Below are positions 1 through 48,397 of a DNA stretch of 48,397 bases, piece after piece. The position numbers and the translations under genes were made by a program. Each line of letters begins with the position of its first letter. The first letter of the stretch is position 1. The notes under the pieces are model-generated. The model made no database searches, was not told the origin of the DNA, and saw only the letters and a list, made by a program, of their open reading frames with translations. Source of the stretch: a virus; the IMG/VR virus record IMGVR_UViG_3300044616_000832, positions 1 to 48,397 of that record; one strand, written 5' to 3'.

Positions 1-1
1 G

Positions 2-3000
2 TGGGATAAAGATAATGAAAGTTTGGAGTGGGATGAATTCCCAGAAGAACTAAAGCAGGAATTGCTTCGCACTCAAAATATGCAGGAATATAAATATGCT
101 AAATATCAACTTCCCGGAGGGCAAAATTATCGTGAAGTTGTCTTGACGATGCCTGAAAAAGAAGCCGGAACAAAACAATACACTTATGATGATATAATTT
201 TAACAAAAGGAAAATCTAATTGGAAGTTTAAAACAAAAGATGGTGTTGTGAGTGGTTCAATACCCGGAGGGTTATATCCTGAAGAAATTGCTCGTGATTA
301 CGCTTTGCAAATGGCGCAAACATCGGAATCTACACTTAAAAAACCTTCTGGAGAAAAATCAACATATACAAGTTCTCACTTCGCAAACATTCCAAACTAT
401 GTAGCGCATATGCGCTTGAATGAACGCACAGATGCCGAAGGCAACGATGGCTTGTTTATTGAAGAGATCCAGTCTGACAGGCATCAGCAGGGCAGGGAGA
501 AAGGATATGCAGAGGAAAAAGAAGTAACAGCAAAATTGGTCCCATTTAAGTACCCAAATGGCTTCATTGAATATTATTATCATATATATGATCCTAAAAC
601 AGACAAGCCAATACTTCGAGATAATGGCGAGCCTGTTACTCTTGCAAAAGGATTTGGCAAACAGCAAAGATCAGAGCAAGATGCAATTAGAATATATAAA
701 GAAAGTGTTGCCAATCTTGTTCCAGACGCACCATTTCGCAAAGATTGGCCACTGCAAATGTTCAAGCGTGCATTGCGTGATGCTGTTGAATCTGGAAAGA
801 AATGGATCGGGTGGACTGATGGAGAAACGCAAGCTGATCGGTATGACTTGAGTCAACAAGTAAGTGAAATAATTGCATGGCCTGTCGGAGAAGAAGGCGC
901 ATTTAAGTTTGTTGACAATAAAGACGCCAAAAAAATGTTTGTGACAGTGCGAGGACTTAAAGGAAACACAATTTTTGAACAAGCGGTTGAAAAGGGAAAA
1001 CTATCTGATCTTGTTGGAAAAGATTTGGCAAATAAAATGATTTCTCAAATCGGATCAGAATCAGTAACATACTCAGGCCCAAATCTCAAAATCGGCGGCG
1101 AAGGCATGAAAGAATTCTACGACACCATCCTTCGTAACAAACTTGGCGAGTATGTAGACAAGATGGGTGGGAAAGTTGAGAAGTCTAAAATTCAAACGGG
1201 TAAAAAATACGACTTTGAATTATTTAACCCTGAAGGAGAACCAAAAGGCGTGTTTGTTCTCCGAGATCGAATGACAGGTAAATTTTTGGCAGATAGTGAA
1301 AAAGAAACTTTTTTATCTCGCGCAGAAGATGGAGAACTAATGTCTCAAAAAGTTGCAGAGTCAATGATTGAGGCATTTTCTAAAGATACTGAAACCCCAA
1401 TCTGGCGAGTAAACATCACGCCAGAAATGCAAAAATCGGTTCGCGCTGGGCAACCGCAATACATGCCATATATCCCATATTCTATGCCGAAAGATCCTCG
1501 GCAGATTATGGCGGATTTCTATTTGCTAACGACTGTTGGCGACATCGCAAAGAGTGCGGGAGAAAACTGGCGCATTGCTTTCGATCCAGAAAGAACAACG
1601 ATTCAAGGAAAAGCAACTGATCTACAAAAGCTTCTGACATTGCCAACACGCCAAGGTCTGAACTACGAAAAATACGGACAGAATCTTGAAGACGCAGTTC
1701 AGAAACTCACGCAGGGAATGAAGAAGCACATGCTGGATTCTCTCTTGTTTTCGATTTCGGCAGAACTTCGCCACTATAAAGCAAATCGTCAGCCAGAGGA
1801 ATTGTTGGATAATCCTTTCATGAAGGCGTATTCCAAGATTTACGATGCTTACGACGCTGTTGCAGACAAAAATCTTCCTGAATACGCACAAAAATACTTA
1901 AAGCCAATGTATCCAGAAACGCCGAGGGCGAGGATTTCAAAAGGTAGCAGAAAAAGTTATCAGCTTTCAAATGCGGCAGTAAGAAAAGCATTTGAGGAAA
2001 CAGGAATATCAATTTCAGAATTCGCTGATATAGCAGAAAAATTATTTCGAGAAGGAAATTGGAATAAACAATTTGGCGGAGAAAATTGGGGGAATATTGC
2101 CGCAGGATTGCAAATGGTTGATCAAGCCAACGATCCTGAATCTCTCATTAAAGCTCTTGATAACGCTTACGATCTTCAACACAATACGGGAGTTGTATTT
2201 GATAAAATTCAAAAATATGCTCGCGAAGGCGGTTATCAATGGTTGCAGGACATGTTGGATTTCAAATATCACGCCGGAAGCCCACGGGAATTTGCGTCTT
2301 TGGCAAGTTCTGCGGCGAAACGGATCACCGCGCCAGCATTGATTGATATTGGTGATATCGCAATAGATAAACGCCGAGAGAACGCAGTTGCGGTTGCTGG
2401 TGAAGATACAATTTCAGATATTGAGGATCAGATTCGCCGACTAAAACCGAACAGAGAGAACATATATCAAGACATCAATGTTAAGGCTCCGAAATATACT
2501 GGCAAAGACATCAACGAAGAATTGCAAAAATGGCTCGTAAATACAACGACATCGGGATTCTCGCAGACACCGAATAAATTGAAAAAGCTCGGAGTGAATT
2601 CAGATGTCATTCAATATGTAAGATTGCTTTTAGCGCAAAAGATGGCTCCGAAATGGAATGTTCCGCAAGACATTAAGGAAATGGTGTCAAAATCAGTTGC
2701 GAAATCTAAAGCGAAAAATCAAACAGAAGTAGAATATGGGCCTCCGATTGGAATTCCTGAAAAATCAAATCTTGCAAAAGTTCCCGCGCCAGTAAAGGAA
2801 GGGGGAAATATCATTCCTGCTGATATTGGTGAATTGAAACAACAGATTCACAAATTGATGCACCTGCACACGGAATCAGATATTGGAACGATGGTTCCGT
2901 ATAAAGGATTGATGTTTTCTGGAATGAAGAATATCCCCGCAAATACTTTCACGATTAAAATTTACAAAGACGGAACTAAAATTGATGAAGCAACTTTCAA

Positions 3001-4651
3001 TCTGAAATCGCCTGTCTATGATAATTCCGTATACGCATATCTTTACTATAATACGCCAGTAAAAGAACAAACAAAAGCAGAAAATCTTGCTGATCTCGCA
3101 TTGCCTTCTCAAGATATAAAATGGACTCCTGTTTATAGCGGAAAAGGAGAATATGTTAATTTTGTGAATGGAGATGAACCAATCTCAACGGATATGACAG
3201 CATACTTCGATGGGAAGCCATTATTTGCTGAATTTATATTAGACGGAGATGCTTTGCATATCAAAACAGAAAAAGGAGACGATTATTCAATTCCTTTTTC
3301 ACATGAATCAAGCGCAGACGCAAAATCTTCTTTCATTCAACAAATGCTTGGAAAATATACAGATATTGTTAGCGATATAAAAGAATACGAAGGAATAGAT
3401 TTATCTTTCACTCCGCCAAAACCAGCTTCTTTAGCACAAACAAAAGCCCCATCATCCGAGCCTTCTTTGTCACCAGATTTTAGGCCTGTCGCAATGACGA
3501 TAGAACAACTGAAACAGTTAATCGTAAATCCGAAGACAGGAGAAATCTCAACACAACCGCTGAAAATTCTGATTAATACAGAGTTGAATTATTTTCCGGA
3601 AGAAAAAAAGAGTGGATTGGCTATATGGGGAACGAAATACGCAGAATGGGCAAAGAAAGCTTCTGCCGAGGAACTATGGCCGTCTGTTACCGGAAAGCCA
3701 TATGAAGATGTTGCATCCCAAAAGTCACAGTCGCTGAAATCCGAGGATCAAGCTATTGCTGACTACAAAGATTACAAAAAATTCAAATACGACCAATGGT
3801 ATGCCGATCAATCGAAGAAATTAAAAGAGAAGCTACCTGATGAAGTCGTTAAAACGATATTGGATTTTGCTTGGGTTCAAACTGACACAGGTTCCACTAT
3901 TCCGACAGTAGAAGAAGTGTTCCAAAAAGTTAAAAACAAATTAGGCAATCTTCTTTTATCAACGGATGACATAAAACTTTTGAATGAATCTATCGATTCT
4001 GCAATCGGAGAAGCGGCAAAAGGAATGTTTTCTGTAAATCCAACATCATTAGAGAAAATTCCGAGTTTCATGAATTCGCAAAAAGTAATGGAATTATATG
4101 AAGCGGTAAAAGCGGGAATCTCTTGGGATGACACGGAAGGCGGAGAATCGATTTCTGACAATCTTGAAGAATTAAATCTTTCTGAACTCTCTGATGAGAA
4201 TATCGAAGAACTCAAGAAATGGTATAACTCGGTTCTGGATTACGAGAACGAGAAAAAAGAATTCTACGGGGAATTTAAAGAGGAAACGAACGAGCAGAAA
4301 AACGCTGAAACTGATCCGGAGGTTGATTATTACAAAAAAGCGTTCAATGAATTCGTAAATTACGACTGGAAAGAATTGTCATCTGGGCCAGAATTTGCGA
4401 AAGATTTAGTTGAATATCTATTCGGCTCCAAAGATTTTGATTTTGCGATGAATAGAACCATTTCAGTTGGGAGAAAATTTTTAGTTCCTTACGCTCCCGG
4501 AGGAGACAAAGTTTATATTCTTCACGGCAAAGATCAGAATATAGATGGTAGCGTGATTTTTGATATGTCGAAAAAGACAAAAGAGCAGACCAAACAAGAG
4601 ATGATTGATTGGGTTGCGCATTTCATCGATTACTACGATCCTAAAATCTGA
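2..4651 (+). CDS. Large polyvalent virion-associated protein (5' truncated)
   Basis: The frame is open to the left edge, so the real start lies outside the window; about 1549 codons remain. The first part, to about residue 480, resembles the domain found in very large phage polyvalent proteins. It has EEIQSDRHQQGREKGY near residues 147-162, PFRKDWPLQMFKRAL near 236-250, and a closing segment W-R-V-N-I-T-P-E-M followed by GQPQYMP near 460-475. The remaining 1000 or so residues are lysine- and glutamate-rich and I recognise nothing in them. In other phages such proteins are thought to be packaged and delivered into the host; that role is inferred here. It overlaps the next gene by one base (TGATG). 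Confidence 0.7.
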   Translation, partial: WDKDNESLEWDEFPEELKQELLRTQNMQEYKYAKYQLPGGQNYREVVLTMPEKEAGTKQYTYDDIILTKGKSNWKFKTKDGVVSGSIPGGLYPEEIARDYALQMAQTSESTLKKPSGEKSTYTSSHFANIPNYVAHMRLNERTDAEGNDGLFIEEIQSDRHQQGREKGYAEEKEVTAKLVPFKYPNGFIEYYYHIYDPKTDKPILRDNGEPVTLAKGFGKQQRSEQDAIRIYKESVANLVPDAPFRKDWPLQMFKRALRDAVESGKKWIGWTDGETQADRYDLSQQVSEIIAWPVGEEGAFKFVDNKDAKKMFVTVRGLKGNTIFEQAVEKGKLSDLVGKDLANKMISQIGSESVTYSGPNLKIGGEGMKEFYDTILRNKLGEYVDKMGGKVEKSKIQTGKKYDFELFNPEGEPKGVFVLRDRMTGKFLADSEKETFLSRAEDGELMSQKVAESMIEAFSKDTETPIWRVNITPEMQKSVRAGQPQYMPYIPYSMPKDPRQIMADFYLLTTVGDIAKSAGENWRIAFDPERTTIQGKATDLQKLLTLPTRQGLNYEKYGQNLEDAVQKLTQGMKKHMLDSLLFSISAELRHYKANRQPEELLDNPFMKAYSKIYDAYDAVADKNLPEYAQKYLKPMYPETPRARISKGSRKSYQLSNAAVRKAFEETGISISEFADIAEKLFREGNWNKQFGGENWGNIAAGLQMVDQANDPESLIKALDNAYDLQHNTGVVFDKIQKYAREGGYQWLQDMLDFKYHAGSPREFASLASSAAKRITAPALIDIGDIAIDKRRENAVAVAGEDTISDIEDQIRRLKPNRENIYQDINVKAPKYTGKDINEELQKWLVNTTTSGFSQTPNKLKKLGVNSDVIQYVRLLLAQKMAPKWNVPQDIKEMVSKSVAKSKAKNQTEVEYGPPIGIPEKSNLAKVPAPVKEGGNIIPADIGELKQQIHKLMHLHTESDIGTMVPYKGLMFSGMKNIPANTFTIKIYKDGTKIDEATFNLKSPVYDNSVYAYLYYNTPVKEQTKAENLADLALPSQDIKWTPVYSGKGEYVNFVNGDEPISTDMTAYFDGKPLFAEFILDGDALHIKTEKGDDYSIPFSHESSADAKSSFIQQMLGKYTDIVSDIKEYEGIDLSFTPPKPASLAQTKAPSSEPSLSPDFRPVAMTIEQLKQLIVNPKTGEISTQPLKILINTELNYFPEEKKSGLAIWGTKYAEWAKKASAEELWPSVTGKPYEDVASQKSQSLKSEDQAIADYKDYKKFKYDQWYADQSKKLKEKLPDEVVKTILDFAWVQTDTGSTIPTVEEVFQKVKNKLGNLLLSTDDIKLLNESIDSAIGEAAKGMFSVNPTSLEKIPSFMNSQKVMELYEAVKAGISWDDTEGGESISDNLEELNLSELSDENIEELKKWYNSVLDYENEKKEFYGEFKEETNEQKNAETDPEVDYYKKAFNEFVNYDWKELSSGPEFAKDLVEYLFGSKDFDFAMNRTISVGRKFLVPYAPGGDKVYILHGKDQNIDGSVIFDMSKKTKEQTKQEMIDWVAHFIDYYDPKI

Positions 4652-5355
4652 TGTTCTCCGCGATTGGCTCACTTCCGAAACACAGATATGTGTTCGTTGA
4701 TTCCCGTTTCACTCACGAAGAGCCATGCGGGTATGTTCCGGCAGTTTGGTTTGGGCTGGTCAGTTTTCCCGGCAGAGCGTGGGGATGCCATGTGATGTTA
4801 GAGTGTGGTGCGGTTTATCGCTCCCTGCCACCTCATGCTCTCTCTTTTACCGAGAATCCGGAGGAATGGTCAGTTGAGCAGGCGCAGATGTGGGATTGCT
4901 ACGGGACGCGCTGGTCAGCGGAGGAATACACCTATCTGCGAGGATTGAAAGTTACCTGCAAAGTCGAAGGCAAGCTGTATGATGGCGATTATCTTTTCAC
5001 TATCGCGCCGTTGGAGGATGGGTTCAGCGAAGCTCCTGAACAATCGAAAGAATTTATGTTCTGCAAACTGGATAATGGCAGATTGACAATTCAGCCGACA
5101 AATAGGGTTCTTTTTGAAGATCGCAGTTTTACTGGCGGGGAAATGCCAAAGTTGAAATTGCAAACTGACACCTATTCTTGCGAGCAAAACCCACCGCTAA
5201 CCGAACGCAAACCCAAGCCTATCCCAACGCAAACCCTCCCATTCCCCAATACCCATTCCCCATTATTAAAAATAAAAAACCTTTTCAATTCCGGAAAACG
5301 AGTTTTAATCCGCATCGCCAGAATTTTCTGGCATCAAAATAAATACAACCCATAA
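4651..5355 (+). CDS. Conserved hypothetical phage protein
   Basis: 234 residues, starting on the last base of the upstream stop codon, which suggests translational coupling. The first 160 residues look like a compact globular domain rich in aromatic residues, with segments such as FGLVSFPGRAWGCHV and YRSLPPHALSF. I have the impression of related phage proteins but know no function. The last 60 residues are different: a proline-rich stretch containing QTLPFPNTHSP, then a basic tail. The same kind of proline-rich peptide occurs in the unrelated DUF1376 protein near 15.1 kb. No signal peptide or membrane segment is seen. Confidence 0.65.
   Translation: MFSAIGSLPKHRYVFVDSRFTHEEPCGYVPAVWFGLVSFPGRAWGCHVMLECGAVYRSLPPHALSFTENPEEWSVEQAQMWDCYGTRWSAEEYTYLRGLKVTCKVEGKLYDGDYLFTIAPLEDGFSEAPEQSKEFMFCKLDNGRLTIQPTNRVLFEDRSFTGGEMPKLKLQTDTYSCEQNPPLTERKPKPIPTQTLPFPNTHSPLLKIKNLFNSGKRVLIRIARIFWHQNKYNP
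5189..5265 (+). repeat. C-rich dispersed segment, copy A
   Basis: The 3' part of the 4651-5355 gene holds a C-rich, G-poor stretch. It shares short blocks with a stretch at 15115-15170, including CCACCGCTAACC, CGCAAACCCTCCCA and CAATACCCAT, in the same order. Both are read in the same frame and yield the peptide pattern QTLP(F/I)PNTH(S/I)P. This is either shared ancestry of the segment or convergent low complexity. Confidence 0.5.
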
Positions 5356-5366
5356 AATAAATATAT

Positions 5367-5534
5367 ATGTTAGAAAACGCCCAAACAAAACTCGACAATC
5401 TGCAAACACTTCAAGTTTGCGCCGTAGACCAAGGAATGGAAGTTACCATCTCGGTTGACGAAGATGGTTTCTATTACATCGGAGAAAAGATGTTCACAGA
5501 TTATAAATCAGCACTCCGCTATCTCGTGAAATGA
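5367..5534 (+). CDS. Small hypothetical protein, 55 aa
   Basis: An ATG after an AT-rich leader (AAATAAATATAT) opens a 55-residue frame ending at the TGA at 5532. The product is mildly acidic and ends in YKSALRYLVK. It overlaps the start of the transglycosylase-like gene by four bases (ATGA), so it is probably the first gene of that short operon. I recognise no domain; the support is the gap filled, the overlap and the start context. Confidence 0.6.
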   Translation: MLENAQTKLDNLQTLQVCAVDQGMEVTISVDEDGFYYIGEKMFTDYKSALRYLVK

Positions 5535-6169
5535 TGGTAATGCCATCCAATAATTCCGGAATAATGATCGGATATCTTGCTGGTAAATATCCAAACAGGA
5601 TCGGATGGTTATTATCTCCTGATGGTTGGAGAAAACCTCCTTCATGGATGCCATACGCTCTTGACAACGGAGCGTATGGAGCATGGTCAAACGAGCGCGA
5701 ATGGGATGCTAAATCGTTTCTTGATTTAATTGAGAAATCTAAAACAGCGCACAAACCTCGTTGGGTTGTTATTCCTGATGTAGTAGCAAATCGGGAATTA
5801 ACAATCCTTCGCTGGCATGAATGGATGCCAAAAATCAAGAGCCGTCTTTTCGGTGTTGCATATGCTTTTGCTGTGCAAGATGGAATGACGCCTAAAGATG
5901 TTCCCGATGAAGCCGAGGTTATTTTCGTCGGAGGAACAACCGAATGGAAGTGGCGAAATCTGCATACTTGGACAAATAATTTTCAAAGAGTCCATGTTGG
6001 CAGGGTAAATTCTGAACGCATGCTTTGGATGTGCCATGAAGCAGGAGTGGAATCCTGCGATGGAACAGGCTGGATGCGAGGCGGAGAAGAACGATTAGAA
6101 GAACTAAATAGATATTTGGAACAATCAACAGGAGGCGACAAACGCCAACAACAACAATTAGCACTATGA
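5531..6169 (+). CDS. TGT/DpdA-like DNA (or tRNA) guanine transglycosylase
   Basis: 212 residues with the run of short motifs expected of a tRNA-guanine transglycosylase-type TIM barrel: RWVVIPDVVAN (candidate catalytic aspartate), AYAFAVQDGM, EVIFVGGTTEWK, and VHVGRVNSERM followed by GVESCDGTGW. In tRNA enzymes the matching segments bind the deazaguanine base and carry the nucleophilic aspartate. Phage relatives (DpdA) instead insert 7-deazaguanine derivatives into DNA; the small size, viral context and adjoining queD favour DpdA. Genes for the upstream pathway (FolE, QueE, QueC) are not in this window. It overlaps the 5' neighbour and queD by four bases each (ATGA), so the three are probably co-translated. 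A role on tRNA cannot be excluded. Confidence 0.65.
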   Translation: MMVMPSNNSGIMIGYLAGKYPNRIGWLLSPDGWRKPPSWMPYALDNGAYGAWSNEREWDAKSFLDLIEKSKTAHKPRWVVIPDVVANRELTILRWHEWMPKIKSRLFGVAYAFAVQDGMTPKDVPDEAEVIFVGGTTEWKWRNLHTWTNNFQRVHVGRVNSERMLWMCHEAGVESCDGTGWMRGGEERLEELNRYLEQSTGGDKRQQQQLAL

Positions 6170-6546
6170 ATAAACAAGAAAGACTCAACGCAACATTCCG
6201 GCTTTGGAAGGACTTTACTTTTGAAGCGGCACATCAACTTACAAAGGTTCCCGTAGGACATCAATGCGGGAGATTACACGGGCATAGTTATAAACTTCGC
6301 GTCCATTGCCAAGGCAAACTTGATCCGGAGCGAGATTGGGTTGTTGATTATTCAGATATTGCCACCGCAGTTCGTCCTGTAATTCAAAAACTCGACCATT
6401 CATTCCTTAATGATCATTTTGATTTTGAAACGACCGCCGAAAATATAGCTTGGTGGATGATTCATGAAATTAAACAAAAACTTCCATGGCTTTACGCTGT
6501 TGAATTATTTGAGACTCCCACAACATCCGTTTATGTGGAAATGTGA
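6166..6546 (+). CDS. queD: 6-carboxytetrahydropterin synthase QueD
   Basis: 126 residues, the normal length for QueD. All key positions are visible: FEAAH with zinc ligand H23, CGRLHGHSY with catalytic C34 and zinc ligands H38 and H40, the DYSD loop at 61-64, LDHSFLND at 76-83, ETTAENIA near 88-95, and the C-terminal glutamate E116 in LFETP. QueD turns dihydroneopterin triphosphate into 6-carboxytetrahydropterin, the second step towards preQ0. Its start overlaps the stop of the transglycosylase gene (ATGA), so the pair most plausibly supplies and inserts a 7-deazaguanine. QueC, QueE and FolE would have to come from the host or from phage DNA outside this window. Confidence 0.9.
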   Translation: MNKQERLNATFRLWKDFTFEAAHQLTKVPVGHQCGRLHGHSYKLRVHCQGKLDPERDWVVDYSDIATAVRPVIQKLDHSFLNDHFDFETTAENIAWWMIHEIKQKLPWLYAVELFETPTTSVYVEM

Positions 6547-6561
6547 AATTCAAAATAAAAA

Positions 6562-6876
6562 ATGAAAAAGACCACTCTGAAAGATTTCTGCCGAATGATT
6601 TTCGGTTGCTATCCTCCGACGCATTATTCCAACGCTACGAAACGAGAAGCGGAAGTTGCCGGACTGATTGCCGCTGGCTGGTCTAACAAAGAAGTTGCTT
6701 CGCATCTTAAAATATCAATCAAGACAGTCGAGAAACACCGGACGGCAGTTCATAAAAAAAACAATCTTGCGAATACCGCAGATTTGACCCGTTGGGCATT
6801 AGCCCACGGATACGCAAAAAATGAATTTTTGGAAAACGAAAAAAAATCCTTTTCAAAATCTAAAAAGATGATTTAA
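6562..6876 (+). CDS. LuxR/GerE-type HTH transcriptional regulator
   Basis: 104 residues. Residues about 24-88 form a LuxR-type DNA-binding domain with REAEVAGLIAAGWSNKEVA, then LKISIKTVEKHRTAVHKK and a C-terminal ADLTRWALAHGY helix. There is no receiver or autoinducer domain, so it is a stand-alone HTH protein. The final helix resembles Verrucomicrobiota response regulators as I remember them. It follows queD after 15 bases and may control phage or host promoters; targets are unknown. The start is an ATG after an A-rich, SD-less leader. Confidence 0.8.
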   Translation: MKKTTLKDFCRMIFGCYPPTHYSNATKREAEVAGLIAAGWSNKEVASHLKISIKTVEKHRTAVHKKNNLANTADLTRWALAHGYAKNEFLENEKKSFSKSKKMI

Positions 6877-6882
6877 TGCATC

Positions 6883-6904
6883 TCATCGGAGGAAACTCCG
6901 GTGA
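6883..6904 (+). promoter_or_regulatory. GAAA-tetraloop hairpin between LuxR-like gene and next gene
   Basis: TCATCGGAG and CTCCGGTGA pair over 9 bp (one T-G wobble) around a GAAA loop, seven bases after the LuxR-like stop codon. There is no T-run, so it may be an RNA-stability or processing hairpin rather than a terminator. The stem buries a GGAGG sequence. Confidence 0.5.
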
Positions 6905-6906
6905 AA

Positions 6907-6929
6907 AATAAATCAATAAATAAATAAAT
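6907..6929 (+). promoter_or_regulatory. TAAA-repeat leader upstream of the 6932 start
   Basis: An (AAAT)n run lies directly before the start codon in place of a Shine-Dalgarno site. The 4-base period puts a TAA stop in all three frames every 12 bases. The same type of leader precedes 7387, 10221 and 11042. Confidence 0.5.
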
Positions 6930-6931
6930 CC

Positions 6932-7336
6932 ATGAATCCTAAAAATATCAAAATCCTCTCGCGTCACAATACGCTCGCTGAAGCTGTTCAAGCCGCAAAA
7001 CCTGACCTCTCGTATAATGAACGCGAGGCTCGCGAATCCATCAAACTCACCGACTGCGGTTACAATCGTGATCGCGGAACAATCGCCGCTTTCGTTTGTG
7101 AAGACGGGAAAATCCGTTTCGTTTATCAAGCCGACATCGCTCTGCTTCACGAATTTTCTCCTTTCTCTTCCTGCTTGAGCAATTCACCTTTTGAACTCGT
7201 ATTCGATGAAATCGATTATCTGAATTTCACGGGTCTGAAAATGACGAAGAACTCAAAATCACGCCAAACGATTCGTTCACTTCAAGCAAATCCTGATAAT
7301 TCTGCCTGCGGTCGCTGTCACGCACTTGTTTCCTAA
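6932..7336 (+). CDS. Hypothetical protein, 134 aa
   Basis: A 134-residue soluble protein with no domain I recognise. The N-terminal half is charged (around KPDLSYNEREARESIKL). The middle looks like beta strands (GTIAAFVCEDGKIRFVYQ), and the C-terminus has a CGRCH motif. It sits in the early-type gene block after the LuxR-like gene and before the DUF932 gene. The start is the ATG directly after the TAAA-repeat leader; codon use matches the neighbours. Confidence 0.6.
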   Translation: MNPKNIKILSRHNTLAEAVQAAKPDLSYNEREARESIKLTDCGYNRDRGTIAAFVCEDGKIRFVYQADIALLHEFSPFSSCLSNSPFELVFDEIDYLNFTGLKMTKNSKSRQTIRSLQANPDNSACGRCHALVS

Positions 7337-7368
7337 TCTCGTTCCTCCCAGAACAACCAACATCAACC

Positions 7369-7384
7369 AATAAATAAATAAATA
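7369..7384 (+). promoter_or_regulatory. TAAA-repeat leader upstream of the 7387 start
   Basis: A tetranucleotide AATA/TAAA run ends a few bases before the ATG of the DUF932 gene. No GGAG-type site is present, so the run probably serves as an unstructured A-rich ribosome landing region. Confidence 0.5.
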
Positions 7385-7386
7385 CC

Positions 7387-8148
7387 ATGTTAGCTACAAT
7401 CAATCAACTCACGGCAATCGATGCCGCCCATGCCGCCTCAACAACCAGCGAAAAATACGGATTCGTTTCTACCCGCTCGGTTATCGACAACCTCACAAGC
7501 CTCGGCTTCACCACTCGCTCGATTCAGATTGCGCGAGCCAATAAAGAGGAACGCAAAGGCTTTCAGAGGCATATCGTCCGAATGCAACATTCCTCGCTCA
7601 TGCCGAAAGTTGGCGATTCATTCCCCGAGGTTGTTCTGATCAACTCCCACGATGGCGGTTGCTCCTACCGAATGATGCTCGGAATGTTCCGCCTTCTCTG
7701 CTCTAACGGAATGGTATCTGGAAACATTCAAGACGAGCTTCGGTTCGTTCACCGGAAGGCAAATCTCGACAAGATCAAAGATGGCGTATTCTCCATCGTT
7801 GACAGAGCCGCCAGACTCTCCGATGTCGTTTCCCGCATGAAATCCCGCGAACTCACTCTTCCGGAGCAGGCGCACTTCCTCGACGAAGCAGTCCGCATCC
7901 GTTACAAAGCTCCCGAAGGCGATGTTTCTCTAGAGGATATTCGTGAATTCAATCATCGCCGCGATTCGCTCAATCAGCTTCGCCGCTATGAAGATCGCGG
8001 GAATAATCTTTGGCTTACATTCAACCGCATTCAAGAGAACCTTACACAAGGTCGCCGTGGTAGCGGTGTTCGCCGGATTACCTCTCCTCACACGGATGTT
8101 TCCGTGAATCGTGAACTCTGGAATCTCGCGGAAAATTTCTTGAACTAA
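7387..8148 (+). CDS. DUF932-like phage/plasmid protein
   Basis: 253 residues resembling the DUF932 family common in phages and plasmids. It has an N-terminal SEKYGFVSTRSVIDNL segment, a core with HSSLMPKVGDSFPEVVLINSH, and MMLGMFRLLCSNGMV, the typical family signature of a capped beta core followed by LxCxNGM. The C-terminal half is basic, with several arginine-rich helices and TQGRRGSGVRRI. The biochemical function of the family is not established. The gene stands between the 134-aa protein and a strong hairpin at 8157, so it is likely the last gene of its transcript. Confidence 0.75.
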   Translation: MLATINQLTAIDAAHAASTTSEKYGFVSTRSVIDNLTSLGFTTRSIQIARANKEERKGFQRHIVRMQHSSLMPKVGDSFPEVVLINSHDGGCSYRMMLGMFRLLCSNGMVSGNIQDELRFVHRKANLDKIKDGVFSIVDRAARLSDVVSRMKSRELTLPEQAHFLDEAVRIRYKAPEGDVSLEDIREFNHRRDSLNQLRRYEDRGNNLWLTFNRIQENLTQGRRGSGVRRITSPHTDVSVNRELWNLAENFLN

Positions 8149-8156
8149 TTTGTTTC

Positions 8157-8180
8157 GGGAGGGGGATTATTCCCCCTCCC
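8157..8180 (+). terminator. Perfect 10-bp hairpin, terminator-like
   Basis: GGGAGGGGGA and TCCCCCTCCC form a perfect 10-bp G/C-rich stem around a TTAT loop, nine bases after the DUF932 stop. The downstream sequence is AT-rich but has no long T-run, so termination may be partial. It also lies 14 bases before the lipoprotein start and could instead modulate its translation. Confidence 0.6.
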
Positions 8181-8194
8181 TAACAATTCATATT

Positions 8195-8617
8195 ATGAAA
8201 TTCCTACCGATATTGTTAGCGGGATCACTCGTTTCATGCTCATCAATCAGCAAAGAAACATATACCGAGCGGCGGATTTTGACCTACCCGAAAAAATCAA
8301 CTCCGCATATCAAGGATATGTATTTGCAGGAGCCGAAAACCCAAACGCCTCAAATCATTCATCAACCGGAACCGCAAGCGGCAACGCCTGTTGATGATTT
8401 TGATTACATCAATCCTGATCTTCCGACAAACGACATCATTACGATTGGCTCGACCAAACAAGATGTTGCTCGCGTTCTTGGGAATCCCACCAAGGTTCAC
8501 AAAGGAGTAGATGACGACATGTGGTGGTATAAATCCAGCTACATTGTCTTCAATTCCGAAGGCCAAGTTGAAGGATACAGCGAAAACGGAACGCCACTCA
8601 AAATCTCAATCCAATAA
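8195..8617 (+). CDS. BamE/SmpA-like outer-membrane lipoprotein
   Basis: 140 residues from the ATG at 8195; a longer frame exists upstream but would run through the hairpin. The N-terminus is a short hydrophobic signal peptide ending in a lipobox, LAGSLVSC, so C16 is probably lipidated. After a proline-rich linker, the C-terminal 60 residues carry a BamE/SmpA-like pattern: ITIGSTKQDVARVLGNP, then WWYKSSYIVFNSEGQVEGY. Host BamE belongs to the outer-membrane protein assembly complex. A phage copy could affect the envelope or block superinfection, but that is inference. It overlaps the next gene by one base (TAATG). Confidence 0.7.
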   Translation: MKFLPILLAGSLVSCSSISKETYTERRILTYPKKSTPHIKDMYLQEPKTQTPQIIHQPEPQAATPVDDFDYINPDLPTNDIITIGSTKQDVARVLGNPTKVHKGVDDDMWWYKSSYIVFNSEGQVEGYSENGTPLKISIQ

Positions 8618-9072
8618 TGTATATCACCCACAACGACGAGGAAATCCCGACAGGGACACTCAAACAACTCGGAATCATTCAGGCCAACTATAAATTGCTG
8701 GTCGAAATGTTCGGTGAACCTCGAATCCTAAATCAAGATTGTTTGCATGTTGAATGGGTCGTCCGAGTAGGCGACAAGATTGCCGCAATCAACAATTACA
8801 TCGGCGTCACCAAGCCGACTGTCGAAAATACGGCACTCTGGCCGATAGCCGGATCAGAGCCTGATGTCATTAACGATATTCGGCAGATTCTTGATAACCC
8901 AATAGCCAGCATTAAGCGCAAAATCGAATTTGAAATGAGTTTGGTTGATGCAAACGAAAAAGAAGAACTCTTGAAGAAATGCGCGAGAAATCTTGAGCAA
9001 ATGTGCAAGGCGACAACTATTCTATGCAAAAGCGCGGAGACGGCATTAGCGCAAATGAAAAAAATTATTTGA
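8617..9072 (+). CDS. Hypothetical protein, 151 aa, coiled-coil C-terminus
   Basis: 151 residues starting inside the upstream stop (TAATG). The first 75 residues contain a beta-rich segment (LHVEWVVRVGDKIAAINNY). The last 75 are mostly helical and charged with regular leucine spacing (NEKEELLKKCARNLEQM), suggesting a coiled coil. No enzymatic motif is seen and I do not recognise the family. The tight link to the lipoprotein suggests the two are expressed together. Confidence 0.6.
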   Translation: MYITHNDEEIPTGTLKQLGIIQANYKLLVEMFGEPRILNQDCLHVEWVVRVGDKIAAINNYIGVTKPTVENTALWPIAGSEPDVINDIRQILDNPIASIKRKIEFEMSLVDANEKEELLKKCARNLEQMCKATTILCKSAETALAQMKKII

Positions 9073-9084
9073 TGGAGACAACAA

Positions 9085-9189
9085 ATGAAAGAACTACTCT
9101 ATATTCAATGGAGCTTTGAAGCCTTCATTAAAGTCATTCTCCCACTTTTGTTTTCGATTTACATTTACAAAACCCAATTCAAAAAATGA
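9085..9189 (+). CDS. 34-aa single-span membrane peptide
   Basis: A 34-residue frame with one strongly hydrophobic stretch (FIKVILPLLFSIYIY) flanked by a short acidic N-terminus and a lysine-rich end, as expected of a tiny single-pass membrane protein. It overlaps the next small gene by four bases (ATGA). No function can be assigned; the membrane character and tight packing are the main support. Confidence 0.5.
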   Translation: MKELLYIQWSFEAFIKVILPLLFSIYIYKTQFKK

Positions 9190-9347
9190 ACGAAACAAGT
9201 TTCATAATTTTAGCGATAGCTAGTTTTATTGCGATTGCTTTTGCGTATCGCGCAGGACAGCAAAAAATACTGGATCAATTCGATGAATACACCAAAAAAC
9301 GCAGAGAGCGCGAAAGCAGATGGCGCGAATTTGAGGAGGAGGATTAA
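9186..9347 (+). CDS. 53-aa membrane-anchored protein
   Basis: 53 residues. Residues 4-20 are a hydrophobic N-terminal helix (SFIILAIASFIAIAFAY) and the rest is a highly charged helix (YTKKRRERESRWREFEEED). The layout is a membrane anchor with a charged cytoplasmic coiled coil, similar in form to the inner-membrane component of a spanin or to superinfection proteins, though it lies far from the lysis genes. It overlaps the 34-aa gene upstream and is followed two bases later by the next start. Confidence 0.55.
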   Translation: MNETSFIILAIASFIAIAFAYRAGQQKILDQFDEYTKKRRERESRWREFEEED

Positions 9348-9349
9348 AA

Positions 9350-9544
9350 ATGGGAACTGAAAAAACAATTCATGATTGCATGCCTCCCGAAGCGTATATG
9401 CGAATTTGGGAATCAGCATCCAAGAATAATAATGGCCCAAGATACGCGAGCACAGTTATTGTTAAAAAAAAGATTGACAGAGCAGGGCAAAAAACCAATG
9501 TTTCGTCCCGTCTCGTAAAACAGCGGGGCAACATTGATAAATAG
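9350..9544 (+). CDS. Small hypothetical protein, 64 aa
   Basis: A 64-residue basic protein (MGTEKTIHDCMPPEAY at the N-terminus) with no recognised domain. It starts two bases after the preceding stop. A purine-rich GAGGAGGAG stretch in the end of the previous gene may act as its ribosome-binding site, one of the few SD-like sequences in the region. Confidence 0.5.
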   Translation: MGTEKTIHDCMPPEAYMRIWESASKNNNGPRYASTVIVKKKIDRAGQKTNVSSRLVKQRGNIDK

Positions 9545-9546
9545 CC

Positions 9547-9786
9547 ATGTCTAACAACAATAAAAAAATAAACTTTCCAGCCTTTCCGGTTGCCCCTTAT
9601 GCGGGTGATCGTGACAATGCTCCGATTAAATCAAATACCGGAATGTCCATGAGAGATTTCTTTGCCAGTATGTGCCTTGTTGGTCTTGCTGGCGACATTG
9701 CGGATAGCGACATCACCGCCGATGAGATTGCGGAAACGGCATACGAAATCGCTGATGCGATGTTAGGTAAAATTGGAAAAATATGA
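9547..9786 (+). CDS. Small conserved phage protein, 79 aa
   Basis: 79 residues with the pattern TGMSMRDFFASMCLVGL early and AETAYEIADAMLGKI at the end. I recognise this as a widespread small phage protein type (GMTLRDYFAA...AYAIADAML) of unknown function. It begins two bases after the previous stop and overlaps the next start by four bases. Confidence 0.65.
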   Translation: MSNNNKKINFPAFPVAPYAGDRDNAPIKSNTGMSMRDFFASMCLVGLAGDIADSDITADEIAETAYEIADAMLGKIGKI

Positions 9787-9974
9787 GCGAGCCGAAAGAT
9801 CAAAAAACATTCGACGAAATCGTAGAATCAATAGATATCAGTTCGCTCACTCCTAAAGATATTCTCGGAGACTTGTTCAGATCATTTCAATACATTTCAA
9901 CCAGAGTTGCGGTTGCAATTCGGTTGCTGGAAAAAATGGAAAACAAGGAGAAAGAAAATGACCCAATACCCTGA
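9783..9974 (+). CDS. Small hypothetical protein, 63 aa
   Basis: 63 residues, acidic, mainly helical by composition, with the pattern LTPKDILGDLFRSFQYIS in the middle. It overlaps the upstream gene (ATGA) and the downstream gene by 17 bases. No domain is recognised; the overlapping arrangement is the chief evidence that it is real. Confidence 0.5.
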   Translation: MSEPKDQKTFDEIVESIDISSLTPKDILGDLFRSFQYISTRVAVAIRLLEKMENKEKENDPIP

Positions 9975-10182
9975 TCGGATTCCTTACGATCAATGGATAA
10001 ATAGCCAGTTATCAATAGCGCGATTTTATGGTGGAATTTCCATCAACGGAAAACGCTATGTCATCGATAGAGAAACCAACGATCTTGTGATTCCGGTGCG
10101 TAGAAAAAACCGGAAAAAACAGGAAGAAAAAAAATCAGAAAAAAGTGTTTTCAAAACAGAAGAAATGAATTTGAATACATAG
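9958..10182 (+). CDS. Small basic hypothetical protein, 74 aa
   Basis: 74 residues from the ATG at 9958, chosen over an upstream non-ATG start because AAGGAGAAAG precedes it as a ribosome-binding site. The N-terminal half (RIPYDQWINSQLSIARFYGGI) looks folded. The C-terminal half is a lysine-rich tail suggestive of nucleic-acid contact. Function is unknown. Confidence 0.5.
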   Translation: MTQYPDRIPYDQWINSQLSIARFYGGISINGKRYVIDRETNDLVIPVRRKNRKKQEEKKSEKSVFKTEEMNLNT

Positions 10183-10198
10183 TGCAGTTCAACTGCTC

Positions 10199-10218
10199 AA
10201 ATAAATAAATAAATAAAT
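10199..10218 (+). promoter_or_regulatory. TAAA-repeat leader upstream of the 10221 start
   Basis: Five AAAT units precede the ATG with no SD site. A small palindrome, GCAGTTCAACTGC at 10184-10196, lies between the preceding stop and this run. Confidence 0.5.
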
Positions 10219-10220
10219 CA

Positions 10221-10373
10221 ATGAATCCTCAAACAACAATTACTGCCCGTAAAAATGGAACTTATTGCGTTCATTTTTACTATAACGACGAAGAATCAAA
10301 TGTCATCTGCAATAACCTGCAAGATGCCATGAAATTAGTTTCCGAGTTTCTTACGCGAGTTTCTAATAAATAA
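10221..10373 (+). CDS. Small hypothetical protein, 50 aa
   Basis: 50 residues: a short beta-like segment (GTYCVHFYYNDEES) followed by a helix (LQDAMKLVSEFLTRV). The start follows the TAAA-repeat leader and the stop lies two bases before the next ATG. This layout resembles a single small alpha/beta domain; no family is recognised. Confidence 0.55.
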   Translation: MNPQTTITARKNGTYCVHFYYNDEESNVICNNLQDAMKLVSEFLTRVSNK

Positions 10374-10375
10374 AT

Positions 10376-10792
10376 ATGCAAACATTCCTGCCTCATAAAT
10401 GCTTCACCAAATCGGCGGCATCATTAGATAATCGCCGACTCGGTAAACAGCGTGTCGAATGCCTTCAAATCCTGAATGCGCTTCACAACCCTGAATACGG
10501 CTGGCAAAACCATCCCGCGACGAAAATGTGGCGCGAGGATAAAGGTTCTTTGGTTCACTACGGACTCGCTATCTGCGACGAGTGGATTCGCCGTGGCTAC
10601 AAAGATACCTGCCGCGATAAAATCAAAGCGTATTTGCAAATTGCCGACCTCTCGCGGAAAACTACTCCGCGCTGGGTGACTGACGATTTGTGCGTTTCGC
10701 ATCAGAGTAACCTCATCCGTAAATTTCCCGAGCATTACGCTCCGCAATTTCCGGGTGTTTCAAACGATCTTCCGTATGTCTGGCCAGCCTGA
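10376..10792 (+). CDS. Pyrimidine-dimer DNA glycosylase-like protein (MSMEG_6728 type)
   Basis: 138 residues matching, from memory, the small MSMEG_6728-type family related to pyrimidine-dimer glycosylase/endonuclease V. Visible segments are MQTFLPHKCFTKSAASLDNRRLGKQRVE at the N-terminus, NHPATKMW in the middle, CDEWIRRGYKD, and a C-terminal HYAPQFPGV. Such enzymes cut the glycosidic bond at UV-induced dimers. A repair role for phage DNA is likely but inferred from family resemblance. It starts two bases after the upstream 50-aa gene. Confidence 0.6.
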   Translation: MQTFLPHKCFTKSAASLDNRRLGKQRVECLQILNALHNPEYGWQNHPATKMWREDKGSLVHYGLAICDEWIRRGYKDTCRDKIKAYLQIADLSRKTTPRWVTDDLCVSHQSNLIRKFPEHYAPQFPGVSNDLPYVWPA

Positions 10793-10847
10793 TATGAAAC
10801 ACAATCTACATTGAATTTTCCCCCGAACAACAAACAAACCAAAACCA

Positions 10848-11015
10848 ATGAAACATAAATCCATTACATTCAAATTCGCCTGTGGCGAAAAAGAACTGGC
10901 CGAAGCCGCTCGTTATTTCAATATCAAGAAAGCGACCCGCGAACATTATCGCAGATTGATCAATATTTTGATTCACGAAGGCGAGAAAGCCATCCTGAAC
11001 AATAACGAAGACTAA
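10848..11015 (+). CDS. Small basic hypothetical protein, 55 aa
   Basis: 55 residues with a beta-like start (KSITFKFACGEKE) and a long basic helix (FNIKKATREHYRRLINILIHEGEKA). The start context is an A-rich, SD-less CAAACCAAAACCA leader. Size and charge suggest a small nucleic-acid-binding or inhibitor protein, but no family is recognised. Confidence 0.5.
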   Translation: MKHKSITFKFACGEKELAEAARYFNIKKATREHYRRLINILIHEGEKAILNNNED

Positions 11016-11027
11016 AACTAACAACTC

Positions 11028-11041
11028 AAATAAATAAATAT
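11028..11041 (+). promoter_or_regulatory. TAAA-repeat leader upstream of the RecT-like gene
   Basis: AAATAAATAAATAT runs straight into the ATG at 11042. It marks the start of the recombination/replication block and again replaces a Shine-Dalgarno site. Confidence 0.5.
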
Positions 11042-11851
11042 ATGAGCCAAATAGCAATACCAATAAATGAAATCGAGCGCATGGCGGAAATCATCTCCAA
11101 AGCGAACTTCTTTGGATACGCCAATCTTGAGCAGGCGGCAACGCTGATGCTCATCGCGCAAGCGGAAGGTCGCCATCCGGCATCAGCCGCAAAGGAATAC
11201 CATATCATCAAAGGCCGACCCGCCCTTAAAGCGGATGCGATGCTTGCACGATTCCAGCAAGCTGGCGGAAGCGTTCAATGGGTCGAACGCACCGACCAAA
11301 AAGTATCCTGCAAGTTTTCGCATCCGCAGGGCGGAGAAGTCACAATCTGTTGGACTATTGATGATGCCAAAAAAGCTGGCCTCACCAATAACGACAACTG
11401 GCGCAAATATCCGCGCCAAATGCTATCTGCTCGCGTTATTAGTGAAGGCGTGAGGGCAACCTACCCAAGCGTTGTTTCTGGCTTATACACGCCAGAGGAA
11501 GCGCAGGATTTCAGCCCTTCGCCAACGCCTGCGCCAAAACCAGCAATATCTCGCCCAAATCTGCCAGAGGCAAAACCAGAAACGGCTCCTGTTATCGAAA
11601 TTGCGACCGAGGTTGCCGAGGCTCCGGTTGAATCAACAGGACAAGAGCAGGAGGCATCCACGGAAAAACGCGATGCGCTTTGGGAGTTGATGGAAACCCA
11701 TCAATACACCGAGGCCGACATTATGCGATTCATCACAGATAAAGGCGTGAAAACCTCGGCGACCCGCATCGCTGACCTGACCGATAAAATCGTTGCCCGT
11801 CTCGTTGAGAAATTCTCTCTCATCGTGAAATTCATGGAGGAAACGAAATGA
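11042..11851 (+). CDS. RecT-like single-strand annealing protein
   Basis: 269 residues. The first 160 resemble a phage RecT-like family: LEQAATLMLIAQAEGRHPASAAKEYHI, IKGRPALKADAMLARF, TICWTIDDAKKAGLT, NWRKYPRQMLSARVISEGVR, and YTPEEAQDF. Such proteins anneal complementary single strands during phage recombination. A proline/alanine-rich linker (about 160-205) leads to a helical C-terminal segment. The next gene is a RecB/Cas4-like exonuclease overlapping by four bases (ATGA), which gives the usual exonuclease-annealase pair and supports the call. Confidence 0.75.
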   Translation: MSQIAIPINEIERMAEIISKANFFGYANLEQAATLMLIAQAEGRHPASAAKEYHIIKGRPALKADAMLARFQQAGGSVQWVERTDQKVSCKFSHPQGGEVTICWTIDDAKKAGLTNNDNWRKYPRQMLSARVISEGVRATYPSVVSGLYTPEEAQDFSPSPTPAPKPAISRPNLPEAKPETAPVIEIATEVAEAPVESTGQEQEASTEKRDALWELMETHQYTEADIMRFITDKGVKTSATRIADLTDKIVARLVEKFSLIVKFMEETK

Positions 11852-12912
11852 GCGACGAGCGTAACGGAAAAATCTCCGGAAGTGGCATTGCGGCACTCGC
11901 CGCTTGTCCGGGGAAATTCAATCTGGAACAAACTCTCCCGAAACAGCCTTCGGGAGAGGCGGCGGAAATCGGGAATCGTGTTCACGAATACATTGCTTCC
12001 GAGGGGAAAACCAAACTTGTTGATTCAGAGCGCGAGATTGCGGAACTCATCGTTAGCAAGTATGAGGAAGCGGTTGAAACAATCGGACTCGGAAATCCGG
12101 ACAGCGTTCAGCGAGAAACTCGCCTATGGTATGGTGAGGATTGGAGCGGACAAATTGATCGGATTGATTTCTACGACACCTTTTATGGGAAAGTAGCTAT
12201 CGTCACCGATTACAAGTCTGGCCGAATTGCCCAAGGCGGAGCGTCTGATAACCTTCAACTGCGAGCTTATGCTGTTCTGGCTAAAAAAGCGTATCCAGAA
12301 TTGTATAAGGTTTATGTTTGCATCGTTCAGCCGCTCGCTGGCCCAACATCAATCGCTCAATACGATGAGCTGGATTTGGCTCAATCCGAGGCGCAAATTC
12401 AAGAAATCATCCGCAAAGCGTATGATCCGAACGCGCCAAGGATTCCGAGTCCCGATGCGTGTCGGTATTGCTCGGCTAAATCGGTTTGCCCCGAAGCCAG
12501 AGGATTAACCACCCAAATTCAGCAGATTGCCCATGAAAATGTGAAGGCTCTTACCTGCGACGAGCTTGGGAAATATCTGGAACGAGCGGAGGTTGTTGAG
12601 GATATCATTGCCGCTCTTAAATCCGAGGCCAAAAGCCGATTGTTATCTGGTCAATCCGTGACAGGATACAAATTGGAGGCAGGTAATTCAAGTCGCTCGA
12701 TCCCAAATCCCGATGCGGCATACGAAAAGTTGAAGACTCACATGAGTCCACAAGAGTTTGCGAAATGCTGTAAAGTATCAGCACCGCAATTAGAATCTTT
12801 GATTGCAAAAAGTATGCAAATCAAGGCAAAGGAAGCAAAACAAAAGCTGGGCGAATTGCTCGGAACTGAACTTGTTGTAAAACAAGGCGAACAAAAAATG
12901 GTAAAGGAATAA
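11848..12912 (+). CDS. Cas4/RecB-like PD-(D/E)XK exonuclease
   Basis: 354 residues with the PD-(D/E)XK nuclease plan: GSGIAALAACPGKF at the start (C20), GNRVHEYIA with the conserved histidine, WSGQIDRIDFYD with the metal-binding aspartate, and IVTDYKSGR supplying D and K. A later CRYCSAKSVCP cluster together with C20 gives four cysteines placed as in Fe-S containing Cas4/AddB-type nucleases. The C-terminal 140 residues are helical and charged. Overlap with the RecT-like gene indicates a 5'-3' exonuclease partner for recombination; substrate polarity is inferred. Confidence 0.8.
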   Translation: MSDERNGKISGSGIAALAACPGKFNLEQTLPKQPSGEAAEIGNRVHEYIASEGKTKLVDSEREIAELIVSKYEEAVETIGLGNPDSVQRETRLWYGEDWSGQIDRIDFYDTFYGKVAIVTDYKSGRIAQGGASDNLQLRAYAVLAKKAYPELYKVYVCIVQPLAGPTSIAQYDELDLAQSEAQIQEIIRKAYDPNAPRIPSPDACRYCSAKSVCPEARGLTTQIQQIAHENVKALTCDELGKYLERAEVVEDIIAALKSEAKSRLLSGQSVTGYKLEAGNSSRSIPNPDAAYEKLKTHMSPQEFAKCCKVSAPQLESLIAKSMQIKAKEAKQKLGELLGTELVVKQGEQKMVKE

Positions 12913-12914
12913 AT

Positions 12915-13547
12915 ATGGAAAAGAAATATCTATCAAAAGCAGGAAAATACATCGCGGTTGTCAAGCGTCCGCCTAACGGCTGGTTCGGTGAAATTGGCGA
13001 AAAGAAAACGCCATTCATTCGGATTCCATTGATCATTCAGGAAACCCAAGAAATGGAAACTGACGATCAGGTCGGAACTGAAATCGTCTGGCGAGGATTC
13101 ATCACCGAAGCCGCTGTCGGAAGGACTGTAAAGGCTCTGGCAAAAGCGTTCAATTGGGATGGTGATTTGGCCGCTCTTTCTGCCGACCAATACCTGACCT
13201 CATTTGAAAATCCTGACATGGTTGTTCTTGAAAAAGGTAAAACAACCGACACCGACCCGTTTACTGGCAAAACCTGCCGGATTACCTGCGAGGAAGAAGA
13301 ATACGATGGCAAAACACGCGTTGTTATCAAATGGTTGAATCCCGCCGAGGGGAAAGAGCCTGCGGTGATGGATCAAAAATCCCTGAAATCAATTATCGCT
13401 GATGTTGGCAAAATTGCTAAAAATGCCGCGAAAGAGGCTCTTGAAGAACAGAAGACAGAAAAGCCAAAAGGCGCAAAACCTGCACCGAATGTTCGTAAAC
13501 CCGAATTAAAACAATTCGACGAGGAAGGCGACGAGATTCCATTCTGA
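12915..13547 (+). CDS. Putative ssDNA-binding protein with acidic C-terminal tip
   Basis: 210 residues. Residues 1-150 look beta-rich (GKYIAVVKRPPNGWFGEIGEK, then DQVGTEIVWRGFITE). Residues 160-195 form a lysine/proline-rich linker. The protein ends in FDEEGDEIPF, very like the acidic DDDIPF tip by which bacterial SSB recruits partner proteins. It directly follows the RecT/exonuclease pair, which fits a phage SSB. The core has no clear OB-fold signature to my eye, so the call rests on the tip and neighbourhood. Confidence 0.55.
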   Translation: MEKKYLSKAGKYIAVVKRPPNGWFGEIGEKKTPFIRIPLIIQETQEMETDDQVGTEIVWRGFITEAAVGRTVKALAKAFNWDGDLAALSADQYLTSFENPDMVVLEKGKTTDTDPFTGKTCRITCEEEEYDGKTRVVIKWLNPAEGKEPAVMDQKSLKSIIADVGKIAKNAAKEALEEQKTEKPKGAKPAPNVRKPELKQFDEEGDEIPF

Positions 13548-13549
13548 TT

Positions 13550-13699
13550 ATGAGTCAATATGATGATTACGATCTATCTTCCGAAATTGAGGAAGAGCGT
13601 GAAGAAAGGTTTCATGCTATGTGCGCCAAGCGCGATATGGATCAAGGAATATGCCCGAATTGGGGCGACAGCGAAAATGAACAGGAAGAAAACGAATGA
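13550..13699 (+). CDS. Small acidic hypothetical protein, 49 aa
   Basis: A 49-residue, strongly acidic frame starting at the ATG two bases after the SSB-like stop and overlapping the next start by four bases (ATGA). It has a CAKRDMDQGICPNWG segment with two cysteines. No function is recognised; the overlap with both codon signals supports it as a real gene. Confidence 0.5.
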   Translation: MSQYDDYDLSSEIEEEREERFHAMCAKRDMDQGICPNWGDSENEQEENE

Positions 13700-14028
13700 A
13701 CAGCAAATCACTATCAGTTGAGAAAAAACCAGAACCAGAAACAATCGAAGTGGAATTCGTCAAAGACGATCCCGCCGCATACAACAAACTTGAACTTGAA
13801 AAGGCAAAGGAATTGATCGGCGGACTTCTTGAGGAAAACTGGACTGGAATTCAGAAAGCGATCCACGAAAATCCAGAGGGCAAAACAACAGTATCCTTCA
13901 ACTTATACTTGAATCACACATCAGCCGATGGGCGATATGTGAAAGCTAAACTCGCGTATAATTTGAAGGCAAAATCCGAGACCGCCGAGGTCTTTGTTGG
14001 AAACCCAAATCAACCAGAAATGTTCTGA
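13696..14028 (+). CDS. Hypothetical protein, 110 aa
   Basis: 110 residues with an acidic N-terminal third, a helical middle and a beta-like segment (TTVSFNLYLNHTSADGRYVKAKLAYNL). It ends in NQPEMF, loosely similar to a sliding-clamp-binding QxxLF peptide, which would suit the replication block but is only a weak hint. It shares one base with the RusA-like start. Confidence 0.55.
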   Translation: MNSKSLSVEKKPEPETIEVEFVKDDPAAYNKLELEKAKELIGGLLEENWTGIQKAIHENPEGKTTVSFNLYLNHTSADGRYVKAKLAYNLKAKSETAEVFVGNPNQPEMF

Positions 14029-14468
14029 TGGAAACGGCTACCATTGCGTTCTGCATCCCAATATCTCCAATGTCATTACAAATGGCCGGAAAGCGATTGC
14101 AGATACGCAATGGCAAGCCGATATTCTTCAAAACATCGAAGGCTTCAAATTACCAGAAATTCATCCACCTCTATTCTCAACGCTATCTTCCGTCTGCGCC
14201 GTGGGATTGCGCGATAAAATTAGAGGTGGATTATTTCTTGGAACGGCCAATGCGCTTGAATACTAAAAAAACATCGCCTTGCGCCATCCTGCACACAAAG
14301 CGTCCTGACTTGGATAATTTGCAAAAAGGAACGCAGGACGCTCTTAAAAATTTTTGGGTCGATGATTCCCAAATAGCCAGTTTAAGCATACGGAAATTTT
14401 ATGTTGAAGCTGGCGGAAAACCATCAATAAAAGTAAAGATCAGCAAACTTGAATCAATAAATGAATAA
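14028..14468 (+). CDS. RusA-like Holliday junction resolvase
   Basis: 146 residues with the RusA layout: an N-terminal strand (ATIAFCIPISP), the metal-binding segment HTKRPDLDNLQKGTQDAL, then FWVDDSQIASLSIRKFY, and a basic C-terminal strand. The aspartates of PDLD and DD are the expected active-site residues. RusA enzymes cut four-way junctions and help resolve branched phage DNA before packaging. The length is close to the usual 120-140 residues. It lies in a recombination operon and overlaps the next gene by eight bases. Confidence 0.8.
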   Translation: METATIAFCIPISPMSLQMAGKRLQIRNGKPIFFKTSKASNYQKFIHLYSQRYLPSAPWDCAIKLEVDYFLERPMRLNTKKTSPCAILHTKRPDLDNLQKGTQDALKNFWVDDSQIASLSIRKFYVEAGGKPSIKVKISKLESINE

Positions 14469-14790
14469 ATACCAAGAAGAACTATGTTTCGATAAACCAA
14501 CAACAAAACTCGGCCAAGCATTCGAAAAATACCACGCAGAAAACCCGAATGTGTATCAGGCACTTGTTGATTTAGCTCGAAAAGCTCGAAGATACCGACC
14601 TGATCGTGTGATCGGAATTCAAATGCTGTTTGAAGTGTTGCGCTGGAATTATTACACTTCCGTTTATACCACCGAGGAATACAAATTTCCGAATGCGTTT
14701 GCGGCTGGTTATTCCCGCCTCATTATGAAAAATGAGCCTGATTTGCGGGGGATTTTTCGTATCGCCAAAAGTGAATTTGATGCTGAATAA
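14461..14790 (+). CDS. Conserved phage protein, 109 aa
   Basis: 109 residues of a type I recognise from many phages near resolvase and replication genes, function unknown. Its pattern runs FEKYHAENPNVYQALVDLARKAR, then IGIQMLFEVLRWNYYTS, then FPNAFAAGYSRLIMKNEPDLRG. It overlaps the RusA-like gene by eight bases and the DUF1376 gene by eleven, so it is firmly embedded in the replication operon. No catalytic motif is seen. Confidence 0.65.
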   Translation: MNKYQEELCFDKPTTKLGQAFEKYHAENPNVYQALVDLARKARRYRPDRVIGIQMLFEVLRWNYYTSVYTTEEYKFPNAFAAGYSRLIMKNEPDLRGIFRIAKSEFDAE

Positions 14791-15451
14791 TTCTGTGAAC
14801 TATTACACCTATCACATAGGCGATTACCGAACCGCCACGGCTCACCTTTCATTAGAGGAAGACGCCACCTACAAGCGGTTGCTGGATTACCAATACGACA
14901 AAGAATGCCCGATTCCCGATGATTCGGCGGTTATGGCGCGGAGATTGCGAAGCACGGAGAAACTTGTTTCTGATATGCTCGCGGAATTCTTTACGCTTAC
15001 GGAACAAGGATGGGTCAATCAACGGGTATGGAATGAAGTTGGCAAACATCAGGAATTCATAGAAAAACAAAAGCATAACGGGAGAAAAGGAGGGAGGATG
15101 AAAACCCAAGCCGAACCCACCGCTAACCCACCGCAAACCCTCCCAATACCCAATACCCATATCCCAATAGATAAAAAGGCAATCAACTTTGAAAATCTGC
15201 CGGAACCTCTCAATACCGAACAATTCAAAGAAGCGTGGAAGCGGTTCGTGAAATACAGGGCAGAAAGAAAAAAACCAATCTATCAAACATCAATGGAATC
15301 AAAATGGAAACAGATGGAATCTTGGGGTGTTGATTCTGCCATCCAAGCTATCGAAAACACGATTTCAAATGGTTGGCAGGGAGTTTTCCCGCCTCACGGA
15401 GAAAAGGCAAAGAAGAAACAGGATTCGAGTATTTTCAGGGGGTCTTTCTGA
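14780..15451 (+). CDS. DUF1376 (YdaU-like) replication-associated protein
   Basis: 223 residues from the ATG at 14780; a GTG at 14795 is an alternative start. The first 95 residues match DUF1376: NYYTYHIGDYRTATAHLSLEED, then ATYKRLLDYQYDKECPIPDD and a winged-helix-like continuation. A proline-rich linker (PTANPPQTLPIPNTHIP) leads to a C-terminal domain with FKEAWKRFVKYRAERKKP and GWQGVFPP, as in phage replication initiators paired with DnaC-like loaders. The loader gene overlaps its stop by one base, which supports a replication-initiation role. Confidence 0.75.
   Translation: MLNNSVNYYTYHIGDYRTATAHLSLEEDATYKRLLDYQYDKECPIPDDSAVMARRLRSTEKLVSDMLAEFFTLTEQGWVNQRVWNEVGKHQEFIEKQKHNGRKGGRMKTQAEPTANPPQTLPIPNTHIPIDKKAINFENLPEPLNTEQFKEAWKRFVKYRAERKKPIYQTSMESKWKQMESWGVDSAIQAIENTISNGWQGVFPPHGEKAKKKQDSSIFRGSF
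15115..15170 (+). repeat. C-rich dispersed segment, copy B
   Basis: The linker of the DUF1376 gene, matching blocks at 5189-5265 in the same order and reading frame (CCACCGCTAACC, CGCAAACCCTCCCA, CAATACCCAT). Confidence 0.5.
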
Positions 15452-16149
15452 TGAATGTTGTAATAAAAAAATGCAAAGAATGCGGGAAGGATTTTGAAAC
15501 TGAAGAAATTTATATGCCCGAACTAAATCGGCGTTTCGTTTTTCAATCCGCTTGTGAGCCGTGTTTGGATCGATTGCTTACAGAACGCGATGTTCAGGAA
15601 AAAGAGGCAAAAGCCAAAAAGCGAGAAGACGATTTTTGGGGAATGGTTCCGGAAATTTACAAGACAACGGACGAAACAAAGATTAACAGCAAGTTGAAAC
15701 GGGCAATTTACGAATGGAAATTCGGGCCAAAAGGAATCGGAATCAAAGGGCCATCAGGAACTCAAAAGACAAGATCAGCGGTATTGCTGTTGTATAGGCT
15801 CCACAAAGGCGGCAGGGATGTTTTCTACCTAAAGGCGACCAAACTCACCCAAAATGCCATTGAAATGTTTTCAGACGACAGGGAGACGAAAAGAAACGCC
15901 ATTGAGCTTATGTCCAGAGCAACCAAATGTCAGGTCTTGCTTCTTGATGATGTCGGGAAAGGAAGATTATCACCAGCCGCCGAGGAATCGTTATACACTT
16001 TGCTCGACACGCGAACGGAAAACTTGCTTCCGACAATCTGGACAACCAACGCTGATAGTTCGCAGTTGCACGATATGATGTCCGAGGACAGGGCGGACGC
16101 AATCATGCGCCGACTTATCGAATTTTCAACAATCATCACACTACCATAA
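15451..16149 (+). CDS. DnaC-like helicase loader ATPase with zinc ribbon
   Basis: 232 residues from the ATG overlapping the DUF1376 stop (TGATG). The N-terminus has two cysteine pairs (C8/C11 and C35/C38) forming a probable zinc ribbon. The AAA+ domain follows: Walker A GPSGTQKT at 100-107 (K106), Walker B VLLLDDVGK at 162-170, a TTN sensor at 198-200 and an arginine pair at 220-221. Proteins of this type load the host DnaB helicase at the phage origin. Together with the upstream DUF1376 protein this is a compact initiation module without its own helicase or polymerase. Confidence 0.8.
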   Translation: MNVVIKKCKECGKDFETEEIYMPELNRRFVFQSACEPCLDRLLTERDVQEKEAKAKKREDDFWGMVPEIYKTTDETKINSKLKRAIYEWKFGPKGIGIKGPSGTQKTRSAVLLLYRLHKGGRDVFYLKATKLTQNAIEMFSDDRETKRNAIELMSRATKCQVLLLDDVGKGRLSPAAEESLYTLLDTRTENLLPTIWTTNADSSQLHDMMSEDRADAIMRRLIEFSTIITLP

Positions 16150-16151
16150 TT

Positions 16152-16520
16152 ATGAAACCAACAGAAGAATACCTACCATATAGCCAATTCGTTCAAAACC
16201 TGTGCAAATCAGGTACGGACATCCTTTGCCAAATGAAATGCCACGAAGCCCATCTCGTTCACATGGCAATGGGTGTTTCTGGAGAAGCCGGAGAACTTTT
16301 GGACGCTATAAAAAAATCCACCATTTACAGAAAACCGCTCGACAAAGAAAACATAATCGAAGAATGCGGCGATATTCTGTTTTTTGTTCAGGGAATTCTT
16401 AATTACTATTCTTTGGATATCACAGATGCGATCTACGAGAATCGCAAGAAACTTTCCTTGCGGTATTCAAAAGGCGAATACAGCAACGAACAAGCGCAAC
16501 AACGAGCAGACAAACAATAA
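16152..16520 (+). CDS. MazG-like nucleotide pyrophosphohydrolase
   Basis: 122 residues with the all-alpha NTP pyrophosphohydrolase pattern: GVSGEAGELLDAIKK provides the first acidic pair and ENIIEECGDILFF the second (ExxE ... ExxxD). These residues bind the Mg2+ that activates water for removing pyrophosphate from NTPs. Phage MazG homologues may adjust nucleotide pools or alarmone levels, but the substrate here is unknown. The start is an ATG three bases after the loader stop, without an SD site. Confidence 0.8.
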   Translation: MKPTEEYLPYSQFVQNLCKSGTDILCQMKCHEAHLVHMAMGVSGEAGELLDAIKKSTIYRKPLDKENIIEECGDILFFVQGILNYYSLDITDAIYENRKKLSLRYSKGEYSNEQAQQRADKQ

Positions 16521-16522
16521 AT

Positions 16523-16756
16523 ATGTATATCATTATTAGAATCAAACAATACGATGGCGAAAAAGGGAAATATTGGGGTGTGGATCACGGTCACGGATTT
16601 CCTTCTGTTCTGCACGAACGATACGATGAAACAACAGAAGAAGCCTCTCGTTTAGCAAAGCAAAATCCTGACTGCCATTTTGCGATTTTTGAATACGACA
16701 CAGCCGCAATTTGTAAAATGCAACCTCCAATTTGGATCGAGAAAGAAGACCTATGA
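16523..16756 (+). CDS. Hypothetical protein, 77 aa
   Basis: 77 residues with a beta-strand start (MYIIIRIKQYD) and a mixed alpha/beta pattern ending in PIWIEKEDL. The start follows AACAATAAAT with no SD. It overlaps the following glycosyltransferase by four bases (ATGA), so it may be expressed with that cluster. No domain is recognised. Confidence 0.55.
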   Translation: MYIIIRIKQYDGEKGKYWGVDHGHGFPSVLHERYDETTEEASRLAKQNPDCHFAIFEYDTAAICKMQPPIWIEKEDL

Positions 16757-17868
16757 GATTTCACATTCTTGGATTACCGCATACTGTTACGAATAAAGAA
16801 TTTGTTGCGTGCGCTTATACGCAGAAAGTTCTGAAATTTGGGAAAATGATGAAAGACCTCGGACACGAGATCATTCATTACGGCCACGAAGATTCAGAGC
16901 TTATGTGCGACGAGCATGTCACAGTTCTGACCAACGACGATTTCCAGAAAAGTTATGGTTCCCACGACTGGAAAAAAACCTTTTTCAAGTTTGATACTGG
17001 CGACCATGCGTATCAAACCTTCTACGCCAACGCGATTCGGGAAATTGCAAAGCGAAAACAACCGAACGATTTTCTTCTTCCATTTTGGGGATCAGGAGTC
17101 AGAGCAATTTGTGACGCTCACGGCGACATGATCGTTGTAGAACCGGGAATCGGATACGCTGGAGGACATTGGGCGCGGTGGAAAATTTTTGAATCCTACG
17201 CGATTTATCACGCTTATTGCGGATTAGAGTCTGTAGGAACTTGCCGCCAAGATTGGTATGAAGTTGTTATTCCGAACTATTTCGACCCCAAGGATTTTGA
17301 ATACAATGAAAACAAAGGCGATTACTATCTTTATCTTGGCCGAGTTTATGGCGGCAAAGGATGCGAAATCGCATTTCAAGCGGCAAAGCTGGCAAATGTT
17401 AAATTGATCGTCGCCGGACAAATTGAACAAGGCTACAATCTGCCAGACCATGTGGAATATGTCGGCTACGCCGATTCAGAAAAAAGAAAAAACCTGATGA
17501 GCAACGCCAAGGCATCTTTCATCCCTTCGCAATACATTGAGCCGTTCGGAGGAGTTCAAGTTGAAAACCTTTTCTGCGGGACTCCAACGATAACAACTGA
17601 CTGGGGAAGTTTCGCGGAAAACAATCTTCACGGAGTCACCGGATACAGATGCCGAACGATGGGGGATTTTGTTAGAGCGGTTCAACTAATTGAATCAGGA
17701 ATGATAAAATCAAAAAATTGTCGCCTATGGGCTGAAAACTTCTCTTTGGAGAGAGTTGGCAGGCTTTATGAGAAGTATTTTAAGGATGTTCTGGATGTTT
17801 ATACTGGCAAAGGCTGGTATGCAGATTGCAATGGTTTAACTCCTTTGATGAAAACATATCCGTATTGA
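16753..17868 (+). CDS. GT4-like (GT-B) glycosyltransferase
   Basis: 371 residues from the ATG overlapping the previous stop. The N-terminal half has a Rossmann-like start (MRFHILGLPH). The C-terminal half has typical GT4 donor-site features: YYLYLGRVYGGKGCEIAFQAA, then VKLIVAGQ, and the signature EPFGGVQVENLFCGTPTITTDWGSFAE with the glutamate that contacts the nucleotide sugar. The acceptor is unknown. It begins a three-gene island with an FkbM-type methyltransferase and another GT4-like protein, suggesting synthesis or decoration of a glycan, possibly on virion proteins. Confidence 0.8.
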   Translation: MRFHILGLPHTVTNKEFVACAYTQKVLKFGKMMKDLGHEIIHYGHEDSELMCDEHVTVLTNDDFQKSYGSHDWKKTFFKFDTGDHAYQTFYANAIREIAKRKQPNDFLLPFWGSGVRAICDAHGDMIVVEPGIGYAGGHWARWKIFESYAIYHAYCGLESVGTCRQDWYEVVIPNYFDPKDFEYNENKGDYYLYLGRVYGGKGCEIAFQAAKLANVKLIVAGQIEQGYNLPDHVEYVGYADSEKRKNLMSNAKASFIPSQYIEPFGGVQVENLFCGTPTITTDWGSFAENNLHGVTGYRCRTMGDFVRAVQLIESGMIKSKNCRLWAENFSLERVGRLYEKYFKDVLDVYTGKGWYADCNGLTPLMKTYPY

Positions 17869-17874
17869 TAAAAT

Positions 17875-18456
17875 ATGAAATTTGATTTTGTTGATATCGG
17901 AACAAGCGATTTTGATCTCGGATATGGTTCAGTTGGCTTGCAGTCGAGCCATCTTCTTATTGAACCCGTCAGCTACTACCTTAACAGGATTCCTGAAGCG
18001 GAAGGAGTTGTGAAAATAAATGCGGCAATATCTGATCGTGACGGAGAAGGGGATGTGTATTATTTAAGCGAGGAAACAATCGCAGAATTAAAATTGCCTT
18101 TTTGGGTCAGAGGTTGCAATCGGATTAGCAGTCCGCATCCGACATTGGTAAAAATACTAAATGGTCAAGATGCGTGGAGCATTCAAAAAATTAGAACGAT
18201 AAAATTTTCAACGCTGATTCAGGAATTGAAAATTGAGGCCATCGGGAGCTTGAAAATCGACACAGAAGGACTTGATCATATTGTCTTGAGTGGCGTTGCT
18301 GATTGCATCGATTCAGGACTATCGGTTGATCGCGTAATGTGCGAGTGGGTTCCTGCTTTCGGAAACACAGAACAACTTAAAGAACTATGTTTCAGATTGT
18401 GGAATTATTTCCCGAAACAAGAATTAAAAGGCGAAGACATTTATCTGACAAAATGA
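17875..18456 (+). CDS. FkbM-like methyltransferase
   Basis: 193 residues. It starts with a SAM-binding-like strand (FDFVDIGTSDFDLGYG). Later comes the hallmark FkbM segment IGSLKIDTEGLDHIVLSGV near residues 124-142. FkbM-family enzymes O-methylate sugars or small molecules. It is shorter than many family members (about 220-270 residues) and the first motif is somewhat altered, but the KIDTEG motif is intact. It lies between two glycosyltransferases, so sugar methylation of the glycan they build is the likeliest role. Confidence 0.7.
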   Translation: MKFDFVDIGTSDFDLGYGSVGLQSSHLLIEPVSYYLNRIPEAEGVVKINAAISDRDGEGDVYYLSEETIAELKLPFWVRGCNRISSPHPTLVKILNGQDAWSIQKIRTIKFSTLIQELKIEAIGSLKIDTEGLDHIVLSGVADCIDSGLSVDRVMCEWVPAFGNTEQLKELCFRLWNYFPKQELKGEDIYLTK

Positions 18457-19358
18457 AAAATATATTATTCTTTACTCAAAATCGATGGGCCTTTGGATCG
18501 TTACATCACGGACTCGCAAAGGAGTTATGGAAACATGGCATCTACGCGAATCTTTTGGATTGGACAGTCGAATACAGCCAAGAGGAATTCAAACTTCTCC
18601 GAGATTCATACGATGTTTTCGTAACGATGCCGGATGCCGTTCTTGCTCTCCATTACAAATATGGCGTAGAACTGGAACGCATTGTTGCCGTAGCTCACGG
18701 GCAATGGGACATCCTTCTCGCCAAACAACAAGCCGATCAAGACTTCTACCCGAAGCTGAAAGGTTTCGGGGTCATTAGCAATATATTGAAAAGAAAATGT
18801 GATGAATGGCAAATCTCAAGGATTCCTGATGTCGTAGAACTCGGGATTCACACAAAGACTTATCGTTTCCAATTGCCGGAATCTTTGGGTGTTGTTGGAT
18901 ACGCAGGATCAGGAGAAACAAGGAATTGGTATGGTGAGGAAATTAAAAGGCCAAATCTGGCTGAACAATCAGTTCTCGGAATTGAAGGATTAACCTTCAA
19001 GAAGCATCAGTTCTACAACCATCTTTGTATGCCCGGATATTACAAAAGCGTGGATGCTGTAATAATGTCCTCAATAGAAGAAGCAGGAGGACTCCCAATG
19101 ATGGAGTGTGCCGCCGCTGGCCGATTGCCGCTCGGAACTCCTGTGGGCTATTTTGAAGAGAATGCACCGCAAGGCGGAGGCATCCTTTTACCTCTTGATG
19201 AAGCGGCATTTGTTCAAGAGGCCCAAGTGCAGTTGAATTTCTATCAGAAAAATAAGATGCAATTTATCGGTAGATGCAAAGAAATAAAAGAATATGCGCT
19301 TGAAAATTACGATTGGCGTGTGAAGATTGCGCCATGGATCAAGCTATTTTGTGAGTGA
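18453..19358 (+). CDS. GT4-like glycosyltransferase
   Basis: 301 residues from the ATG that overlaps the FkbM stop (ATGA). It begins MKNILFFTQNRWAFGSLHHGLA, a GT-B Rossmann start with the acceptor-domain helix. It continues with VGYAGSGETRNWYGEEI and ends in a donor-site region, SSIEEAGGLPMMECAAAGRLPLGTPVGYF, including the EAGGLPMMECAAAG stretch that contacts the nucleotide sugar. It is shorter than most GT4 enzymes but retains both domains. Acceptor and donor are unknown. Confidence 0.75.
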   Translation: MKNILFFTQNRWAFGSLHHGLAKELWKHGIYANLLDWTVEYSQEEFKLLRDSYDVFVTMPDAVLALHYKYGVELERIVAVAHGQWDILLAKQQADQDFYPKLKGFGVISNILKRKCDEWQISRIPDVVELGIHTKTYRFQLPESLGVVGYAGSGETRNWYGEEIKRPNLAEQSVLGIEGLTFKKHQFYNHLCMPGYYKSVDAVIMSSIEEAGGLPMMECAAAGRLPLGTPVGYFEENAPQGGGILLPLDEAAFVQEAQVQLNFYQKNKMQFIGRCKEIKEYALENYDWRVKIAPWIKLFCE

Positions 19359-19662
19359 AAAGATTAACAGCGAAGAGGCGTTTTTACTGCGTGAGTTTTT
19401 CTGCGAAATGATCGCCATAGCCTTATATGACGCAACAGATAATACAAAATATAAAAGTATATATAAACAGCAGGAGATTGATAGGGATAAAAGATTAGCA
19501 TTAAAATGGATTGCAGGAGACAAAAATTCCCCTTTTCCTTTTGAAGAAGTTTGTCATGCTGTCGGAATAGAACCGCAACCAATAATTGATATAATAAATA
19601 ATGAGGAAAGATTATCCAAAGTGGACATGCGAGCCGTGCGCGATGATTCACAGTTCGAATAA
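19351..19662 (+). CDS. Conserved small phage protein, 103 aa
   Basis: 103 residues from a GTG at 19351 inside the end of the glycosyltransferase gene; a TTG at 19327 would add eight residues. The pattern EEAFLLREFFCEMIAIALYDA, then KRLALKWIAGDKNSPFPFEEVCHAVGIEPQPI, recalls a common phage protein type (WI...D..FSFE.VC..LGLDP..VR) of unknown function. It could be a small DNA-binding or regulatory protein. Confidence 0.55.
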   Translation: MSEKINSEEAFLLREFFCEMIAIALYDATDNTKYKSIYKQQEIDRDKRLALKWIAGDKNSPFPFEEVCHAVGIEPQPIIDIINNEERLSKVDMRAVRDDSQFE

Positions 19663-19780
19663 AAAAAAATCAGTCATTTGCTGGCATTACGGAAAGTGTG
19701 ATGTCTGCCAAAAAAACGCAGTTGTAACCGAACCAAGAGACTTCGGGCATTTTCCGAACTGGTTCAAAAAAGGAAAATAA
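19643..19780 (+). CDS. 45-aa zinc-ribbon-like protein (CDVCQ/TEPRDFG type)
   Basis: A 45-residue frame starting at ATG 19643 within the end of the previous gene. It carries ICWHYGKCDVCQKNAVVTEPRDFGHF. I recall similar tiny phage proteins with CxxC and TEPRDFG. The C13, C19 and C22 cysteines with H15 could bind zinc. Function is unknown; the conserved-looking motif makes it more than a chance frame. Confidence 0.6.
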   Translation: MIHSSNKKKSVICWHYGKCDVCQKNAVVTEPRDFGHFPNWFKKGK

Positions 19781-19784
19781 ATAA

Positions 19785-20102
19785 ATGAGCGACACACCAG
19801 AGACAGATCACCTTGAAGACCAGCTTGGAAGCGCGGCAAGGTTTTCTCATCCGATTATATGGAGGCACGCACGGCAATTGGAACGCGAGCGCGACGAGGC
19901 GAGGAAAGAAGCAGAAGAACAGGCGAGATTGCTCGGAATGAGCGCACAGCGTGAATCCGATCTTCTCGGGAAACTCGAAAGAATCAAAAGAGCCGCTGAA
20001 AATGTTATACTTCAATGGGATTCGCCATCATGGAAACTCACAGAACCAACAGCAGGCGTCATATATCGCTTGCGTGACGCTTTAGAAATGGAAAGCCAAT
20101 GA
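19785..20102 (+). CDS. TPETD-type coiled-coil protein, 105 aa
   Basis: 105 residues beginning MSDTPETD, then a long helix ARQLERERDEARKEAEEQARLL typical of a coiled coil. Proteins opening with TPETD and running into LERERDEAR are, from memory, frequent in Verrucomicrobiota genomes and their phages, which gives a weak host hint. The C-terminal part (ENVILQWDSPSWK) is less regular. It starts after an AAATAAATAA leader and overlaps the next gene by four bases. Confidence 0.65.
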   Translation: MSDTPETDHLEDQLGSAARFSHPIIWRHARQLERERDEARKEAEEQARLLGMSAQRESDLLGKLERIKRAAENVILQWDSPSWKLTEPTAGVIYRLRDALEMESQ

Positions 20103-20350
20103 ACCTGCTCGAAAAAGCATCCAACTTCGCCAAAAGCGCACTCATATTCGTAAAAGCAGGAATGCCGTGCAACGATGAGCCGGAAATAGCCAGACGCTTA
20201 CGCATTTGCTCGGACTGCGAACATTTCGATCCCTACGCTTACAAGAATATGGGTGAGTGCCAAATCTGCCATTGCAATATGGAAATCAAAAGCATCATGG
20301 CTACCGAATCCTGCCCAAAAGGAAAATGGGAAGAATCCCAATATGAGTGA
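20099..20350 (+). CDS. Small zinc-ribbon protein, 83 aa
   Basis: 83 residues. After an N-terminal helix it has four to six cysteines in zinc-ribbon spacing: RICSDCEHFD, then GECQICHCNMEIK, then TESCPKGKW. The latter two segments are typical of a widespread small phage and bacterial protein of unknown function. A zinc-stabilised fold is likely. It overlaps the genes on both sides. Confidence 0.65.
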   Translation: MNLLEKASNFAKSALIFVKAGMPCNDEPEIARRLRICSDCEHFDPYAYKNMGECQICHCNMEIKSIMATESCPKGKWEESQYE

Positions 20351-20624
20351 CATCCCAACAGAACGGGAATGTGACCTCACTGTCGCCGGAACAATCTGCA
20401 TTCTTACCCTCAAACAACTCCTGTTAGATTACGAACACCTCGCCGCTAAACACGACATCGTTCCCTCTCCCGTTCTGCATAATGTCATCGACTCTTCGAT
20501 TGACGAAATGGTAAAAATTTTCAAGACCAGCACCATCCTAAACGAAATATTTATCGGCATGGTTATGGAGACAGTCAGAGACCGACAAACCAACGGAAAC
20601 ACACCATCAATTCACGCGAATTGA
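20343..20624 (+). CDS. Hypothetical protein, 93 aa
   Basis: 93 residues from ATG 20343, overlapping the previous stop by eight bases. Mostly helical (AGTICILTLKQLLLDYEHLAAKH), acidic, with no recognised domain. Its stop codon lies inside a 7-bp inverted repeat that borders the presumed late control region, so it is likely the last gene of the early/middle transcript. Confidence 0.55.
   Translation: MSDIPTERECDLTVAGTICILTLKQLLLDYEHLAAKHDIVPSPVLHNVIDSSIDEMVKIFKTSTILNEIFIGMVMETVRDRQTNGNTPSIHAN
20607..20624 (+). promoter_or_regulatory. Inverted repeat at the end of the early/middle block
   Basis: TCAATTC and GAATTGA pair around ACGC and span the stop codon of the 93-aa gene. It could be an operator or a weak terminator ahead of the late operon. 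There is no T-run. Confidence 0.4.
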
Positions 20625-20653
20625 ACGCGAATACAGGGGATACATAAGGGGAT
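20614..20653 (+). promoter_or_regulatory. Two direct-repeat pairs, possible regulator sites
   Basis: ACGCGAAT occurs at 20614-20621 and 20625-20632 (11-base spacing). AGGGGAT occurs at 20635-20641 and 20647-20653 (12-base spacing). Spacing near one helical turn suggests side-by-side protein binding upstream of the TTGACA element at 20680. Confidence 0.4.
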
Positions 20654-20679
20654 TTTGGGTGAACATGTCAAGAAAATAA

Positions 20680-20708
20680 TTGACAGACCCGAAAACAATA
20701 GATAACCT
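20680..20708 (+). promoter_or_regulatory. Candidate sigma70-type promoter for the late operon
   Basis: A perfect -35 TTGACA (20680-20685), 17 bases, then TAACCT (20703-20708), a weak -10. It lies in the 155-base gap before the HNH-terminase genes. The -10 is poor, so activation by a regulator bound to the upstream repeats is plausible. Confidence 0.4.
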
Positions 20709-20779
20709 TTTGAATAAACCAATCTTGTTAGATCATACATCACAAGAATTTATCAATAATATCGGTGAACAATCAATAA

Positions 20780-21109
20780 GTGAACTTGAAAAGAAAAAAA
20801 CCTCTGCGCTCTAGAGCGACATTCAAGAAGCGAACGCGCATAAGACTCGTATCCGAAGCTCACGGGAAGAAATTGCTTCAATATCAAATCCTGCGAAGAG
20901 AGTTTCTGATGGATAAAAACTACAAATGCGAGGTCTGCGGACATGCAGGTGATCAGGTTCATCACAAAGAAGGGCGAGGAAAGAAACTTTGCGCTGTGAA
21001 TACATTCTTGGCAGTCTGCGCCGGATGCCATCGCAGGATTCATGACAATCCTGCTTGGGCGCGAGAGAACGGCTATCTAATCTACAATTTTACCAATGCC
21101 ACCGCTTAA
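20780..21109 (+). CDS. HNH endonuclease
   Basis: 109 residues from a GTG start. A basic N-terminus (KRKKPLRSRATFKKR) is followed by an HNH domain: YKCEVCG, then DQVHHKEGRG with the catalytic histidine pair, then VCAGCHRRIHDNP with the metal-binding histidines and second cysteine pair. HNH nucleases beside terminase genes are a hallmark of many phages and are needed there for DNA packaging cuts. It overlaps the small terminase start by 14 bases. Confidence 0.8.
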   Translation: MNLKRKKPLRSRATFKKRTRIRLVSEAHGKKLLQYQILRREFLMDKNYKCEVCGHAGDQVHHKEGRGKKLCAVNTFLAVCAGCHRRIHDNPAWARENGYLIYNFTNATA

Positions 21110-21683
21110 CAACAAGCTTCACGAAAAGTTTGCATGGCTGGTTGCCGAGGGCGATTCCCATACCGAGGCATACCGGAAGATCATGCCGCATGTCGCCTCG
21201 CCTCGCGTTCTTGCTCACAAGGTTTATCACAGAGCTGATGTTAAAAGCCGGATTTCAGAAATCCGTCAAGAGGTTGCCACCCGATCCATTCTTTCGATAT
21301 CGAGGAAGCGGGAAATCTTGCGCCAGATGGTTGAAGGCACATTCCCAACCAAGATCGTCCGCAACCCAAATGGCAACATCGTGGCAGTATTCGACCGATT
21401 GGCCGCTCTCAATATGGACGCAAAGATTGCAGGCGAATTTGCGCCAGAGCGCCATGAGATTATCGCTAACGACCTCCGCCTGACATTCAAAATTAAGGGA
21501 CGGAATACCAATGCACCAGAGGACAACGACATCATAGAGGCTGAAATCGTCGAAAGCCGAACCGATTCCGTTCCCGTCATAGAAGATGCTCCGGAAGATG
21601 AAAACTTCGGGACAGACGCAGACCTCTCGGCATTCGAGAATGCGCCAATCGACCCATCGCAACCGCAAATCGACACGCTTTAA
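21096..21683 (+). CDS. terS: Terminase small subunit
   Basis: 195 residues directly between HNH and large terminase, the usual location. The N-terminal 75 residues form a DNA-binding-like helical unit (LHEKFAWLVAEGDSHTEAYRKIM, then VKSRISEIRQEVA), resembling Terminase_2-type small subunits. The C-terminal part is acidic, as in many small terminases that form rings and contact the large subunit. It shares one base with the large-subunit start. Confidence 0.75.
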   Translation: MPPLNNKLHEKFAWLVAEGDSHTEAYRKIMPHVASPRVLAHKVYHRADVKSRISEIRQEVATRSILSISRKREILRQMVEGTFPTKIVRNPNGNIVAVFDRLAALNMDAKIAGEFAPERHEIIANDLRLTFKIKGRNTNAPEDNDIIEAEIVESRTDSVPVIEDAPEDENFGTDADLSAFENAPIDPSQPQIDTL

Positions 21684-23560
21684 TGTCTATCCGACCAACA
21701 TCACGCACAGTCGAAACGGCAATCAACATCGCCACGAAAATACGCAAGGCTGTCGAGTCCGACGAAAAGATGGGAATGCTCTATGGAGCAGAAATCATCT
21801 TACGGGAAGGAACAAAGAATCCGCCAAACGAAATCGAACTGAACGAGAAGTTGTCTCGGCAAATCATTCTGCAGTTCGTGCAGAGCCTTCTAGACAAGGA
21901 TCAGTTTGAAGCCAGCGCAACGATCTTATGGGGTCCGGATGTCTATGACTGGCGACCACGATCCAGCCGCGACACATGGCGATACTTATTTGACCACGAC
22001 TTGGTTTTGGTTCAGGGAGCGGGAGCCATGGGTAAAACATTCGGTGCGGCGGCATGGTTCTACCTTGATTGGTTCCGTGATCCGTTTTACACCAACATCA
22101 AAGTGATCTCGCTGACACGCGAACACGCCGAAAGGAACATCTTTGCCAGCATTAAAAACTTTCACCGCATGGCTCTCGTCAAACCGGAATTTCAAAAGGC
22201 TGACGAGTTGGTTACCAGCATTCAAGCATCTTCTGACGCCAAGCAAGGCATCCACCTCGTCGCAATCCCTAAAGGCGAGTCAGGCCACGGAACATTGCGC
22301 GGGTTCCATCCGACGCCTCGTTTCACTCAACCACACGGAAAATGGGGAAGGCTATCACGAACCCATGTTATTCTTGACGAGGCCGAGGAGGTGCCTGCCG
22401 GAGTTTGGGAAGGCGTCAATAACATTATATCAACTTCGGATGTCAATGAATGCCGTGGGCGCATCAAAATCTTCGGCGCGAGCAACCCGAAAGACCGCAC
22501 CAGCGACTTCGGCCAACGCTGTGAGCCAGTCAACGGATGGGGATCAATAGACTGCGAGGAAGATTTTGAGTGGGAATCCAAGGAGGGCTATCATGTTCTG
22601 CGGTTAGATGCCGCAAGATGCGAGAATGTTGAACAGCAAAAGATCGTTTTTGCTGGATTGCAGACCTATCAAGGTTTCATGGGATACATGAGCCGTGGGC
22701 GCACGGCAGAGGCAATGACGATGGCTCGCGGATGGTTCCCCGAGGAAGGTCAGGCAATGATGATCATAACGCCTGCCATGATGAACAACGCTCTTGGGAA
22801 TTTGCGTTTCATTGGCCCTGTTGTTCCGCTGGCCGCATTCGATCTTGCGTTGGAAGGCAACGATCAAGTGATATGCTCATACGGAAGGTTTGGCCTTTGC
22901 GATGGCTGGACAGACCAAGCCGGAAAGTTCCATGAATTCAAGTCGTCAAGGAATGCTTTACAACTCGATTCGCAGATTCCTTTCCCGAAGAGAGCTACGC
23001 TGGAGCAGACGCATGCAATTATCAAATTTTGCAAAAGCATGAGGATTAAACCAAACTGGCTGGCTGTTGACCGAACTGGCAACGGATCAGGAATCCATGA
23101 TTCGCTCTGCACCTTGTTTGGGCAAGAAGTGATGGGCGTCAACTACTCTTGGGCCGCATCCGAGACCAGAATCCTTGGTGAAGATAGCAAACAAGCCAAC
23201 GAATTATATAACGGAGTTGTTACCGAATTGCTGTTCGGATTAGCGAAATACTTGGAATTTGAATATCTCAAGATTAGTCCGGGGTTTCGCAATGAACAGC
23301 TTGTTCGCCAAGCCACAGGCAGACGCTATAAACAAGTTGGTCAGGGATTGGTCAGGGTCGAGAGCAAAGGAGACTATTGCAAGAGAACCAGATCAAGCAG
23401 CCCTGATTCTTTAGATTCACTTGCGATCCTCGTTTATTTGATGCGTCAACGCTCCGGTTCAATCGCCACAATGACCGAGGAAAGCAAACGCGAAGCACCT
23501 ATGGAAAAAAATCAGGAAAGCGTTGTTGACATGATGCAGTTTGTAGATTTTTCTGATTAG
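21683..23560 (+). CDS. terL: Terminase large subunit
   Basis: 625 residues with the packaging ATPase followed by a nuclease domain. Walker A is QGAGAMGKT at 111-119 and Walker B is HVILDEAEE at 228-236 (D232, E233). The coupling segment IKIFGASNPK follows near 261-270. Nuclease acidic residues lie at D387 in AAFDLAL, D463 in LAVDRTGNG and D575/D578 in SPDSLDSL, a RuvC/RNase H-like pattern. The protein drives DNA into proheads and cuts concatemers. It shares the TAATG junction with the small subunit. Confidence 0.9.
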   Translation: MSIRPTSRTVETAINIATKIRKAVESDEKMGMLYGAEIILREGTKNPPNEIELNEKLSRQIILQFVQSLLDKDQFEASATILWGPDVYDWRPRSSRDTWRYLFDHDLVLVQGAGAMGKTFGAAAWFYLDWFRDPFYTNIKVISLTREHAERNIFASIKNFHRMALVKPEFQKADELVTSIQASSDAKQGIHLVAIPKGESGHGTLRGFHPTPRFTQPHGKWGRLSRTHVILDEAEEVPAGVWEGVNNIISTSDVNECRGRIKIFGASNPKDRTSDFGQRCEPVNGWGSIDCEEDFEWESKEGYHVLRLDAARCENVEQQKIVFAGLQTYQGFMGYMSRGRTAEAMTMARGWFPEEGQAMMIITPAMMNNALGNLRFIGPVVPLAAFDLALEGNDQVICSYGRFGLCDGWTDQAGKFHEFKSSRNALQLDSQIPFPKRATLEQTHAIIKFCKSMRIKPNWLAVDRTGNGSGIHDSLCTLFGQEVMGVNYSWAASETRILGEDSKQANELYNGVVTELLFGLAKYLEFEYLKISPGFRNEQLVRQATGRRYKQVGQGLVRVESKGDYCKRTRSSSPDSLDSLAILVYLMRQRSGSIATMTEESKREAPMEKNQESVVDMMQFVDFSD

Positions 23561-23591
23561 CCAATAGATTCCATTTCTTTCAATAAATAAT

Positions 23592-24263
23592 ATGAAAATA
23601 CAACAGCCAAGTAAAATTGAGAAAATCGAAGTTGAAAAACTAATCCCCTACGCAAGAAACAGCCGAACCCATAGCGATGCTCAAGTGGCGCAAATCGCCG
23701 CAAGTATTCGTGAATTTGGTTTTAACAATCCTGTCCTTATTGGGCCTGATAACGACATCATCGCTGGTCATGGCCGAGTATTGGCCGCAAGAAAACTTGA
23801 GCTTACAAGTATTCCTTGTATCAAACTCGGACATCTTACCGAAAACCAGAAACAGGGATTTATTATCGCTGACAATCGTATCGCCATGAATGCCGGATGG
23901 GATGATGAAATGTTAAAACTTGAAATAGCAAAACTAAAAAATGAAAACTTCAATTTAGATTTGATTGGTTTTTCATCAGCTGAATTAGATGTGATGATAG
24001 GATCATTAGATGGTGAAAAGGTAACAAATCTAAAAGATGAATGGACTGGCATGCCAGAATATGAGAAAAAGGAAATTTGTTTTAGAAATGTTGTAGTAAA
24101 TTTTGATAATGCCGAGGATGTTACAGAATTCTTCAAAATAATTGGTCAGGATTTCACAGATAAAACAAAATCCATTTGGTTCCCTAAAAAAGAAAAAGAT
24201 ATTGTCATAGATACAATGTGGATTGATGAAGAAGCAATTGACAATTCAGATGAACAGGAATAA
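23592..24263 (+). CDS. ParB-like N-terminal domain protein
   Basis: 223 residues. The first 120 form a ParB/sulfiredoxin-like domain: VEKLIPYARNSRTHSDAQVAQIAASI, then FGFNNPVLIGPDNDIIAGHGRVLAARKL, then IPCIKLGHLTENQKQGFIIADNR. In other genomes this domain sits beside or fused to DNA methyltransferases. Here the C-terminal 100 residues contain no methyltransferase motif. The next gene, overlapping by 14 bases, encodes a TET-associated-type glycosyltransferase, so the domain may guide DNA modification. The pair is visibly more AT-rich than terminase and portal. Confidence 0.8.
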   Translation: MKIQQPSKIEKIEVEKLIPYARNSRTHSDAQVAQIAASIREFGFNNPVLIGPDNDIIAGHGRVLAARKLELTSIPCIKLGHLTENQKQGFIIADNRIAMNAGWDDEMLKLEIAKLKNENFNLDLIGFSSAELDVMIGSLDGEKVTNLKDEWTGMPEYEKKEICFRNVVVNFDNAEDVTEFFKIIGQDFTDKTKSIWFPKKEKDIVIDTMWIDEEAIDNSDEQE

Positions 24264-25134
24264 CTACCCACAATTCCCATTATACATTCCATCTAAAGGG
24301 CGAAGTCAATTTATGATGACATCGCAGGCATTAACAAAAATGGGGGTTCATCATAATATAGTTGTCGAACCACAAGAAGTTAAAAAATATCAGAATGCCG
24401 TAAGGCAAATGAATTTATTAACAAATGTAATTGAATTAGATATGTCGTATAAATCAAAATATGAATTATGCGATACTCATGGATTAAAAAAATCCACAGG
24501 ATCAGGTCCGGCTCGTAATTTTATTTGGGATCATTCTATTTCAGAAGGTCACAAATGGCATTGGATTATGGATGACAATATTCGTGAATTCTGGCGAATG
24601 ACTAAAAATAAAAGAATAAGAACTACCTGTTGCGGTTTTTGGAAAGCAATGGAAGATTTCGTTTTAAGATATATCAATGTTGGAATGGCTGGTCCATGCT
24701 ATTCAATGTTTGGATTTGGGCCAAAAGAACCATTTTGCACAAATACAAGAATTTATTCATGCAATTTAATCCGAAATGATATTCCATTTAGATGGCGAGG
24801 ACGATATAACGAAGATACGATTTTATCATTGGACATGTTAAAACAAGGATGGTGTACCATTCAATTTTATACATTTCTTCAAGGCAAAATTGCGACACAA
24901 TCTATGACAGGCGGCAATACAACCGAAATTTATCAAGATGGCACAATGGATAAATCTAAAATGCTTGTTAGAGAACACCCTGATGTTGCAAAAGTCGTTT
25001 GGAAATATAAACGATGGCACCATTTTGTTGATTATACCCCATTCAAAAAAAATAAATTGATTAAAAAGAAAAATCTTAATATTGATCGATCTCCTAAAAA
25101 TTACGGAATGAAATTAGTAACATTGGCTCAATAA
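24250..25134 (+). CDS. TET-associated-type glycosyltransferase (TAGT-like)
   Basis: 294 residues from the ATG at 24250, inside the end of the ParB-like gene. Motifs match the TAGT family as I remember it: YIPSKGRS at 12-19, IVVEPQE at 37-43, GSGPARNFIWDHSISEG at 84-100, HWIMDDNIREFWR at 104-116 with the metal-binding DD, RYINVGMAGPCYSMFG at 140-155, and RWRGRYNEDT at 181-190. In phages such enzymes are proposed to glycosylate oxidised or hydroxymethylated bases made by TET/JBP dioxygenases. No TET-like gene is seen in this window, so the acceptor base is unknown. Confidence 0.75.
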   Translation: MNRNNYPQFPLYIPSKGRSQFMMTSQALTKMGVHHNIVVEPQEVKKYQNAVRQMNLLTNVIELDMSYKSKYELCDTHGLKKSTGSGPARNFIWDHSISEGHKWHWIMDDNIREFWRMTKNKRIRTTCCGFWKAMEDFVLRYINVGMAGPCYSMFGFGPKEPFCTNTRIYSCNLIRNDIPFRWRGRYNEDTILSLDMLKQGWCTIQFYTFLQGKIATQSMTGGNTTEIYQDGTMDKSKMLVREHPDVAKVVWKYKRWHHFVDYTPFKKNKLIKKKNLNIDRSPKNYGMKLVTLAQ

Positions 25135-25138
25135 AATT

Positions 25139-25717
25139 ATGGCTAAACCAATTTGGGGCATGGTCCCTCCGGGGGGATGGCATTATCAGGACGGCGATGT
25201 TACGCTTGAAGGCTGGAGCCTTGATAATCTTTACGATGTTGTTAGGAACTATCGCGCTGAAAACAATCTTCCGCTTGGCGATGTTGTTGGAGATGTTAAT
25301 TCTTTCGTTTGTGGTAATTTCCCAAATTATTGTCATGGCGTTGATATGGTTGTTGTTACCAGCGTCGAACAGCCGAACCAGCAAACAGAACTTCTTACAG
25401 ATATTACAGTTTGGGCAAAGAATACCCTCACAACCAACAAGCGAATTGATTTCGTCACGGATGAATTGGCTGAAGCGAGAGCCAAGGTCTGCGCCAAATG
25501 TCCAAAGAATGTGAAATGGCGTAGTGGGTGCCAATCCTGCATAACAGCAACGGAACGGCTATCTGTAAGCATACGGCAAGCGCGGGAAACAAAAACCTCG
25601 CGTTCTTTGGGAGGCTGTTCTATAATGCGCCACGACAACCGGAGTGCTGTGTTTTTCGACAAAAACAATTTTAACAAACCGCAAAACTTGCCAGCAAAAT
25701 GCTGGCTGAATCAATAA
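25139..25717 (+). CDS. Conserved phage protein with C-terminal zinc-ribbon
   Basis: 192 residues just upstream of portal. The N-terminus (PPGGWHYQDGDVTLEGWSLDNLYDVV) and FPNYCHGVDM look like a conserved phage family I cannot name. Residues about 118-140 have two CxxC pairs (VCAKCPKN and GCQSCIT), followed by later single cysteines, suggesting a zinc site. It shares one base with the portal start (TAATG). A virion-associated or assembly role is likely from its position. Confidence 0.6.
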   Translation: MAKPIWGMVPPGGWHYQDGDVTLEGWSLDNLYDVVRNYRAENNLPLGDVVGDVNSFVCGNFPNYCHGVDMVVVTSVEQPNQQTELLTDITVWAKNTLTTNKRIDFVTDELAEARAKVCAKCPKNVKWRSGCQSCITATERLSVSIRQARETKTSRSLGGCSIMRHDNRSAVFFDKNNFNKPQNLPAKCWLNQ

Positions 25718-28143
25718 TGGCTAACACTATCAAACCAATTCCCGCAGAAGTCAGCAACGCATACGCAACGAAAGCTCCAAGGATTCGTGATGGTTCTGAT
25801 AAAAACCAACGGGTAGCTTTGGAAATCAAAGAGCAAAAAGTCAACGATTCTGGCGAGGTTGTTGATAAAGAAACTTTAGAAGTCCGCAGAACTTTCCGTG
25901 ACGCTTCCCAAGCCCATTCGGCCTATAAGCGTCTGAAACAGCAAAATGTTGAACGAAACAAAAAGAACGCTCTGATTCAAAAGAAGTTGAACAATGAGCC
26001 GCCATACAGCCCAAAGAAACTTGAAAGTATGGGGCAAAACTGGCGAAGCAATCGCCCGACAGGCTTCCTTTCAATTCTCGTCAGCCGGATTCAGCCACCT
26101 TTCAAAACAGTCATTGAGGCATCAACAACGCTGACATACAGCAAGTATCCAATTAACAGCGTTGATGCCGAGCAAAAGACCAAGGTATTCCGTGAAGAAA
26201 TTACCAAGACAATTCGCGGATGGAGCGGTCACAACGATTTGTTGGCGCAAATTGTCCATGAGAACACTACATTCGGATTTACCGGAATGTGTTGGGATGA
26301 CACCCGCGATTGGAAGCCAGAATTTCTGCGACAAGATTATACATTCTTCTCAATCGAGACTCCGCAGAATGTTGATGCAACTCCAATTTGGGCAAGAAAA
26401 CGCAGATATCAAATCGCTGAACTTCTTCCTATTCTGGAAGACGCCGAACTATCCGCTCTTGCCGGATGGCATATCAAGAACCTCGTAAAAGCCATCAACA
26501 ACGCTCGTCCTGCCGGAAGAACGCTCGACAGCGACGATGACGCTCGCCGATATGAGGACTGGATGCGTGAAGGTTCTTATGGGGCATCCTACGAAAACGA
26601 TGCGAAATATGTTGAGCTTGGCGAGTTGTTGGTAAAAGAGCCAACCGGAAAGATCAGCCGATTCTTGTTTGACGATAAGACAGGCGATGAAATATGCACG
26701 CAACTTGATCGCTATAATCGAATGTCAGATTGCTTGGCATTGTTTGCTATCGAAGTCGGTTCAGGTTCTTTGATGTCAAGTCGCGGAGCTGGCCGCGACC
26801 TATACAACACCCACATTGCCGTTGATAAGGCGAGGAATCTAATCATCGACAATACCTATCTTCGCGGAATGTTACTGCTCCGCAAAACTGCAACAGCAAA
26901 AAATGGCGTTGCTCCGCTGACTGTGAATCATCCGGTAGCTTTCATTTCCGAAGGCTACGAGGTTGTTCAACAGCAAATGCCAGCGGATGTTGAGGATTTC
27001 ATTCGCCTCGATCAATTCGTCAGCGGATTGGCGGAAATCCAAGTTGGAACATTCCTGCCATCGTCTGCCATGGGAATTCAAACTGGCGACAAAACAGCCA
27101 GCGAAATCAACCGAGTTGCAGCGATTGAGAACCAAATCCGTGAAGGAATCCTTTCGCGCTGGGCGTTTCAATATTCCCAATCAGTTCAGCGTATGCAACG
27201 AGGAATTTGCCATCCTGAACACATTCGTGCGGCAAGTGAAATCAAGACATTGCTGGATGTTGCGAGAGTTCAAAACCCTGCCGCTGTTTGGGGGAAACGA
27301 GATGTTGTCGAAGCGTTCCTTGAATCTGAACTTGAAGTTCCTTCTTTTGTTGTTCCGTTTGAAATCCCTCGGCATTTGGACGAGGACGCAGTTGATTGCT
27401 GTTTGCGTATGCTCGAAAGGAATCTTCCTCCGAGCGATATTTTGTTGATGGCTTACTCGCCAGCACAAGAATTGTTGCCGGATATGCTGGCCCAAGACAA
27501 TGCGATTCTGGATTTGTTGATTCAACGCTACATGGGCAATCCTTCGATCAACCAAACCGAATTGATGAAACTTGATTGGAGCCGCAAAGTCGGTCAGGAA
27601 ATTGCCAACAGCGTTCTCGTTCCGCCTGATATGGTTCAGGCTAACGCGATTGAAGCCACACGCCAGCAAGTTATCGAGTTGCAAAGCATCATGGCAGGCC
27701 AAGAGGTTCCCGTGTCGCCTCGGGACGATGACGATATTCACTTGCAGACGCTCACGCAAAAGCTGATGCCAGTCATTGCTAACGCTCCGGAAGGTTCTCT
27801 GCCTCCTGAAATGATTCAGCCGTTTACGAGAGCGTTACAGCACTACATGACGCATATCCAACAAGCCGAGGGCAAAGGCATGGATAAAAAGAAACTTCAA
27901 CTCTTCAAAGAAGGATTGAAAATGGCCTATGACAAATTGACAGCAGGAATGAATGTTCCTCCTGTTGATCAAATCATGCCTGCCGCCGCTGGCGCAGGAG
28001 GAGGCGGAAGGGGAGGCGGAGGAAGAAGGCCATCAGTAGCGCAAGCAAATATGGCAGGAGAGGCATTGGCCGCATCCTCACCAAGTCAACTCGGAGAAAT
28101 CAATCAGATTGCCGCTCCCGGAAAACCTCCAACAGCCGCTTAA
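25717..28143 (+). CDS. Portal (head-tail connector) protein
   Basis: 808 residues, the long size class found in T7-like phages with extra C-terminal length. It lies downstream of terminase. The middle contains portal-type patterns: GDKTASEINRVAAIENQIREGILSRWAFQYSQSVQRM near residues 460-500, and LLPDMLAQDN with later helical repeats. The C-terminus has a glycine-rich tail with a run of glycines and two arginines (about 765-775). The protein forms the dodecameric DNA gate. The start overlaps the previous stop; an upstream non-ATG start is less likely. Confidence 0.75.
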   Translation: MANTIKPIPAEVSNAYATKAPRIRDGSDKNQRVALEIKEQKVNDSGEVVDKETLEVRRTFRDASQAHSAYKRLKQQNVERNKKNALIQKKLNNEPPYSPKKLESMGQNWRSNRPTGFLSILVSRIQPPFKTVIEASTTLTYSKYPINSVDAEQKTKVFREEITKTIRGWSGHNDLLAQIVHENTTFGFTGMCWDDTRDWKPEFLRQDYTFFSIETPQNVDATPIWARKRRYQIAELLPILEDAELSALAGWHIKNLVKAINNARPAGRTLDSDDDARRYEDWMREGSYGASYENDAKYVELGELLVKEPTGKISRFLFDDKTGDEICTQLDRYNRMSDCLALFAIEVGSGSLMSSRGAGRDLYNTHIAVDKARNLIIDNTYLRGMLLLRKTATAKNGVAPLTVNHPVAFISEGYEVVQQQMPADVEDFIRLDQFVSGLAEIQVGTFLPSSAMGIQTGDKTASEINRVAAIENQIREGILSRWAFQYSQSVQRMQRGICHPEHIRAASEIKTLLDVARVQNPAAVWGKRDVVEAFLESELEVPSFVVPFEIPRHLDEDAVDCCLRMLERNLPPSDILLMAYSPAQELLPDMLAQDNAILDLLIQRYMGNPSINQTELMKLDWSRKVGQEIANSVLVPPDMVQANAIEATRQQVIELQSIMAGQEVPVSPRDDDDIHLQTLTQKLMPVIANAPEGSLPPEMIQPFTRALQHYMTHIQQAEGKGMDKKKLQLFKEGLKMAYDKLTAGMNVPPVDQIMPAAAGAGGGGRGGGGRRPSVAQANMAGEALAASSPSQLGEINQIAAPGKPPTAA

Positions 28144-28155
28144 AAAACAAACAAT

Positions 28156-28455
28156 ATGGAAATAAAAAAACTAAAAACACGCGAAAAAAATAACGAGAAA
28201 AAAGAACCAGCTAAATTGAAACAGCTTCCTTCGATGAAAGAGAAAGAGGAAGAACTTGATTCTTTGCTTTCTGCCGAGGAACAAGCCGCATACGAGAGGC
28301 TTGAAAAACAGGGGATGAGCGACCAAGGCATCGTCAGCCCAAAAGAACTTAAAGAGTTCGGAAAAGATGTTTATCGCGGCGTTAAAGCTAAAGCGAAAAA
28401 AGTTGCCGAAAAAGTTAGTGCCATGATTGGCAAATCCAAAGACAACGAGAAATGA
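28156..28455 (+). CDS. Small charged hypothetical protein, 99 aa
   Basis: 99 residues rich in lysine and glutamate, with a helical segment (DSLLSAEEQAAYERLEKQGMS) in the middle and a basic helical C-terminus (KAKAKKVAEKVSAMIGK). It sits between portal and a set of small virion-type proteins and overlaps the next gene by four bases. Likely a virion or assembly factor; no family is recognised. Confidence 0.55.
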   Translation: MEIKKLKTREKNNEKKEPAKLKQLPSMKEKEEELDSLLSAEEQAAYERLEKQGMSDQGIVSPKELKEFGKDVYRGVKAKAKKVAEKVSAMIGKSKDNEK

Positions 28456-28691
28456 CTTGGGAACAATCTGATTCAAATAGATTTCGGGAATACCTGAACA
28501 AAAACCAAGGGAAATTGTTTTCATTCCTGAAAACACGAATCCCGCGAGTTGATGGCAAAACGATTGAAGAAGTCGCTTTGCAGGCTAAATACAAAGAAGG
28601 ATTTGAATTTGCTTTGAGGGAAATGGACGATCTTGCAATGTCGCAGGAAACAAAGGATGATCCATCTTCTGGAACATTCACAACAATGTAA
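28452..28691 (+). CDS. Hypothetical protein, 79 aa
   Basis: 79 residues with the patterns FREYLNKNQGKLFSFLKTRIP and VALQAKYKEGFEFALREMDDL. I have seen similarly shaped small phage proteins in this position between portal and scaffold, but no function is known. It overlaps the 99-aa gene (ATGA) and is followed two bases later by the next start. Confidence 0.6.
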   Translation: MTWEQSDSNRFREYLNKNQGKLFSFLKTRIPRVDGKTIEEVALQAKYKEGFEFALREMDDLAMSQETKDDPSSGTFTTM

Positions 28692-28693
28692 TT

Positions 28694-28855
28694 ATGAAAC
28701 AAGGACTCTACGCAAACATTAACGCTAAACGCAAACGCATCGAAGCTGGGAGCGGAGAAAAAATGCGCAAACCCGGATCGAAAGGAGCGCCAACCGCCAA
28801 ATCATTCAAAGAGGCGGCAAAGACAGCGAAGCCAGTAAATAAAAAGAAAAAGTAA
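28694..28855 (+). CDS. Small basic conserved phage protein (LYANI...KMRKPGS type), 53 aa
   Basis: 53 residues, very basic. It contains GLYANINAKRKRIEAGSGEK and MRKPGSKGAPTAKSFKEAAK. This pattern occurs in many phages between portal and capsid genes, function unknown; I rate recognition as strong. The stop shares one base with the next start (TAATG). Confidence 0.75.
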   Translation: MKQGLYANINAKRKRIEAGSGEKMRKPGSKGAPTAKSFKEAAKTAKPVNKKKK

Positions 28856-29106
28856 TGGCTGAAATAAAAAAGCGGTTCACGAAAATCATAGTCAACAAGG
28901 CGACCGGAAGGACACGAACTGTCAAATACGGGCAAGCTGGAAAAGCTAAAGATGGCAAGGATCGTATCCGTCCCGGAACAAAAAAAGGCGATGCCTATTG
29001 CGCTCGTTCGCTAAAGATCAAAGGAGATTGGAAAAAAGACCCAAACTCCCCGAATAATTTGTCTCGTAAAAAATGGCGGTGTCGCGGGGCAAAATCAATG
29101 AAGTGA
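28855..29106 (+). CDS. Conserved small phage protein (GDAYCARS...NLSRKKW type), 83 aa
   Basis: 83 residues, strongly basic, with GDAYCARSLKIKGDWKKDPN and NLSRKKWRC. Very widespread in phage genomes next to the small KMRKPGS-type protein, as here. The two highly conserved cysteines may bind a metal. Function is unknown, but likely virion-linked from its position. Confidence 0.75.
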   Translation: MAEIKKRFTKIIVNKATGRTRTVKYGQAGKAKDGKDRIRPGTKKGDAYCARSLKIKGDWKKDPNSPNNLSRKKWRCRGAKSMK

Positions 29107-29139
29107 TAATTAAATACTAAAATACCAACAAATATAAAT

Positions 29140-30384
29140 ATGGAAGATAACGAAAAATCAGAAATGGATGTGACGGGATTCGGGAATCCATCACTTGACG
29201 CAGATAGAATTGATGATGAAACCGACGCGCAAATTGATGATGCGTTGGATGCCGCATTATCTGAAACCGGAGAATTAGGAGATGCTGGAATTCCAGATGA
29301 AGAACCAGTTTTAGAATCCCAAGAACCTGCGCCTGAAGAACCGCAAATCCCAGCAGAGCCTCAAACGCAGGAACCAACTGCTCCGCAGGTTGAAATTGAT
29401 CCTGAAATTTCCGCCATTGAACAGCCGCGAAATCTTTCAGAAAAAAATCAAAGCAACTGGCGCAAACTGCAGGAAACAGCTTCAAATTACAAACGCCAAG
29501 CGCAAGAAGCAGAGGCCATGCGTTCCAAGTTGCAGGAATACGAAACCAAACCTCCGCTCCCATCAGATTACGAGGATTTGCGCCAATTCCGCGCCATCTT
29601 CGATGTTCAGTCTGATCCTGAATTCCAAGAGAAATACGATAAGCCAATCAATCAGGCTAAAAACCAAGTTTATTCTATCCTCAAGAAACATGAGGCTTCG
29701 GATGAATTGATTCAAAAAATTGAAGCACAGGGTGGCCCTGACAAGATTAGCCAAGAATGGTGGGTCAATAATGTGATCAACAAATTGCCGCTGACCGATG
29801 CTGAACGGCTAAAACGCGGGTTGGTTGATGTTGCCGATCTGCAAGAACGCAGAGTTGCGGAGGTTCAGAAATCTGCGGCTAACGCCGAACAGTATTACCA
29901 GCAAAGAGGTGAAGCGGCAGTTGAGTGGTTCGCCAATCAGGAGAACGAAATTTTCCAGTATGTGCAGAACAAAATCGTTGAGCAAAAAGCTGATTGGGCA
30001 ATGCGTAAAGAAGTTCCTAAAAACGCAACGCCGGATCAGGTAAAGGCGATTCAATCGCATAATGAGCTTGCGGGAAATGTGGAGAACCTTTTCGTGTCCG
30101 CATTGTGGCCAAAAACATCACAGGAACGAGCCGATGTCGCCGCCGCCGCCGCGATGAGTCATGTTCTGTCGAACCAACTTCGCGTAGAGCAAACGGCAAA
30201 GCAAAAAATGCAACAGCAGTTGAAGCAACTAACAGAAGAAAATACTCGCCTCAAGGGGGCTGGTAAGTTGCCGAAACAAAATCTTGCAACCGCATCCAGC
30301 AACAAGCAAACAAGCACCAATGATCGCTTGAAAATGTCTTCGCTCGACGCCATTGATCTTGGTTTGGATGAGGCGGGAGCTTAA
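29140..30384 (+). CDS. Putative capsid scaffolding protein
   Basis: 414 residues upstream of the capsid gene. The first 110 are acidic and proline-rich (EEPVLESQEPAPEEPQIP). The middle and end are long charged helices predicted as coiled coils (QNKIVEQKADWAMRKEVPK, then QTAKQKMQQQLKQLTEENTRLK). Scaffolding proteins have such acidic/helical make-up, and its place between portal and capsid fits. There is no protease motif. Two hairpins follow directly after the stop. Confidence 0.6.
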   Translation: MEDNEKSEMDVTGFGNPSLDADRIDDETDAQIDDALDAALSETGELGDAGIPDEEPVLESQEPAPEEPQIPAEPQTQEPTAPQVEIDPEISAIEQPRNLSEKNQSNWRKLQETASNYKRQAQEAEAMRSKLQEYETKPPLPSDYEDLRQFRAIFDVQSDPEFQEKYDKPINQAKNQVYSILKKHEASDELIQKIEAQGGPDKISQEWWVNNVINKLPLTDAERLKRGLVDVADLQERRVAEVQKSAANAEQYYQQRGEAAVEWFANQENEIFQYVQNKIVEQKADWAMRKEVPKNATPDQVKAIQSHNELAGNVENLFVSALWPKTSQERADVAAAAAMSHVLSNQLRVEQTAKQKMQQQLKQLTEENTRLKGAGKLPKQNLATASSNKQTSTNDRLKMSSLDAIDLGLDEAGA

Positions 30385-30387
30385 TCC

Positions 30388-30429
30388 AACTGTCAAGCAA
30401 TTCTTGACAGTTGTCTGGTAATACCGGAC
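30388..30429 (+). terminator. Tandem hairpins after the putative scaffold gene
   Basis: First hairpin: AACTGTCAAG (30388-30397), loop CAATT, CTTGACAGTT (30403-30412), a perfect 10-bp stem. Second: GTCTGGT (30413-30419), loop AAT, ACCGGAC (30423-30429), 7 bp with one G-T. They abut with no gap and lack a T-run. They may be a partial terminator or an RNA-processing/stability element that sets the level of scaffold versus the downstream glycosyltransferases. Confidence 0.55.
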
Positions 30430-30468
30430 ATCCTCGAATTTAATCAATAAACAAATAATTTTTATCTT

Positions 30469-31488
30469 ATGAGCCAAACCAAAATGTCCCCTGACGAGAA
30501 AATCACCGCGATTGCATTAGATCAACCCGATCCATTCGCTCGTCCCGGACAGCCTGCCAAAAGCGTAGCAAAATCTCCTGCAAGACCGCAGAGGGACTTT
30601 TCTCATCTTGATGAACCTTTGCCAAAGCAAGAGCAAAAAAAAGAGGAGGTTGTCGTTAAAACGGATGAACCAGCTAAAAAACGAGGAAGGAAAACCAAGA
30701 TTCTTGAATCGGTAGAGGCTCCAGAGCCAAAATTGGAAGAAATTCCAAAAATTGAAGAAATTATTGTGGAATCTCGCAATCAAGAAGGCATGCCGTCTTA
30801 TCGGACTGATTTTTCTGGTCGTGATATATTCGTTGGATGCGCTTGGTATAAAACAACCAATCCGGTCACTTGTTTTGCGCTGATTGCTTTGGCTTTGGAC
30901 TTTGGCCGAGACAAAATCCGTTTCGATATGGAACTTGGTGATGCGATGATTTATCACGCAAGGAATCGTTTGGCTCAAAAATTCCTTGAAACGGAAGCCA
31001 AGTATCTTCTGATGATTGATGATGACATTATTCCAAGTATCGGCAGGCCTCCTTGGATGAGAGCAACTGTTCATGCCGCGAGAAATGTCATCGACTTGCC
31101 GCTTCAACGCCATATTGTGCATCGTCTGTTGAATTCTGGAAAAACATTGATTGGCGGAGCGTATTTCGGAAGACAAGAAGGCGGGAAATTGATGTGTAGC
31201 GATCAATCGCTGGCGAAAAATGCGCGGCAATACGATGATTTCATTGTTCCGGTTGATTGGATCGGAACCGGATGCTTGATGATTCACAGAAAAGTATTCA
31301 CGGACATGCAAGAAAAATTCCCTGAACTTGCGACCAATGATCCTCTCGCCCCATTTGATTATTTCCTACCAATGAAAGGGCATGTTGGAGAAGATGTCGC
31401 GTTCTGCCACAGGGCAAAACAAGCGGGACACCAACCGCATATTGACCTTGGAACACCAATTTACCATGTCGGCTACAAAACCTACTGA
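30469..31488 (+). CDS. GT2-like (GT-A) glycosyltransferase with disordered N-terminus
   Basis: 339 residues. The first 110 are charged and proline-rich (KKRGRKTKILES), probably disordered. The GT-A domain follows: RDIFVGCAWYKTTNPVTCFAL, then MIYHARNRLAQKFLETEAKYLLMIDDDIIPS with the metal-binding DDD, then LIGGAYFGRQEGG, VDWIGTGCLMIHRKVF, and VGEDVAFCHRAKQAGH. Many phages carry this fold. The donor is unknown. It starts a second glycosyltransferase island just before the capsid gene and shares one base with the next start (TGATG). Confidence 0.8.
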   Translation: MSQTKMSPDEKITAIALDQPDPFARPGQPAKSVAKSPARPQRDFSHLDEPLPKQEQKKEEVVVKTDEPAKKRGRKTKILESVEAPEPKLEEIPKIEEIIVESRNQEGMPSYRTDFSGRDIFVGCAWYKTTNPVTCFALIALALDFGRDKIRFDMELGDAMIYHARNRLAQKFLETEAKYLLMIDDDIIPSIGRPPWMRATVHAARNVIDLPLQRHIVHRLLNSGKTLIGGAYFGRQEGGKLMCSDQSLAKNARQYDDFIVPVDWIGTGCLMIHRKVFTDMQEKFPELATNDPLAPFDYFLPMKGHVGEDVAFCHRAKQAGHQPHIDLGTPIYHVGYKTY

Positions 31489-32096
31489 TGAAGCCTAAAA
31501 TTTACGCTTATTACGAGTCAATCCAGACAAGAAACCAACCAGAGGAATTTGCTTGCGCGAATATCTGGAAAGAATCTTGGGAAAAACATGGATGGGAAGC
31601 TGTGATGCTCAACAATAGCCATGCTAAAGGAAGCATGCTGCATCAAAAATTGATTTCAAAAATCCTAAAAACGATGCCGCTTCTTTCTTTAGAAGATCAA
31701 AACAATTTACAGCGTTTAGCTGTTCGTTTTTCGCGTTGGTGCGCTCTCCATGCCGCTCGCGGAGGTTGGATATCTGATTATGATGTCGTGAATATTGGTT
31801 TCACTCCAGAAGACGCTGAAAAAATGGCCTCTGTTGATGCGTTGATTATCATTGGTGACCCAAGGGCATATTTGATTCACGCAAACAACGAAATTTGCGC
31901 TGGTTCTATCAGTAAATTTATTTCTGGAGACATTATGAACGGGAATAATGTGAAATCCGAGTCAGAAATCCTAAATTTCAGCAAAGAATACGAGGATATG
32001 AACAAAAAAATTGTTCATGCTCGAAAATTTGATGGTAAAACGAAATCGGAAACCATGAAATCAATTTATGGACAATTCATTTCCGTTCCGGCGTAG
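31488..32096 (+). CDS. GT32-like glycosyltransferase
   Basis: 202 residues, starting inside the GT2-like stop. Residues about 20-105 resemble the OCH1/GT32 catalytic core: EEFACANIWKESWEKHGWEAV, then RFSRWCALHAARGGWISDYDVVNI with the DxD metal motif as DYD. It is shorter than the usual 250-300 residues, and the last 60 residues are not recognised. Such enzymes transfer mannose or similar sugars. It overlaps the next start by 29 bases. Confidence 0.65.
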   Translation: MKPKIYAYYESIQTRNQPEEFACANIWKESWEKHGWEAVMLNNSHAKGSMLHQKLISKILKTMPLLSLEDQNNLQRLAVRFSRWCALHAARGGWISDYDVVNIGFTPEDAEKMASVDALIIIGDPRAYLIHANNEICAGSISKFISGDIMNGNNVKSESEILNFSKEYEDMNKKIVHARKFDGKTKSETMKSIYGQFISVPA

Positions 32097-32793
32097 AAAA
32101 ACATTTCTGCATACAGGGCATATTGGTGATATAATTGCTTTTTTACCGTCATTCCAAGCTCTAAACGGAACTACGATTGTCGTCCAAGACGGAGAACGGA
32201 TGGCTCCAATGCGAGGATTCAAATTTGATTCATTACAACCGCTCCTCGAAAGTCAGGGGATTGAAACAACGATGAAATTTTCTGGATTTTGCATTGATGT
32301 CAATGTTTCAAGTTGGAGAGAATGTTATCGCGATGATATTTCTTTGCTGGATTCGCAAGCGAGATATTTAGGAATTATTCCAAAAAAAACGGGGCACATG
32401 AAAATAACTGAGCCTTGGATAAAAGTTGAAAAAAACAAAAAACTCATCGGAAAAACAATTTTCAATCGCACGCCAAGATATAGAAATGAAAGATTTTCGT
32501 GGAAGAAAATTTATGATAAATATGGGGGAAATTCTATTTTCATTGGAACCAAGGAAGAGCACGATGATTTTTGCGAAAAAGTTGGGGCTATTCAATATTA
32601 TCAGACCAAAAATTGTTTAGAAGTCGCTGAAGCAATCAACGGGTGTGATCTTTTTATTGGGAATCAATCAAGTTCTTTTTGGATAGCCGCCGCGCTCAGA
32701 AAACCTTTAATTCAAGAAGTGTTTCCTCCGTGTCCAAATAGCATTATTGAGTATCCAGAAGCGCAGTATTTATTTCACACCGACAATTTATGA
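32068..32793 (+). CDS. GT9/heptosyltransferase-like GT-B glycosyltransferase
   Basis: 241 residues. A GT-B start (KTFLHTGHIGDIIAFLPSFQALNG) with the conserved GDI element is followed by FNRTPRYRNERFSWKKIYDKYGG, then SIFIGTKEEHDDF, and a donor-site region LEVAEAINGCDLFIGNQSSSFWIAAALRKPLIQEV that resembles the heptosyltransferase C-terminal signature. The size is on the small side for the family. It begins inside the GT32-like gene and overlaps the methyltransferase start by four bases. Confidence 0.7.
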   Translation: MDNSFPFRRRKTFLHTGHIGDIIAFLPSFQALNGTTIVVQDGERMAPMRGFKFDSLQPLLESQGIETTMKFSGFCIDVNVSSWRECYRDDISLLDSQARYLGIIPKKTGHMKITEPWIKVEKNKKLIGKTIFNRTPRYRNERFSWKKIYDKYGGNSIFIGTKEEHDDFCEKVGAIQYYQTKNCLEVAEAINGCDLFIGNQSSSFWIAAALRKPLIQEVFPPCPNSIIEYPEAQYLFHTDNL

Positions 32794-33389
32794 AAGAGTC
32801 ATCAAAAGCTATGGAGAGGAGGTTTAAATCTGAAAAAGCTCCTTTATTCAAAAAGATTTTTACAGGCAAAGGAATCGATATTGGCGCAGGCGACGATCTT
32901 ATCAAAATTGATGGAGTTGTCGGATTTGATGTTGATGATGGAGACGCAAACCATCTTGACCGATATTTTGAAACCGAATCTTTTGATTTTATTCATGCGT
33001 CGCAATGCTTGGAACACATGATTGATCCTAAATCCGCTCTTGCTTCTTGGCTGAAAGTTCTCAAAAAAGGCGGATACGCAGTTATCTCTATTCCGTCTTG
33101 GGAACTATACGAGGGAATGATTTGGCCTAGCCGATTCAACCCGGATCACAAGTCAACTTGGTCTTTATGGATGCCAGCTTCTCCAGCACCAACTCATGTT
33201 TGCTTGCCAGAATGGACTGCATGTTTTTCTGATTGTGATTTGATCTGCTGTGACTTGATAGACACAAACTATAATTACAAAATTGGAACTCGTGTCGATC
33301 AAACATATCCATACGAAAATCGCGTTGAGGCGTTCATAGAATTTATTTTGAGGAAAAGAAAAAATTATTTGACAAGCTCAATTCTTTGA
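32790..33389 (+). CDS. Class I SAM-dependent methyltransferase
   Basis: 199 residues with motif I as GKGIDIGAGDDLIKI and motif II as VGFDVDDGDANHLD. The substrate-region strand is SFDFIHASQCLEHMIDPKSALASWLKVLKKGGYAVISIP, the usual Methyltransf_11 layout. The acceptor is unknown; with three glycosyltransferases upstream, sugar or protein methylation is plausible. Its 3' end carries a TTGACA promoter-like sequence facing the capsid gene. Confidence 0.75.
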   Translation: MKESSKAMERRFKSEKAPLFKKIFTGKGIDIGAGDDLIKIDGVVGFDVDDGDANHLDRYFETESFDFIHASQCLEHMIDPKSALASWLKVLKKGGYAVISIPSWELYEGMIWPSRFNPDHKSTWSLWMPASPAPTHVCLPEWTACFSDCDLICCDLIDTNYNYKIGTRVDQTYPYENRVEAFIEFILRKRKNYLTSSIL

Positions 33390-33397
33390 AATAAAAC
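33369..33397 (+). promoter_or_regulatory. Candidate sigma70-type promoter of the major capsid gene
   Basis: A perfect TTGACA (33369-33374) lies in the last codons of the methyltransferase gene, followed by 17 bases and TAAAAC (33392-33397, 4 of 6 consensus). Transcripts would start near 33404 and carry a leader of about 200 nt. This could raise capsid expression independently of the upstream operon. Confidence 0.5.
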
Positions 33398-33414
33398 ATT
33401 GCCATATTCGGGAT

Positions 33415-33573
33415 GCCAAATCCGTTATTTTGGTGGCTCGGTTGAAGCCAAGGCAATCAACCAAACAAGCCGTAAAAAAGGCACCAACGGCTGGGTGCGA
33501 TCCAAAAATTAACCGCTCTGAAAAGAGCAAAAATTTGTTCTGGAATCGCGCAATAATGTTGTGGTTTCAGAGC
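33415..33573 (+). ncRNA. Structured 5' leader of the capsid gene (pseudoknot and hairpins)
   Basis: The 218-base gap has no gene but dense base pairing. CCAAA/TTTGG hairpin at 33416-33433. H-type pseudoknot at 33434-33462: stem 1 TGGCT/AGCCA, one-base loop C33439, stem 2 GGTTGA/TCAACC, six-base loop AGGCAA. Then AGCCGT/ACGGCT (33468-33492), exclusive with GCACC/GGTGC (33481-33498). Then GCTCT-GAAA-AGAGC at 33515-33528. GCTCTGAAA (33515-33523) can alternatively pair over 9 bp with TTTCAGAGC (33565-33573). The layout looks like a cis-regulatory RNA; no known class is recognised. Confidence 0.5.
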
Positions 33574-33607
33574 TGCAAAAACCAAAACATAAAACCAAAA
33601 TAAAATT

Positions 33608-34819
33608 ATGCCTAACGATTGTATCCCACTTGCGACAATTCAAAATTTCGCATCCAAAGACACTAACCGCATCATCGGCCAGATTGCCCGCGTGCTTGCT
33701 CGTAAATCTCCATACATCAATTCTATTGATGGCGGAACTCTCCCGAATGTTTCGGATGTTGTCCGTTCTGTGGTTGAGGAAATGGCGGTTCCTGCCGCTT
33801 CCCTCGCCGCTCCTGCATTTGTGAATGACACCACCCTTTGCGGCGTTGGTGCTACTCCCGATCAGGTTGGTTCCACCGAATACACCTTCCAACTTCAAAC
33901 TCTGCGTGGCGCTGGTCCTCGCGTTTGCGTTAAGCAAGCTCGGACTGCGTTCAAAGGTTCGTATCTCCAAGCGCAAATCGCTCTTGAGAAAACCATCCTT
34001 CAGTTGATCAATGCTGACATCCGCTATCAGTATCTCCTTCAATCTGGCATTAAGTTTGTCGTGAACAGCACGAAAACTTTCAGCCAGAGCTTGACTGGTG
34101 ATATGCAGGTTCTCGGTGCGCCTTGGGCAACAGGCGTTGTTCCTGATGCCGCAATGAATTTCAAGACGCTCTACAAAATCGGCACATTCATGCGTGAGGA
34201 AATGCTTGCAGAACCTTTTGCTACCCGCGAAGGCGAATTCTTCCAAGTTATGGCCAGCGCGGATCAGATCGAAAACTTCCGTAACGATGCGGATGTTAAA
34301 GAAGACTTGATTGGCCTCACAACTGGTTCTTTCAAACTCGGTGAAGAGTCCATCAGCGGTTATCAGTTCCAAGGTTATCGCGGATTTGCCTTTGGCATCG
34401 ACCAACAGCCGCTCCGCGCTTCCGGCTTCGATGGTTCCGGCAATTTGATTCTCGTCAATCCGACGATTTCTCAAGCCGTGACCAATGGCTTTGCTCAACG
34501 CCGGAATCCGGCTTGGGTTTCCGCTCCTTACGAGGTCATGTTCGTGATCGCTGGCGAAGCGTTCAAGCGTCTCGTTCCAGAGTCCTACACGGGCGAAGGC
34601 ACTTTCCGCTTTGCTCCGCAACTCGCCATGGGTGAGTTGGAGTGGACTTACTTCCGCGACAACGATTGCAACCTCTACGGTGACTTCGGACAGCACATTT
34701 ATCAGATTCAGCGTGCTATCCAGCCAATCCGTCCGCAGAACGTCTGCGCGATCGTTTACAAGCGTTGCCCATTTGACGGCATCCCGCTTGCTTGCTCCAC
34801 ATCGGCAACTGGCCTCTAA
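33608..34819 (+). CDS. Major capsid protein
   Basis: 403 residues, between the putative scaffold and fibre genes, with its own promoter-like site and terminator as expected for the most expressed virion gene. Composition is balanced and compact, with segments such as NRIIGQIARVLARKSPYINSI at the start and FRFAPQLAMGELEWTYFRDND near the end. The N-terminal arm and the long middle beta-rich region are compatible with an HK97-type fold, though no sequence motif proves it. The codon set is more GC-rich than in the adjoining island, typical of a highly expressed gene. The start is an ATG after CAAAATAAAATT. Confidence 0.75.
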   Translation: MPNDCIPLATIQNFASKDTNRIIGQIARVLARKSPYINSIDGGTLPNVSDVVRSVVEEMAVPAASLAAPAFVNDTTLCGVGATPDQVGSTEYTFQLQTLRGAGPRVCVKQARTAFKGSYLQAQIALEKTILQLINADIRYQYLLQSGIKFVVNSTKTFSQSLTGDMQVLGAPWATGVVPDAAMNFKTLYKIGTFMREEMLAEPFATREGEFFQVMASADQIENFRNDADVKEDLIGLTTGSFKLGEESISGYQFQGYRGFAFGIDQQPLRASGFDGSGNLILVNPTISQAVTNGFAQRRNPAWVSAPYEVMFVIAGEAFKRLVPESYTGEGTFRFAPQLAMGELEWTYFRDNDCNLYGDFGQHIYQIQRAIQPIRPQNVCAIVYKRCPFDGIPLACSTSATGL

Positions 34820-34824
34820 TAGTT

Positions 34825-34872
34825 GACTGATATCGGTGGCAGGGTTAATTCTGACCCTGCCACCTCATCAGT
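34825..34872 (+). terminator. Strong bipartite terminator after the capsid gene
   Basis: GGTGGCAGGGT (34835-34845) and ACCCTGCCACC (34854-34864) form a perfect 11-bp stem with loop TAATTCTG. An outer ACTGAT/ATCAGT pair (34825-34830 with 34867-34872) extends it beyond a small internal loop. AT-rich GTTTAATATT follows. It lies between capsid and the first fibre gene, so it probably limits fibre expression. Confidence 0.75.
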
Positions 34873-34884
34873 TTAATATTGAAT

Positions 34885-37143
34885 ATGGCTGCAATAATTT
34901 TCCCTACTTCGCCTTCTATTGGTCAGATATTTTCGGCTGGCGGCAAAACATGGAGATGGAATGGTTATGCTTGGGATTCATTGGCGAACACCGCTTCTAT
35001 TGGCGCGACAGGATTAACGGGAGCAACCGGACAAGTAGGGGCGACAGGAAGCGGGGCAACGGGAGCTACTGGTGCTGGTTATGACGGAGCCACAGGCGCA
35101 ACGGGTCAAATAGGAGCCACAGGAATCGGAGCCACAGGCGCAACGGGAGTTGGCGCAACTGGTTTTACAGGCGCGACTGGAGCTACTGGATTTGGTGAAA
35201 CTGGAGCTACTGGATTTATCGGAAGCACAGGCGCGACTGGCGCGGGAACACAAGGTAGCACAGGCGCAACTGGCGTTGGAGATCAAGGCGCAACAGGACT
35301 CCAAGGCGCAACTGGAAATTCCGGAGCAACCGGAATAGGCGCAAGCGGAGCCACAGGCGCAACAGGCGTGTCTGGAAACGATGGGGCTACTGGAGCAACC
35401 GGAATAGGCGCAAGCGGAGCCACAGGTTTGCAAGGGGCAACTGGAGTTGGTTCGCAAGGGGCGACAGGAGCAACAGGAAATTTTGGCGCAACAGGACTTC
35501 AAGGCTCAACAGGCGTTGGCGAAACTGGAGCGACAGGATTTGATGGCGCAACAGGAGTTGGTTCAACTGGCGCAACTGGCGTTTCTGGAAATCAAGGCAG
35601 CACAGGCGCAACAGGTTTTGGCGCAACAGGAGCGACAGGAATTGACGGAGCTACAGGATTGCAAGGGGCAACTGGTGTTGGCGATCAAGGTTCTACTGGA
35701 GCAACTGGATTGCAAGGCGCAACAGGATTAGGCGCAAGCGGCGCAACTGGAGCTACAGGTTTGCAGGGTGCTACAGGTTTGACAGGTGCTGGTGGAGCGT
35801 CTGGTTTTTACGGATCATATTTTAGCAATGTCGATCAAACTGCTGTTGCTATTAATACTGCATATGCAATGACAGTAAATAATGTCATTGGAGAAAATGG
35901 AATTTCTGTTGTTAGCGGATCACAAATTACTTTTACAAGTTCGGGAACATACGACATTCAATTTTCTGCTCAATTGCATAACAATGGTGGTGGAGGTGGC
36001 GGCGATATTGTTCAGATTTGGTTCCGTAAAAATGGAACTGATATTCCAGATTCTGCTACTCGCGTATCTGTTCCATCGAATAATCCATATGTGGTTGCGG
36101 CATGGGACTTCATGGATAATTTTGCCTCTGGAGACAATTTTCAGATCATGTGGTCAACTAACAATATCAATATCGGTATTGACCACAACACAGCAGTTGC
36201 ACCAGCACCCAATATCCCATCGGTAATCATTAGCGTAATGCAAGTGATGTATAACCAACTTGGGCCTCAAGGCGCAACTGGCGCAACTGGTGCAACGATT
36301 TCTCCTCAAATTGACCTTTACACAACTTCTGACAGTTGGACAAAGCCCGCAGGAGCAAAGCTCGTTGTAGTTGAATGCGTAGCTGGCGGAAGTGGTGGTG
36401 GGTTTGGGGGAAAGCAGTCTGCTGGAACGGCAGTTTTTGGAGGAGCGGGAGGCGGTTCTGGTGGGTATGCCCGTGCAACAATTGATGCTTCGCAACTAAC
36501 AGATGCGAGTTATACGATAACTGTTGGTAGCGGAGGCAATGGAGGAATTGGTGCTACTTTAACGAACGCTACATTAGGAACACTCTCATCTTTTGCTGGT
36601 ATCACTCAAGGAACACTCGTTAGAGCATCTGCTGGTGGAACTATTGCTGGAAATGGAGGCACAGTCCAGCCGACATCGGGTGGTGCTGGTGCGCCTGCGG
36701 GAAATGGTGGAGGCGCGGCAAACATAACTGGAACCGGAGGTGCTGGTAGCGGAACAAACTTTTCTCCATCAAGCGGTGGTGCTGGCGGCGGTATAACTGC
36801 GGCGGCAGTTGTTGGAAATATAACAGGTGTATTCAATGGAGGAACGAGTGGCACTAATCATTTTGTTGGTTTGATAAGCAATGGAGGTGCTGCAAGCGCA
36901 ACAGCAAATGGAGGTTCTGCAACTCCAACTACTCCAAGATTATTGTCTACATTGATGATTAATGGTTCTGGTGGTGGCGGTGGCGGAGCTTGTTCATTCG
37001 CTACTGGGTCTGGTGGTAACGGAGCAAATGGTTCAGCATATGGTTCTGGTGGCGGCGGTGGCGGATCGACCATTGGTTCTGGAGACCGAAGCAATGGTGG
37101 TAATGGCGCGCCGGGAGCAGTAATGATTACAACATATTTCTAA
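34885..37143 (+). CDS. Collagen-like tail fibre with glycine-rich tip
   Basis: 752 residues from ATG 34885. The N-terminal 35 residues ([28 protein letters not shown]) look like a tail-attachment segment. Residues about 38-305 are Gly-X-Y repeats, mostly Gly-Ala-Thr with GLQ, GIG and GFT variants and a few phase breaks, i.e. a collagen-like triple helix. A globular part follows (about 306-455), then one short GATGAT run. The C-terminal 270 residues are glycine-rich loops ([29 protein letters not shown]) like the polyglycine adhesin tips of T-even-type fibres. It likely binds host surface receptors. Confidence 0.8.
34999..35800 (+). repeat. Collagen-like coding repeat, fibre 1
   Basis: In-frame nine-base units such as GGAGCAACT and GGCGCAACA (Gly-Ala-Thr) with synonymous drift, repeated across about 800 bases. 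Similar units occur in the fibre genes at 38.4-40.0 kb and 40.8-41.8 kb, which makes recombination between fibre genes possible. Confidence 0.8.
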
Positions 37144-37146
37144 ACC

Positions 37147-37311
37147 ATGGAAATCGACGACTGGGCAATCATCAACACGGCAGGCAACTGGATCGAGATG
37201 GTCATCCGTTGGGACGGGAATACGGAAACTTGGCCGCTCCCCGAAGGAACATACGCAGTTAAACGAAAAGATTTAGATTATTCAACTATTAACGAGAAAC
37301 CAGAAGAATGA
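37147..37311 (+). CDS. Small hypothetical protein, 54 aa
   Basis: 54 residues, rich in tryptophan and acidic residues (IDDWAIINTAGNWIEMVIRWD), starting three bases after the fibre stop and overlapping the holin-like start by four bases (ATGA). Phages often have a short W-rich protein of this type between fibre and lysis genes. No function is known. Confidence 0.6.
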   Translation: MEIDDWAIINTAGNWIEMVIRWDGNTETWPLPEGTYAVKRKDLDYSTINEKPEE

Positions 37312-37484
37312 ACGACAATACTGCTATCAATGGAATTTTAGGAACATCAACTTCATTAGGTGGCGTTGCCATTTCTCTTTTCCCTCAAGTTGAGGCATGG
37401 GTTCGCTTAAGCGGTGCTGTTGTCGGCTTGGTTGCTGGCATTCTTACTTGCATCTACATGATTCAAAAAATTTCAAAAAAATGA
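37308..37484 (+). CDS. Holin-like small membrane protein (a)
   Basis: 58 residues, overlapping the previous stop (ATGA). It has a weakly hydrophobic first segment (LGGVAISLFPQVEAW) and a clear transmembrane helix (VVGLVAGILTCIYMIQ), with a basic C-terminus (KISKK). The size, topology and place in the lysis cassette fit a small holin, but a membrane accessory role is also possible. It overlaps the lipoprotein gene by four bases. Confidence 0.6.
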   Translation: MNDNTAINGILGTSTSLGGVAISLFPQVEAWVRLSGAVVGLVAGILTCIYMIQKISKK

Positions 37485-37639
37485 ACCCTAAAAAAATTGC
37501 AATGTTGCTCATTCTGGTTTCTTTTACTTTTCTCGGAATGGCATTCTTAACGGGATGCGAAACCCTCGGAATATCCCTTGAAACTCAATACGGAAGATTC
37601 ACCTACGAACTACCAGAACCGAAAGGAACAAAAAAATGA
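37481..37639 (+). CDS. Small lipoprotein in the lysis cassette
   Basis: 52 residues. A signal peptide (KKIAMLLILVSFTFLGMAFL) ends in TGC, a lipobox, so the mature lipoprotein is only about 25 residues (ETLGISLETQYGRFTYELPEPKG). Tiny lipoproteins in lysis cassettes can be the outer-membrane spanin part, although no matching inner-membrane spanin with a long coiled coil is seen next to it. Start and stop overlap both neighbours (ATGA). Confidence 0.65.
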   Translation: MNPKKIAMLLILVSFTFLGMAFLTGCETLGISLETQYGRFTYELPEPKGTKK

Positions 37640-37809
37640 AAATCGTAAATATCCTACTTGAACGGCTGTCAGAAAACAGCACATGGCGCGGAATCATTCT
37701 TATTGCTACCGCTGTTGGTGTAAAACTTGAGCCGGAACTTCAAGAATCAATCATCGTTGCTGGCCTTGGATTGGTCGGCCTAATCAATATTATCCGTAAA
37801 GGAAAATGA
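37636..37809 (+). CDS. Holin-like small membrane protein (b)
   Basis: 57 residues matching a small holin-like pattern I recognise from phages: STWRGIILIATAVGVKLEPEL, a first hydrophobic helix, followed by ESIIVAGLGLVGLINIIRK, a second. Two short membrane helices and a basic end suit pore formation just before the endolysin gene, which it overlaps by four bases. Confidence 0.7.
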   Translation: MKIVNILLERLSENSTWRGIILIATAVGVKLEPELQESIIVAGLGLVGLINIIRKGK

Positions 37810-38342
37810 TTCCCCAATCCAGACCTCAACAACGACGAGAAGTTTCTGAAAAACACCTGTTGAAAGCAGGCGTTTCAGATAAACTCGCGTTGTTGGGGAT
37901 TCGCGGATACTTTAAAGACACGATGGGCGTGAGGGGAAAGAACGATAGAGGTATTTACGATGATGCGATTTTCGTAATTTCTCCTTCTGCTTATGTTTCC
38001 TTCAACGCCAATACTGACCCGTCTTACCATAAAACGGGGGTTGCCGTTCTTCTTCCCGGACTTTATCGTTATCGCAAAGGAAAACATGGGATTTCTAAAG
38101 GTCCGGGATATGATGCTCTCCGTCCCGCGACCGCGAATGAAGCATTACCAGTTATGCGAGACGGAAAAGGAATTTCTACTGGTTATCACATCAACATTCA
38201 TAAAGGATCGTTGAGTTCTACATCATCATTAGGATGTCAAACAATACCTCCATCACAATGGCTTGCTTTCCAGACTCTTGTATATGAGCAAATGAACAGG
38301 TATTGCCAAACGACAGTTCCATATTTGTTAATCGAAGCGTAA
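37806..38342 (+). CDS. Putative lysis enzyme with L,D-transpeptidase-like motif
   Basis: 178 residues directly after the holin-like gene, the usual place of an endolysin. The C-terminal half has STGYHINIHKGSLSSTSSLGCQTIPPSQW, which resembles the catalytic HG...S-x-GC of L,D-transpeptidases (YkuD) with glutamine in place of the usual following arginine. No signal peptide is present. It may cut or alter peptidoglycan cross-links; known lysozyme or amidase motifs are missing. The function is inferred from position and this short motif. Confidence 0.55.
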   Translation: MIPQSRPQQRREVSEKHLLKAGVSDKLALLGIRGYFKDTMGVRGKNDRGIYDDAIFVISPSAYVSFNANTDPSYHKTGVAVLLPGLYRYRKGKHGISKGPGYDALRPATANEALPVMRDGKGISTGYHINIHKGSLSSTSSLGCQTIPPSQWLAFQTLVYEQMNRYCQTTVPYLLIEA

Positions 38343-38345
38343 TAT

Positions 38346-40265
38346 ATGCCTAAACAATTTAATTGGGTTCCAAGTTCGCAAGGCGGAAGTTGCCAATCAA
38401 CAAATCTTGATTGCAATTGGCCTATTGTTGGCGCAACGGGCGGAGTCGGCGCAACAGGAGCGACTGGCGTTATCGGAATGACCGGATTGCAGGGAGCAAC
38501 CGGAATTCAAGGGCTAAAAGGAGCAACTGGATTTGGCGCGCAAGGACCGCAGGGGGCTACTGGCGCGATTGGGCAACAAGGGGCAACCGGAAGTGGCGCA
38601 ACAGGATTAACGGGAGCCAGCGGAGCGACTGGCCTTCGCGGAAGCACGGGTTTTATCGGAACAACCGGAGCAACTGGCCCGATTGGTATTTCTCCCGTCA
38701 TTACTCGCAGGAGTTTTACTTTAGAAGGAATTTGGGTTGGTCAAAAAACATTTTTTTATGCTCCTGCTGATGTTGGATGGACTGTTGGTTCCCGTATTCG
38801 CGCAGTTGCAGATTCGGCTTATCCTTTTGATTGGGTTGAAGGCAATGTTCTTGGTGTTTCCAATAGTTATGTAATTGTTCAAGTAGATAAAACTCAAGGA
38901 GCAGGTCAATACAATGTTTGGGATATTGCTCTTTCTGGTGATGGCGGGAAAGGATTTACTGGAAGCACAGGAACAATCGGATCGACTGGAGCGACTGGAT
39001 TTCAAGGGGCAAGCGGAATAAATACAATTTACGCTGAAAATAATCCAATACCTCCTTTGTCTCCAGTCGAAGGGCAAAGATGGGTTGATACCGACACATT
39101 GCAAGAGTATCAATGGTATAGCAATACTTGGGTTGAAGTAAATTCTCCAAATGTTGGCGCGACTGGGGCAAGTCCTGATGTGTCATCTTTCGTTCAGAAG
39201 TCAGGCGACACGATGATTGGGAAACTTGTTGCTCCAGCAGATGCCAATGTATCAAGATTAAATATTGGAAATAACATTGGTTCAAATGTTCCAACAACTA
39301 CAACAAATGGAGATTTGTGGATAAATGATCTTAATAAATTATCATATAAATCTAATTCAACGAATTATTTTACAGCAGTAACAAATACTCCAAACACATT
39401 TAGTTTTAGCACAGGAATTGATGTAAGCAATACCACTCACGCATTGCGAGTTACTCAAAGAGGGACAGGGGAAGCGTTTCGCGTAGAAGATGAAACAACA
39501 CCAGATGCAACTGCTTTTGTTATCTCTAATGCTGGACGAGTTGGTGTTGGCGTTACTCCAGACGCATCAGTTTCACTTTCTGTTGATACAACAGGAATTA
39601 AATTTGGTGATGGAACGATTCAAACAACCGCTTCTGTTGCTGGCGCAACAGGATTGAGAGGTGCAACTGGAGCGGGAGCCACAGGAGCCACAGGATTTAT
39701 TGGCGCGACCGGAGCCACAGGATTGCAGGGCATCTCTGGGAATATTGGGTCAACAGGAGCAACAGGAATTCAAGGAATTTCTGGAAATATTGGATCAACA
39801 GGAGCAACCGGAATTCAGGGAATTCAGGGAATTCAGGGAGCAACCGGAGTTCAGGGGATTCAGGGAATTCAGGGAGCAACCGGAGTTCAGGGGATTCAGG
39901 GGATTCAAGGCGCAACTGGAATAGGAACGCAAGGAATTCAGGGTGCAACTGGAGTGGGCGCAACAGGAGTTCAGGGAATTCAGGGGATTCAGGGATTTCA
40001 AGGCGCAACTGGCCCAGCAGGCGGGGGCGGGACATCAGTCGCGGGTAATGTCTGGACATTTACTGGAAATGGATCGACAGCAACTTGGACATTGACAGGA
40101 AACACTACTGGGCCTACAAATTCCGCATTGTATTTAGCGGCAGTTGATGGAATACTTCAAGCACCCGCGAACTACACGATCAATAATGTTTCGCCAAGAA
40201 CAATTACAATTTCAACAGTTCCAAACGGCAGTTCACTCGTTGTAGTTTCACTATCAAACGCATAA
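38346..40265 (+). CDS. Collagen-like tail fibre protein 2
   Basis: 639 residues. Collagen-like Gly-X-Y blocks ([18 protein letters not shown] types) lie at about 29-115, a short one near 200-225, and about 430-560. The first two flank non-collagen beta-type segments ([18 protein letters not shown]). A '[22 protein letters not shown]' type segment (about 240-262) follows. The last 75 residues form a module with [20 protein letters not shown], also found in the next fibre. The C-terminus may bind the host or the next fibre protein. Confidence 0.75.
39640..40020 (+). repeat. Collagen-like coding repeat, fibre 2, with clustered GAATTC
   Basis: The GIQGIQ and GVQGIQ repeats are coded by near-identical units such as GGAATTCAG, giving about seven GAATTC sites between 39765 and 39990. 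The units repeat in tandem, so slipped-strand or recombination changes in length are likely. Confidence 0.7.
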
Positions 40266-40278
40266 CAAAATCAAAACA

Positions 40279-42009
40279 ATGTCTTGCAATAACAATAATC
40301 AAAATTCGCCTTGTTGCCCTGAAATTCCTTACCCTCAAATTTCAGCAGAATCGGTTCCTTCATTGATTGGAAATCTTGTTTATGCGCTTTACGGAGTTAT
40401 CAACAAAAGCGTGGTCAATGGCCGTGTTGTTTGGGATATTCCGTGTGATCCGAATAATACTACCGAGGTTGAACAGATTCCGCGAGAAGAAGGGGAAGGA
40501 TTGCTGTGTTACCTTCTTCGTTTGTTTGCAAATTCGCTTGATAGCTATGGTCAGTTTTTGCGGTGGGGGTTTTCTACTGTTGGGCAAACCCAATTTACTT
40601 TGACAGGAGCATGGCAACCTGACCGAAACGCCTATATCGTTTATGTAAACGGAGTCGTTCAAGACCCAATTTCCTACACCATTTCGACAACTCTTCCGAG
40701 AGTTTTGACAAGATCAGTTGCTCTTACAAGCGGACAAACATTGACTGTTGTTGAGCTTTCCAGCAAAAAAGGAGAAACCGGAGCTACTGGATTTCAAGGA
40801 AGCACGGGATTCACGGGATTCACGGGAAGCACGGGGTCGGGCGCAACAGGATTTCAAGGAGCAACTGGAACTGCTGGCAGTGCTGGCCCATTTGGAGGGA
40901 TAAGATGGGCTTATTTCGGAAACGGAACGCAGACTCAATTTGTAATAAATGGAGCAACGACAGATAATGCTATTGGTTATCAAGTCACAATTGATGGAAT
41001 TGTTCAAGACCCGAATAATTATTCTGTGTCAGGAACAACGCTTACCATGTCTTCTCCTGTTCCTGATGGTTCTGGAATTGTAATAATAAGCCTAAATGGA
41101 ATTGCAGGTTTTCAAGGCGCAACAGGGCCAAGCGGAGGGCCAATCGGAGCAACTGGCGCGACAGGGGTTGGCGCAACTGGATTGCGCGGAAGCACAGGAT
41201 TTCAAGGCGCAACAGGATTTGGAGAAACTGGCGCGACTGGATTTCAAGGTTCTACTGGGCCGTCAGGAGGCCCGACTGGCGCAACAGGATTTACGGGGGC
41301 AACAGGAGCCGCCACACCAGCAGGCGGAACAAGATGGGCATTCACAGGGGACGGAACTCAAACGGCATTCACGATTACGGGAGCGGCAACAAATCTCGCA
41401 ACGGCATATCTTGTTGCTATTGATGGAGTGGTTCAAGACCCAAACAATTATACTGTTAGCGGAACCACACTCACGATGTCAACAGAAGTTCCAAATGGTT
41501 CTGGACTGGTGATTGTGTCAATCACAGGACAAATAGGCGCAACAGGACTTGCTGGATTTGGTGCAACTGGAGCAACAGGAATGCAGGGAATTCAGGGAAT
41601 TCAAGGCGCAACTGGAAATTCTGGAGCGACAGGAAATTCCGGAGCGACAGGAGCAACGGGAATTGGAAACCCCGGAGCTACTGGCGCGACTGGTTTTACA
41701 GGAGCAACTGGGCCAAGTGGAGGACCAATTGGCGCAACAGGCGCAACTGGTTTTCAAGGTGCAACAGGAATTCTTCCTGCGTCTAATTTTGGGAATGTGT
41801 GGTCATATACAGGTGATGGAACGCAAACAGTATTTGCAATCACTGGAGGACTCTCTATAATTTCTGCCGCTTACCTCGTTACAATTGATGGCATCGTTCA
41901 GAAAACAACAAACTACACAATCAACAATGTCATCCCAAGAACATTAACATTTAGTCAAGCGGTTCCAAACGGATCAGAAATCAACATCGTATCACTTTCA
42001 GTAGCTTAA
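40279..42009 (+). CDS. Collagen-like tail fibre protein 3 with repeated beta modules
   Basis: 576 residues. The N-terminal 90 residues ([20 protein letters not shown]) may attach it to the virion. Four related 60-70 residue modules follow (about 95-160, 210-275, 350-415, 510-575). Each has a (F/Y)xGxGTQTxFxI start, an IDG(I/V)VQDPNNYxVSGTTLT core and VPxGSGxVIxS end. Collagen-like G-X-Y spacers lie between them. The last module matches the end of fibre 2. The repeat suggests a long flexible fibre with serial beta-sandwich domains. Confidence 0.75.
41105..41775 (+). repeat. Collagen-like coding repeats, fibre 3
   Basis: Gly-Ala-Thr-coding spacers at about 41110-41320 and 41530-41775 flank a beta module. 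They use the same GGCGCAACA/GGAGCAACT-type units as fibres 1 and 2. A further short block lies at 40770-40880. Confidence 0.7.
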
Positions 42010-42045
42010 CAATCAAACAACAATTAAAATAGAAAAACTAAAATT

Positions 42046-43182
42046 ATGCCAATCACTCAATCGACACCAAATGTCATTAAATCAAATGTTTTGCAAGGTT
42101 CACCTTTGCTTGTAACCGCTGGAAGTCCAGTAAATTTTTCAAATTTACAATTTGTAAAAAACGGGACAATAAATGGAAGAAATACTTATTTTAATGATGA
42201 TTTAAATGATAGGGTTACAATTTCTTATACTGGAACAAATTGGAAAATAGAAGAAGTGGACGATGATACTGGCGCAATTCGAATAGTAAATGCAAGTGCT
42301 GGCTCTCAAACTTATCCTTGGCAAGCCACATGGCCCGCTGGAACATCTTTTGTTTTTGGAACTCCAGTTGCTAATACAAATTCATTTTTCGGAACAGCAG
42401 AAAGTGACCCGCAAACGGGTGGAATTTCTTGGATAGGTGAAAATACAGCAATAGGATATAACACATTAGTTAATCTTGTTTCAGACCCAAGCCAACGAGC
42501 AGGCGTAGCTGATAGATGGCAAGCGAGAAGCAATACAGCACTTGGGTCTAAAGCTTTGTCTGAATCTACTGAAGGAAGTTTTAATACAGCACTTGGAGCA
42601 GACGCATTGATATTAAATTCTCAATTTGTTCAAAATTCAACTGCTCTTGGATATAACGCTCAAATAACAGCAAGTAATCAAGTTCGTCTTGGCAATACTT
42701 TCGTAACAGCAGTCACTTCCCAAGTAGGGAATCTTTCTGACGAGAGAGACAAAGCAGAAATCCGAAACACGATTCTTGGGTTGGATTTCATCAAACAACT
42801 ACGACCCGTTGACTGGAAGTGGGACTTTCGCGAAGATTATCGTGAAAAAGCACCTGTTCGACCATCAAGTGATGCTACTGAAGAAGAAAAAGAGGCATAT
42901 AAATTGGCCCATGCAAAATGGCTTGAAGATTCCAAACTTGCAAATATTACGAACGACGGAACACACAAACGCACTCGTTTCCATCATGGCTTGATCGCGC
43001 AAGAAATTAAATCATTGATTGAAACGACTGGAGTAGATTTTGGTGGATTCCAAGATCACACAATCAAAGGAGGTGATGAGTGCATGACTATTGGTTATAC
43101 TGAATTGATTGGCCCAATGATCAAGGCAATCCAAGAACTTTCTGCTGAAGTTGCTTCTTTGAAAGCTCAACTGAACCCCTGA
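42046..43182 (+). CDS. Tail fibre/spike with S74-type intramolecular chaperone
   Basis: 378 residues without collagen repeats. The first 225 residues are beta-rich (FGTAESDPQTGGISWIGENTAIGYNTL, then NTALGSKALSESTEGSFNTALG). The end (about 229-378) is a peptidase S74-type chaperone: LSDERDKAEIRNTILGLDFIKQLRPV with the cleavage-site serine, then HHGLIAQEIKSLIE, CMTIGYTELIGPMIKAIQEL and a leucine-rich C-terminal helix. S74 domains trimerise fibres and then cut themselves off. This suits a receptor-binding protein. Confidence 0.8.
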   Translation: MPITQSTPNVIKSNVLQGSPLLVTAGSPVNFSNLQFVKNGTINGRNTYFNDDLNDRVTISYTGTNWKIEEVDDDTGAIRIVNASAGSQTYPWQATWPAGTSFVFGTPVANTNSFFGTAESDPQTGGISWIGENTAIGYNTLVNLVSDPSQRAGVADRWQARSNTALGSKALSESTEGSFNTALGADALILNSQFVQNSTALGYNAQITASNQVRLGNTFVTAVTSQVGNLSDERDKAEIRNTILGLDFIKQLRPVDWKWDFREDYREKAPVRPSSDATEEEKEAYKLAHAKWLEDSKLANITNDGTHKRTRFHHGLIAQEIKSLIETTGVDFGGFQDHTIKGGDECMTIGYTELIGPMIKAIQELSAEVASLKAQLNP

Positions 43183-43183
43183 T

Positions 43184-43555
43184 ATGCCATACGAAAAAAC
43201 AAAAAAGGAATTGCCTGGCGGGTTCATAGACCTCGGCGAGAAAATGAAAAGCATGGAAATCATGCCGATTATTGAAACCGCCGAGGACGCTCCTGAAGTT
43301 CATTACCCTTCTCTGTATTTTTCGGATGCTAAAGGATTAGATGGCTTGCCAAAAGAAGGCAAGGCAACTATCTATTTCAAAAAAGTAATGGAGCGTAAAG
43401 AGACCATTACGCAAAACGGAAAAACCGAAAAAAGAAACTCCGTAGAACTTTGTATTTACGGAATCAAATCCGAGGATGATGAATCCGAAGAATCCGAAAA
43501 AATGGACGATGAAGACGCCATTGAGAACGGACTTGAAGAAGCTGAAAACGATTAA
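43184..43555 (+). CDS. Hypothetical virion-associated protein, 123 aa
   Basis: 123 residues, starting two bases after the S74 gene stop. A middle segment (KEGKATIYFKKVMERKETITQNGKTEKRNSVEL) looks beta-rich, and the C-terminal 35 residues are very acidic (EDDESEESEKMDDEDAIE). The position between fibre and adaptor genes suggests a capsid- or tail-linked protein; the acidic tail resembles those of capsid-decorating or assembly proteins, but this is a guess. Confidence 0.6.
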   Translation: MPYEKTKKELPGGFIDLGEKMKSMEIMPIIETAEDAPEVHYPSLYFSDAKGLDGLPKEGKATIYFKKVMERKETITQNGKTEKRNSVELCIYGIKSEDDESEESEKMDDEDAIENGLEEAEND

Positions 43556-43559
43556 AAAT

Positions 43560-43844
43560 ATGACAAACCCAATGCCGCCAGAAATGGCTATGCCAGCCGA
43601 ACAGGCTCCTGAACCAACTTCGCAAGGTGGCGAGGTTTCAATGTCGATCCCAAAAGCAGATTTTGACAATCTGTATGATTTAATCATGCAGTTGGCTTCT
43701 GTTCTGGAAAACATGAAATCTACTGTGGACACTCAAGAAATGGCCGCTCAAGAAGGAATGCCTATGGAGCCAGAAGGCGTGACTCCAAACGATGCCGCCG
43801 ATCTTGAAATGTTCGCAAAAGAACTTAATTCTCGAAGCGTATAA
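43560..43844 (+). CDS. Hypothetical protein, 94 aa
   Basis: 94 residues from ATG 43560; a longer frame extending into the previous gene is unlikely. Acidic and methionine-rich with a proline-rich start (NPMPPEMAMPAEQAPEP) and a helical middle (FDNLYDLIMQLASVLENMK) that may form a coiled coil. It ends three bases before the large 1247-residue gene. No family is recognised. Confidence 0.55.
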   Translation: MTNPMPPEMAMPAEQAPEPTSQGGEVSMSIPKADFDNLYDLIMQLASVLENMKSTVDTQEMAAQEGMPMEPEGVTPNDAADLEMFAKELNSRSV

Positions 43845-43847
43845 AAG

Positions 43848-46800
43848 ATGTTCGTATCCCAAATCTATGAGGAATGCGCAGAGATTTTAGGAACGACGAA
43901 TTCGGAAAAGGTTTTCCGAAAAATCTCACAGGCGGTTCAAACTTTGATGGAGAGCGGCCACTGGTCGCATTCCACGGCTGAAATTGACATTTGCACAGGC
44001 TGGGACGGTCAAAGCGTAACCTTGCCTCGCGGTGTTGATACCCCATTGGCAATCAATGTTGATGGTTCGCCTGTTTATTTCAGGAACCGCTTGTTCCAAT
44101 ATCATGTGAACAAAGGCGGAAAATTTAATCCTGTCTCTTGGGCTTGGGATGATCGTGGATATACGCCAACAATGATGGAAATCCGCGAACCTTCACAACT
44201 GATCGCTATTGCGGAAACAGAAAATGATGTTGGCAAGCAAATTCGCGTCATTGGAATCAATGGGAATAATGTTCCTTTGAGATGCCAGCTTGAAAATGGA
44301 ACCGCTTTGGATGGATTGCTTGTTTCGATTCATTCAATGAAAGATTTCCCATACGGAACGATTCTTCCGGATGATCAAACAGTCGAAACAAGGCTTGTTT
44401 CAATTGACCCAATTACAAAATTCGTCAACGACAATGGGCAACCGCATCAACTTGATTCTGGCGAAGGAATGAATATCCAGAATGAATCTGGCGTTATTCC
44501 AATTCCGCTGTATAACGGCCAAGTCGCATATGTTGGCATTCTTGACGCAATTACGATTCAACTTTTCAATGATCAAATAAATGCGGTCAATGGGAATTTC
44601 CCGATTGAAATGGAAAGCATTGTTTCTGCTGGAACAATCAAGATCAAGGACAGTAAGCCAAGTCAGGTCGTGACGGCAATTAACATGTATTCCCCCGTTC
44701 CCGTTCCCGTTACAACAGGGAATCCTGTTGCGTTTCCTGATACGATAGCACTTTTGCCTTCACCTTTAGAAAAAAAGGTTACCTATTTTGCGAATTTAAT
44801 TAGCAACACAGAACTTGACATATTTGAATCTTACGAAGACGCGCAAAACAACATTAATCCAATTTATGTTCAAGGTCCGAGCGGAATTCCTTTCCCGATT
44901 GACATCAGAAAAGAACTTCTTCCTGAAACAAAACTGACCTTTGCAATTCCGCATTATTTTTTACAGGGCGATCAAATTCAATGTTACACGGCTGGCGGAA
45001 CACTCCCAAATCCTTTGATTCCGAATCAGAATTATTTCGTTAATGTTGTTGATCCTCTCACAATCACGATTCACGAGACGCAAGCGGACGCGATAGCTTC
45101 TAGTACAACGAATTTTATCAATCCGATTAAAATTATTGATGCTGGTAGCGGCACAAATTACATCGTCAAACTCCTTTCAAGCACATTCCGAAGCGGCGAA
45201 ACATCGCAAATTACAGCGTCCGGCCTGAATATTGCCCCGCCGACTGGTTCTGGAGCTAGTTTCCAAGCTGTTGTTACGGGTTCAGTCAGGGCTGTTCAAG
45301 TGACAGCGCAAGGCAACGGCTACGCGACTGTTCCCGGAGTTACTTTTTCAGAACCTCCTGATCCTCCGATTGGTTCTGGACAACAGGCAGAAATTGCAAC
45401 CGGATACGCAATCATCAATACATTTAACACAAAACTTGAGCAGATCATCATCACAAATCCCGGATTCGGATATACTTCTCCGCCTGCAATAACGATTGAT
45501 CCTCCAACTGGCGCGAGTCCGCAACAAGCAACCGCGTCAGCAACAATTCAAACATCTTTTGTTTCCTATTTCCGAAAAGTTTCTGGCGGAAACAACTATA
45601 CGCAGGCACCGCAGGTTCAAATCACTGGAGGCGGAGGGTCGGGGGCAACCGCGCAGGCCGTTGTAAATAATACTGTGTTCAATATCAGTTCAATTTCTGT
45701 TGTTGGAACAACAGCAACTGCCACAACATCAGTTGCGCACGGATTTAATAGAGGTTCAATAGTAACAATCAAAAATGCAAGTCCTTCCGTTTTTCTTGGA
45801 GATAAAACTGTTTTAAGTGTTCCTCAACAAAACACTAACATAACGAGCATTACGAGAGCCGGAACAACGGCGACTGTTACGACAGCCGTTAATCATAACT
45901 ACTCAACAGGTCAAATAGTCACAATTTCAGGCGTGACTGAAGTTCAATACAACGGAGATTATTCAATCACGGTCTTAAATTCCACGCAGTTCACATATGT
46001 TGTAACCGGAAATCCAACAACGCCAGCCGGAGGAGCATCAAAAATAGCAAGCATACCGCTACCTTCAGGTAATACATTTACTTTTACAGTCCCAAGCGGA
46101 ACAACAGACGCAACTATTGGTGGAACTGTTGTTTCAGGAGAGGTTATCGCATTAAACATTATCACAAGCGGAACGGGATACACTTCGGCTCCCAGCGTTA
46201 TTTTGACGCCATCAACTGGTGTGTTTATTGAATTCACCAGCACGGGAACATTGCCGTCTCCTCTTGTTGCTGGAACAGCATATCGGGCGGAAGCTCCTCT
46301 TGATACGAATGCTGGCGTTTTCACAGTCAGAAATGCCGACTTCTCGAAGGTCAATATTACCGGAGGCGGAAGCGGAACTTTTTACACAGTTCTTTCAAGG
46401 TCTTTTGGCGTTGATTTTACTGATCGTTGGCTTGGTGATTTCAAAAATTTGACAACTGGACAAGAAATTTACTTCGGAACAGACTTTATTCTTCCTTCAA
46501 CAAGTCCTGCTATTGACGGGTCGAATCCTTTCACTTTGGAAGTCATTTCGCCAACAGTTGCAAAAATTAAAAATACGGCATTGCCACCTGTATATATTCA
46601 GGTAATTGCTTTTGGCGTTGGGCAATCATATTACGGAATTCGCCGTCAATGCACTATTTCTATTCCGGAAAACACGATCAAACCAGATTCTGTTAGATAT
46701 TTACAAGAAGATGAAATAGTAAGATTCAATACTTCCGGCTCGTTACCAGCCCCGCTTATTGCTGGCGTTGATTACAAAGTTAAAATAGTTGGCGATGCAG

Positions 46801-47591
46801 TCCGAGTTTACACAACTGCAGGCGGATTGATTACTTTGAATTCTACTGGCGAAGGAGAACTCACTTTGGACATTCAAAGATCCATCAGACCATTGCCATC
46901 AACATCTATCCGTTGCGAAAAATCTCTATACGAAACAGGGCAATCAATCAATGTTAGGGCGGCAAAGGATGATGTTCTTCCGTCAGGATTGTCTGCTGGC
47001 GTTTCATATTTTGTTCGCGTAATTTCTGAAAACGCAATCGAGTTATACGACACAGAAGCAAACGCCAAAGGTTCTGGAACAACAGGAAGAATTGAATACA
47101 GGACTCCCGGAAAAACAACGGGGTCGCAATTCTACATTGACGCGATTGATGACGAGGTTCTTGTTAAAACAATTCATCAGATTGAAAAACCTTTAACTGA
47201 CGGGTTTGTTTCTCTTTACGCATGGGATTTTGGCCGTTCAAATGACATGACGCTAATCGGGCAATACCATCCTTCAGAAATCAATCCTCAATATCGAAGA
47301 ATCAGGGTTGGTGTTCCGAGCGCATGGGTAAGATTGGCATATCGGATGTCTCCGCCATTCATCACTTCCAAATACGATTACATACCAATTGAACATGAAC
47401 GGGCAATTATCGCCGCAATTCATGCCGTGGATATGGAGGATAAAGATTTTGCTGACCAATCAGCGCGATATTGGGGAATTGCATTTAATTATTTGAGGAA
47501 CCAACAGGAATATATTGACGGACACGCCATGACGACACCGCAAATCAATAACATCACATACGGGGATGGAACTGATTGGGTTATTAACTGA
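43848..47591 (+). CDS. Large repetitive virion/tail protein, 1247 aa
   Basis: 1247 residues. The first 60 (FVSQIYEECAEILGTTNSEKVF) are helical and look like a head-tail adaptor. The rest is beta-rich with repeats. One unit has the form TGxLPxPLxxGxxYxVxxV (e.g. GGTLPNPLIPNQNYFVNVV, SGSLPAPLIAGVDYKVKIV, TGTLPSPLVAGTAYRAEA). A second is GxGYxxxPxVxIxxGGGSGATAxAxV between about 480 and 610. A likely role is a tail hub or adhesin that joins adaptor and surface-binding functions. It shares one base with the next gene. Confidence 0.65.
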   Translation: MFVSQIYEECAEILGTTNSEKVFRKISQAVQTLMESGHWSHSTAEIDICTGWDGQSVTLPRGVDTPLAINVDGSPVYFRNRLFQYHVNKGGKFNPVSWAWDDRGYTPTMMEIREPSQLIAIAETENDVGKQIRVIGINGNNVPLRCQLENGTALDGLLVSIHSMKDFPYGTILPDDQTVETRLVSIDPITKFVNDNGQPHQLDSGEGMNIQNESGVIPIPLYNGQVAYVGILDAITIQLFNDQINAVNGNFPIEMESIVSAGTIKIKDSKPSQVVTAINMYSPVPVPVTTGNPVAFPDTIALLPSPLEKKVTYFANLISNTELDIFESYEDAQNNINPIYVQGPSGIPFPIDIRKELLPETKLTFAIPHYFLQGDQIQCYTAGGTLPNPLIPNQNYFVNVVDPLTITIHETQADAIASSTTNFINPIKIIDAGSGTNYIVKLLSSTFRSGETSQITASGLNIAPPTGSGASFQAVVTGSVRAVQVTAQGNGYATVPGVTFSEPPDPPIGSGQQAEIATGYAIINTFNTKLEQIIITNPGFGYTSPPAITIDPPTGASPQQATASATIQTSFVSYFRKVSGGNNYTQAPQVQITGGGGSGATAQAVVNNTVFNISSISVVGTTATATTSVAHGFNRGSIVTIKNASPSVFLGDKTVLSVPQQNTNITSITRAGTTATVTTAVNHNYSTGQIVTISGVTEVQYNGDYSITVLNSTQFTYVVTGNPTTPAGGASKIASIPLPSGNTFTFTVPSGTTDATIGGTVVSGEVIALNIITSGTGYTSAPSVILTPSTGVFIEFTSTGTLPSPLVAGTAYRAEAPLDTNAGVFTVRNADFSKVNITGGGSGTFYTVLSRSFGVDFTDRWLGDFKNLTTGQEIYFGTDFILPSTSPAIDGSNPFTLEVISPTVAKIKNTALPPVYIQVIAFGVGQSYYGIRRQCTISIPENTIKPDSVRYLQEDEIVRFNTSGSLPAPLIAGVDYKVKIVGDAVRVYTTAGGLITLNSTGEGELTLDIQRSIRPLPSTSIRCEKSLYETGQSINVRAAKDDVLPSGLSAGVSYFVRVISENAIELYDTEANAKGSGTTGRIEYRTPGKTTGSQFYIDAIDDEVLVKTIHQIEKPLTDGFVSLYAWDFGRSNDMTLIGQYHPSEINPQYRRIRVGVPSAWVRLAYRMSPPFITSKYDYIPIEHERAIIAAIHAVDMEDKDFADQSARYWGIAFNYLRNQQEYIDGHAMTTPQINNITYGDGTDWVIN

Positions 47592-48397
47592 TGAAATCCC
47601 CGCAAATCACATCAGGCAGAGATGTAAAAGCGACAAGCGGATGGTTTGCTGGCGTCAATTCGATTAGAAATCCGTGGGCGTTACCAGAAAACCAATTCAA
47701 GTGGGGTGTTAATGTTCAAGTCCGAGGCGGAATTGTTCAAACAAGACCCGGAAATGCAATGAGACTTTCTTTGCCTCCGGGAAATTTCCAAGGCGGAATA
47801 TTCTTTGCGGCTAACAAACAAAAAAAATCACCTACAACTCAAGAAATTGATGGCCAAACGCAATTTACAGAGGCTGAAATTTTCGATGTTGAAGGAGGTG
47901 GCGTTATAGCGCAAGAATTAAACTACATTGTTTTTGCTGTTGACGGAGCCGTTTACTATGCGCCATTTCCTTTGGAACAACCAAAAAATTGGGCAGATCA
48001 TAAATTAACAAATATCAAACTCGATCCTGATGTTGATCAATTTGTATTCACTCTGGCAACCCAATCAGCGAACCTTTCAACTGGGAAAAATGAAATCGTC
48101 ACGCCTTCACATCGTGTCGTTTTTATTCAAGACGGGATTTCAACGCCTGCTTATTGGGATGGTTCAAATAAAACTGGAGAACAGTCAAAAAACATACCTA
48201 CTGGATATTGGATGGCGTTTTCAGGGAATCGTCTTTGGATAGCTGATAAAAACATCGTATTAGCTTCTGATTTGGGAGACCCGACATCATGGGAAGAAAG
48301 AAAAAGCGGAACGGGGAGAGGTGATTTTGCTTTTAGCCGACCGATTACCGGATTGGTCAGTTATGTTGGTCAAGACACTTCTACGCGATTGATCGTT
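47591..48397 (+). CDS. Tail/adaptor-type beta protein (3' truncated)
   Basis: The frame starts at the TGATG junction and stays open for 269 codons to the window edge. It begins KSPQITSGRDVKATSGWFAGVNSIRNPWALPENQF and later shows repeated beta-blade-like segments (GYWMAFSGNRLWIADKNIVLASDLGDPTSWEE). The GNRLW and SDLGDP pattern is typical of tail proteins of short-tailed phages predicted as beta-propellers. The position next to the 1247-residue protein supports a virion tail role. Confidence 0.7.
   Translation, partial: MKSPQITSGRDVKATSGWFAGVNSIRNPWALPENQFKWGVNVQVRGGIVQTRPGNAMRLSLPPGNFQGGIFFAANKQKKSPTTQEIDGQTQFTEAEIFDVEGGGVIAQELNYIVFAVDGAVYYAPFPLEQPKNWADHKLTNIKLDPDVDQFVFTLATQSANLSTGKNEIVTPSHRVVFIQDGISTPAYWDGSNKTGEQSKNIPTGYWMAFSGNRLWIADKNIVLASDLGDPTSWEERKSGTGRGDFAFSRPITGLVSYVGQDTSTRLIV

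Follow-up and report, generated by a model that had tools for sequence, protein, structure and literature searches.

A phage gene cassette coupling a ParB-like protein to a TAGT-family glycosyltransferase, exchanged with TET-containing cassettes and probably involved in TET-independent glycosylation of DNA

Solitary TAGT glycosyltransferases are present in 288 of 753 phage genomes, and TAGTs are widespread in the absence of any T4-type glucosyltransferase, their substrate being an open question (PMC13216743). A product has been described for just one TAGT, the ggt protein of phage T6 (PMC13216743, PMC13390438). The Aeromonas phages Aeh1, 65 and phiAS5 have been listed as carrying a 'glucosyltransferase, unknown base' (PMC8056088, citing Iyer 2013). 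Of these, Aeh1 and 65, in which the TAGT is fused to the GMPE domain described below, lack gene 42 (PMC2993671). Fusions of ParB with methylases are already known as well (PMC5512222).

The window, that is, the entire 48,397-nucleotide stretch of viral DNA analysed here, encodes a ParB-like protein followed by a TAGT (Table 1). The TAGT gene matches the whole PF20691 profile (positions 1-205; E = 4e-37, 128.5 bits against a cut-off of 27.5) and phrog_842 (E = 9e-49), in agreement with the earlier note, which had assigned it to this family from the motifs YIPSKGRS, IVVEPQE, MDDN and RGRYNEDT, all of them present. Both ORFs are real where that note had placed them, and of the interval 24250-25134 proposed for the TAGT, the gene holds but not the start, which is more likely ATG 24253, resulting in an 11-bp overlap with the end of the ParB-like gene, or TTG 24223. 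The DDN motif and the Asp of the Glu-Asp pair are invariant among 68-83 aligned sequences, and the pair as a whole is invariant or nearly so. No significant sequence relatives were detected in the PDB, and the best structural match of the AlphaFold model (pLDDT 93) is GlcNAc-transferase I (E = 1e-4), a metal-dependent GT-A enzyme. The protein is a TAGT-family GT-A glycosyltransferase with intact catalytic residues that probably transfers sugar to DNA. The association with TET/JBP from which the family name derives is a matter of context, not a sequence criterion; the complete genome of this phage contains no PF12851 domain. The low G+C content noticed for the gene pair is confirmed, at 34.2% in the cassette and 32.5% in 24001-25134, against 44.3% in the rest of the sequence.

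Table 1. The cassette and its borders in the window
Feature	Coordinates	Strand	Remarks
Terminase large subunit (TerL), left border of the exchange site	21683..23560	+	phrog_2, E = 2e-8
ParB-like adaptor protein, 223 aa (putative adaptor)	23592..24263	+	ParB_N-fold domain, ~aa 1-140, then GMPE domain
Exchanged block	23913..25136	+	No DNA similarity to the closest relatives; flanks 89-92% identical to L211
GMPE domain, aa 149-213 of the ParB-like protein	24036..24230	+	W-x-G-M-P-E ... KTKSIW[FHY]P
TAGT glycosyltransferase, GT-A fold	24253..25134	+	PF20691, phrog_842, predicted structure
Asp-Asp-Asn (DDN), DxD-type metal/donor motif	24571..24579	+	Invariant in the family
RYNEDT with conserved Glu-Asp pair, candidate catalytic base	24802..24819	+	Glu-Asp, 24811-24816
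Cys-rich protein, 192 aa (C192), right border of the exchange site	25139..25717	+	

The ParB-like identity of the upstream protein is likewise upheld, by matches to phrog_620 and phrog_15396 (E = 1e-53 to 1e-56), by the match of a profile built from its family to ParB/Noc structures (E = 3e-12), and by a Foldseek search that retrieves ParB/Noc (E = 3e-7) with the predicted ParB-GMPE structure (pLDDT 89; N-terminal part ParB/Noc-like); the PF02195 match falls slightly below the curated cut-off (E = 1.7e-5, 25.2 bits against 26.3). The sequence carries an AGHGR box, the GxxR box of the ParB N-terminal Srx-like domain. There is little room for the DNA-binding HTH of ParB: the profile match stops near position 115 and GMPE begins at aa 149, and the Foldseek alignments to ParB/Noc extend further than the profile match, with a poor superposition. 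This ParB module also occurs in other phages as part of fusions with DNA methyltransferases (61% identity to P8625; phrog_498, E = 5e-51).

The last ~65 amino acids of the ParB-like protein constitute a domain for which we coin the name GMPE. Its sequence pattern, DEWTGMPEY...NFDNAEDVTEFFKIIGQ..TDKTKSIWFP, includes seven positions that are invariant across 12 diverse proteins; it matches no Pfam or PHROGs model and has no significant sequence relatives in the PDB. In the ParB-GMPE model, the domain is mostly one helix, with no paired strands, and therefore may depend on a partner surface. Relatives of the TAGT in viral contigs have the ParB-like gene directly upstream, and some keep just its C-terminal ~65 residues. 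When GMPE was searched by itself, a TAGT was found downstream in 80 of 80 loci and, in a second pair of scans, in 83 of 85, the two exceptions being contig ends within about 300 bp (the two sets of loci have some contigs in common). The GMPE and TAGT genes overlap, are fused or are at most 20 bp apart at 77 of 99 loci; about half of the remaining 22 have a recognised extra glycosyltransferase gene in between, and in most of the other wide-gap loci, the gap is long enough for one. ParB is detectably fused to GMPE at 53 of the 99 loci, and because the other 46 have GMPE with no detected ParB, ParB is ruled out as the conserved partner of the TAGT, a role that belongs to GMPE. This domain is an obligate neighbor of this TAGT subfamily, in every examined locus with enough contig. 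The combination of ParB and TAGT is not the unusual one that it had been taken for: dozens of unrelated phages have it too.

GMPE and TAGT form a single polypeptide in the cultured Aeromonas, Vibrio and Tenacibaculum phages Aeh1, 65, POP12, PTm1, Kuja, 1.076.O and 1.124.O and in the metagenomic contigs L090, L168, L184, L186 and L188. In L183, a Gly_transf_sug-like domain is N-terminal to ParB-GMPE, and L011 has an open frame for a ParB-GMPE-TAGT triple fusion that is uncertain, with two N bases nearby. In L187, the protein upstream of GMPE-TAGT joins ParB with a PAPS-reductase-like domain. In the T4-like L018 and L019, GMPE and TAGT are separated by an additional, divergent TAGT, and genes for the synthesis of sugars (GHMP-type kinase, SIS isomerase and epimerase, recognised by eye) stand upstream of the TAGT. 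A homolog of the phrog_3704 ('ferredoxin') protein encoded at window positions 4651-5355 lies directly upstream of GMPE-TAGT in L024.

The gap between TerL and C192 is an exchange site. The earlier note had placed the pair between terminase and portal; the terminase is indeed upstream, whereas the portal assignment of 25699-28143, although plausible, finds no PHROG match and no match in phages. Among the sister phages, identified via the terminase, the closest ones (L211, L212 and L215; TerL 96, 92 and 92% identical, respectively) have in this slot ParB with a tail of its own, Tet_JBP and a different TAGT. ParB, Tet_JBP and TAGT are also found in L218/L291; ParB, Tet_JBP and another glycosyltransferase-like protein in L244; two ParBs and Tet_JBP in L220; and ParB alone in other relatives; in many of the more distant ones, the slot is nearly empty. 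The ParB-only versions in L227, L231, L239, L241 and L243 have no obvious adjoining enzyme, and several of them end in a CPKCxxEFVK zinc-ribbon-like tail. Nucleotide similarity to all five relatives compared ends at 23912-23914, around ParB codon 107, and restarts at 25137, 2 bp before the next gene, in L211, L212 and L215; the similarity of the ParB proteins continues to about aa 133 (77% identity to L211), after which the tails differ. In all 32 loci that carry the TET-linked tail (RQIILVYP...NNTEV..LL), a TET gene comes next, and the GMPE tail goes with a TAGT, so that the tail predicts the enzyme, and ParB appears to be a shared adaptor, with a C-terminus that may specify the enzyme. Homology between the two tails is unsupported (hhalign probability 0.3%).

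That the window contains no oxidase, as previously observed, is correct, and the oxidase does not lie outside it either. The record IMGVR_UViG_3300049629_000715 (G001; 61,346 bp) is a permuted second assembly of the same phage, identical to window positions 1-37072 and, apart from a collagen-repeat difference, >99% identical to 37009-48397; its ends form an exact 64-bp terminal repeat, which closes the genome at 61.3 kb. The collagen-like repeats in the tail genes differ in copy number between the assemblies (window 38346-42009 and L025:1-4900). The 12.9 kb outside the window encode tail or internal virion proteins and, in two consecutive genes (L025:14189-15154 in G001), a PAPS-reductase-like and a CxxCxxCC protein. 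The full-genome search that had been suggested for TET/JBP and thymidylate or dCMP hydroxymethylases was run and found none: Pfam scans covering almost every plausible ORF, together with searches of the whole records, detected no TET/JBP (PF12851) in the window or in the complete genome, and the complete genome contains neither the thymidylate-synthase/hydroxymethylase family that includes dCMP hydroxymethylase (PF00303) nor a C5-methyltransferase (PF00145). The identical TET search was positive in six relatives and, hence, is able to detect their type of TET.

Among 22 cassette-bearing records, many of the metagenomic ones being fragments, TET was not detected in any, a C5-methyltransferase match was found in one and PF00303 in seven. 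The PF00303 gene of Aeh1 is an ordinary thymidylate synthase, which fits the published finding that this phage lacks gene 42; a weak additional match at 22089 is spurious, being antisense to a longer ORF. Atypical genes of the thymidylate-synthase family occur in PTm1 and perhaps in 65 and Kuja, so that a hydroxymethylated base is possible in these phages, which counts against a TET-independent reading. Elsewhere in the window, a DpdA-like transglycosylase (212 aa) and QueD (PF01242) at 5531-6546 are likely to comprise a 7-deazaguanine DNA module, with QueD present in the closest relative (G014) and absent from eleven further relatives identified by terminase. Upstream of the terminase genes, two GT4-type glycosyltransferases flank an FkbM methyltransferase (16732-19358), a separate glycan cassette.

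We estimate at about 0.65 the probability that the ParB-like protein and the TAGT make up an exchangeable, TET-independent phage DNA-glycosylation cassette. DNA is suggested as the substrate by the swap with TET under a common ParB, by the ParB-methyltransferase fusions, and by the placement of the cassette beside the terminase or beside the gp46/47 recombination genes, and on these grounds, DNA hypermodification, as originally surmised, appears probable. The ParB-fold part, common to the ParB-DNA-methyltransferase fusions and the ParB-TET cassettes, would be a DNA- or nucleotide-linked adaptor, the C-terminal GMPE would dock the adjacent GT-A enzyme, and the latter would move a sugar from a nucleotide sugar onto a phage DNA base, possibly shielding the phage DNA from host nucleases. 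Because the GMPE-TAGT cassette occupies the place of ParB-TET-TAGT, the sugar would be added without a phage-encoded TET, dCMP/dUMP-hydroxymethylase or C5-methyltransferase. Recombination within the 5' part of ParB, which the two cassettes share, may have put it where the sister phages have ParB-TET-TAGT.

The central question is where the sugar is attached when the oxidase is absent. It is conceivable, if speculative and in our estimate rather unlikely, that GMPE-TAGT glycosylates a canonical base directly (for example, at an exocyclic amine) without prior oxidation, and that phages trade systems of this kind for TET-dependent ones, all of them using a universal ParB adaptor with an enzyme-choosing C-terminal tail. 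Possible, if doubtful, is a requirement for an oxidised base, hydroxylated by the host or by an unrecognised phage enzyme, so that this TAGT would work like the TET-linked ones: the TAGTs of the sister phages come after TET, ggt of T6 works at a step after dCMP hydroxymethylase (PMC13390438) and many ORFs of the genome belong to no family, but the lack of TET, PF00303 and PF00145 in the complete genome, the lack of TET in the cassette-bearing records and that of a known hydroxymethylase in Aeh1 (PMC2993671) all weigh against it.

The TAGT could also target protein, RNA or a surface glycan, the ParB-like protein having an unrelated role, for example, as a nuclease or in packaging. The GT-A fold is promiscuous, with a glycan-acting GlcNAc-transferase as the best structural match here, and Gly_transf_sug, GT4 and epimerase genes near some copies fit a non-DNA glycan as well; the copy in Vibrio phage 1.076.O sits between portal and head-morphogenesis genes. 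Two more points count against the DNA reading: T6 ggt, the TAGT of described product, has no GMPE and escapes the profile because of its distance, and the ParB part has little room for its DNA-binding HTH. Nevertheless, given that this cassette and a TET cassette replace each other in one slot and under a shared ParB, that the ParB-methyltransferase fusions provide parallels and that T4-like copies adjoin recombination or replication genes, we consider a target other than DNA improbable. Far less credible still is the previously suggested acceptor, a 7-deazaguanine produced by the phage's own QueD and DpdA-like genes: these share the genome with the TAGT, but QueD is found in 0 of 20 other TAGT cassette-bearing records and, in the closest relative, accompanies a TET+TAGT cassette instead; moreover, to our knowledge, preQ0-type bases offer no hydroxyl.

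The close phages that differ at one locus, TET+TAGT versus GMPE+TAGT, represent a natural experiment on the TAGT substrate, and the cultured phages with fused GMPE-TAGT put nucleoside analysis within reach. The ParB-tail rule, whereby GMPE goes with TAGT and the other tail with TET, is a handle for finding DNA-modification enzymes. The addition of sugar to DNA with no preceding oxidation would, if true, be a chemistry new to DNA and might also be a novel means of countering restriction and CRISPR. The GMPE domain, its linkage with TAGT, the tail rule and the exchange between TET and no TET at one site appear to be new, with no earlier description in the literature searched, which did not cover Iyer 2013 (gkt573), reportedly the paper that named the TAGTs, so that priority is not certain.

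The TET-associated TAGT systems (PF12851; L211, L215 and L218/L291) share with the window cassette the genomic slot, the ParB N-terminal module and the PF20691 family, but in the window phage, TET is missing, the ParB tail is GMPE and the TAGT belongs to a separate, distant branch. The beta-glucosyl-HMC-alpha-glucosyltransferase (ggt) of T6 and T2, assigned to PF20691/phrog_842 by literature and annotation, has an Asp and a Glu-Asp that align with those of the window TAGT but, unlike the latter, has no GMPE, lies beside gene 42, is used with an alpha-GT and does not match the GMPE-TAGT profile; T-even hmC glucosylation, furthermore, includes a dCMP hydroxymethylase (PF00303), in contrast to the complete genome of the window phage. 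Phages Aeh1, 65 and phiAS5, T4-like giants with no ParB, whose GMPE part is undescribed in the literature searched, resemble the window cassette in combining GMPE and TAGT, there in one polypeptide, and Aeh1 and 65 also in lacking gene 42. In the ParB-DNA methyltransferase fusions (phrog_498; B. cereus Bce_0392), a ParB module up to 61% identical to that of the window protein is likewise joined to a DNA-modifying enzyme; the effector is a fused methyltransferase in that case and, in the window phage, a glycosyltransferase connected through a separate GMPE domain.
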